DNA of 52,500 nucleotides, taken from the NCBI GenBank assembly GCA_002104895.1, contig MCFG01000168.1:1-52500 (forward strand). Reading direction: 5' to 3'. The notes under the pieces were generated by a model. The model was not told where the DNA came from, made no database searches, and saw only the letters and a program-made list of their open reading frames with translations. This document shows, one piece after another, positions 1-52,500 of the stretch. The DNA comes from Anaeromyces robustus. Lineage: Eukaryota; Neocallimastigomycota; Neocallimastigomycetes; Neocallimastigales; Neocallimastigaceae. Position 1 is the first letter of the stretch. Each line of letters starts with the position of its first letter. Both the position numbers and the translations under genes were made by a program.

Positions 1-219
1 AAATTTTTTAAGTTTAATAATAAATAATAAGTTTTATATAAAAAATTTATTTTTAATATATTTTTATTAAGATGTATGACAGATTATACAAAATAATTAG
101 TAACTTGATATATATAATGTGGCTTATTTATTTAATCCGTTTGAATCCTTGACGTATTTGATGTGGCTTAGCATATATTGAATATTTAATAAAGTATGTG
201 AACATTAAAACTTGAAATT

Positions 220-291
220 GGGGTGTTAGCTCAGCGGTAGAGCAATTGACTGCAGATCAATAGGTCTTCGGTTCAAATCCGGAACGCCCCT
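220..291 (+). tRNA. tRNA-Cys(GCA): tRNA-Cys (anticodon GCA)
   Basis: A complete cloverleaf can be folded by eye. The acceptor stem pairs 220-226 with 284-290. The D arm is GCTC/GAGC (229-232 with 240-243). The anticodon stem pairs 245-249 with 257-261 around loop CTGCAGA, giving anticodon GCA at 252-254. The T arm pairs 267-271 with 279-283 around loop TTCAAAT. The discriminator base is T (291), the known identity base U73 of tRNA-Cys. There is no intron. The internal A box (about 227-243) and B box (GGTTCAAATCC, 270-280) of a Pol III promoter are present, and a T run (291-294) follows. A reading frame across the reverse strand here is only the antisense of this tRNA. Confidence 0.97.
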
Positions 292-869
292 TTTCAAATA
301 AAAAAAATATGACAATGAATTGAAATTTACTATGTTTAAATGACTCCTAATTCCTTTGGAGCTTAACGCCAATTTCATAAATGAGCGAAAATACATAGTA
401 TGAGTCATTTTTTATCTCTATATAATAGATAATAAATTTTATTATTATTATTAATTTTTTTTGTTTTATATATTTATTAAAATTATATTTTAATATTTAA
501 ATATAATAATATATATAGAAACAAAAAAATTTTTTTATTTATATATATATTCTAAACTTCTTTTATATATATATAAGAAGTTTAGAATATTAATTTTATT
601 TATTTATTAAAAAATAAAAAAAAGAATATAATTATATTTCATCTTATTTCATTTTTTCTTAATTTTTAATACATTAAAATTATATAAAAAGTTGAATAGG
701 TTTTATTTTTTATTTTTATTTTATTTTTTTTTTTTTTTTTTTTTGGTCAATAAAGCATAATATGATTTTTGGTTTAAAAAAAAAAAAAAAAAAATTAATA
801 CACTACTTAACATCTTATATTATATTTAAATATTATTTCTAAAAAAAAAAAATATAATTTTTTTTTAAA
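292..869. other. Intergenic AT-rich stretch between tRNA-Cys and a LINE fragment
   Basis: No gene was recognised. The part next to the tRNA (305-410) is less AT-rich and holds two pairs of complementary segments (see findings). A 16-bp perfect inverted repeat lies at 547-562/575-590. The rest is T and A runs, for example a long T run at about 720-744 and an A run at about 776-793. Confidence 0.7.
547..590. repeat. Perfect 16-bp inverted repeat (hairpin)
   Basis: The arms 547-562 and 575-590 are exact reverse complements (core TCTAAACTTCTT / AAGAAGTTTAGA) separated by a 12-nt AT loop. The arms are not simple sequence. It could be a foldback element or a hairpin terminator; nothing in the sequence decides. 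Confidence 0.8.
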
Positions 870-923
870 GCGTACAATTTGTACATCATCTTTATTGAAA
901 TTAAATATTAATATACATGAATC

Positions 924-959
<36 letters not shown>

Positions 960-2003
960 AAATACCAGTAAAACATTATAGATAATAATGAATAATACTT
1001 GAAAGGTATATAAAGTAGTAATAGTAATACATAAAAATAACAAATAAATTCATACTAACCCTTAATTCTAATACATATAAAATTAAAAGTAAATAATTGA
1101 TTTATCCCTTATTCTAACTTTGGGTCTATAAATAGGATCAGGCATTTGCCCTACTAGGCTGTCCCATACTGTGTTATCAGCATTGATGTTCCTTAGAAGA
1201 GGTTTTGTTTTGAATTTATTAATTGAAAAAAAAATATATATTGTCTTTTACAGATAACAGGCATGATATCATTCAATAGAGCCGCAGATCGCAACAAGAA
1301 TTGGAGATTTTGAATATGTACCAGATTCAGTCTGACATTTAAACAAACATTCCCATTCCTTTTTTGTATGAATAATTATTAATTTTATCACTAAAACCAT
1401 ATTATCTTCCACCAATTAAAAAAAATATAAATTCGATACCTATTAACTATTTTTCTATTACCTAAAATATCTATATTACTTATACTATTAATCCTAATAT
1501 TATTACTATTTTTATAACCCTTAACAATATTATTAATTCTATTATCTACACTAGAGTTATCACTGATCACAATTAAACTATTAAAAAGACTATCTAAAAA
1601 ATAAAAAAAAAATTTCTATCTAGATCAGAGAAGTGATGAAATACGAAGATTTTTAAAATAAGAAACAATTTATAAACCAATGATCAATTCTTTGATAACT
1701 GTCACAATGGAAACAACATGAACAAAAATAAAGACAAAAAATTATTATTAATCATTTTAGCAGCTTTAGCAACTCTAACATCCATTTTATATCCACATCT
1801 TGCCCTAAGTATCCACCTAAAACCTTTGCTATATTCTTGGAAATTCTGGATTAAGCTTTAAGTAATTTCTTGAATTTTTCAAAACTTATACATTTTATAA
1901 ATTTTAGCTTTAATCGATTTATCACTATTCATATTTAACAGCTAATGTGGTGGTGTACATTTATTAATTCTAAAAGTCATCTCATTGTCCTTAGCCCATT
2001 ATT
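870..2003 (-). pseudogene. 5'-truncated, internally deleted copy of the neighbouring LINE
   Basis: This stretch aligns end to end with the 3' part of the LINE at 2137-6620. It shares the 3' terminus beside a T run (plus-strand GCGTACAATTTGTAC), the 3' UTR, and the region encoding the C-terminal zinc-knuckle domain (1127-1900), about 1.25 kb upstream of the same landmarks in the longer copy. Around 1927 the alignment jumps from the equivalent of 3173 to the equivalent of 3771, so about 606 bp are missing. Similarity ends near 2003. Many substitutions and indels leave no usable frame. It is a dead insertion whose poly(A) tail is the T run at its left end. Confidence 0.85.
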
Positions 2004-2034
2004 TCCTTGTAACCATCTGGGTTTTAATTTTTTC

Positions 2035-2065
<31 letters not shown>

Positions 2066-2092
2066 CTAGAATTAATCTTTATTTAAAATTTA

Positions 2093-2095
<3 letters not shown>

Positions 2096-2136
<41 letters not shown>
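2096..2136 (-). repeat. Long T run, the poly(A) tail of the LINE
   Basis: About 41 T residues lie directly left of the shared LINE 3' terminus (GGCACACAATTTGTAC). On the minus strand this is a 3' poly(A) tail, as expected after target-primed reverse transcription. Confidence 0.8.
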
Positions 2137-2139
<3 letters not shown>

Positions 2140-2425
2140 GCACACAATTTGTACGTTAACTTTATTGAATTTAAATATTAAAATACATGAATCATAAAAA
2201 AAACACATAATGAAAAAAAAAAGATACTACTAAAAAAAATAAAAACCAGTAATATATTATAGATAATAATAAATAATACTGGAGGGAAAAAAAATAGTAT
2301 AATAATATTTAAAAACAATAAATCCATACAAGCCCTTAATTCTAAATATAGAATTAAAGTAAAATTGATCTATCCTATTCCACTAGGGTCGGAAATAGGA
2401 TCGGCATTTGCCCTACTAGGCTGTC

Positions 2426-3584
2426 CTACTGTGTTATCAGCATTGACATTCCTGGAGAGGTTGGTTTTAAATTTATTGAACAATATATGTTTTGTCTTTT
2501 ACAGACAACAGGCATGATATCATTCAATAGAGCCGCAGATCGCAACAAGAATGGGGATTTTGAATAAGTACCAGATTCAGTCTGACACTTAAACAAACAT
2601 TCCCATTCCATTTTGTATGGACTATTGTTAATTCTATCACTAAAGCCATAATCCCTTCCACCAATTAAAAAAATATAAATACTGTACCTATTAACTATTT
2701 TTTTATTACCTAATATATCTATATTACTAATACTATTAAACCTCATATTATTACTATTTTTATAACCCTTAACAATACTATTAATTCTATTATCTACATT
2801 AGGGTTATTACTGATCCTAACTAAACTATTAAAAAGACTATCTAAAAAATAAAAAAAATTTCTATCTAGATCAGAGAAGTGATCAATACGAAGATTTTTA
2901 AATAAGAAACAATTTATAAACCAATGATCAATTCTCTGATAACTGTCACAATGGAAACAACATGAACAACAATTAGGACAAGAATTATTAATCATTTTTG
3001 CAGCTTTAGCAACTCTAGCATCGATTTTATATCCACATCTTGCCCTAAGTATCCACCTAAAACCTTTGCTATATTCAGGATATTCTAGATTAAGTTTTAA
3101 GTAATTCCTTGATTCTTCAAATTTGTACATTTTATAAGTTTTAGCTTTAATTGATTTATCACTGTTCATGTCTCTGTCCCAATAGAATTCCATAATTTCT
3201 TTAGTAGAGGATGAAATATTGTTTAATTTATCATTTAATATTTTACTTTCTTTGTCCCAAGTCCATTTTCTTGTTGTAGCAACATTATTAACTATCTTAG
3301 AGATAATGCAGTTGGAGTCCTTCCACTTATTAAAACATCTAACCTGAGCTAAAGCACATTTACCAGAAAGTGGAGGAATATTGAGTTCTTTTGAGATGCA
3401 ATAAATAGAAACAAAAGAATTAGGTTTCGAGTAGCCTAAAATCCAATAAAAACCTTTGTTAATAATTGTTTGTGTAGAACTAGTATTGTTTTTGTTAGAA
3501 CCAAGCAAAGGAGCGTAATAGGAAACTTGTCCAATAACTTTTGCAGAGAATAAAGTTCTTTTAAGAGGAATAGGAATCAGATCA
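2426..3584 (-). CDS. LINE polyprotein part 3: thumb region and C-terminal CCHC zinc knuckle
   Basis: The frame is open from about 3584; the first Met is at 3508, but the residues upstream of it (IGQVSYYAPLLGSN) belong to the same protein. The middle shows CPNCCSCCFHC followed by HWFINC, a Cys/His cluster ending in H-x4-C like the C-terminal zinc knuckle found after the RT in many LINEs, thought to bind RNA or DNA. The last about 120 codons have low similarity to anything recognised. The copy at 870-2003 derives from this region. The stop is at 2426-2428. Confidence 0.85.
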
Positions 3585-4106
3585 TTTTTTTAAAAAACCT
3601 TGAATTGAAAACAAAGCCTTACTAACTTTATTTTTCATTTTACTAATAACGAATTTTAAATCTAGAGATTTGTGAAAGGGAACACCAAGGTAAGTATAAC
3701 AATCTGTTTTAGGGATTGGGATTCCTGTTAAATAAAAGGTAGGGTCTTCTCTAAGAATATATTCCGAATTTTCATGTCTAACAGCAAATGTGGCACATTT
3801 ATTGATTCCAAAAGTCATCTCATTGTCCTTAGCCCATTTACTAACTGAGCGAAGAAGTTTATTCATATGAGATCTACTAGGGGCACAAAGAACAATATCA
3901 TCAGCAAATAATCCTCCACAGCAATATTCAGTATCTATTTTCACACCATTGTGCAGGCAATCGTTGAAGATGTCGTTGATAAACAAATTAAAAAGTATAG
4001 GAGATAAGGGACATCCTTGTCGAACTCCTTTAAGTATACTGAAGGAATCGGAAAATTGTCCATTAATTTTAACACAAGCTTTGGAAGACAGATATAGGTT
4101 CTCCAA
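3582..4106 (-). CDS. LINE polyprotein part 2: reverse transcriptase motifs B to E
   Basis: This frame continues part 1 after the slip at 4105-4109. It carries motif B GVRQGCPLSPILFNLFIND, the catalytic FADDIVL box (motif C), motif D (GINKCATF region) and the motif E-like YTYLGVP. The apparent start codon is only the first Met in this frame and not a real initiation site. The frame ends at TGA (3582-3584) just after an A7 run (minus strand); removing one A would run it straight into the zinc-knuckle frame. As read, the polymerase domain is split from both neighbours. Confidence 0.88.
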   Translation of the reverse strand: MENLYLSSKACVKINGQFSDSFSILKGVRQGCPLSPILFNLFINDIFNDCLHNGVKIDTEYCCGGLFADDIVLCAPSRSHMNKLLRSVSKWAKDNEMTFGINKCATFAVRHENSEYILREDPTFYLTGIPIPKTDCYTYLGVPFHKSLDLKFVISKMKNKVSKALFSIQGFLKK

Positions 4107-6619
4107 AAATTGAAAGCATTTTCCTTGTATACCAAGGTATAAATTTTCAATAAAATGTTATAGATGGGCACAGAATCGTAAGCTTTTTTAAGATCCAGAA
4201 AAGCTAAATAAGTATCTTCCCCTTTGAATTTACGTCTTTGACAAATAGAAAGAATAGAGATAAAAAGACTAATACATTCTTCCTTATTCCGAAAGCCAAA
4301 TTGTTCTGGTCTAATGAATCCATGACTTATACCATATTCAGAAATTCTAGAAGCAATAATTTTCGAAAGAATCTTAATACCATTATTGATAAGTGAGATA
4401 CCACGATAGTTATCACAATTAGAAAGATCGCCTTTTTTTGGAATAGAAACAATGGATGCATTATTCCAAAAAATAGGAAAATCACCATTCCAAATACGAT
4501 TAATTAAGAAACAGAAACAACTAAGACCAGCCGGAACATAGGAATCATTATTTACAGAGTCATTTGAAGAGGAATCAGGAATTAAAGCTTTATAAAATTC
4601 AATAGGGATACCGTCGGGACCCGAGGCTTTAAAGTTAGGGATAGAAAGGATGGCCTTTTTGATTTCTTCAATGCTGATATCTTGGTTAATATCCCATACT
4701 ATGTTATTTCCACTCTTTATACGATTGATAGCGGGAGAATACTTCCAGAATTTTTTATTCATGCTATGTCCAGTAGAGTCATTACTAAGTTTCTTATAAT
4801 AATTACACCAAACATCTAATTGATCTTTAGTACTATACACTAAGTTATCTTGGTGGTCTCTGATAGGATGAGGTATAAATAACTCCTGATTGTTATTTTT
4901 AATATTCTTCTTAATCCATGACCATGATTTTCTGCTGTCATTTTTTAAGGTAGCCTCGCAGCCTATTTTAATCCAAAATAAATAGTTTTGTCTTCTAAAT
5001 TCATTACATTTTTTATGAATAGATTGGCATAATTTATTATAAGATGCAACAAGGATAATAAATTGATTAGGTTCATAATCCAAATGGCTCTTTTTAATTT
5101 GTCGATACTTCAAGCTTTTGATTCTTTGAAGACAGTAAATATTACGTGACATATGGAACATTGATTTCCTAATTTCAGTAGAAGATGTAATTTCAAGGTC
5201 CTCTGCAATTGAATTAGATGTATCAATAAACTTATCAACTAGATCATCAATAGAAAGAGAAGGATTATTAAAAATCTCATTATTTAAAATAGCAAACTTG
5301 TTATTGTCAACAATATCGTTTTTCATTTCCTTACAACGAATTCTATTCCATTGAACAACCTTTTTTGGATGAGTAAAGGAGAGATCAACAAAGTTTTTCT
5401 TACAATATACTAACATTGGTTTATGATCAGAGACTGGGTGATAATCAATAAAAGAAGCATACGATATAAGGTTCAACATTTTATAATTAACCAAAGCATG
5501 ATCAATATCTGAAGATAAATTACCTTGAACCCAAGAGATTCTTGAACTATTGAGAGGTAAAATCATCCAACCATTAATCTGTGATATTTTTTCTTCAAGG
5601 TCCACTGTTTTCATGTTAAAATCCCCAACAAGAATAGAAGCATGATCACGATGAATATTAAGCCATTCAATAACTTCTGCTAAAGCACACTTCACTTGTG
5701 TAGAATGAGAGCTGACGGGGATATATACATTTCCAACAGAGCATTTAGAGTCGTAGATATTATAATTGGTTAAGGAAATAATGTAATTAAATGAATTCTC
5801 TTCAAGTATTGCTTGACAAGATTTATGATAACCTAAAAATAAACCTCTCATGCCTGGAATACTATCAACGGCTCTTCTAACAAAATAACGGTAATTGGGA
5901 ATAGTGACTTTACATGGTTGACTACTATTGGAACCAGAACCATTCTTTGTTTCTTGAAAACAGAGGAAAAGAGGTTTGAATAATGTGATAAAGTATTCGA
6001 TACTATCTTTCTTTTCATGGTTCCATCCATTGGTATTCCAACTGAGACAAAAAGTAAACTTATCTTTGATAGAATTAAGAGAGTTGAGATTAGAGTGTAT
6101 ACTAACTAATGAGTTGCGTTGAGAAGAATCTGAAGTATTAGATTGTGAGGATGTTGTAGTAGAATTACTTTGGTTATTAATTGAATCATTAAAGTTTGTT
6201 GTAGAATTACTTTGGTTATTGATTGAATCATTAAAGTTTGTTGAAGAAGAAAATAGTTGATTTCTGGTCTGTTGAAGTGATCTTTTACGAATATAATGAG
6301 TGCAATTACTATACGACAAGCGAGCATTTGAGATATGTGATACAAATTTCTTTTTGAAATCATCAAATTTGAAGTCAGATGATAAAACCTTGATCCTAAA
6401 ATACCAACCTCTAGAACACATAGATCGTTTAACTGAAAGAATGTACTTGTTGAACTCCTTAAATTTCGATTCCAGAAAATCCATCATATATGCATTGGTC
6501 CATGAGTGAAGGCCATTGATGAAGATAATGCTAGTGTTGTTAATATCAATTCCATAACAACGGAAACCACGAACAAACACATTACTATTTTCGTTACTAT
6601 TATAAAAATTCCGTACCAT
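3941..6619 (-). CDS. LINE polyprotein part 1: N-terminal region, APE endonuclease, reverse transcriptase motifs through A
   Basis: 892 codons from ATG 6619-6617, the first ATG after an in-frame TAA. Residues 1-110 have an RRM-like look (FINGLHSW, RGWYFRIKV), which is only a suggestion. Residues about 127-154 are a 14-residue unit encoded twice (42-bp duplication, 6161-6244). The endonuclease covers about 185-405: WNTNGW (Asn195), QETK (Glu223), GDFN (Asp333, Asn335), SDIDHALV and SDHKP, the full catalytic set of APE-type LINE endonucleases that nick target DNA. The reverse transcriptase follows with KASGPDGIPIEF, PKKGDLSNCDNYRGISL and motif A FLDLKKAYDSV. The frame is lost after about codon 840 (near 4109), and the remaining codons to 3941 are out-of-frame readthrough. 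The real continuation is the 4106-3582 frame. Confidence 0.9.
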   Translation of the reverse strand: MVRNFYNSNENSNVFVRGFRCYGIDINNTSIIFINGLHSWTNAYMMDFLESKFKEFNKYILSVKRSMCSRGWYFRIKVLSSDFKFDDFKKKFVSHISNARLSYSNCTHYIRKRSLQQTRNQLFSSSTNFNDSINNQSNSTTNFNDSINNQSNSTTTSSQSNTSDSSQRNSLVSIHSNLNSLNSIKDKFTFCLSWNTNGWNHEKKDSIEYFITLFKPLFLCFQETKNGSGSNSSQPCKVTIPNYRYFVRRAVDSIPGMRGLFLGYHKSCQAILEENSFNYIISLTNYNIYDSKCSVGNVYIPVSSHSTQVKCALAEVIEWLNIHRDHASILVGDFNMKTVDLEEKISQINGWMILPLNSSRISWVQGNLSSDIDHALVNYKMLNLISYASFIDYHPVSDHKPMLVYCKKNFVDLSFTHPKKVVQWNRIRCKEMKNDIVDNNKFAILNNEIFNNPSLSIDDLVDKFIDTSNSIAEDLEITSSTEIRKSMFHMSRNIYCLQRIKSLKYRQIKKSHLDYEPNQFIILVASYNKLCQSIHKKCNEFRRQNYLFWIKIGCEATLKNDSRKSWSWIKKNIKNNNQELFIPHPIRDHQDNLVYSTKDQLDVWCNYYKKLSNDSTGHSMNKKFWKYSPAINRIKSGNNIVWDINQDISIEEIKKAILSIPNFKASGPDGIPIEFYKALIPDSSSNDSVNNDSYVPAGLSCFCFLINRIWNGDFPIFWNNASIVSIPKKGDLSNCDNYRGISLINNGIKILSKIIASRISEYGISHGFIRPEQFGFRNKEECISLFISILSICQRRKFKGEDTYLAFLDLKKAYDSVPIYNILLKIYTLVYKENAFNFWRTYICLPKLVLKLMDNFPIPSVYLKEFDKDVPYLLYFLICLSTTSSTIACTMV

Positions 6620-6640
6620 TGTGATTATATATATTTAATA

Positions 6641-6680
6641 TTGAAAAAAATAAAAAAGAAAAATGAAGTGCAAAACTAAA

Positions 6681-6735
<55 letters not shown>

Positions 6736-7920
6736 AAAAAGATCGAGTTAAAAAAAATGTAGACTAGTAATAACTGAATGTAAATTTTTCACTGTTGTTT
6801 AAATTTTACAATTGTTTATCTTCTTTACACTATTATAAAAACACTTTTAGAATATTGATAGTTGTTATAAAAATCTCTTTTTGCGAATGTAAATATATTT
6901 GAAATCTTGTAAATTCTTAAATTCATGAAATTAAAAAAAAGTTAAAGGTGAAGAACTCAAAAATAACTATTCTAAATTCTAATAAAGTATAAGCACATGC
7001 ATTTGAGTGAATCAAGCTCATACAATAATTAACGCAATTACAATGGATTCATACAGTGATAATATACAGAAATACATGAAAGGTAAATTTAAAAGAAAAT
7101 ACAAATAACTCATTTCCTGCATATCCAACTTATACATATTATTAGAAAAAAGAACAATTATTGAGGAGACTTCATAAAATGCCCTTAACGTCGCCATGTA
7201 TCGACAGGCATTTACCCTCTTCTGAGCATTCCAAATGAATGGAAGTACAGGTCCTCAGAAGAGGACTGCAAATCAATATAAATCATTTTACACTAATAAA
7301 ATAAATAAATAATTAATCTTAAACAACAATCCTAAAAAAGCATATTTTATTATTAGTTTCAATTTAAAATTTTTCTAAAATAATCTAAACCAAATATTAT
7401 ACAACACTAAATTAATACATAAAACACATTCTTATATTTTTTTTTAATTATTTAAGAATTAATTTTATTAATCTTAAAAGAATTATTATTAATAATTATT
7501 AATATTATTATTATTTTTTTTATATTTTGCAATAATACTTTGTTCAACAAAAAAATTATGTTAAAAATTATTATACATTTAATTAAATAAAACTTAATTT
7601 TACTACATATATTAAAATTATAATTTTTTTATTATTACATATTTTATTGTTTTATATAAAAAAAAAAATATTTTCGTTTGTTTGTTTGTTTGTTTTAATT
7701 TTTTTTTTTTTTCGTGATAAAAAAAAAAAAAAAATTATTTTTTAAATTTGTTAAAATTTTATTTCGTTTTTGAAATTATTGCGTTTGTTTTTTAAATTTT
7801 TTTTATTTAATTTTTCGTTTGCTTTTTTTATTTATTTTTTATTTTTTTTTTTGCGTCTAATTTATTTTTCTAATGTCATTGTTTTTTTTTTAACTATATT
7901 TATTCAGTTTAAATAACTGT
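6641..7920. other. Intergenic region with one unexplained higher-complexity island
   Basis: A T run (about 6700-6730) and AT-rich DNA surround an island at about 6960-7270 that is far less AT-biased and contains two strong stem-loops (see the separate entry). The stretch 7270-7920 is T-rich, with a TTTG repeat (7675-7692), and holds nothing recognisable except probably the 3' UTR of the LRR gene. Confidence 0.65.
7178..7264. other. Unexplained GC-richer island with two consecutive stem-loops
   Basis: The plus strand folds into AATGCC (7178-7183)/GGCATT with an inner GTCG/CGAC pair, followed at once by an 11-bp perfect stem CCTCTTCTGAG (7216-7226)/CTCAGAAGAGG (7254-7264). The plus strand also reads as peptide-like sequence (LRRLHKMPLTSPCIDRHL) interrupted by TAG and TGA. 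It is either a structured non-coding RNA or a decayed coding fragment. It matches no U-snRNA, U3, RNase P or tRNA signature that I know. Confidence 0.45.
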
Positions 7921-9577
7921 TTAGTATTTAGTAGTAGTGGTAGTGTATGGCTTAGTGGCGGTAGTAGTAGTGGTGTATGGCTTAGTAGTGGTAGTAGTGG
8001 TAGTGTAGGTTCTTGGTTCATCATGGACCTTAATACTAGTTTCATTAGTACGGTAAGTAGAAGTTGGAATAGTGTGAGTAGTAGTAGTACCCTTAACTTC
8101 TCTAACATCAGCACAACAGCAAGTACGGCAAATTAAACAAGCACAGCAAAGGAATAAGAGAAGAGAGAAAAGAATAGTGTAGAAAATAATAGCAGCAAGT
8201 GATCCAAAGAAGCTAGTACCATCACTTTCGGTATAGTTTGGACCAAAGTTAGAGAAAATATTAGCATTACCATTGTCATAGAAACTAGTATCATAACCAG
8301 TACTGTATGAGTTATCATATGGAGTACCGTAATTACCATTGTTATAGTAACTGTTATCATAACCAGCGCTGTTACTCCAATCACCATAACCTACAGCGTT
8401 ATTACCATAGTAATTGTTGTAATCGTAAGAACCATAGTTAGAGTAATTGTTGTAACCAGTGTAACCATAACTGTATGGATTAGACATATCATAAACATTC
8501 ATATCTCTGTTAGTAGCTTCACCTTCATAAGTGACACTAGTAGCATCTGGGTTACCGTTTTCGGCATTAGTCTTTTTGATATCTTCTTCGGTACAAACCT
8601 TAACAGAACCTTTACAAAGAGCGTTTTTTACATCACATAAAGCAGAGTCTTTGAAAGCACAACCTTTAACGTTACTTAAGTATGGAACGTAACCGTATAA
8701 ATCTGGATTACCTTCTAAATTACTATATTATTATAAAAAAATAATAAATATTATAAATATTAATTAATAAATATTAATATCTTATGTATATAATTTAATA
8801 GTATCTTTTTTTTTTTTCGAAACATTTATTAATAATACTACATCTGATTTTAATTTTTTTTCGAAACATTTATTAATACAAACATCTATTTTATTTTATT
8901 TTATTTTATTTTATTTTTTTTTTATTTGATTTTAATTAATTATTTTTTCTATAATTTATATACTTACAATTGTTCAAGATTTTGTAAATTCTTTAATTCA
9001 TATGGAATAGTACCCTTGAACTTGTTCTTAGCTAAGTTTCTATTTTTTTTACATGATATTAAATATAAATATAATATAATATAATTATTAGTAAAATTAC
9101 ATAAATCTATTTTAATATTAATTATCTATTAATAACACATTTATTCTTTATATTTGTTAACATTTATTTCCTTATATTTTGTAAATAAAAAAAATTTTTT
9201 TTTTAATTATATAATACTTACAAGTTCTTTAAGCTAGTTAAAGAACCAAGAGATTTTGGAATAGCACCTTCAATGTTATCATTTGCTAAATCTAAATAAG
9301 CTAAATTCTTTAAGTTAGCGATTTTGTCAACAAAATTGGTAATATCATTAGTTTTCTTAACATTGTTAAACTTAAGTTCAATAATGTTTTTGTCTTTATC
9401 ACAACGAACACCATTGAAATCACAACATTTGTCAACATTGAAAACCTTTTTAATGTCGTCATTTAAGAATTGAAGAGCTCCATCTAAAAATTCACAATCA
9501 GTTTCAGCTTTAACTTTTGAGCCAAATAATAAAACTGTAGCTACAGTAGCGATTAAATTCTTATTTAAGAAATGCAT
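7921..9577 (-). CDS. LRR receptor-like single-pass membrane protein (3 exons, 409 aa)
   Basis: Exons 9577-9222, 9039-8968 and 8721/8722-7921, joined through introns 9221-9040 and 8967-8723, both GTAAGT...TAG and phase 2. Exon 2 is exactly 72 nt, one 24-residue LRR. A signal peptide (about 1-24) is followed by a Cys-containing N-cap (DKCCDFNGVRCD), then repeats of the LxxLxLAxNxxxGxIPxxL type, which is the plant/extracellular style. After a short Cys-rich part and a long Tyr/Asn/Gly/Ser-rich stretch comes one membrane helix (residues about 300-325) followed by a Cys cluster (CCACLICRTCCC, possible palmitoylation). The cytoplasmic tail is Thr-rich with repeated KPYTTTTT units and no kinase. By family and topology it is a surface sensor or adhesin; the ligand is unknown. 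A start within the signal peptide fits best. Confidence 0.88.
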
Positions 9578-10593
9578 TTTTTTTAATTTATTTTTATTTA
9601 ATAAAAAACTTAATTTAAATGTTTGATATTTTAAATATTATTTATTTCCTTTTTTTTCTTAAAAAAACTATAATTCTAACTTTTTTGTTTTTTTTTTAAT
9701 AATAAAAAAAAAAAAGAAAAAAGATAAATATATATAATTATTTTTTTATTTTAAAATTAAATAACTTAAATAAATATTTTTGAAATAAATTCAAAAACTT
9801 TTAAATATATTATATAAAGTGAATAAATAAAAAAAAAGAAAAGAAAAAAAAAAAGAAAAGGAAAAAAAATTACTTTTTAAAATTTATATATTCCTTTTTT
9901 TTTTTTTTTTTTTTTTTTGTTGTTTTATTATTCAATTATTCTTTAATTATTTTTTAATTATTTTTTAATTATTTTTTTTTTTTTAGTATTTATTATTTAT
10001 TATGGAATGAATTACAAATATATCAATATTAAATAGAAAAATATAATATAAATATATAACATATATATTTATTACATATATATTATAATATATTCTATTA
10101 CATTTATTTAGACAATCTAATAATATATATTTATTAAGATTTAATATAGTCTCAAAAATTTAAATAAATACAATATATTATAATATATGTAGCAATATAT
10201 TTTAATATATATTAATTATAATATATATCATTAACTAATTATTTACTCTTTGTGAAATGAAAGAATAAAAAAAATAAAAAAAAAATTATTTCATCAATTA
10301 ATATATATTCGATTATATTTTAATATATTTATCTGTATATAATTTTAAAAGATATATAATTATTAATAGCCACTTTTTTTTTTTTTTTTTTTTTTTTTTT
10401 GTAATATTTTAGAGAATTTTTTTTTAATAATAATAAGAGTTACACAGATATCTTATTGGTTAAGTTTACGCTGTCTACTTTTTTAAAAAAAAAAAAAAAA
10501 AAAAACAAGAAAAGATGATTTCAAGGAAAAATAATAATTTATGGATAAATATTTTAATAAATTATAATTTCTAAACTATAATAAATAAATGAA

Positions 10594-10632
<39 letters not shown>

Positions 10633-12679
10633 GTAAGGATAAAAAATATTATTTAGATATAAATGAATCACTTATTAATTATTATTTATTTATTATATAA
10701 TTAATGTATTTTTTATATATTTTTATTACATAATAATATATACAATAATAAATAATTAATAATTAATAATAAATATATGAATAAATAAATATAAATAATA
10801 AATAATAATATAATAAATAATAAATACATTAATTCTATACGTAATAATATTTTTACTTATCAATTTTGTTATTAAAAAATAAATGAATGGTTAAATAATA
10901 AGTAGTTGAAATATATAATATATAAATAAATATATCAAATATATTTATTAATAAATATAAAAAATTAATTCTACATAATATATCATTATATTATTTATAA
11001 ATAGGATTAACTATGATTAGAAGATATATTATTTTATTATTTATTTAATAATTGAATAATTGAATAATTGAATTATTAGAATCTATTATAACAATTTATT
11101 ATTTTCTATTATTTTATTATTTTCTATTATTAATTATTTTATTATTAATTATTTATTATTAGGGGGGCTTTTTTTTTTAAAAAAAAAAATAAAAAATAAA
11201 AAATATACTAAATGATAATAAAATCAATATTTTTAATAATAATGATTAGTAATATAACAATGAATAATTGTTTAATATTAAGTAATAATAAAGATTTACT
11301 ATAAAGCAAATATATTATACAGAATATATCTTAGAATTAGAATTAGAATTAGTTTTTACATAACTTCTATTATATGGTCTTTTTCTTATTAAATTATTTG
11401 TTAATTTCTTTTTTTTAAAAATAAAATAAATTATAATAAAAATTTTAAAAAGTTATTATTTACATATTACATAAATAATATTACTTATAAATAAGTTAAG
11501 TAAAAAAATTGACTCATTTTTGGGTATAATTAATTATTTACAATTTAATTGATAAATTGATATTATTTATTAATTATTAATTATTAACAAAAAAAATAAA
11601 AAAAAGTTTAAGAGATTGAACATAAATAAATAAATAAAAATCCTTCTGCATTTATGGTGTGTAAAATACAATAATAAATTTGAATGGTCATCTTTTTTTA
11701 TTATTATATAAAATTATTTATTCAATTCACTTATTTATTTATTTATTTATTTATTTATTCACTTATCTATTTATTTATTTACTTATTTATTTATTTATTT
11801 ATTAAAGTTGTACAATACTTTAATGTAATGATTAATAATAATTTTTAAAGGTTTAGTTTAGTGTGTGTGTGTATAAATAATAAAATATTTGCCAATATAT
11901 TATTATATATATTAAAATAATCTCTATAATATACTAATATACTAATATATTATAATATAATATATTCATTTATATATTAGTTAATAATAGATAAATATAA
12001 AATGCATTTAAAAATTAAAATTTACCTCTAATTACACATAAAAAATTATATTAAATGTTTCTTAAAAAAAATTACTAGATATGGAAACTTTCTTTTAAAA
12101 TGTTCAAAAAAAAATAATAAAAAATAATAAAAATAAATATTTTATTAAGCAATATATTACTTATCTATTTATTTATTTATCTATTTATTTATTTAAATTA
12201 ATTATCAAACGTGTATTTTTTTAGTTATAATAAATAATTAATAAATTGAATATGAAATAGTATAAATAATAAATTTTAAAATAACTTATAATAAAATAAT
12301 AATAAAATAATTAACATAAAAATATAATAAATATAATATATTTAACATAGTAAAAAAATAAAAAAAAAGAATAGTAATATTATCAATAAACAGAATAAAA
12401 TAAATAAAATAAATAAAACATGGCAGAAAGAAAAAATTGTGAAATGAAAAAAATAAAAAAAAAAACTCTAAATAATATATATTAATATTAATATTACAAT
12501 ATATTATAATTAGATAACATTTAAATTATTTAAATTGTATTATATATTATATTATATATTATTTATATTATATTATATATATTGAATTTGTGTAACTGTA
12601 TTTTTAATCTATTTTATAAATTTTTAATGCTCGCTTTTTTTTTTAATAATTTAATAATTTAATCATTATTTATGTACCT

Positions 12680-12682
<3 letters not shown>

Positions 12683-12714
<32 letters not shown>

Positions 12715-12720
12715 AAATAA

Positions 12721-12780
<60 letters not shown>

Positions 12781-12781
12781 A
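12683..12781. repeat. AAAT tetranucleotide microsatellite
   Basis: Two AAAT arrays (about 12683-12712 and 12722-12781) separated by a short imperfect AATTAAAT stretch. Confidence 0.85.
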
Positions 12782-12933
12782 TTAAATATATAAATAATAA
12801 TAGTTTTAATTATAACTTTTTTTAAGCATATTTTTTAATATGCAATGTACAAAAGGTACAAAAGTATAATTATTTAAATACTTTATTTTATTTTTATTTT
12901 TTACTTTTTTACTTTTTTTATACATTAAACTTA

Positions 12934-13011
12934 TTTATATTTATATTTATATTTATATTTATATTTATATTTATATTTATATTTATATTTATATTTATAT
13001 TTATATTTATA
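12934..13011. repeat. ATTTAT hexanucleotide microsatellite
   Basis: About 13 near-perfect tandem copies of a TTTATA/ATTTAT hexamer. Confidence 0.85.
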
Positions 13012-14286
13012 TCTACATTTATATTTATATATTTATATATTTTTTTACCATAATAATATTAATATTAATATTAATATTGATATTAAAATTTTTAAATTCA
13101 AATTATTTATAAATTCAAGAAAATTATAAAATTGTAATTTTTATTTTTTATTTTTATTTTTATTTTATTGTACTTAAAAAATTACAAAAAAATAAAATTT
13201 GTTAAATGTTAAGCAGTACAGGCATTTGTGTAACAACTTTAAAACTCAAAAAAAAAAAAAAAAAAAAAAAGAAAAGAAAAAAAAGAAAATAATAAAGAAA
13301 TAAAAAATAAAAAAAAATAAAAAAGATATGTGTAAATAATACAAAAAAAAAAAATATATAAAAAAATTAAAAAAAATAAAAAATTGAATTAGTTGTATTA
13401 TAATAAAAAACTTTTTTTAAATATAATAAAAAAAAGAATTTCTTTTATTATATAATTAAATTTTTAATGATAATAATAGAATTTAAATAAATGTAACAAT
13501 TTTATATTTAATATATATATATTTTTATATTTATAATTATAAAATAAATATTCAAAAGTATTAACTATAATTAAAAAAAAAAAAAAAATATGAACTTTTG
13601 TAATACTTATATAATTATTATTAAAAAGAAATGTTTTACTTAAATGGAATAATTTTTTTTTCTTATTTTACTTTTTTAGTTTAATATTAATATTAATATT
13701 AAAAAAAAAAATTTAAAGAACTTTAGAACATTAGAATTTTTCCTATTTTAAGCATAATTTATATTAATTATGGAAATTTTTGGATTTAATAATTAATTAT
13801 TTTAATAAAAATAAAAATAATACATACAATTATTTTTTTTTTTTTTTGATAAAAGTACCATAATTTTTATTTATTAATTAAATATATTTTCTAAGAAATA
13901 GTACTAAAAAAAAAAAAAAAAAAGATTCTTAAAACTATACCATATCCGATTATTTTACTTTCTATTTAAAGTATAGATACTGAAATAATAATAATTTTTG
14001 TTTTTTTTATTTTAATTATAATTAAAATAATATTGTATTTTTTGTCCATTTATTATCTTAACATAGAAGTTTTTATTTCTTTTTTTTAATAAAACCCTTC
14101 ATAACAACATTATCAATATTAATAATATGGAATATGTATATAGATAAAGTAATTATATAAAAAAAAATAAAATAAAATAAAATAAAATTATTAAACTATA
14201 AAAATATAATTTAAAAGATAGAATATGATAAATTAATTCATAATTAAGGTATATTATTCCGGTATTAAATCATTATATATAAGAAA

Positions 14287-14317
<31 letters not shown>

Positions 14318-14384
14318 GAATTATTAGAATTAGAATTAATTAAAGGATTCTTTGAATAAATAATATAATATCTTAAATTTAATT

Positions 14385-14577
14385 ATTAACAGTAAAGAAT
14401 AATTTTATTTAACAGTACGACTAATACAATCCAAAAAGTGAAACATCTGAAAAGGTGATTACTCCATTCAGTTTTCCCCCAAGTCACAATGATTAACTCT
14501 TCCACTCTTCCATCATATAGAGAAATAATATAGTCTTCATCATTCCAACAAATTGGAATGAACACTAATACTGACTA
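14385..14577 (-). pseudogene. Possible gene relic, open frame of about 60 codons
   Basis: An island of ordinary base composition inside AT desert. On the minus strand one frame is open from just after the stop at 14577-14575 to about 14385 and reads like real protein (CWNDEDYIISLYDGRVEEL, then VTWGKTEWSNHLFRCF). It has no start codon or flanking splice sites that I can defend. An 8-bp inverted repeat (CATTCCAA/TTGGAATG, 14540-14559) lies within it. I do not recognise a family. Confidence 0.35.
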
Positions 14578-15539
14578 AAGAATTACTTATTAAACTATTA
14601 AAAATTATCATTTAACATTTTATAATATTAATAATTAAATTTCTTTATAAAATTTATTGTTATTATTATTCAATTAAGTTAAAATATATATTTTTATTTT
14701 TATTAAAATATTTGTATGAATAACATTTTCAATCAATTTTTAATATTAATAATATATAATATTTTTTATTATTTTTTATTTTTCTTTTAAAAAGATTAAC
14801 TAAAAAGTATTATTATTAAATAAATATAATATTAAATTAATATCTATTAATATTAATAATTCAGAAATATATATATATATATATATATAATAAATAACTA
14901 AAAAACTAACAATATTAGATTAAATTTATCATTATTAAATAAACAAAAATCTTTTTTTTTTCATCTATAAAAATATGTTTATAATTCCTTCCTTCCTTAT
15001 CAATGAAAAAATATATATATATAAATTCAAATAGTAAAAGAACTTTTTTCTTTTTTCTTTTTTTTTTTCTTTTTTTCTTTATATTATATAAATAATAACA
15101 AAATTATTTTTTTTTTTCTTTCTTTCCTAAATAATAACAAAATTATTTTCTTTTTTCTTTCTTTCCTAAATAATAACAAAAAAAAAAATTTTTTTTACAC
15201 AAAATATATATGTATATTAAACACTTTTAATAATAATTTTTTAATATATTATTATTAATATTATTATTTTTATTATTTTTATTATTTTTACAATTTTATT
15301 ATATTGAATATATAAATTATTATTCTTTTAATTACTATTGTTTTCATATAAAAACTATAATAATTGAAAGAATTTAAATAAATTAAATAAAGAGAAAAAA
15401 AGAAATTTTTAAATCAAAATATTAAGATAGTGTTATTTACATTATTATTATTATTATTATTAAATTTACAGTATTTATAATTAATTTTTATCGTTTTATA
15501 TAATTATCCGAAATTCATGTTAAAATAATTTTATAATAT
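14578..15539. other. AT-rich intergenic, no gene seen
   Basis: Simple A/T sequence with an (AT)n stretch near 14867-14888 and a short tandem duplication of a C/T-run plus ATAATAACAAAATTATT unit at about 15080-15180. It includes the 3' side of the rhodanese gene. Confidence 0.65.
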
Positions 15540-16562
15540 TTAATAGACTAATGGGAAATCGGGATCAATTTTTGATTTCCAGGCAGCTAATCCACCTATA
15601 ATATCCTTACTTTTAATACCTATTTATTTTTATTTATTATTATTATTATTATTATTAAATAAGAAAATAAAAAAAAAATAAAAATTAATAATTCATATAT
15701 ATATATAGATAGATAGATAAATATTGATATAGATATTATTATTTAAAAAAATTATATGTATATTATATATAAAATACATACCATATCTTTTTAATAAAGG
15801 AACAGAAGAACCAGATAAATAACCAGAACCACAAACTAAATATACTGTTAAAAGAAAAAAAAAATATAAAAAAAATAATAATATTTATTGTTTAGTTAAA
15901 AAAAAAAATAAAAAAAATAAATATATATATAAATAAATTTTTAATTTACATAAAAATATTTATTTATATTTATACTTACATGGAACATTTCTACTGTTTG
16001 TTTCTTGAGCTTTCTTAATTAATAAGTCATTAATTTTTTCAACGTTGTTAGGTAATTCTTCCTTAGGAATATCTTTTTTTTTTAGAACAAAAAAAAAATT
16101 AAGAAAAATATTAATATAAATTTCAAAATAAAAAATATTATAATTTATATATTAAAAAAAAAACTTACTAATAGCATTGGGTAAAGAACCATTTTTAAAT
16201 GAATCTTCAGATCTTACATCAATTAAAATATGTGGTATTTTAGAATCTAATATATAATAATATTCCTATAATATCAAAAAAAAATAATAATAATTATATA
16301 TATATATATATTTTTATTAATATATATTTATATATTTATATTTTTTTTTTATATTATATATTTATATATTCTTTTTATATATGATAATGATATTTACTTC
16401 ACATGTAATTCTATCACTAAAATTTCTATTTAAGTGTTCTCCTCCAGTATTATTTTCATTTTTGTATATAATAATTAATAATACGGATATAGCAAAAAAT
16501 CCAAATATTTTTAAAGCAGTCTTGTATTTACGTTTCATATTCAATGACATAGAAGAAGACAT
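15540..16562 (-). CDS. Membrane-anchored rhodanese-domain protein (5 exons, 165 aa)
   Basis: Exons 16562-16398, 16265-16169, 16072-15980, 15844-15782 and 15619-15540; introns of 132, 96, 135 and 162 nt, all GT...AG (four begin GTAA or GTAT), giving one uninterrupted frame ending in TAA. The N-terminus has a basic patch then one hydrophobic helix (ALKIFGFFAISVLLIII, about 16-32), a signal anchor. The rest is a single rhodanese fold: ILIDVRSEDSFKNGSLPNAINIP is the classic CH2A region, and VCGSGYLSGSSVPLL holds the active-site loop with its Cys. The domain ends in GGLAAWK, the usual terminal motif. Known rhodaneses move sulfane sulfur; single-domain anchored forms may have other roles. The loop lacks the Arg of many thiosulfate sulfurtransferases, so the substrate is open. 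Exon joins were checked by phase. Confidence 0.9.
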
Positions 16563-18290
16563 TTTGAATACTTTTTTTTGATTTTCTTTTAATTAAAAGT
16601 TAATATATATTTTTATTTTTTATGATACAGAAAAAAATTTTTTTTTTTATTTTAGAAAGTATATAAATATTGATAAATAAATAAAAAAAGATAAAAAGAA
16701 AGAAAAGAAGAAATAAAGCCTTTTTATATATTAACAAAAAAAAAAAAAATTTAATCAAATCTATTTTGTTATTATTTAATATTTAATTTAATTAAAATAA
16801 TTATTATTATTTTTATTATTATGGTTTTTTTATTATTATTATTATTTTATTATTTATGTTGTTTTTTACTTTATTATTTTATTATTTATTATTTAATAAG
16901 TTTTAATTTATTTTAAATGATTAAATTATTAAGTTTAATATATTAACAATAGATTAACAATATATATTTAATAACCAAATTTCTTTTTTATCCTATTTAA
17001 AGCATATTTTCTTTATTATTTAAAATTTCCAAATAAATAAAAAAAAAAAATTAAACCAATTTAAATAATTCATTTATTTTTATTATTTCATTATTTTATA
17101 GGTATTGTATTGTAATTAATAAGAAAAATATATAAGAAAAAAAAAAGAATAATTATAGAATAATATATGTATTTTTTTATATTTTTTTTATTATCTAAGC
17201 TTTCTTATAGCCAGGAAAAAGAAGCAATATTCAATATATTTAATAAAATAGAAAAATGATGTACTAAAAATTATATTATTAATATTTTAAGTATATTTTA
17301 TAAATATTAAATATTAAATAGTAATATAATATTTAAATAAATAAAAAAAGTCATAAAAATTGGTAATAAGAACTTTTAAATAATATTTTGTAATATGTAA
17401 CTATTTATAATTATAATAAAAAGATTAAAAGTAAATTTTTTCAATTTTTTTTCCCAAATTTTTTTACCCAAATTTAATAATTTTAATTAATCAGTAAAAA
17501 GTAAAAATAAAAATAATAATTATATACTATTCTTACATAAGAAAGAAATTTTATCTTTTAATAATTATTATTAACAAATAACTTCCTTATTATTATTGCA
17601 TTTTTTTTTTTTTTTACCTTTAAAAAAATAAACAAAATAATTTGATTTATACCTAAATTAAAAATAATATAAATTAATAATTAATAAATCAAAAAATAAA
17701 ATAATATAAAATCATATATAAATAAAAATGGCCGTTTTTTTATTTATGTAAAAATTTGTGTTGTGTTAAAAAATTATATTTAAATAAAAAAAAAAAAAAG
17801 TTGCGGTAAAAAAATTTATGTTATTATTATTATTTATTATAATAAAATTTTTTTATATTTTATTTTATTTATTTATTAATTGATTATTTTATTATATTTT
17901 ATTTTATTAATTGATTGATTCTCAATAACTTAATTTTAATTTATTATTAATTAATTTAATCTATTAAAAATAAATTATTTAATCAATTATTTCTTAATTT
18001 ACCATAATAATTATAATTATTAATTATAATTATAATTATATTAAATAAATAAATTTTTTTTTATTATTTTTTTTTCACTCTGAATTAATGTAACGTAATG
18101 TAATGTAATGTATTTAAAACTGTAATTTTAAAATATTAAATTTTTTCATTATATACTATATACACAATATACTATATACATCTATATAATTATTATTGGA
18201 TTTGGAGTAGAGGATAAATTTAACCATTATTTTACCAAAAAGTTAAAAACATACACATTTCACTTTTAACTTATTAAAAAATAAGAAATG

Positions 18291-18345
<55 letters not shown>

Positions 18346-19517
18346 TATTATTTTTTTTATTTTTCATTAATACTAGCTGTCATGTGCTCTACTATATTTC
18401 TAAATTATTATGCTTTAATATGTGAATAATAAAACTTTTATTGAATAATTTATTTTATTTATCCTATCAATATTACCTTATTAATATTATTATCCATTTT
18501 AAAACTATTATTTTATAATATTATTACCAAATATTATTAACAAAAAAATTATTATCAATACAAGAAAAAAATTAATTTTTTTTTCTCCAAAATTTTTCAT
18601 TACTTAATAATAATGATTCCTTGCCCAGGAACTGGATTCTAAGATTTCTCTAAATTTTTATTGGATTAATATTACTTTTTTTTTTTTTTTTAATTCATAT
18701 AATTTTTTAATACACAGTTACCATTTTAATTGTTTTTTCATTAATATATATCTAAGGTTATTCTATTATAATCATATTGTTCTTTTTTTTAAAAATTATA
18801 TATCCTATTTAATTATAATGAAAAAAAAAACCTTTCAATATATTTATTTTATTAATTATATATATATATATTATTTAATTAATTATAATATAATTAGAAA
18901 ATAAAATAAAAAAATATTATTAAAAATTATAATAATAAAAACTATATTAGTATAATCAACTACAATTTTAATAAAATATTATTATATATAAAATATTATT
19001 TGTAAAATAAACATAATAAAAATTAATATTATTATTTATACATTAATAGAATAATTATAAAACACACACACAAGAAATAAAAAAGAAAACTTTTAACTTA
19101 TTAATAAAGCAAAAGAAAAAAAAACATTTTTTTTTAGAAAACTTTTTTTTTTTAAATTTATTTAATAAATAAATAATTTAGATTATTTGTAACCTTTTAA
19201 TGGTTTTAGTTTAATTTTTTTTTTTTTGTAATAAATTAAATTAGTATTAATGATATGAAAAAAAAAAAAATAAATAGTGTGAATAAAACTAAATTTAAAA
19301 CAAATTTTTATAAAGTATTTTTTTTATATTCTAATCTATTACATAAATAATGAAGTTTATTGAGAAAAAAAATATTGAAATATTGAAATATATATTAAAG
19401 AAAAAAGAAAAAAAGAAAGAGGAAATAATAATAATAATAATAATAATAATGCTTTTATTATTATTTATTTATTATTTATTCTTTGTTCTTTCTTTCTTTC
19501 GTTTTTTTCTTTATATT
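16563..19517. other. 3-kb AT desert, no gene seen
   Basis: A/T homopolymers and AAT/ATT repeats (for example 18295-18345, where AAT switches to ATT and forms an inverted microsatellite). Two short less-biased patches (18195-18270; 18610-18650, CCTTGCCCAGGAACTGG) have no extended frame. Confidence 0.65.
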
Positions 19518-20504
19518 CTAATATTTAATTAATTTTAAATATTCTTTTCCATATTCTAAATTATTATTTCTTATCTTTTCAACAATAGTACCATGTTCAT
19601 ATTCAGGATCATAAACATATTCTAATCTGGTATTACTAACTCTTAATATTTCTTTTATTAAATTTTTAGATGAAGATTCAGGAATAACATTATCTAAACC
19701 AGTATAATAAAATGTAAATTTTTCAACATTAAAATGATTAGAAATAGTAGTAGTATTTTCATAATTGCGTATAATTTCAATTGGTGATATTTCTTTATGA
19801 TTATAATAAGTCATCATTAAACCTTGAAGAGTTTCTTGTTCTCCTGGATCTGTAGTAATTGTAGCATCACTTGTACTACTTGAACCTTGTAAAGTATAAG
19901 CAAGAAATTCTTGATCAAAAATATATGGACCATTCATTAAAAGAACATTTTTAAGGGATGGTAAACTTTCTAAAGGTATACCATTATTGGATATTTGAAG
20001 AGCAGATTTAACAATAGTTAAAGCAGTAAGATGAGCTCCAGAGGAATGAGCAGAAATAGAAATTTGATTAGGATCCCCACCATATTTAGAAATATTTTTA
20101 AAGGTCCATTGAATAGCATTATAAATATCATCGACCATATCTTCAATGGTACCATTTGGAAATAAAATATAATTTGGTAAAACAGCAATATAACCAGATT
20201 CTTCAAGAAGAGAACCAATATTAGTATAACTTATTTTACTATTCGTAATCCAATAACCTCCATAAATATGAATTACTACTGGTTTTTTATTTTCTATATC
20301 ATTTTTATTATAATAAACATCTAATAATCTTTCACCATTAAAAGGAATATCTCTTTCAATATTTTCTACTTTATTATAATTTATTGTATCCCATTCTAAA
20401 GCAGCAGCAGCTTTATTATTAGCACGAATAACTAAGGCATTAGCACCAGTATTGAAAATGAAAAATAAGGTGAAAAATAAAATGGAAAAAAGTGATGTCT
20501 TCAT
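19518..20504 (-). CDS. Secreted alpha/beta-hydrolase, esterase of the BD-FAE / carboxylesterase type (328 aa)
   Basis: A single exon. Residues 1-23 are a signal peptide (MKTSLFSILFFTLFFIFNTG). An alpha/beta-hydrolase fold follows: oxyanion-hole motif VVIHIYGGYW (79-85), nucleophile elbow SAHSSGAH with Ser154, acid in YYTGLDNVIP (Asp271) and catalytic His in YEHGT (His304), in the correct order and spacing. The layout resembles BD-FAE / isoprenylcysteine methylesterase-like and kynurenine formamidase-like hydrolases. Secretion and the host lifestyle suggest a plant-ester substrate, but this is inference. Two deviations: the usual HGG is YGG (Tyr81), and the elbow is A-x-S-x-G rather than G-x-S-x-G. 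Size (about 300 aa mature) fits the family. It has no dockerin, so it is not cellulosome-bound by that route. The stop is TAG. Confidence 0.87.
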   Translation of the reverse strand: MKTSLFSILFFTLFFIFNTGANALVIRANNKAAAALEWDTINYNKVENIERDIPFNGERLLDVYYNKNDIENKKPVVIHIYGGYWITNSKISYTNIGSLLEESGYIAVLPNYILFPNGTIEDMVDDIYNAIQWTFKNISKYGGDPNQISISAHSSGAHLTALTIVKSALQISNNGIPLESLPSLKNVLLMNGPYIFDQEFLAYTLQGSSSTSDATITTDPGEQETLQGLMMTYYNHKEISPIEIIRNYENTTTISNHFNVEKFTFYYTGLDNVIPESSSKNLIKEILRVSNTRLEYVYDPEYEHGTIVEKIRNNNLEYGKEYLKLIKY

Positions 20505-23500
20505 TTTTATTATTAATAATATAATTCTTTTTTTTTTTATTTTATTTAAATATATTAGTTTTTTTATATTAATATTAAATATATTGGCAAATAAAAAAAA
20601 AAGAACTTTTAATGTTGTATTTATATAGAATTTTTTTTTTAATTAAATTACATTGACAGATATAAAAATCTGTATAGATTAATTGGTTAAAATCATAATT
20701 CATATGAAATAAATAAATGAATAATTGTGGATAAAATTTTTTTATAATATTTAAACTTTTATATATTAAATAGGATTAATAAAAAATATTGGTAACAGAG
20801 AAAAAAAAAAAACAAAAGTAAAAAAAATGAATAAAATTAAAATTTCCTATTGTTTAAATGGTTATAGTTTAAATAATATAATATCTTCTTTTTTCTTTAT
20901 TATTATTATTTAATATTATTATTGTTATTATTATTGTATATATATAAAATTCATCTTTTTGATAAATTAAAATTATGTTATTTACCATTTAAATTATTAT
21001 TTATAATTGTAAATAGGGGATAAAAGTTTATAAAAAAGGCATAATAAAAAAAAAATAAGAAAAAAAACCCTTTACTATTATCAATCAATTTTTTTTATTA
21101 ATCTATTATTATTGTTAAAAAAAAACTTGACGTTAAATTGAAAACGTTTTTTTTTTTTTTGACAAGAAAAAAACATTTTATAAAATTATAATATTAATTA
21201 TAATAATTATTAAAAATATTATATTTAATGTTTTTTATATTTATTAGGATTTTATGATTATATAAATTTTTTTAGGTATTGATTATCTCCATTTTTTTTT
21301 TTTTTGTTTTTTATTATTTTTGTTTTTTATTATTTTTTCCTTACTAATTAAATATAAATTAAAAATTAATATTATTAATATTAAGTATTTACTACAAAAA
21401 TTAAAAAAAAAATTATTTATTTTGCCAATTTTTTTTTCTTTTGTTTATTGTTAAATATTTCAATAATACTAATAATAATTATAAATTTAAATGTTTAAAT
21501 ATGCTTATAATAAATAATAATATTTTATTAATATTAAAAACATTTTATATTGTTAAAATAAATAAATAAATAAAAAGATTATTTTTTAATAATAATAATA
21601 AAAAAAAGTATTTTATATTAAATTTTTTTATTATAATTATTATAATTTATATTTTTATACTTTGTTAAGTGCGGTTATTTTTTTTTTTTTTTAAAAATTA
21701 ATTATTTATATTTCATTGTAGTAATATCATAATCTATAAAAATATAGATAATTCAATATACTGTTATATTATAATATATAAATATAACTTAAAAAAAAAT
21801 GTATATATATATATAATATATATTATCTATTTATTTCTTTAAATTTTTTTTCCTACTATTTAAACATTCTACTTAAACAATATTTAAGTAGAATATCTTT
21901 TCTTTTATTACCCTGTTATTTTTTTTTTTTTTTGTTATATACAATAAATAATTTTGTTTTTTTTTTTTTGTGTGTGTTATATAAATACCATAATATCATA
22001 TTATCCTTTTTAATAAATTATAATTATAATTACTATATGGATATAGTATAAATGAAATAAAAAGAAAGCATTTTGACTAAAGAATAATATATATATATAT
22101 TTTTATCATATATATTATTTATTATATGATAAATAATAAATAGTTTATTAAAGAATTAATTAATTAAGTATTAATTCAATATAATAATGAATAATAATTT
22201 TAAAGTATTCATTTGTATTTTTTTTTTTTAATTATCAAATTAAAATATTTATTAATAATTAACTTTTATTTTATATTTTTTAAAATCAAAAAAATAAATA
22301 ATAAAAAAAAATTATAGTTGTTTTTTTTTTGTTCATCATTCATCAATCAAATAAATAAAACTATTATAAATACAATTAAAAAAAATAATAAAAAGCATTC
22401 TATCTATATATTCTGAATACTTATTAATATTATGATTTTATTAATAGCGATAATAAAGTTCATTTAGTGACGATTGAATATATTCAATTATGAATATGTT
22501 TTAAGACTATTAAAATCTATAAATTTTTTTTCATAAACTCATTAACAATTAAATCTTCATATTTATGTATATTCAAATAGGAATATAGTCAAAAATATAA
22601 AAAATATTATTTTTTGTGCTCATTTAATTATTGATACACTTTTTAGGATAATTATTAATAAATAACAAAAAACAATTTATATATATTTATATTTATATTT
22701 ATTTACATAAAAATATCTTTTTATTAGTTACATTTATAATACAAATTATTATTCTACATTAATTTTATTCTCATATAATATTTATTTATTTATATATATA
22801 ATTATTTATATATATAATTATTTATTTATTTATCTATATATATTTATTTATTTATATATATATTTATTTATTTATATATTTATTTATTTATTAATATTTA
22901 TTCATTTATTTACTCAATATAGGTTAGGGATAAGTTTATTTTAAATCATTAATTAAATATTTTTAATTTTTATAATTTTTACCATATTTAAAATCACTCA
23001 AAAATATAGAATATAAAATATTAAAACATATTTTTTATATTTATATTTTTTTAGTGATTTTTATTTGTCATTTTTTAAAACATGTCTTTTAGAGTAACAT
23101 ATAAACTAACCAAAATAATAATAATAAAAAATCTATACTAAAATAAAAAATATTAAAATAAAATTTTACAACATTTAATATTATAAAAATTTAGATATAT
23201 TAATATTAATATTATATATGTATTTTATATAAAACATATATAATCTAATATATAATAAAATATATTGTGCTAATTTAAATATATTATAAATATAAATGTA
23301 CGACATTTAATATAAAATTCAAATACCAATAAAAATAAAAATTTTTTTTTAAACAATAATAATAATAATAATAATAATTATAATAATAATAATTTTAGTT
23401 TAGTTTTTTAAAAAAGCTTTTTTTTTTTTTATTTTTAATCAGTAACACTAAATATATATATATAAAAACATAATATATATATTTTGATAAAAAAAAAAAA

Positions 23501-23591
23501 GAAGAAAAATAAAAATAAAAAAATAAAATAAAAATAAAAATTAGAAAAAAATAATTAGTTATATTAATAATAATAATAATAAGAGTAAAAA
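20505..23591. other. 3-kb AT desert, no gene seen
   Basis: A/T-rich DNA with (TATT)n/(TTTA)n stretches at about 22780-22915. A slightly richer patch at 22380-22640 shows a 16-bp palindrome (22473-22488) but no coherent frame. The last about 100 nt before 23592 are A-rich, like a typical 5' leader. Confidence 0.65.
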
Positions 23592-24332
23592 ATGAAATAT
23601 ATTACTAAATTTTTAACTTTATTTGTTGGTACAACTTTGGTAGTATCCAAAAAAATTTATAAAAGAGATGACCCAGATTTTATAAGTGTTTATAATAGTT
23701 TAGATAATAGTGGTTATGAATTTACTCTTCCAAGTGAAAGTAATGTATCCCCAGAATGTCTTGATGCTATTCATAAAGGTTGTACTTTAGTTTCAAAATT
23801 TGATAGTACTCAATTAACTGAAACTTGTTATGATTTTAATAAAAGTACTTGTGAAGTATTTTTAAATGAACCAAGTAATAAATTATTTGGTAATATTCAA
23901 GGTTGTAAAAACGATGATCCTAATGTATTAACTCAATTTTACAGTGAATATATGGATTTATTTGACTTTGTAAAAAATATGTGTGTCTCCGATGAAAATG
24001 GTAAATTATGTCCACATCTTGAATATTTTACTTTTAATGACTTTTATCTTGATAGTCTTCAAATTACTGAAGAAATTGTTAAAAAATATGTTGATGCTTC
24101 ATGTTATTCAAAAAAATGTACTGAAAATTTAATTGAAGGTTTTGAATCTTATATTAATACCCACGACGAAGATGAATATAAAAATAATAATAAATATATC
24201 GAGGATGGTATTAAACAATTAAAATCTAAAGATTGTAAATCTGGAAATAAACCTAGTAGTGATGCTACAACCATAAAATATACTAGTTCTTTATTAATAA
24301 GTATTGGTATATTTTTATTGGCTTTACTTTAA
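23592..24332 (+). CDS. Cys-rich secreted protein, probably GPI-anchored (246 aa)
   Basis: A single exon with an A-rich leader and an ATG followed directly by a signal peptide (about 1-19, hydrophobic core FLTLFVGTTLVV). A dibasic KR at 25-26 could be a Kex2-type processing site. The mature part has ten cysteines (an even number, suggesting disulfides), is acidic, and mentions no known domain. The C-terminus has a Ser/Thr-rich spacer (KPSSDATTIKYTSS) and ends in a hydrophobic tail (LLISIGIFLLALL) with nothing after it, the layout of a GPI-attachment signal. It is probably a wall or surface protein. I do not recognise the family; function unknown. A cluster of hairpin repeats starts about 120 nt downstream. 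Confidence 0.85.
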   Translation: MKYITKFLTLFVGTTLVVSKKIYKRDDPDFISVYNSLDNSGYEFTLPSESNVSPECLDAIHKGCTLVSKFDSTQLTETCYDFNKSTCEVFLNEPSNKLFGNIQGCKNDDPNVLTQFYSEYMDLFDFVKNMCVSDENGKLCPHLEYFTFNDFYLDSLQITEEIVKKYVDASCYSKKCTENLIEGFESYINTHDEDEYKNNNKYIEDGIKQLKSKDCKSGNKPSSDATTIKYTSSLLISIGIFLLALL

Positions 24333-24451
24333 ATAAAATAAAATAAAATTGCTTTGTAAATATATTTAAACAAAAAAAAAAAAAAAATAAAAATTAAAAT
24401 GTTTATATATAGTATTTTATGAAAAATAAGTAACTATTCATTTTTTTTATT

Positions 24452-24853
24452 AAACTACTAGGAACAACAATAATATTTATTATTAATAATAAAGAAAAAA
24501 AAAAAAAAAAAAATTTACATTTTATAATTGATTTATTTAAATGTAAATTTAATAATTTTGAAACTACTAGGAACAACAATAATAATTTATTATTAATAAT
24601 AAAGAAAAAAGAAAAATAAATAAATTACATTTTATAATTGATTTATTTAAATGTAAATTTAATAATTTTGAAAATAATATTGATTTAACGAACCTATTTT
24701 GTTAATAACAAATAATTACATTTTATAATTGATTTATTAAAATGTAAAATTAAATAGTTTTAAAATTATAATATTAAATAAATTTTTATTAATGATAGTA
24801 AAAAAAAAAAAAAAAAATTACATTTTATAATTGATTTTATATAAATGTAAATT
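24452..24853. repeat. Four copies of a hairpin repeat, two within a 109-bp tandem duplication
   Basis: Units 24452-24560 and 24561-24670 are a tandem duplication starting AAACTACTAGGAACAACAAT. Each contains a stem-loop with arms AAATTTACATTT/AAATGTAAATTT (24511-24522/24539-24550; 24622-24632/24649-24660) around the loop TATAATTGATTTATT. Two further copies of only the stem-loop follow at about 24713-24751 and 24816-24853, with partly compensating changes at the arm ends. Confidence 0.88.
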
Positions 24854-25043
24854 AAATAGTTAAGGAATATATTAATGTAAAAATAAAAATAAAGTTAAAA
24901 TAAAATAATTAAAAAACAAAGAATAATAATTAAAGTGAAAAATAAAATAAAAGATTGAATGAATATATTATTAACAGTGTTCATTTATATAATGACTATA
25001 TATATTTATAAATAGTCATTATATAAGTTAAATTTTTTTAATA

Positions 25044-25097
<54 letters not shown>

Positions 25098-26047
25098 TAT
25101 AATAATAATAATTGTAAAAAAAAATAAAAACATATATAATATGTATATAATAAAAAAATAATTATCAATTATTATTATTATTATTATTTATTAAAACTTT
25201 TACTTAATATTTTATAACTTTTATATAAAAAATTCATGTAGTATAATATATATATAATACTTCTTTTTCTAATAATACATATTTTTTTTTTTAGAAAATA
25301 ATAAAAAAAAAAATTAATTATTATAAATTCATTCAAAAAAATGTTTTTTTTTTTTTTTATTATTATTATTTTTTATTTAATACTTAATCTTTGTTTTATA
25401 ATGGTATTTTTGCTTTTATTATTATTATTATACTCTTTATTCTATAATTTTTATGATAGTAAAAAAGATTTATAATAATAATTAATAATAATTTAAAAGA
25501 AAAAGTATAAAAAATATAAAATATATTTTTTTTTTTTTAAAAAAAAGAAAATAATAATAATTAAAAAAACAATAAATCAACAGATTAATAAATCAGTAAA
25601 ACAATAAATCATAATTTGATATATATATAAGTTTTATTTTGTTCATCAAACACTTGTTTAAATAGGAAAAGTTATTGTATTAATACACTTTATATAATAT
25701 ATATTTTTACACATTTATTTTACATATTTTTTATATCTACATATATATAATAAATAATAAATAAACAATGAATAATAAATAATTAATTTTTTTTATTATC
25801 ATTTATTCATTTATTTATTTATATATTATTTAGTATATTATTTAGTATTTTATATTTTCCTTTTTCTTTTTATTTTTTATAAAATATATAATTTTTATTT
25901 TATTGATTCTTCACCAGTTTTTAATATTAAAAAAAAATATAAAAAAAAATATTAAAAAATTAATCAATATCACTTTCACTTTCATTATAATTTTATTAAA
26001 AAAAAAATAAACATTAAAAAAATATATATTAAAAAATATTCGGTAAT

Positions 26048-26049
<2 letters not shown>

Positions 26050-26097
<48 letters not shown>
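26050..26097. repeat. Long A homopolymer
   Basis: About 47 consecutive A residues flanked by ordinary AT-rich DNA. There is no coding sequence beside it that would make it a retroposon tail. Confidence 0.8.
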
Positions 26098-26099
<2 letters not shown>

Positions 26100-26968
26100 C
26101 TTGCATAAAATAAATGTTTAAAAAAAAAAATTCTACTAAAAAAAAATAGAATTTCTTAAAATTCTATCATGATAAAGGCAGTTGTCAATTAATTTTATTT
26201 TTTATTTTTTATTTTTTATTTTTTAATAGATATTAAAATTTAATATTAATAAAATTAATAAAAAAAAAATTTTTTTTTTTTTTGGTACTACAATAATAAT
26301 AAATAAATAAATATAAACAATTATATTCCATTATATATTCCATTATATATTCATTATATATATATTTATTATTATTATTTTTTAGTATTATTATTATTAT
26401 TATATTAAGAATTTATAACAAAATCGTTAATATTAATTAATACTTTACTTAATGGTAAAAAATATTTATAATTATGCTATAAATATGCTAATATATTAAA
26501 CATCTATTTTTTATATAAAAATGGTTTTTTTCCTTTTTTTTTTTTTCTTTGAAAACAAAAAAAAAAAAAAAACATAAATTCTAAAACAAAAATAATAAAA
26601 TAAAAGTAATAATAAAAAAATAACATTTAAATTATACAAAAAATAAAAAAATCATAATTTTTTTTTCATAAAGTTTTAATACAAAAAGATATATATATAT
26701 ATATATAAAACATTATAAGAATTTTGTAATATTTTTTCTATTATATATATTAAAAACCTATCCTAATATATAAAAAACAAATTTCTATATTACATATTTT
26801 ATTTTTATTTTGTATATAAAGACTATATAAAAAAAATTTGTATAATAAATATATAGTTATTAAATATAATAATTTAATATTTCATAATAATAAGAATTTC
26901 TTAAATTTTTAACAACAAAAAAAAAAAAATTTGTCTTTAATAAGTAAAAGGTTTGAAAAAAAAAAAAA

Positions 26969-27722
26969 ATGTCTGAATCAAAAACATCTGGAAGTAATTT
27001 AACTCTTGTCATTCTTATTGGAGTAATTTTTTTTATAGTTCTCATTATTGGCATAGTTATTTATTACAAAAAAAAAAGTAAAATATGAAAATAATGAAAA
27101 TAATAAAAATAAAAAAATTAAGAAAAGAAAATCTTCTGAATCTATTGACCCAGAAATTTTCTGTGTTGATAATGATAGTGAAATTCAAGAGATTAATGAA
27201 AATATTATTTTAGAAGAAGAAGAAAAATTTAAAGAATATAATAATAACCATAACTATAAACAAGATGTTTGTATTGTCAATGATCATAATAATAATGAAA
27301 ATTCTGAAGATAATACAAAAGAAAATACAATTACTATCGTTGTTAGTAATACAGCCAATTCCAATGATACTCAAGCCAATAGCACAAGTCCTTCTAATGA
27401 TACTCAAGCCAATAGCACAAGTCCTTCTAATGATACTCATGCCGATAGCACAAGTCCTTCTAATGTTAATAGTAAAAGTCAATCTAATTATAAAGCTCTT
27501 CATGAATTTTTAGGTTCAGAAGATTCTACTACAAGTCTTTCTAATGATAATTCTCTTCATTCATTTTTAAATTCACATGATACTACTAAAAAAAATAATT
27601 CTGATTATAAAGCTCTACATTCATTTTTAAATTCAAATGGTACTACTACTAATAAAAATAATAATAATTTTTTTCATTCATTTATGAGTTCACAGAATAA
27701 TAATCCAAAACATTATTACTAA
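26969..27722 (+). pseudogene. Single-pass membrane protein with repetitive cytoplasmic tail, split by a slip in an A10 run
   Basis: ATG 26969. The first 37 codons give a short N-terminus and one membrane helix (LTLVILIGVIFFIVLIIGIV), then a Lys run, and end at TGA just after the A10 run at 27068-27077. One base fewer there opens a frame to TAA 27720-27722, about 250 aa in all. The tail reads KKRKSSESIDPEIF, an acidic part, three 11-residue repeats NDTQANSTSPS (33-bp units 27363-27461), and four copies of a degenerate LHSFLNS motif (KALHEFLGS, NSLHSFLNS, KALHSFLNS, NFFHSFMSS). A GT..AG intron at the break does not restore the frame. It is either a sequence error, RNA slippage on the A run, or a real lesion. 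Family unknown. Confidence 0.72.
27363..27461 (+). repeat. Coding minisatellite, three 33-bp units
   Basis: Units 27363-27395 and 27396-27428 are identical; 27429-27461 differs at two bases. Each encodes 11 residues, so copy-number change would keep the frame. Confidence 0.9.
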
Positions 27723-27859
27723 ATATTTGATATAAATAATATATATAACATAAAAAGTAATAAAATTTAATGTATAAAAAAAATTTTTTTATTAAATTTT
27801 TTTTTTATATATATCATAAATTTTAATTCATATTCAAGCTTAAATATTTAAGTATAAAA

Positions 27860-27890
<31 letters not shown>

Positions 27891-28864
27891 AACAAAACAA
27901 ATAGAAAAAATAAAAAAAAACGAAAAAACGAAAAAACGAAAAAATAAAAAAATTAAAAAATAAAAAATAAAAAATAAAAAAATAAAAAGAAATAAAAAAG
28001 TAGTTTTTTTTATTTTTTTTTTATATATTATGGGTATAAATATTAAATTCAATGAAAATAATAAAATTAGAATAATATAAATTTTTTTTTTCTTTTTTAA
28101 TGATGTATTATTATTTTTAATAGTGTTTTTTTTTTTTTTTTTTTTTTATGTTCTCTTTAGTCCTCATTTATTTTTATGTTCAATTTTCATCAAGTTTAAA
28201 AGTATCCAAGATTCCGATAACTAAATTTTTATCATTAATCTTCAATTATTATAAATTAAAACTTTCTTACTAACTTTTTAGCATTTAATTCTTCTTCATA
28301 AATTATTTATAATAAAATATATATATATATATATATATTTTTTTTTTAAGTTTATATTTAAGAATCTTTTATAAAATTAAGAATTCTCAAATTTTTATAT
28401 TTATTTTCAAATTTTATATTTTGAATATTTTGAATATTTTCATCTTTAACTTTGTATTGTAAATGAATGACTTATACTTATTCTCTCTTTTTCAGAATCA
28501 TTAAATAGGATAACTAAAGAAGGTGTAACTAGTTTCTGAAATTCGCGAAATATTTTTGATATCCATGAAAATTAATAATCTTAAAAACAAAATTCGAGTA
28601 ATTTAGAGAAATAACATTTTTTTATTGTATGAACCATAATTACTATATCATCATCAATCATTATCTTTTTTCTTGATTAAATAAATACTAGTGGAATAAA
28701 TTTATTTCCAGTTGACTTATATGTCATTAAAAAAATGGGCCATATCTATACGGATATTATTTTTAATTAAAAAATAAAATAAAAAAAAAATTCGTCTTTT
28801 TTTTTTTTTTTTAACCCATAGATGTAAAAAAGATGTAAATATTTTTTAATATGATTATCGAAAA

Positions 28865-28914
<50 letters not shown>

Positions 28915-29756
28915 GTACATTTCTCCAATTCTTAGATATAAATTCATTGATATTTACTATTTACACTGATTTACAATATCAAATCATAGAAAAAATATTT
29001 TTTTTATCTATATTTCTTTTTTTTTTTATTTTTATCCTTTCTTTTTTTTTTTTTTTTTTTTTAGGTTTACAGTCTGTCTGATAAATTAGTAAAAATACTT
29101 TTCATATTATAAGTTTTATTTTTTTTTTAAATAAAATTATTTATTATTTTAAATAAAGATTAAGCCTATTTTTTTTTTTTTTTTAATTATAGGATAATGA
29201 CAAACCTTTAAAGATAAATCATAAATCATTAAAATAGTTGATATACAAGTAAAATCTGATAATTTTTTTTTTCATATATATATTTTAATCATTTTAAATA
29301 TTTTTTTATATTTTTTTTATTTTTTTTTATTTTTTTATTTTTTATTTTTTCAATTTACATATATTTATATTTATACAAATAAAAAAAAGTTAGTTTTTTA
29401 ATAATAAAATAATTATTTTCTTTTTTTTAAAAAGTTTTGCATTTTACATTTTATAGGTTTACATAAAGTTTTAGATAGATATAAAATTTTAAAAAAATTT
29501 AAAAAAAAAAGTTTGTAGTGTTTCTGAAAAAAAGAAAAATCATAAAAAAAAAAAAAAAAAACAAGAATTATATAAAAGAAAAAAAAAAAAAGATTTTATA
29601 AAAAGAAAAAATAAAGATTTTTTTTTTTATTTCCTTAAAAAATATTATCTGAATTATTTCCTTACTAATTATTTCTATTTATATAAACTTTTTTTTTTTT
29701 TTTTTTTTTTTCAATAATTATATGATTTCTATTTTATTATGTAAATGTATATATAT

Positions 29757-29852
29757 ATTTTAATTAAAGATATATAATAAAAAAAAATTATGAATAATTT
29801 ATATTTTTTTATCATTCATTATAATTTTTATATATATATCTTTAATTAAAAT
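29757..29852. repeat. 20-bp perfect inverted repeat with structured spacer
   Basis: Arms 29757-29776 and 29833-29852 are exact reverse complements (core TTAATTAAAGATATATA). The 56-nt spacer has its own shorter complementary segments, so the whole could fold as one branched hairpin. MITE-like or terminator-like; undecided. Confidence 0.7.
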
Positions 29853-29933
29853 TTAATTTTTTTAAGTTATTATTATTATAATAAAATAGATTTAATCATA
29901 AGAGTTTTAATGTTTTTTTTTTTTTTATGTTAA

Positions 29934-29971
29934 TTTTTTATTTATTTCTTTTAAAAGAAATAAATAAAAAA
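29934..29971. terminator. 38-bp perfect palindrome about 50 bp after the GH30 stop codon
   Basis: Arms 29934-29952 and 29953-29971 (TATTTATTTCTTTT / AAAAGAAATAAATA) are exact reverse complements with no loop. The position just downstream of the minus-strand GH30 gene suggests a 3'-end signal, but the low-complexity content means chance is possible. Confidence 0.35.
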
Positions 29972-30023
29972 AAAAGTAACTTTTATTTGTTATTTTGATG
30001 TTATTTATTTTAGGTTATTTTTT

Positions 30024-31735
30024 TTACCATTCAACATCATCAACAATAAAAGTAGTAATAGAATTAGCTTTTAATTCAGCATTGAAACCTTTACCATAGG
30101 GAACAAGTGATGGAAGTTCAGCCCAATGTTCACCATTATTAATAGAACCACTAGTTCTAATAACTTTAACATTATAACCAACACTTGTAAAAGTGGAAAG
30201 GTTAAAATCAACAATTTTATTAGTACCAGCTGGATTAGTTGCTACAATAACTAATTTTTTACCTTGACTATCATAGGCAGCAACAGAATTATTATAACAT
30301 CCAATAATAGTATAACCTGGACGAATGTATCTTGAGAATTGACCAAAACCATAATATTTTTGAGAAAGAATAATTTTATCATTATCATGATCAGCGACAG
30401 CAACCCCCCAATAACCACCATTAAGATTAATCATACCTGAATCTCTATTACCATTATAACCAGTTTTACTAATATGATTAGGTTATTATTTTCAGCAAGA
30501 AGTCTTAATTCATCACGTTTACTTCCACCATAAGTATGGGTATCAATTCTAGTAATAATATTTTTAGCTTCATTACTAAGTTTTTGGAATGAAGTAATTT
30601 GAGTATCAATACTAGTTTCATCTGTACCACTAATTTGCATATCTCTTAAACCTCTTTGATCAATAGCTTTTTTAAGTTCAACAATAATTTTGGATTCAGA
30701 ATTACCTTGATCAAAGTGACAACCTTCTTGTTTTTTACTATTAGCTCCCCAATAATTAGTGAAGGGTTCATTAACAGGGGTAATACTTTGGAAACCAACA
30801 CCCCAACTTGTTTTGAAATGTTCAGCAACATCAGCAAGATATTTAGCAAAAGCAGGGTAAGCATCACTTTTAAGATTATCCTTATTAGCATCAAAATTAC
30901 CTGTGGAACAACCAGAATTCGTCATAAAGTATGGTGGAGAATTAGAGAAAGCTTCTACAATAATTTCATCTCTATTTTTAGCAACAGATTTTAATAAAAC
31001 ATTTCTTTGATTAGCATCACTATTCCAATTATAATCCCAAGTATATGATCTACCATCATATCTTGGATTAATAGCATAACCTGGCATATTTGAATCTGTT
31101 CTAGTAATATGATGATGAGTTGGATCATCACCACCACCAATATTATAACGAATAACGGTAAGACCTAAACCATTGACTTTATCATAAAAGAGAGTAGCAG
31201 CTTTTTCAGCTAAAGAATCTGAATAACCAAGACGATTAGCCCACCAACAGAAACTTGTACCAAAACCTTCAAATCTACGATTATTAAAGTTAGAAGCGTA
31301 AATTTGTTTAACATTAGTACTAATATCAGGTTTTGGATGTTGAGCAGGTCTTTGTGGTACTTGAGTTGGTTGAACAGCTGGTTGAGTTATAGCTGGTTGA
31401 GTTACTGCTGGTTGAGTGGTAGGATTTTGAGTTTTTTGAATACCACACCATTGTCCATTTTCAACACCCCATTGACCATCACTATCTGACATTTCGACTG
31501 CTGTAGTTGATTTACAACATGGGTAACCAAGTTTTGCTGACCAACAATTCGAATTTTGATTTTCAATTATACCACACCATTCACCATTTTCAATACTCCA
31601 CTTACCATCATTATCTGTATAAAAAACTTGTGCAGAATATTCACAACATGGAAAACCAAGACGTGTTGCCCAACAATCAGCTGAAGCTTTTGTAGCAAGT
31701 GCTATTGAAATTAAAAGTGCAAATCCTGTTTTCAT
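30024..31735 (-). pseudogene. Dockerin-bearing GH30 glycoside hydrolase, frameshifted near its nucleophile (about 570 aa)
   Basis: Signal peptide 1-19, two fungal dockerins (about 20-56, 63-99; pattern CW..RLG.PCC...DGKW..ENG.WCG), a Pro/Thr/Gln linker (100-140), then a GH30 barrel: FEGFGTSFCWWANRLG, LGLTVIRYNIGGGDDP, FSNSPPYFMTNSG and acid/base ITPVNEP (Glu323). It best resembles endo-beta-1,6-galactanase-type GH30 (subfamily 5), so arabinogalactan side chains are the likely substrate. Dockerins tether such enzymes to the gut-fungal cellulosome. The frame from 31735 runs out at 30431. The correct one (beta domain, ending FIVDDVEW at 30024) starts near 30480, so one base is missing. Just after the break the expected nucleophile motif SE(T/Y)G reads SKTG (Lys codon 30465-30467). 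Either a dead gene or a locus with an error; the base at the nucleophile deserves a check. Confidence 0.88.
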
Positions 31736-32473
31736 TTTTAATTTATAAATTTATGATGAAATTTATTAACTTTTTTCTATTTTTTGATTTAAAGAATTTA
31801 ATAAAATTATAATTTGATTTTAAGTATATATTTTATTTAATTGTAATATTTGAAATTTCTTTTATTATTATATATAAATCGTTTAATTATATAGATAAAT
31901 TAATACATATAAACTATTTTATTTTATTTAAAATAAGTTTTATATATTTATATATATTATTTTTATTTATTTAATTATTTATTGGTTTATATTGGAAAAG
32001 AATATTATAAATAATTTAATTATTTTTTTTTAAAACATTCAATGCTTTAATAGTTTAATTTATATATATATAGGTCTTGCCTAAATATAATTTGAAGATT
32101 TAAAAATTGAATTGAAAAATATTGTACAGTATAAAAAAAGTAATATCAATTATTTTATTATTTTTTATAAAATAAAATTGATTTTTTTATATTACTTTAT
32201 AATTTATATTTTTTTTTACAAGAAAAAAAAGTATTGAAAAAAGTGTATTTATATATAAATAAGAAATTATATATATATATATATATAAATAGCTATATTA
32301 AAATTAAAGAATACAATAAAAAAAATTAAAAGAATACAATAAAAAAAAAAGTTTTTATAAAAAAAAAAGTGTTGCAAAATAAAAAGAGAAAGAAAAAAAT
32401 TTTTTTATTAATTATTATACTTTTATTAAATATTAAAAAAAAAAATGATATAAAAATATGTCATAACTTTTTT

Positions 32474-32578
<105 letters not shown>

Positions 32579-33456
32579 ATCACAATAGAAATGACAAAAT
32601 AAATAAAATAAAATTAAAATGACTATAGATTAACACACGTTTAATTATGAATCATCTTGAGAATTATTGGTTAATTTTATTATTAAGATTATAAAAAAAT
32701 ATAATGTAATATAATAAATATAATATATTATAATATATTATAATATAATAATATTAATAATTAATAAATTCTTTATATAATTTATATACATAAAATTAAA
32801 ATATAATTACATTATATTTATTATATTATATTATATTATATTATATGTTATTATATTATATTATATGGTATTATATGATATTCTATTTATTTTATATTTT
32901 ATATTTTATTAAATTAATAAAAATTTTTATAATTATTAAAGTTAAATTTTAATAAATTTTAATAAATTTTTTTTTTAAATAATTAGATTATGGAAAATAT
33001 ATTAATAATTAAATTAATTATGGAAAATAATAAAAGTATAATAAAAAATTAATTTAAAAATTATCAATCCAATATTTAAATATTTATTTTAATATAATGG
33101 ATGAAGGATTACTATAATAAAGAAAGAAAGGAGTGGTTGATAATTGAAAATTATTGAAAATATTAAAAATAATTGAAAATTATTAAAATTATTAAAAATT
33201 ATTGAAAATATTAAAAATATTAATTATTAAACTTTATTTCTAATTTTTTTTATTCTACAATATTAATAAGAATTAAAATTTATAATTAAAAATTAATAAT
33301 TAAAAATACACAAAAAAAAAATTTTTTTTTTAAATTTTATTTTATATTTTTTATAATTAATTTTTATTATATTAAATTTTTTTTTTAAAAATATAATTTT
33401 TACTATAAAAATTTATATATAAATATATATTAAATCATCCAGTATAAAATTAATAA

Positions 33457-33491
<35 letters not shown>

Positions 33492-34809
33492 ATGAATGAA
33501 TAAATAAATAAATTATTATATTATTTTTTATTAATTAAAAGTATTATTATAATATTATAATATTATTATAATATTATTATTGTTATTATATTTATATAGA
33601 TGTATACAGGTAAATCATTCTATTTTCTTGTTATACAAAAAATACAATATAAAATTTATTATATATAAAATGATGTTCATAAGTTTACACTAAATTATAT
33701 TTAATTAATATTAATATTATAATTTTTTATTTTTTCCTTTTTAATGTATTTTTATTTTTTTTATTTTTTTTATATTAGTTTATTTGTTTATATAATTTAT
33801 TAAAGAATTAATATAATTATTAATACTATACATATTACAATATATTCTAATATATTATTTATAATTATTAATATTATACATATTACAATATATTCTAATA
33901 TATTAATAAATCATTATAAATAAAATTTAAATTATTATTAATTTAAATTTTTACCGCATATTACAAAAAAAAAAACATACAATAAATTATATAATATTAA
34001 TATAAAAAAATATATAATAATATATAATAATATAAAATAATATATAAAAATATATTAATATTTTTTAATAATATATAATATAAAAGTAAATACCATATGA
34101 ACCGCTCCATCATTACAACAATATTTAAGAATTACTTATAATTAATAAATAATAATTATAATTAGTTAAAATCATAATTAATAAATTTGTTTTTTTTTTA
34201 AAAAACAATTATAAAATTAAAAATATTTTTTTTATAATAAATAAACTTTTATTATATATAAATTTTAAAATATTTTTTTATAACAAATAAAGTTTTGTCA
34301 ATTATGGGAAACATTTGATATTTTTGGTTTTTTTATTTATTTTTAACAATGAAATAAAATAATTAAAATTATTTTTAGGAAAATAGGAAAAATAAATAAT
34401 TATTCATTTTATATTTTTAATATATTTTATTTTTAATAAATTATATATAATAAATAAATATGTATATATTTTGAAAAAAAAAAAAGCAAAACAAAAAACA
34501 AAACAAATTTTATTTATATTTAATATTTCAATTAATGACATGAATATATTTATTTTTTCTAATGATGTAATAGTAAATTAATTTATATTTATATTAATAA
34601 ACTTATAAAAACAAAAATAATAATATGTAGATATAAATAATGAAACAAAATTAGATATATATAAAAAAAACATGTAAATATTATTATAATTGTTGAATTG
34701 TTGATGTTTTATTCCTCAAAAAAAGTGGAAATTTGTTGTTTATTGGTAGGTTTCATGCTATATGATTAATGTTAATTTTAAGTATTGTATTGGAACTAAA
34801 ATTTTATAA

Positions 34810-34893
34810 TTAGAAAATATTTTAGGACATAAAATTTATTATTATTGTTTTAAAAAAAAATTAATATATTTTATGTCCTAAAACATTTTCTAA
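34810..34893. repeat. Long hairpin, 25-bp stem with one mismatch
   Basis: Arms 34810-34834 and 34869-34893 are reverse complementary except for one position (A versus G at the tenth base). The core is TTTTAGGACATAAAA, not simple repeat. The loop is 34 nt. The shape fits a foldback MITE or a hairpin RNA precursor. Confidence 0.85.
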
Positions 34894-34942
34894 CTAAATA
34901 AAAGCTATTAATAAAAAGGTTAAAAATTTAAAAAAATATATT

Positions 34943-34973
<31 letters not shown>

Positions 34974-35869
34974 TAACAAATAATAATAACAAATAATAAT
35001 AATAATAATAATAATAATAATTATAATAATAATAATAAAAATATATTTAATTAATTCATTTTCACATTAATTATCACGTTAATAAAAATTTAGTTTTTTT
35101 TTAAATTCTAATTACATTTGTTTGCATGGCTAATGAAATGTTATTAATATTTTATAATAAAATATAATATAAAATTATAAAATTGTTATATTTTATAAAG
35201 AATCATTGTATTTATTAATTTTTTATTTATTTATTTATTTATTTAAACATACCAAATATAATAAATATTGTATATTAGAATTAAATATTTAATTTAATCA
35301 TTAGTATAATCAAATCAAAATTATATTAATATGTACATAAATATGAATTATCAAAATATAAATATAAAAATAAAAATATAATATGTAAAAGTAAAATTTC
35401 TAATAATATCTTTTGAATTCAATAATGATTTTGAATATTATTTTTTTTATTTTAATTTACATTACTATCAGTGTTAACTACTTATAATATTAATTCTGAA
35501 TTCATTGGTTAAAAAAAAAAACTTTTTTAGTAAATTATTTTTCATTTTACAGTGATGATTATAACTTACTATTTGAAGAAAAAGAGGAGGTAACGTTTGT
35601 CATTTTTAGTGTAGTTTATATAAAGAAGTTTTTCCTTTATATTTGTAATTATCATATTCATGATTAATACTAGCTAAATAATCATCATTTTTTTTATATT
35701 TATTATAAGTTTATCGTCATTACTTCACAGACACATATCGATTTAAAATGTCAAAATAATATTTCGAAAGTTGTTTATAAGGATCTTGTTATATTTAAAT
35801 AAAAAAATTTTCCATTACAATAAATAATATAAAAAAAATTATATTTATAAACCATTAAATCAATTTTTT

Positions 35870-35926
<57 letters not shown>

Positions 35927-36287
35927 CCATAGTTATTTATTTATTAAAAAATCGATTTAATGGTTTTTTATTATCATTATTATCATTTTATATTTAAATA
36001 AAAAAAAAAAATTTAAAAATAAAATAGAATTAAAAAAAAAAAAAAAAAAAAAGATTTCTCTATAAATAAAATTTAAATTAAAAATTTTCTTTAAAAATTT
36101 ATATTAAAAATTATCTTTAAAAATTATATTAAAAATTTTTTTGTTTAACTAAAAATTTTAATTTATATTATTAAAATTATATTTTATATAATTAAATTTA
36201 TATTTTATATAATTAAAATTATATTTATAATACTTTAATAAAACATTCTATATGAATTAATATTTATATATTATACATTTATAGATA

Positions 36288-36833
36288 ATGAGTTCATCTT
36301 CAAAAAGTAACGAATATGAAGTCGTAGATAAAATTAAAATTGATTCTTTTGAAGATGTTAATTCCAGTGATAGTGATGTGGAATCAGAATCTACTTCTGA
36401 AAAAATGGATCTTGATTCGAATTCTGAAAAAAAGAGTTTAAATTCGGATAATTCCGAAAATAATAGTGATACTGGTACTAGTGAAAGTAATATTTACGAA
36501 AATAATAGTGATACTAGTAAAAATGATATTTACGAAAATAATAGTGATACTGGTACTGATGAAAGTAATATTTACGAAAATAAAGTAAATAATAATATTA
36601 ATAGTGATAATGTTGATAATAATGAGGAAAATGAGAGTGTTAATGAAAGTATGGATATTGATGATAATAAGAATAATGACTATATACATACAAAAGATAA
36701 TGAAGACAGTGATAGTGAGGATGATAGTAAAAATTTATCGGATAATTCTGATATTGAAGAAGAAGAAGAAGAAGATTCCTTACAACCATCAACTATATAT
36801 TTAATTATATCTTGTGATGAATTTTGTTTTTAA
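36288..36833 (+). CDS. RNF213-like segment 1: acidic, disordered N-terminus
   Basis: 181 codons from ATG 36288, rich in Ser, Asp, Glu and Asn, with an internal repeat (ENNSDTGTSESNIYENNSD... three related units, 36460-36580) and an E6 run. The last residues (YLIISCDEFCF) look like a beta strand that continues as KKNLIDIVFE in the next frame if one T of the run before 36831 is removed, so the TAA at 36831-36833 is probably not the natural end. No signal peptide: a cytosolic protein. Confidence 0.75.
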   Translation: MSSSSKSNEYEVVDKIKIDSFEDVNSSDSDVESESTSEKMDLDSNSEKKSLNSDNSENNSDTGTSESNIYENNSDTSKNDIYENNSDTGTDESNIYENKVNNNINSDNVDNNEENESVNESMDIDDNKNNDYIHTKDNEDSDSEDDSKNLSDNSDIEEEEEEDSLQPSTIYLIISCDEFCF

Positions 36834-39390
36834 AAAGAATTTAATTGATATTGTTTTTGAAACAAGTGAAGATAATGAAGATAATGAAATAATGAAAAAA
36901 GAATTAATTGAAATTAAAGTTCAAAATGAAATTAAATTAAATGTTAATGAAATTGATAATTCATTTAAAGGCAAAAATATATTTTTATTTAAAGTGAAAT
37001 TAAATTTATATAATGTTGAAGTACAATTTAAAATAAAATTAAATTATTTCAATGAAAATTGCATAACTAAAGATTCTTATACTATTCAGAAATATCAACA
37101 GTTATTTATATTCATGGAAACTTATGAATATAAAAATTGGAATTTTAAAAGAAAGGAAATTAATGATTTAAATGATAGATGTAAAATTTCTTATTTTCAA
37201 AAATTTGAAATCTATAAAAGTTATTTAATTCAAAATAATATGACTGATTTAATATCAATTTTATTGGAGGATTCCATAAAAACTATTCTTAAGCCCAAAA
37301 CTTTAAATTTTGAATATATCTTGGTTTATTTGATGAATTTAATAAATAATCAAACCAATTATTCTGAACTTCCTTACGCGAAAAAAGAAATATTTAAATT
37401 AATTATATTAAATATTGAAAGAAAGAAAAAAGTTAATATCAAAAATTATAATAATAATGAAGCCTATACTAAAATAATTAATATCATTGAAAATTTTAAA
37501 ATCAAATCGGATGAAGACTTTTTTTTACCATTACAATATTTTCTTTTAATTTTTTATCATTTAAATGATCAAGAAAAATTTAAATATATTTTTCAAAGAA
37601 TACCACAGAAGAAAGAAGTTATAAAATATATTCAAAAACATAAAAAAATTTTTTCTAAACTTCAAGCTTTTAATTTACAAATCATTTTTGAAAATACTAA
37701 TATTAATAAAGATTTTAATTTTAATGATATTTTAAATCTTGCTTCGGATTACAATGAATATATAAAATTCTTTTGTTTAAATGGTGATTATATTTTAGCC
37801 GAAAAACCAAAAATAAAATTTAGTGAATATCCTAAACCAGATGAAAATACAGAAATTGATTTATTAGTTCAATATATTGAAATATTGATGGAAATGTCTT
37901 TAGATAAAAAGGATTTAAATTATTTGAAAAATCAATTTTCCTATTTAATTGATAAATTAAAAATGAAAGATTATTATAAATTAAAGGCTTTAAAAGAAAT
38001 TCATAATAAATACAATAAAAATATCATGGTAAATCATATATTTAGTGAATTAGATGAAGTATTACATTGTACAGGAAAATATTTTATTGAAAATAATCGA
38101 TTAAATAATTTAGAAATTATTACTTTTATTCAAATGGATGCCTTAAAATATTATAAATGTTACGAAAATAATTATGAATTTGCTTATTTAATTAAATATA
38201 TCGATCTAGATAAAGTAGATGAAAAATTTTGTAATACCTTTAATAGACATAAATATGATTATGAAAAATTGTTTAAAAATCATTATGCCTTTTTCTTAGA
38301 TTCCATTACCCAAAATGCTACAAAGTTTAGTCATTTACCAATTCTATATCATATTTTTAATATTTATAATAAACCCTTATCGGTTAAACGAATTATAGAT
38401 CAATTAGTTGAAACCTTGATTAAAAATAATTTAAATAAAGAAAATAAGGATATTATAGAATTAACTCAAATGATTAGTCCTTTATTTAAATTAATTTCTG
38501 ATAATAATAATCATGGGTTAAATGATTTAATTCGTGGTATAAAAAAGAAATTTTCTGAAAAGGAAGTCAATAAAATATTTATTATTATTTTAAATAATTT
38601 TAGTAATCAATTAAATCATGCCTTTATTGAGAAACTCATTAAAAATATAAATAATTTAACCAATGATGAATTTATCTTGTATTTAAATCAATTAACGAAT
38701 AAAAAAATGCAAGCTCATTTTCTACAAAAAATATCCAATAGATTTGTTTCAGAAAATGAAATTTTTAATCAAGAATTATCAGAAAATGTAAAATTATTGT
38801 TTGAATTAATACCTATGGGGTATTTTAAATATTATAATAAAAGTAAGAAAATTAAAAAAAATAAAAGAAATAATAAAAACAATAAGAAATATAAATATGA
38901 AAAAAATGGTAGTAAAAAAAAGGATATAGCTGAAAATGAAAATAAAGATGGTAAAGATGATAGAGATGAAAGAGATGAAAGAGATGATAAAAAGGATAAA
39001 AAGGATAAAAATGATAAAAATAATAAAAATGAAAGAGATGATAAAGATGATAAAGATAATAATGATGAAAATGAAATTAGAAATAAAGGAAAAGAAAAAG
39101 AAGAAGAAGAAGAAGAAGAAGAAGAAGAGAGTGAATATGAAAGTGAGGATGAAAATATTTTTAAAAATGTTAAATATATTATGAATACAGTGGAAGTTAT
39201 GAGTAATATAATTAAAAAATTAACTAATTTTGATTTTTCTATGGAATTAACAAAAATAATATATCATTTAAATAAAGATAATAATGTAAAAAATAGAAAT
39301 AATTTTAAAAGTAGACTCTATCTTATTTCTTTAGGTAAAAGAAATTATTCAAATAATTTATATAATGTAGTTATTAGAAAAGTAAATTAA
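36805..39390 (+). CDS. RNF213-like segment 2: N-terminal stalk region with charged insert
   Basis: This frame opens after a stop at 36802; a GTG or ATG near 36814 is not a convincing start, so it is read as the continuation of segment 1. After a beta-rich piece (LFKVKLNLYNVEVQFKIKLN) it is helical, resembling the long alpha-helical stalk of RNF213. A low-complexity insert (38830-39145) alternates Lys/Asn, then Asp/Arg/Lys, then an E run; as DNA it is a mix of AAT, GAT and GAA/AAA repeats. It ends at an in-frame TAA (39388-39390); the same frame continues directly after it. Confidence 0.75.
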   Translation, partial: LYLVMNFVFKKNLIDIVFETSEDNEDNEIMKKELIEIKVQNEIKLNVNEIDNSFKGKNIFLFKVKLNLYNVEVQFKIKLNYFNENCITKDSYTIQKYQQLFIFMETYEYKNWNFKRKEINDLNDRCKISYFQKFEIYKSYLIQNNMTDLISILLEDSIKTILKPKTLNFEYILVYLMNLINNQTNYSELPYAKKEIFKLIILNIERKKKVNIKNYNNNEAYTKIINIIENFKIKSDEDFFLPLQYFLLIFYHLNDQEKFKYIFQRIPQKKEVIKYIQKHKKIFSKLQAFNLQIIFENTNINKDFNFNDILNLASDYNEYIKFFCLNGDYILAEKPKIKFSEYPKPDENTEIDLLVQYIEILMEMSLDKKDLNYLKNQFSYLIDKLKMKDYYKLKALKEIHNKYNKNIMVNHIFSELDEVLHCTGKYFIENNRLNNLEIITFIQMDALKYYKCYENNYEFAYLIKYIDLDKVDEKFCNTFNRHKYDYEKLFKNHYAFFLDSITQNATKFSHLPILYHIFNIYNKPLSVKRIIDQLVETLIKNNLNKENKDIIELTQMISPLFKLISDNNNHGLNDLIRGIKKKFSEKEVNKIFIIILNNFSNQLNHAFIEKLIKNINNLTNDEFILYLNQLTNKKMQAHFLQKISNRFVSENEIFNQELSENVKLLFELIPMGYFKYYNKSKKIKKNKRNNKNNKKYKYEKNGSKKKDIAENENKDGKDDRDERDERDDKKDKKDKNDKNNKNERDDKDDKDNNDENEIRNKGKEKEEEEEEEEEESEYESEDENIFKNVKYIMNTVEVMSNIIKKLTNFDFSMELTKIIYHLNKDNNVKNRNNFKSRLYLISLGKRNYSNNLYNVVIRKVN

Positions 39391-39603
39391 TGTATGAATA
39401 TATTCGATACAATTGAAGAAATCATAAATATCTATTCATCTTATTTTCCAAGAGAAAAACAACAAATTACTCAATATTATAAAGATATTAGGACAACTAT
39501 TTTAAATAATCCTATTAATACTTTCCCAAAAAAGAGTGAAATAAATAATTTTGAAGAATATTACGAAGAAGCACATGAAATTACAGAATTAAAATTTTCA
39601 TAA
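39391..39603 (+). CDS. RNF213-like segment 3: short piece between two in-frame TAA codons
   Basis: About 70 codons (MNIFDTIEEIINIYSSYF...) in the same frame as segments 2 and 4, bounded by TAA 39388-39390 and TAA 39601-39603. It is too short to be a gene by itself; helical, no motif of its own. Confidence 0.65.
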   Translation, partial: CMNIFDTIEEIINIYSSYFPREKQQITQYYKDIRTTILNNPINTFPKKSEINNFEEYYEEAHEITELKFS

Positions 39604-41635
39604 TTTTTTGTTGAAATATTTCAAAAAATGGTATTAAATGAAAATAATGATATTGATTTTATTAATGAGGATGAAAATAATATTAATTATGATTCAATAG
39701 TTATAAATAAAACAAAAAATGAATTCTTTAATTTAAAATATTTATTTGATTTGAATACTGAGGCAAAAGTGGATTTAATATTTTTAGAAGAAATTTTATC
39801 AAAAATTAATAATGAAGAAATAGAAAAGGAATTGGATATATTAATGGATATATTTATTGTTGATAAAAGTTTAAATAATAATTTGGATTATAAATTAATA
39901 CTTTTAAATGAAAGAAAGAATAATATAAATATATTAAATAAAATTCGTATGTTATTAAATGATTATCCTCTAAAAAGTAATTATTTAGGAAGACAATTAG
40001 CTTTTATTATTAATAATTTAAAAACTAAACCCACATTAGATGTTCTGGTTACAATTGATGAATCTTGTAATAAATTAAAATTAAAAATTTTAAATAAAGA
40101 ACATTTAAATGTTCAAGCAATTATTGAAAAAATGTATAGTAAACCGGAATTAATCAATTTCATAAAAAATAAAACTATTAATGATATCCATCAAATGGGA
40201 GAATTTATTGATGATTCCGAAGATGTTTATATCACGGTATCAGATATTGATCAATTAGAAACCTGTATGAATTTTATTAAAAATTTAGAAAATAAATGTA
40301 AACAAAATTCTTTAAATGAAAATGAATTTTTAGATGAATTTATACATCTTTCAAATCATGATGATTTTAAAGATATTGGTATAAAATTTGAAAATTCATC
40401 AGGAAAATATCATGATTTTTATGAATTATATACAAATCATTTAAATCCTAATGAATTAAATAAGGAACATATTAGAAAAATTTATAATAATAGTATTTTC
40501 AATTTATTCTTTTCCTATCCTGAATATCATTGTACAGTTATCTATAGAAATAATGAAAAATTTTTAGAAAAAGATTTTGATGAAATGTTAGATTTAAGAG
40601 ATATTGCTTTATTAAGGAAAAAAGATCAACGTGAAAAAGATTACTTTGAAATTTGTGATGGTTTTGCTAAAATAATTAATGATATTCAAGAAATATTAAG
40701 AATTTTAAATATCATATCTTTAAAAGGTTATTTCAAAGAAATAAATTATATGATTAATATTAAAAAGGGGGAATCTCTTGGTTATCAAGTTAACAATAAT
40801 AATATAGAAAATGAAAGGAAAAACCTAAAAGAAATTATTATGGAATTAAATAATATTAAAAATATTCAAGATGAAGAAGTTAAACATATCTATTTATCCA
40901 ATTCTATTACATCTTTAATTTATGGTAGACAATTTAGTTATTTATATCGTGCTATTTTTTCCTATTATAATAAACATAAATATAATAATGATAATAATGA
41001 TAATAATAATAATAATAAAGGAATATTTGATTATTCAAATATTTTGAATAATATTATTAAATATATTACTAATAATTATCATATTATTAATCAATATAAA
41101 TATACGCCAAAGGAAAAATTTGTACAAAGTATTTCATTAAATCAAATGTATAATAATGTTAGTAACTATTTAAATTATTTATTTGAAATAAATCATATAG
41201 ATTTAAAAAAAATATATAAAAATGCCTTTTTATTAGATGATGAAAAAAGAGGAATCTATAGTCATTTTTGTTCTGTTGATGATATTGAAAAAAATGCAGT
41301 TTATTGTGCATTAAGTTTAACTGGTAATTTTCCTTTAGCTCATACTGTATTATATTGTAATAATGATACTTCTGAAGAAGAAATAACATCATTTATCTAT
41401 AAAAGTGTTAAATGTGAATATCATGTTTTATTCATTTTAATAAAACCTGAAAATTTAAAAATTGAAAAAAAGAATCTTTTAATTGAATTACTTAAAGAAC
41501 ATTATTCACAAGAACCTAATAATATGAAATCATGTTTACTTTTTATTTATAATAAAGAAAATAAAACTAAAGAAATTATTACTGAAATTGAAAAATTACC
41601 TTATCATAAATATTTTGATTTTAAAATAGAAGATA

Positions 41636-41666
<31 letters not shown>

Positions 41667-42384
41667 CAATAAGTATAAGAATAATAATAGTAAGAATAAT
41701 AGTAAGAATAATATTATGAAAATATTTCCAAATGTTCAAATCTATTCAAGTGAATTTTCAGGATTGGGTAAGTCCACTTTAATTAAAAATGATTTCAATA
41801 TAGAAAATAAAAATGGTAAATATAAATATATCTATTTCCCATTGGGAGGAAATATTGATAAGGATGAAATTATTAATCGATTATTAAAATTAACAGATAA
41901 AAATATAGCTCTTCATTTAGTTTTATATGATTCTAACCATATAGAATTAATTAGAGAATTTTTATTTTCATTTTTAATTTTAAGATATTATTCTAAAAAT
42001 GAAAATATTTTCTTTTATGGAAAAGAAATGAAAATAAAAGTTGAAATTCCAAATAGTTTTATTGATTTTAAAAGATTATTTCCTATATTCAATTTCTTTA
42101 ATAATATAGAATTAACTTCTACTAATTTACCTCCTTTAAATGTTCCTAATTATATATTATCAAATACACAAATTGTATGTAATTATTTAAAAAATATTAA
42201 TTTAATTAATCATCAAGATATTTATTTTGAAGGTATCACTCAAAATAATGAATTACAACACCAGAGTATTATAGCTTTACCTTTAAGTTCCAATGAATGT
42301 AATAGACTCATTCAACAATATTTAAACATTGAAAATCCTAATTATTATCAAATTGAGGCCTATATTAATATTATTGCTGAATAA
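39604..42384 (+). CDS. RNF213-like segment 4: stalk end and degenerate AAA module
   Basis: Same frame as segment 3. Around 41280-41600 it has LTGNFPLAHTVLYCNNDTSEEE and a strand pattern like RNF213's early AAA modules. A P-loop-like FSGLGKSTLIKN starts near 41755, after a poly-Asn insert (41635-41715). There is no clear Walker B, so it is probably non-catalytic, as described for the early AAA modules of RNF213. The end EAYINIIAE is followed by TAA (42382) then LNLLSNS. In the family this point is typically a Gln (pattern LAxQLxxF), so CAA to TAA is the simplest explanation. Confidence 0.75.
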
Positions 42385-43095
42385 TTAAATCTTTTATCAA
42401 ATTCAATCTATTTAAATGCTCCAATACTAAATGAAATTAGTCAATATAAAGGATTTTTAAATAATATTAGATATTTCTTTGTTAATTCATTAACTCAAAT
42501 AACAAAATATTTTATAACCTCTTCTTATGATAATTTATTGAAAGGTCAAAATGTAACTCATAATCAACAAAAAGGGAAAATAAATTTAGAAAAAGCTAAT
42601 GAAGAAGCCATTGAACTTTTAACAAAAAAGGAAGAATTTTCAATAAAAAAAAATAGACCTAGTATGATTTTAATTAATGAAGATGGACAATCCATTTCAG
42701 AAATTGTAACTTGTAAAGAAAATACTGAAGAATATAACCTTTTAAAATCTATTTATAATTTAGATTCATTAGATGATAGTAGGCCAATTATTGATTATAA
42801 AAAGTTAAAACCAGAAGGATTTTTAATAGAAATTAAAAACATTCTAAATCTTTTCAATCCTATAGATGAAAAAGATACTTCTTGTCCAAAAGAAAGATAT
42901 GGTGTACCATTAATACCTTTAAATAAAATTGTACAATCCTATGTATTTACAGCAGATAATTTTATTAAACTGATTCTTATTTCATTAAGACTTAGAACTA
43001 ACATTCCTGTCATATTAATGGGTGAAACTGGATGTGGAAAGACTTCATTAATTAGAATTATAGCAAAATTAAAAATATTTCTTTATATACTTTAA
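42385..43095 (+). CDS. RNF213-like segment 5: entry to AAA3 with Walker A
   Basis: Same frame as segment 4. It holds CPKERYGVPLIPLNKIV and then the AAA3 Walker A ILMGETGCGKTSLIRII (43021-43059), close to the IMGETGCGKT motif of RNF213 AAA3. The true frame leaves at the A5 run 43071-43075, where one A appears to be missing; the remaining few codons to 43095 are out of frame. Confidence 0.8.
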   Translation, partial: LNLLSNSIYLNAPILNEISQYKGFLNNIRYFFVNSLTQITKYFITSSYDNLLKGQNVTHNQQKGKINLEKANEEAIELLTKKEEFSIKKNRPSMILINEDGQSISEIVTCKENTEEYNLLKSIYNLDSLDDSRPIIDYKKLKPEGFLIEIKNILNLFNPIDEKDTSCPKERYGVPLIPLNKIVQSYVFTADNFIKLILISLRLRTNIPVILMGETGCGKTSLIRIIAKLKIFLYIL

Positions 43096-43172
43096 ATATT
43101 CATGCCGGCATTGAAGATAATGATATTATTGAATTTTTAAAAGAAAAAAATATATTTGTAAATAAATCATTA

Positions 43173-43212
<40 letters not shown>

Positions 43213-45680
43213 TAAATAAAGATAAAGGTAAAGATAAAGGTAAAAGTAAAGAAAAAGGTAAAGAAAAAGAAATGGATATGGAAAATGCTAATAAAACAAG
43301 TGATATATGGATATTTTTAGATGAAATTAATACTTGTAATTCATTAGGATTAATAACTGAAATTATGTTAAAACATTCATGTAAAGGAGAAAAACTTAAA
43401 GAAAATGTAAAATTTATTGCAGCATGTAATCCATATAGATTAGATACTAGAAAGAATGAAATTATTGGATTATATGATGAATCCAAACATTTAGTAAGAA
43501 AATTAGTATATAGTGTTAATCCTTTACCACATTCACTTCTTAATTTTGTTTTTGATTTTGGTACACCTGGAGAGGAAGATATTAAAAGGTATATTTCTAA
43601 TATGGTTTTCCAAATTCTTCAAAATTTAATTCCTAATCAAAAAATATTAGTAAAAATACAAAAAATTGCAGAAAAATCTATTTTCGAAGCTCAAGACTTT
43701 ATTAAAAATAATTTTGAAATATCTGCTGTAAGTTTAAGAGAAATAAGAAGATGGGGAATTTTATTTGAATGGTTTATGAATTTATTAAGAATACCTTATA
43801 TTGAAAAAAAATTTGGATTTAAATCAGAAGAAAAAATATATATTTATTCTTTAAATTTAAGTATTTATCTTTGTTATTTCATAAGAATATTTGATAAAAG
43901 TATAAGAAAAAGATTTTTAAAATTAATGAAAGAAACTTTTGGAGGTCATTTTAATTTTGAAAGTTTTCCCAAAAAAATTCAGAATTTAATTGCAGATGAA
44001 GTAAATTTAGATAAAGGTATTGCAAAAAATAGAGCATTATTAGAAAATTTATTTGCTATTTTTGTTTGTTTAAATACAAAAATTCCTTTATTTATTATTG
44101 GAAAACCAGGATGTAGTAAATCCTTAAGTGCTCAAATGATTTTTAAATCTATGAATGGAAAAGATTCCTCAAGTGATTTCTTTAAAGCTTTCCCAAAAGT
44201 TTATACTAAATCTTATCAAGGATCTTTAACTAGTAATTCTAAAGGTGTTTTAAAGATATTTAAAAAAGCAAGAGAATCACTTAAAGATAAAAGACTTTCC
44301 AATGAAATCGTTTCAGCTATTTATTTTGATGAAATGGGTCTTGCTGAAATATCAAAAAATAACCCCTTGAAAGTAATTCATTCTCAATTAGAATATGATG
44401 AAAATGAAAAAAAGATATCCTTTATTGGTATTTCTAATTGGCCATTAGATGCCTCTAAAATGAATAGAGGTATTCATTTATCCATTCCTGAACCCGATAA
44501 AGATGATTTGATAGAAACCGCTTTAGCTATTGCTGAATCCTATGATTCAAGATTAAATCAAGACTATAAAGAATATTTTGAATATTTAGCACTTACCTAT
44601 AATGAATATAAAAATGAATTAAAAAATAATTCATCTAATTTTGAATCTACATCTCGATTAAATGTTAAAAAAATCACTAAAAAGAATATAAAGGAATTTC
44701 ATGGAACAAGAGATTTCTATCATTTAATTAAAACAGCCTCAAAATTATTTATTGAAAATAATTATACAAAGGAAAGTTATGAAATAGAAAAAATTTTAAA
44801 TGAAAGTATTGAAAGAAACTTTGGAGGATTAGATAATTCCATTAAAATATTTAAACAAATATTTAAAAAATATGTCCCAAGTATTAATGATGTTAAGGAA
44901 TATAATGTAATGAAATGTATTACTAATAATATAGAAGATTCCAAAAGTCGTTATTTATTAATTGAAACCAAAAGTTCTATTAGTCATTTTTTAATTACTC
45001 TTATTTTAGAAAATTTAGGCAAAAATTATACATTTTATTATGGTAGTAGTTTTGAGGACGATATATCACAAGGTTATTATAGTGCTAAAGTATTAAATAA
45101 AATTCAAATAACCATGAAAAATAATAATGTTATGATTTTAAAGAATTTAACAAGTATGTATCCTTCATTATATGATTTATTTAATCAAAATTTCCGTAAA
45201 ATTGGTGAAAGTAATTATGCTAGAATTGCATTAGGAAATTCAAATACTCAAAATTATTATGTAAATGATGATTTAAGATGTGTTATTCTATTAGATAGAA
45301 ATGAAATTGAAAAACAAGATCCTCCATTTATCAATAGATTTGAAAAACATATTATAACCTTTAAAAATTTATTAAATAAGAATGAAATTGATATTTCAAA
45401 AAATATTAATTTACTAATTAATGAATTAGTTAAATCACATAATAAAAAAATATTAAAAATTGATTTAAAATATGAATTAATAAATTGTGATATTGAAGAA
45501 ATTCAAGGAATCATATATCAATTATCTGAAAATATTAAAATGGGAGAAGATAATAAGATTAAAGTAAATTATAATAATGAAGTTAAAATTGAAAATGAAA
45601 ATAACAGAAGCAATAACAACAACAACAACAATAACAATAACAACAACAATAATACTAATAATAATAATAACAATTTTTAA
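43071..45680 (+). CDS. RNF213-like segment 6: AAA3 Walker B and complete AAA4
   Basis: The frame is open from 43071. It begins KNISLYTLNIHAGIEDNDI, then a 14-Asn run and a KGKDKGK tract, then Walker B IWIFLDEINTC and sensor-like FIAACNPYRLD (AAA3). AAA4 follows: GKPGCSKSLSAQM, Walker B AIYFDEMGLAE, FIGISNWPLDASKMNRGI. The RNF213-specific LLDRNEIEKQDPPFINRFEKH is near 45290-45350. Both P-loops and both DE boxes are intact, so ATPase activity would be expected from this part. It ends in an Asn-rich run with a stop at 45678-45680, caused by a one-base shift in the T5 run. Confidence 0.83.
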
Positions 45681-45685
45681 ATAAA

Positions 45686-45880
<195 letters not shown>

Positions 45881-45901
45881 TACAATAACAATAACAGTAA
45901 T

Positions 45902-48900
45902 ATGAGTAATTTAAATATTAATGAAATAAATTCAGATACAGTTACATTTTATCAAAAATATACATTAGAAAAAATTGTACCTACTTTTTCACAAGATATA
46001 ATTTTCTTTTCAAAAAATTCTGGTTTTATTCTAAATCATAATAAGGAATTTCAAAATATTTTAAATATTTATCTTAAAGAAGAACATCAACATAAAAATT
46101 TGAAATCTTATTTAGAAAAAATTGATACTAATAAACATGTTATTTATACTTTTTCAAATATATTAGATTCTATTTTTGGTTATAGAAATGAAATAAAACA
46201 AATTAAAAATGATAACTATGGGCCATTTTCTAAAAATAAAACAAGAAATATTTTTATTAATCAATATAATTCTGAACGTGCTATTGATGAAATTATTAAT
46301 GATTATTATACCAATGAAAATTATAATTTATGTGTTTTACATTTTGATATAAATGATTCAATTCATTTAAATCATATTAATTATTTAATTGAAAATATTG
46401 AAAATTCCATAAAAGAAAATGGAATATTTAAACAAAAGGTTATATTATTTATTATTCATTTAACAAGAAAAATGTTATATGAAGATAATGATATTTACAA
46501 TAATAATATGGAAATTCATAATGAATATTTAATATCCCATTTAACTGAATGGAAACAATTTTTCATAGATAATTTGAATGGTATGGATATAGAATTTAAA
46601 GAAATATTTGAATCCTCAAATATTGAATTATTTAATAATAAGAAATTAATCAATTTAGATGATGAATTTAAAAAGGATTTATTCCATGCATTTACATTAA
46701 TTTCATATAAATTTAAAATTAATTTTTCTTCTATTAAAAATGAAGAATATATAGAAAAAGTGTGTAAATATGTCAATAATAATAAAAAATTGAAAAAGAT
46801 CATACAAAATTTAATTTATAAAAAAATTGAAAATATCAAAGAGAACTTTATCCTAAAAATATTCACAGATTACAATTTTGAAGATAATGATGTCGATTTT
46901 ATTTCAATTATTATAAAATATATGAAATTAATTTATAATGACGCATTAATAAGTACTTTAATTCAATTTGAAAAATTTAATATTTTATCCACTAAAATGT
47001 TGAGTGGAAGAATAATGAAAAATGAATTTTTTGATCAAATATATGATAGTTATATTAATAAATTTGATTCTACCATTGAAAAATATTCTGTATTATCTCA
47101 TGTTGAAAAAATTGATATATTATTAGGTATTTCATATCCATGTATAATTTCGGTATTTAAAGAAATTAATAATTATACAAATACTTTAATTGAAAATTAT
47201 CTTGAAAATGATTATGCCTATAGACAAGAACAATTTAATGATATATCGGAATATTTTAGAGAAAAAAATAATCTGGAAAATAATTTAAAGACTGAATTTG
47301 AAAGAAAATACTTTAAAAAATTATTCCAAAATAATGGAAATGAAGACGTTTTAGAAAATATTGATATATCTGATAAATATGGATTAATAAAAATATTTTT
47401 CAAGGATTATATTATTTATTACTTATCAAAATCAAATTATCAATTTTTAAATAAAAATATTTTAGAATTTTTCAATGTTTTATATATACTATTTATTACA
47501 AGAAATGACAATGAAAATGAAAACGAAAATGAAAATGAAAACGAAAATGAAAATGAAAACGAAAATGAAAATGACAATGAAAATGAAAATGACAATGATA
47601 ATGAGGATAAAGAGAAAAAATTAACATTTGAAAATATGATAAAATTTGTTTTATTTATTGAATCTTATAAGGATTATCTATATCCATTATGTTCATTTAT
47701 TTGTTCATTAGATTCATATATTGATGAATTTTTAAATACCTTCATATTACAAATTTCACAAAAAATGTTTAAAATGTCCAATAGAGATATTTCATATGTT
47801 AATGATATTTTCTTTAATTTATATGAATCTGTGGTATATTGTATTCTTAACATTAATGGAGATCAAAAATTTGATAAAATTTCTAATGAAAATTTTGAAA
47901 TTCTATTAAAAGAAATAGAAATTTTTTCACATCATTTAATGAAAGTAAATATAGAATTACGTTTAACATTAAAGCAAATTTTATATTTACTTGATTTTAT
48001 TCAAGTAAAGGAATCCTTTAGTAAAAATGGTATTCCATTGAAAAAGAATTTACAAATTTATCTTGATATTTTAAGAAAAGAAAATATTATTTATTTGATA
48101 CCTGAATATTATGAAATAAATAAAAAGGATCATTATAATGATTATCTTGAAGATAATAATGAAGATTATGAACCAATAGAAAAAGAGTTTTCATTTTTAG
48201 AAAAAAAGTTATCCAAACAAAAGAATTATTCAAATTTAATTATAAAATTATTAAATAATAAAATGCGAATTTCTAAACAAGAGAAATATAGAGTTAAATT
48301 ATTAAAAATTTTATGTTCTAATAATTTATTTATATTAAAATCAAAGATTATTTTTGAAACAATTCTCAATAAATTTAATATAACTCCTATCAATATAAAA
48401 GATGAAAAAAGTATGAATGAAAATGATGATCATGAAAAAGGTGATAATGATGAGGATGATTATGATAATGATGATGATTATGATAGTGATGATTATGATG
48501 ATGATGATGATTATGATGATGATTATGATAGTGATGATTATGATAGTGATGATTATGATGATGATGATGATTATGATGATGATTATGATGATGATGGTAC
48601 TGGTGTGATATTTTTAACAGAATTGGAAAGAGAAAAAAATAATCTTATTATTAAATTTTTAAATAATAATAATAATAGATGTTTAGAAGAAGTTTTATTA
48701 TCATTATTTGAAGGAAAGATCTCAAATTATTTTGAATTAAACAATTCAAAAGAAAATTTAATTTTAAATCAATCTTTTAAAATATTAGAAAAATGTGTTA
48801 TATATGTTGAAAAAGAACAGTGTAAAATTACAAATAAAAATAGGTTATCTATTTTATTTTGTATATCCTATATAAAATTATATTGTTATCATGTTTGTAA

Positions 48901-51571
48901 AGTAATAAATAATGAATCCAATAATAATATGGATATACTATATGAATTATTTGAATTTTTAAATAAATCCAATGAATTTAGAAAGGTACTAAAAATATAT
49001 ATTCTCAAAGTATTAAATTTAATTATAATTGGTAATTACAAAGATTTTCTTAATTATATAAAAGATAAACAAATATTTATTAATGATTTTGATTTTAGTG
49101 AAAAAGTACCATGTTTATTAGATTATTTATTTATACAGAATGATACAATAGAAAATTATAAGACTTTAAGAAAAGAATATATGATTAGTAAAATGGAAAA
49201 TTTTAAATCTTCAAAAGAGATTGTAAAATTATTAAAAGATAGAAATAATATATTTAATTTCTTTGATTTAATTATTAATGAAGACATATCAAACCTAATA
49301 ACAAATTTTGATGTAGATTTCTATACTAGTTTATCCAATTTTATTTCAAATATTTTAAAAAAATTAAATATACCTATTTTATCCAAAAATATATTTTCAA
49401 TTTACACAAATTTCGATTCTATTGTAAATGAAATAGTATTCATTCAAAATCTTAATGTAAATACCTATGAAATATTATTATATTCCTATAAATTTACATA
49501 TATATGTTCATTTTCAAAAGAAAACAGTTTTTATTCGAATATATTATCATTTAATGTTCTCAATTATTTAAAGAATGCATATATACCTGGAGGGGAACCT
49601 AATGATAATTTAATTATAGAATCAGGAGATGAGATACAAAAATATATTCAAAGTGGTGGTAATGAAGCTATATATATGTGTAGTTGTAATAGTTGGTATC
49701 GAGTAGGAGATTGTGGATTACCCATGGAAGAACATCTTTGCGGAAATTGTGGGAAATTATTAGGTGGTAAAAATCATAGATTAGTTGATAGGCCTGGACA
49801 TGTTAGAATTTATATAAATCAATTACAAAAGAATACCTCTCAAGCCTTAGAAAGAAATATTAATCATGTCATTGGTAGAAGTAAAATGATAGAAGAATTA
49901 ATGACAGAAGTAGAACAAAATAGAAATCTTCAAATAAAAGGATTTAAAAAAGTTAAAAGAAAATTTTTTACTAGTAAAGATAAAAAAGTAAGAAATATAA
50001 GTAATATAACTTATAGAGTTTTAAGTTTTATTTTCTTTTCCTGTATATTTTTTGATGAAAAACTTGGATATTTAGAAAGTAATTTATTAGAAAATTTCTA
50101 TTATTCTGATGCTAATGAAACGAATAAATCCATATTAAATATTTTAATTGATACTTGGAAGACACTTAGTGAAGAATTATCCAAAAGGGAAATTGAAAAT
50201 ATTCAATGTTTCCTAAATATGATTCTACCTGAAATTACTAATATTATATCTGAAAATAAATATGGAATGACAACACCAGGTGAAAGAAATGATTTTGAAG
50301 ATTTATGTAATGTAATAATTGAAAGAGCTATTTTAGATTATAAACATTATTATGAAATTTATTTAGAAAATAATAAAAAAATCTTAGAAATTGAAGATGA
50401 AACCATAAAATCCATTTTACAAGAAACTTCTAATATAAATCACTTATCCTCAAAAATATATCCTTTACTTACCTATTTTAATGCCGCCGATTATCCAAGT
50501 ACTGAAAAATTTTATGAAGAATTTATTACAATGCCAAATCTTATGGAACAATATCCAGTAATTACAAATTATTTGAATACTTGTCAAAATGAGGAAACGA
50601 TTAAATTTTTAGAAAATTTCCATTTAATCAATCCATTTGTGACCTATATGTTAGATAAATATAAAAATAAAATTTCAAGAAAGGAAGCTAAAGAAAGGAA
50701 AATTAAAGATGAATTAGAAAATGAAAATGATAAAAAAATGAAAATTTTATTTAATAATTTCAAGAAAGGATGGAAAAATATCTATAAAAAATTATCTAAT
50801 TATGATTGTCATGGACAATTACCTCCTAAAAATATAACCGAAGAGGATTGTTTAGCCTATGGTTTAAATGATAATTTAGAAGATGATTATGGAAAATATA
50901 TAGCTACGGCCTATAAAGATTTTATTACTTATCAAAATGAATTTTTAAAACCTTTAATTAAAAATAATATATCCTATGATTATTTATATCCATATTCCAG
51001 TCAAATAAAAAAGGCAATTATCGTTCAAAGAGCAAGTAAGAATGAAATTGTTTCCTTGGAGATTCAAAATGATATATCTGATTCCTTTAAAGATTTAATC
51101 ACAACATTTTCATATAGAAATTTTGTTTCCGATCATGGTAAGATTAGTTTTTTAAATTATAAAGAAAATAAATATGATTTTTATTCCATTGAAGTGGAAC
51201 TTTCAAAAATTTTATTACCTGAAAAGAGATTATTTTTAAATGAACAACATCAAGATTTTATAACGTATGCCTTTGAAGGATTTAATAAGAATGAAAATGT
51301 GATTTTATATTTTAAAGAAAAAATTAGAACCCTTCATTATTTATCTAATGAAGAAAAAGCTAATATATCCAATAAGATAGAAAGAATAGATTATAAATTA
51401 ATATTATTTAATTTACAATCATTATTTTTATATTTTAATAATAGAAGAAATATTACTGGGGAAGAAATATTAAATGATGAAATAAATCAATTACCTTCAA
51501 AGATAATTAAAATAGATGATGATTTTATAAACATTTTTAGAAATCTTCAATTTAATATTAAATTAAATTAA
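45902..51571 (+). CDS. RNF213-like segment 7: C-terminal E3 module with RZ finger (1,889 codons open)
   Basis: The longest open part; the same frame is already open from about 45680 through the Asn tract. It is a helical shell region with two simple inserts: Glu-Asn repeats (47508-47610) and Asp-Tyr repeats (48421-48600). The RZ zinc finger is at 49679-49790: C-S-C ... GDCGLPMEEHLCGNCGKLLGG ... H. Spacing between the last three Cys (9 and 3) matches the family. The position that is His in human RNF213 (H4509, needed for E3 activity) appears to be Ser. It ends at in-frame TAA 51569-51571, after which the frame continues for 158 codons. Confidence 0.83.
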   Translation: MSNLNINEINSDTVTFYQKYTLEKIVPTFSQDIIFFSKNSGFILNHNKEFQNILNIYLKEEHQHKNLKSYLEKIDTNKHVIYTFSNILDSIFGYRNEIKQIKNDNYGPFSKNKTRNIFINQYNSERAIDEIINDYYTNENYNLCVLHFDINDSIHLNHINYLIENIENSIKENGIFKQKVILFIIHLTRKMLYEDNDIYNNNMEIHNEYLISHLTEWKQFFIDNLNGMDIEFKEIFESSNIELFNNKKLINLDDEFKKDLFHAFTLISYKFKINFSSIKNEEYIEKVCKYVNNNKKLKKIIQNLIYKKIENIKENFILKIFTDYNFEDNDVDFISIIIKYMKLIYNDALISTLIQFEKFNILSTKMLSGRIMKNEFFDQIYDSYINKFDSTIEKYSVLSHVEKIDILLGISYPCIISVFKEINNYTNTLIENYLENDYAYRQEQFNDISEYFREKNNLENNLKTEFERKYFKKLFQNNGNEDVLENIDISDKYGLIKIFFKDYIIYYLSKSNYQFLNKNILEFFNVLYILFITRNDNENENENENENENENENENENDNENENDNDNEDKEKKLTFENMIKFVLFIESYKDYLYPLCSFICSLDSYIDEFLNTFILQISQKMFKMSNRDISYVNDIFFNLYESVVYCILNINGDQKFDKISNENFEILLKEIEIFSHHLMKVNIELRLTLKQILYLLDFIQVKESFSKNGIPLKKNLQIYLDILRKENIIYLIPEYYEINKKDHYNDYLEDNNEDYEPIEKEFSFLEKKLSKQKNYSNLIIKLLNNKMRISKQEKYRVKLLKILCSNNLFILKSKIIFETILNKFNITPINIKDEKSMNENDDHEKGDNDEDDYDNDDDYDSDDYDDDDDYDDDYDSDDYDSDDYDDDDDYDDDYDDDGTGVIFLTELEREKNNLIIKFLNNNNNRCLEEVLLSLFEGKISNYFELNNSKENLILNQSFKILEKCVIYVEKEQCKITNKNRLSILFCISYIKLYCYHVCKVINNESNNNMDILYELFEFLNKSNEFRKVLKIYILKVLNLIIIGNYKDFLNYIKDKQIFINDFDFSEKVPCLLDYLFIQNDTIENYKTLRKEYMISKMENFKSSKEIVKLLKDRNNIFNFFDLIINEDISNLITNFDVDFYTSLSNFISNILKKLNIPILSKNIFSIYTNFDSIVNEIVFIQNLNVNTYEILLYSYKFTYICSFSKENSFYSNILSFNVLNYLKNAYIPGGEPNDNLIIESGDEIQKYIQSGGNEAIYMCSCNSWYRVGDCGLPMEEHLCGNCGKLLGGKNHRLVDRPGHVRIYINQLQKNTSQALERNINHVIGRSKMIEELMTEVEQNRNLQIKGFKKVKRKFFTSKDKKVRNISNITYRVLSFIFFSCIFFDEKLGYLESNLLENFYYSDANETNKSILNILIDTWKTLSEELSKREIENIQCFLNMILPEITNIISENKYGMTTPGERNDFEDLCNVIIERAILDYKHYYEIYLENNKKILEIEDETIKSILQETSNINHLSSKIYPLLTYFNAADYPSTEKFYEEFITMPNLMEQYPVITNYLNTCQNEETIKFLENFHLINPFVTYMLDKYKNKISRKEAKERKIKDELENENDKKMKILFNNFKKGWKNIYKKLSNYDCHGQLPPKNITEEDCLAYGLNDNLEDDYGKYIATAYKDFITYQNEFLKPLIKNNISYDYLYPYSSQIKKAIIVQRASKNEIVSLEIQNDISDSFKDLITTFSYRNFVSDHGKISFLNYKENKYDFYSIEVELSKILLPEKRLFLNEQHQDFITYAFEGFNKNENVILYFKEKIRTLHYLSNEEKANISNKIERIDYKLILFNLQSLFLYFNNRRNITGEEILNDEINQLPSKIIKIDDDFINIFRNLQFNIKLN
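48421..48597 (+). repeat. GAT/TAT coding repeat (Asp-Tyr rich)
   Basis: GAT-dominated minisatellite with GATTATGATAGTGATGAT-type sub-units; a block of about 60 bp is repeated with small changes. It encodes Asp with spaced Tyr and Ser, and stays in frame. Confidence 0.85.
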
Positions 51572-52048
51572 TTAATTGATTGTTATGAATATGTAGAATT
51601 TTTAAATTATGATAAAATTATAAAAAATGTTTCTGTGAAAGCTAAAAATAAATTAGAAATTAAACAAATAGAAGAATTAAAACAACATTTCAGTCAAGAA
51701 AATTTATTAATTAGTAAAAAGGATTTAGGACAAGCTGTTAGAAAATTTATATCCAGATTTTTAATTAGTGAACGATTTAAAAATTATGAATGGAATATTT
51801 TTGTTTTATTAAAATTTAAAATGGAATTATGGAATGAAACTATTATTAAAGAAGAAAATGAAGAAAAATTTGAAAAAGAAATTGAACAATTAGAAAATAT
51901 AAATATTACCATTAGTCAATCCATTCATTTTTATGAAGAATTAGGCGGAGAAAGAGCGGAAAATAAACGTACGATTAAAAATAAAAATAATCCTAGCCAT
52001 AGAAGAAAGATTAAAAATACTAAAGTTAAAAAGGGATTAGATTATTAA
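51572..52048 (+). CDS. RNF213-like segment 8: C-terminal tail
   Basis: Same frame as segment 7, directly after the TAA at 51569-51571. It reads DCYEYVEFLNYDKIIKNV, then helical ELKQHFSQ and VRKFISRFLISER, and ends in a basic tail (NPSHRRKIKNTKVKKGLDY) before TAA 52046-52048, followed by AT-rich DNA. It is most likely the natural C-terminus. Confidence 0.75.
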   Translation, partial: LIDCYEYVEFLNYDKIIKNVSVKAKNKLEIKQIEELKQHFSQENLLISKKDLGQAVRKFISRFLISERFKNYEWNIFVLLKFKMELWNETIIKEENEEKFEKEIEQLENINITISQSIHFYEELGGERAENKRTIKNKNNPSHRRKIKNTKVKKGLDY

Positions 52049-52500
52049 AATTTTTAAACATTATAATATAAATTATAAAACATAAAACTTTAAAAAAAAA
52101 ACCACATATATATAAATATGTATATATATATTTTTTTATACAAGAGATATCAGAATTTTTTTGTAGTTTTTTAAAAAAAAAATTTATTACAAAATTTAAA
52201 ATAAAAAAAAAATTTTTTTTCATTAATTATTTAATTACTTTTTTTTTTTTTAGATTAAATTTTTTTATTGGTTGATTTTAATTTTACTTTAAATAATAAA
52301 TTATAAATAAATAGTTTATAAAATTTTTAAATTAATTTTTAACTCTTAATATTTTTTACTGAAAAAAAAAAAAAAAAAAAAAAATTGTATTACTAAAGAG
52401 AATATTTTATTATTTTATAAAATAATTTTTATTAAATCTAATTAATAAAAAAATACACTAAATTAATAATAATAAATAAATAAGAAAAATATGACAATTA
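52049..52500. other. AT-rich 3' flank, no gene seen
   Basis: A and T runs only. It probably includes the 3' UTR of the RNF213-like locus; nothing else was recognised up to the window end. Confidence 0.65.

What the first reader, a model, noticed from the sequence alone, without database searches (positions are those of the whole stretch)
36288..52048. Full-length RNF213-type giant protein gene in a gut fungus
Seen: about 5,253 codons without introns, with AAA3 and AAA4 Walker motifs, the PPFINRFEKH element and an RZ finger near codon 4460. Known: human RNF213 is 5,207 aa with the same order and acts as an AAA+-controlled E3 ligase in lipid, hypoxia and antimicrobial biology. Inference: such an ancient-looking, complete homologue in an anaerobic fungus living among dense bacteria could belong to a cell-autonomous defence system, or be an animal- or protist-derived transfer. 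Its presence here is unusual for fungi.
Basis: partly seen in the sequence, partly recalled or inferred. Interest (0 to 1): 0.85.

Follow-up and report, generated by a model that had tools for sequence, protein, structure and literature searches.

The report
Broken fungal RNF213-like giant gene
A gut fungus carries a small family of giant genes related to the animal immune protein RNF213, without its RING finger; the copy in this window is interrupted and probably no longer works, but a sister copy is one unbroken 5,181-residue frame.

Summary
An RNF213-like giant gene is really there, but it is not one 5,253-codon frame. The window holds eight consecutive plus-strand pieces with four in-frame TAA codons and at least two frame changes. 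Seven pieces are colinear with an unbroken 5,181-codon sister gene elsewhere in the genome. Four RNF213-like genes were found: one open, three interrupted, plus a small relic. Similarity is specific: the AAA3-AAA4 stretch matches only RNF213 in the PDB (2.8e-80 for the window), and the four-copy profile finds no dynein or midasin at E up to 10. The only RZ fingers found in the genome are in these four genes. The Walker pattern at AAA3/AAA4 agrees with RNF213. Differences: no copy has a recognisable RING finger, the histidine zinc ligand of RZ is replaced, and no N-terminal carbohydrate-binding domain was detected in the open copy. Outside AAA3-AAA4 and RZ no sequence match was found. Best reading: a RING-less, ATP-gated RZ-type ubiquitin ligase family, the window copy being a recent pseudogene. 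Antimicrobial function is plausible but untested. Vertical descent versus transfer cannot be decided with the collections at hand. Awkwardly, the one unbroken copy lacks the RZ catalytic histidine.

The parts
36285..36833 (+). low-complexity Asn/Ser/Glu-rich leader frame (ATG at 36288); belongs uncertainly to the gene
   Evidence: stop-free piece; no Pfam match; no match to the sister copy
36805..39390 (+). N-terminal arm piece; its residues 45-675 align with C169 residues 330-999; ends in in-frame TAA
   Evidence: blastp 36.5%, E=1.3e-97
39391..42384 (+). linker, AAA1 and AAA2 pieces (C169 1080-1148 and 1166-2039), interrupted by TAA at 39601 and ended by TAA at 42382; domain names by position relative to RNF213, not by match
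41758..41778 (+). AAA2-position P-loop SGLGKST, with no Walker B glutamate seen downstream
   Evidence: present in 4 of 4 copies (SGLGKST in three, CGLGKST in C17)
42385..43095 (+). AAA3 piece with Walker A GETGCGKT (43021-43044); the frame changes within 43056-43092
43056..45680 (+). AAA3-AAA4 piece: Walker B3 43314-43334, Walker A4 44100-44123, Walker B4 44322-44348, PPFINRFEKH 45321-45350
   Evidence: phmmer to PDB RNF213 2.8e-80 over residues 82-789; motif places
45570..45905 (+). low-complexity stretch with a long poly-asparagine (AAT) tract; the frame changes somewhere inside
   Evidence: end and start of the matched parts; letters
45671..51571 (+). stretch that would hold AAA5-AAA6, hinge and E3 module (1,966 codons), without a RING; ends in in-frame TAA
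49658..49786 (+). RZ zinc finger (PF20173): Cys codons 49679 and 49685, nucleophile Cys 49712, Cys 49739 and 49748, His 49775
   Evidence: 44.1 bits over cut-off; 37.5 bits; residues; profile aligned with RNF213 RZ
51572..52048 (+). C-terminal piece (C169 5020-5150) and final stop
   Evidence: blastp 51%, E=7e-34

Best explanation
The window holds a recently disabled member of a four-gene family of RING-less RNF213-like AAA-RZ ubiquitin ligases in an anaerobic gut fungus. A working member would act like RNF213: ATP binding to AAA3/AAA4 switches the E3 module on, the C-terminal domain receives an E2~ubiquitin, and the RZ cysteine takes the ubiquitin by transthiolation and passes it to a substrate, with no RING involved. 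Shown: relatedness of AAA3-AAA4 and RZ, the motif pattern, lack of a recognisable RING, copy number found, the breaks. Inferred: folding of the rest as an RNF213 E3, enzymatic activity, substrate. The most likely role is cell-autonomous surveillance of intracellular microbes or membranes; this is the weakest step.
For: AAA3-AAA4 of the window matches RNF213 only, nine of nine rows at E up to 0.01, best 2.8e-80. The four-copy profile matches nine RNF213 sequences at 1.5e-91 to 4.4e-85; the next hit is a non-AAA protein at E=0.49. RZ matches Pfam, and the RZ-CTD profile finds only RNF213, four of four rows, in RZ (best 4.7e-4); nucleophile and terminal His are kept in the window copy. A P-loop without Walker B Glu at the AAA2 position in 4 of 4, as PMC7311170 reports for RNF213 AAA2 (passages). 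The literature has the RING dispensable for most activities (PMC7311170, PMC11549300; passages). dN below dS between copies in AAA3-AAA4 (0.20-0.31 against 0.69-1.43) and in E3-CTD (0.35-0.44 against 0.84-1.31), rough counts. Breaks look recent: the window copy is the least diverged of the four in AAA3-AAA4 (65-71% identity). Assembly control: frames of 4,398, 4,577 and 4,764 codons at three dynein matches, 5,717 at midasin and 5,181 at C169 are open.
Against: Profiles of linker-AAA1-AAA2 and of the AAA5-to-E3-back stretch did not find RNF213, and outside RZ the RZ-CTD profile did not either. Single-sequence AlphaFold models were unusable (pLDDT 34.7 and 35.1), so the E3 fold is untested. The only unbroken copy, C169, lacks the RZ terminal histidine that serves as general base in RNF213. 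The histidine zinc ligand is absent in all four copies. C412 has frame changes only and no nonsense codon, so assembly error is possible there. The assembly control is mixed: the other 10 of 13 dynein matches lie in frames of 100-3,683 codons, one with a TAA inside the match, and one of four FAT-domain matches has four TAA inside; introns may explain these, but I did not check.
Confidence: 0.72

Rival explanations
1. The window copy is an intact, working gene and the breaks are sequencing or assembly errors.
For: The frame changes lie by an A-run and in a poly-Asn tract; C412 has four frame changes and no nonsense codon. The protein is otherwise constrained. Some control genes also show stops inside a match, introns not excluded.
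Against: The window copy has four in-frame TAA codons, two of them where C169 has glutamine. Five frames above 13 kb in the same assembly are open.
Confidence: 0.2
2. Ordinary dynein- or midasin-type six-AAA protein, with P-loops recognised by chance.
For: Pfam assigns general AAA models; the dynein-like ring is shared by the superfamily.
Against: Profile search of the PDB gives RNF213 and no dynein or midasin at E up to 10. The genome has its own dyneins (13 matches) and midasin at other places. RZ was found only in these four genes.
Confidence: 0.02
3. Gene acquired by an ancient transfer from an animal or protist, then duplicated in the fungus.
For: Open 15.5 kb frame without introns in C169. 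Searches of the held papers for RNF213 with Neocallimastigomycota, with chytrid, and with fungal plus horizontal gene transfer returned none; this is weak.
Against: No positive evidence. Similarity to vertebrate RNF213 was detected only in AAA3-AAA4 and RZ, which speaks against a recent gift from the animal host. No related sequence in IMG/VR or GTDB by the narrow patterns used. Long open frames also occur at this genome's dyneins and midasin.
Confidence: 0.25
4. A housekeeping ubiquitin ligase (lipid droplets, hypoxia, proteostasis) rather than a defence protein.
For: RNF213 has reported lipid-droplet roles in animals (a title seen in the reference list of PMC12075652); constraint between copies.
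Against: A multi-copy family with interrupted members and faster change in the E3 half than in AAA3-AAA4 looks more like a turnover family, though this is weak.
Confidence: 0.35

Closest known systems
RNF213 (mysterin), human 5,207 aa (length as given in the finding); PDB chains 6TAX/7OIK and 8S24/9JWG
   Same: AAA3-AAA4 over about 700-800 residues, catalytic Walker pattern at AAA3 and AAA4, a P-loop without Walker B at the AAA2 position, RZ finger placed after the AAA ring, total length of about 5,200 residues
   Different: no recognisable RING finger in any copy; RZ histidine zinc ligand missing, with an extra cysteine; no carbohydrate-binding domain detected in the open copy; N-arm and E3 scaffold not recognisable by sequence; poly-Asn and acidic tracts inserted; four copies
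ZNFX1
   Same: RZ finger with Cys/His dyad (PMC12075652, passage)
   Different: an RNA helicase (as stated there), not a six-AAA ring; no RZ protein of another kind was found in this genome
Dynein heavy chain and midasin (Rea1/MDN1)
   Same: six-AAA architecture of the superfamily (as in PMC7311170, passages)
   Different: no sequence match of the AAA3-AAA4 profile at E up to 10; no RZ (recalled)

Membership tests
RNF213 | AAA3-AAA4 sequence homology | tested here: met
   window 2.8e-80, C169 3.3e-90, profile 1.5e-91
RNF213 | functional Walker A and B at AAA3 and AAA4 | tested here: met
   GETGCGKT/FLDEINT and GKPGCSKS/YFDEMGLAE in the window, aligned to RNF213 GETGCGKT/DE and GKPGSSKS/DE; in the window copy a frame change falls between Walker A3 and B3
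RNF213 | AAA2 that can bind but not hydrolyse ATP | tested here: inconclusive
   SGLGKST-type P-loop without DE in 4 of 4 copies, but that stretch has no sequence match to RNF213
RNF213 | signature insertions IR3 and IR5 | tested here: inconclusive
   the matched range spans both by the published mouse numbering (PMC7311170, passages; matched range); IR3 region shorter, with LVYxVxxLPxSL kept
RNF213 | RZ finger with nucleophile cysteine | tested here: met
   four of four copies over the Pfam cut-off and with the nucleophile Cys; profile matches RNF213 RZ
RNF213 | full set of RZ zinc ligands and Cys/His dyad | tested here: inconclusive
   C77, C412 and C17 keep the terminal base His, C169 does not; the His zinc ligand is absent in 4 of 4, with a second Cys two residues after the first in three and eight after it in C17
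RNF213 | RING finger in the E3 module | tested here: not met
   one CxxC, that of RZ, in the C-terminal 1,478-2,669 residues of each of 4 copies; whole C169 has two CxxC; no zf-RING in Pfam at E up to 0.01 for the window pieces or 0.1 for C169
RNF213 | N-terminal carbohydrate-binding module | tested here: not met
   no Pfam family at E up to 1 in C169 residues 1-1861 nor at 0.01 in the window pieces; the other two copies were not scanned
RNF213 | E3 back/shell/core and CTD fold | tested here: inconclusive
   no sequence match; models pLDDT about 35
RNF213 | RZ-dependent, ATP-stimulated ubiquitin transfer | not testable with these tools
   needs biochemistry
Dynein/midasin | best sequence match of the AAA core | tested here: not met
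   no dynein or midasin at E up to 10

The most novel reading that the evidence does not exclude
Anaerobic fungi carry a turnover family of RING-less RNF213-type giant ligases, a natural counterpart of the laboratory delta-RING mutant. They use it for cell-autonomous defence against intracellular bacteria or viruses, which would place the AAA-RZ ligase at the base of opisthokonts, with RING and sugar-binding parts added in animals.
Probability: 0.22. Interest if true: 0.8.

Novelty: new variant of a known kind. Interest (0 to 1): 0.52.

Why it matters
RNF213 is studied mainly in vertebrates (my impression, recalled), and why it has both a RING and an RZ finger is open. A fungal relative with the AAA core and RZ but no RING is a natural test of the claim that RZ alone carries the ligase activity. 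It also asks whether this immune ligase predates animals. The window copy itself is a broken gene and useful mainly as evidence of family turnover.

Tried and rejected
Rejected: dynein/midasin origin. Introns as the cause of all breaks: coding homology continues through the stops at 42382 and 51569; for the stops at 39388 and 39601 the flanking homology is weaker and I did not test it further. Reassigned stop codons: the sister copy is open for 5,181 codons under the standard code and the window also has frame changes.

Led nowhere: single-sequence AlphaFold of the RZ-E3 part and of RZ alone (pLDDT 34.7 and 35.1), so no fold search was run. Profiles of the AAA1-AAA2 and AAA5-to-E3-back stretches against the PDB gave no RNF213. 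Relatives in IMG/VR and GTDB: none by two peptide patterns each plus tblastn and none by one degenerate DNA motif; these patterns are narrow, and absence there says little about eukaryotes. No phylogeny was attempted, since no eukaryotic collection was offered.
Full report
What is there. The window is G000:C77:1-52500 of a 70.2 Mb assembly in 769 contigs. A search of the genome with the fungal dockerin family CBM_10 gave 683 first-look candidates, of which 150 were scored and all 150 were over the cut-off. Two lie in a GH30 gene of this window at 30434-31735 (-). Together with a G+C of 9-32% in 2-kb steps this fits an anaerobic gut fungus; the name of the organism is not known to me.

The frame. 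The span 36285-52048 is covered by eight consecutive plus-strand stop-free pieces (15,749 of 15,764 bases; 5,273 codons in all, overlaps counted twice). It is not one frame. In-frame TAA codons stand at 39388, 39601, 42382 and 51569. The frame changes within 43056-43092, after the AAA3 Walker A, and somewhere within the low-complexity stretch 45570-45905, which holds a poly-asparagine tract. A low-complexity leader in another frame precedes 36833. Seven of the eight pieces align in order with a sister gene on C169 (from residue 330 to 5150; the leader does not). For the long piece 45671-51571 one search lists only its first part; the RZ-CTD part is aligned (53% identity to C169). C169 is 5,181 codons with no stop. 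At 42382 and 51569 C169 has glutamine and homology continues on both sides, so these are nonsense codons and not introns.

The family. RZ (PF20173) was found four times in the genome: C77, C169, C412 and C17. The AAA3-AAA4 query finds the same four genes, a short broken relic on C667 (five stops) and a weak match on C763. C763 is midasin, with a 5,717-codon frame. C412 shows four frame changes without nonsense codons in its matched pieces; C17 shows six apparent frame changes and one TAA. As a control on assembly quality, 3 of 13 dynein matches lie in frames of 4,398, 4,577 and 4,764 codons. The other ten lie in frames of 100-3,683 codons, one with a TAA inside the match. Of four FAT-domain matches one has four TAA inside. 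Introns may explain these, which I did not check, so the control is supportive but mixed. Protein identity between copies is 59-71% in AAA3-AAA4 and 44-55% in the E3-CTD part, with dN below dS in all 12 comparisons by a simple count. The window copy is the least diverged in AAA3-AAA4, so its decay looks recent.

Relation to RNF213. The window's AAA3-AAA4 piece matches RNF213 chains only (nine of nine rows at E up to 0.01, best 2.8e-80). C169 gives nine RNF213 rows, best 3.3e-90, and one unrelated row at 0.0062. The four-copy profile gives nine RNF213 rows from 1.5e-91 to 4.4e-85, then two non-AAA proteins at E=0.49 and 0.8; no dynein or midasin appears at E up to 10. The RZ-CTD profile matches four RNF213 rows only, in RZ alone (4.7e-4 to 6.1e-4). 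phmmer with the C169 C-terminal 1,986 residues found nothing at E up to 0.01. The linker-AAA1-AAA2 and AAA5-to-E3-back profiles do not match RNF213; the hits they gave were mostly repeat or acidic-tract matches.

Active-site anatomy. Both catalytic AAA sites have Walker A and B. At the AAA2 position a P-loop without a Walker B glutamate stands in 4 of 4 copies, the pattern reported for RNF213 in PMC7311170 (passages). In RZ the published ligands are Cys4505, His4509, Cys4525 and Cys4528, with nucleophile Cys4516 and base His4537 (human numbering; PMC11549300, passages; the dyad also in PMC12075652, passages). The window copy has cysteines at the positions of 4505, 4516, 4525 and 4528 and histidine at 4537. 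At the His4509 position it has serine, with an extra cysteine two residues after the first. C412 is alike except for the residue at the His4509 position. C17 has a six-residue insertion. C169 has lost the terminal histidine. So the only unbroken frame has an incomplete dyad, and the copies with a complete dyad are interrupted in this assembly. I cannot resolve this here.

No RING. The C-terminal 1,478-2,669 residues of each of the four copies contain one CxxC, that of RZ, and all of C169 contains two. No RING model was hit (at E up to 0.01, at 0.1). RNF213 works without its RING in auto-ubiquitination (PMC7311170, passages) and on two bacteria, while ubiquitylation of the Toxoplasma vacuole was partly impaired (PMC11549300, passages). 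The lack is therefore compatible with activity, but it means the gene should be called RNF213-like and not RNF213. No carbohydrate-binding module was found in C169 residues 1-1861 at E up to 1.

How it most likely works. By analogy with the published RNF213 cycle (ATP binding at AAA3/AAA4 switches on the E3, CTD docks the E2, RZ cysteine accepts ubiquitin; PMC12075652, passages), an open member would be an ATP-gated RZ ligase. The steps up to 'has the parts' are shown for AAA3, AAA4 and RZ. The E3 scaffold, activity and substrate are inferred. Defence is suggested by RNF213's role in vertebrates and by induction of an RNF213 gene in activated immune cells of the sea anemone after poly(I:C) (PMC13319465, one passage). 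Nothing here tests it in a fungus.

Origin. No eukaryotic sequence collection was available. IMG/VR and GTDB gave nothing by narrow patterns. Similarity to vertebrate RNF213 was detected in two regions only, so a recent transfer from the animal host is unlikely. Older transfer and vertical descent both remain open. Held papers: none join RNF213 with Neocallimastigomycota, with chytrid, or with fungal plus horizontal gene transfer, and none join 'RZ-type' with fungi. Fifteen papers hold 'RNF213', 'fungi' and 'homolog'; none of the titles concerns a fungal RNF213. I saw passages of one of these (PMC11573180) and they do not either. Predicted fungal RNF213-like proteins may well exist unremarked in protein databases that I could not search.

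Verdict. The finding is a RING-less variant of a known kind of enzyme, in a group where the held literature shows none. The window copy is most likely a pseudogene.

Noticed in passing
window 3941-6616 (-): Reverse transcriptase plus endonuclease/exonuclease domains, a LINE-like element (RVT_1 2.5e-12, Exo_endo_phos 7.1e-10).
   Followed up: no
window 30434-31735 (-): GH30 glycosidase with two fungal dockerins (CBM_10), a cellulosome-type enzyme.
   Followed up: no
window 19521-20504 (-): Esterase-like alpha/beta hydrolase matching BD-FAE (8.3e-21), feruloyl-esterase type (expansion of the name recalled).
   Followed up: no
L008 (C169:34289-34387, -): The only unbroken RNF213-like copy has lost the RZ terminal histidine and the following block, while the three interrupted copies keep it.
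   Followed up: partly
L023 (C667:372419-372691, -): Degraded relic of the AAA3 Walker A region with five stops, pointing to further lost copies.
   Followed up: partly
L010 4304-5854 (C169:52304-53854): Class C seven-transmembrane receptor-like gene (7tm_3, 3.3e-8) near the unbroken copy.
   Followed up: no
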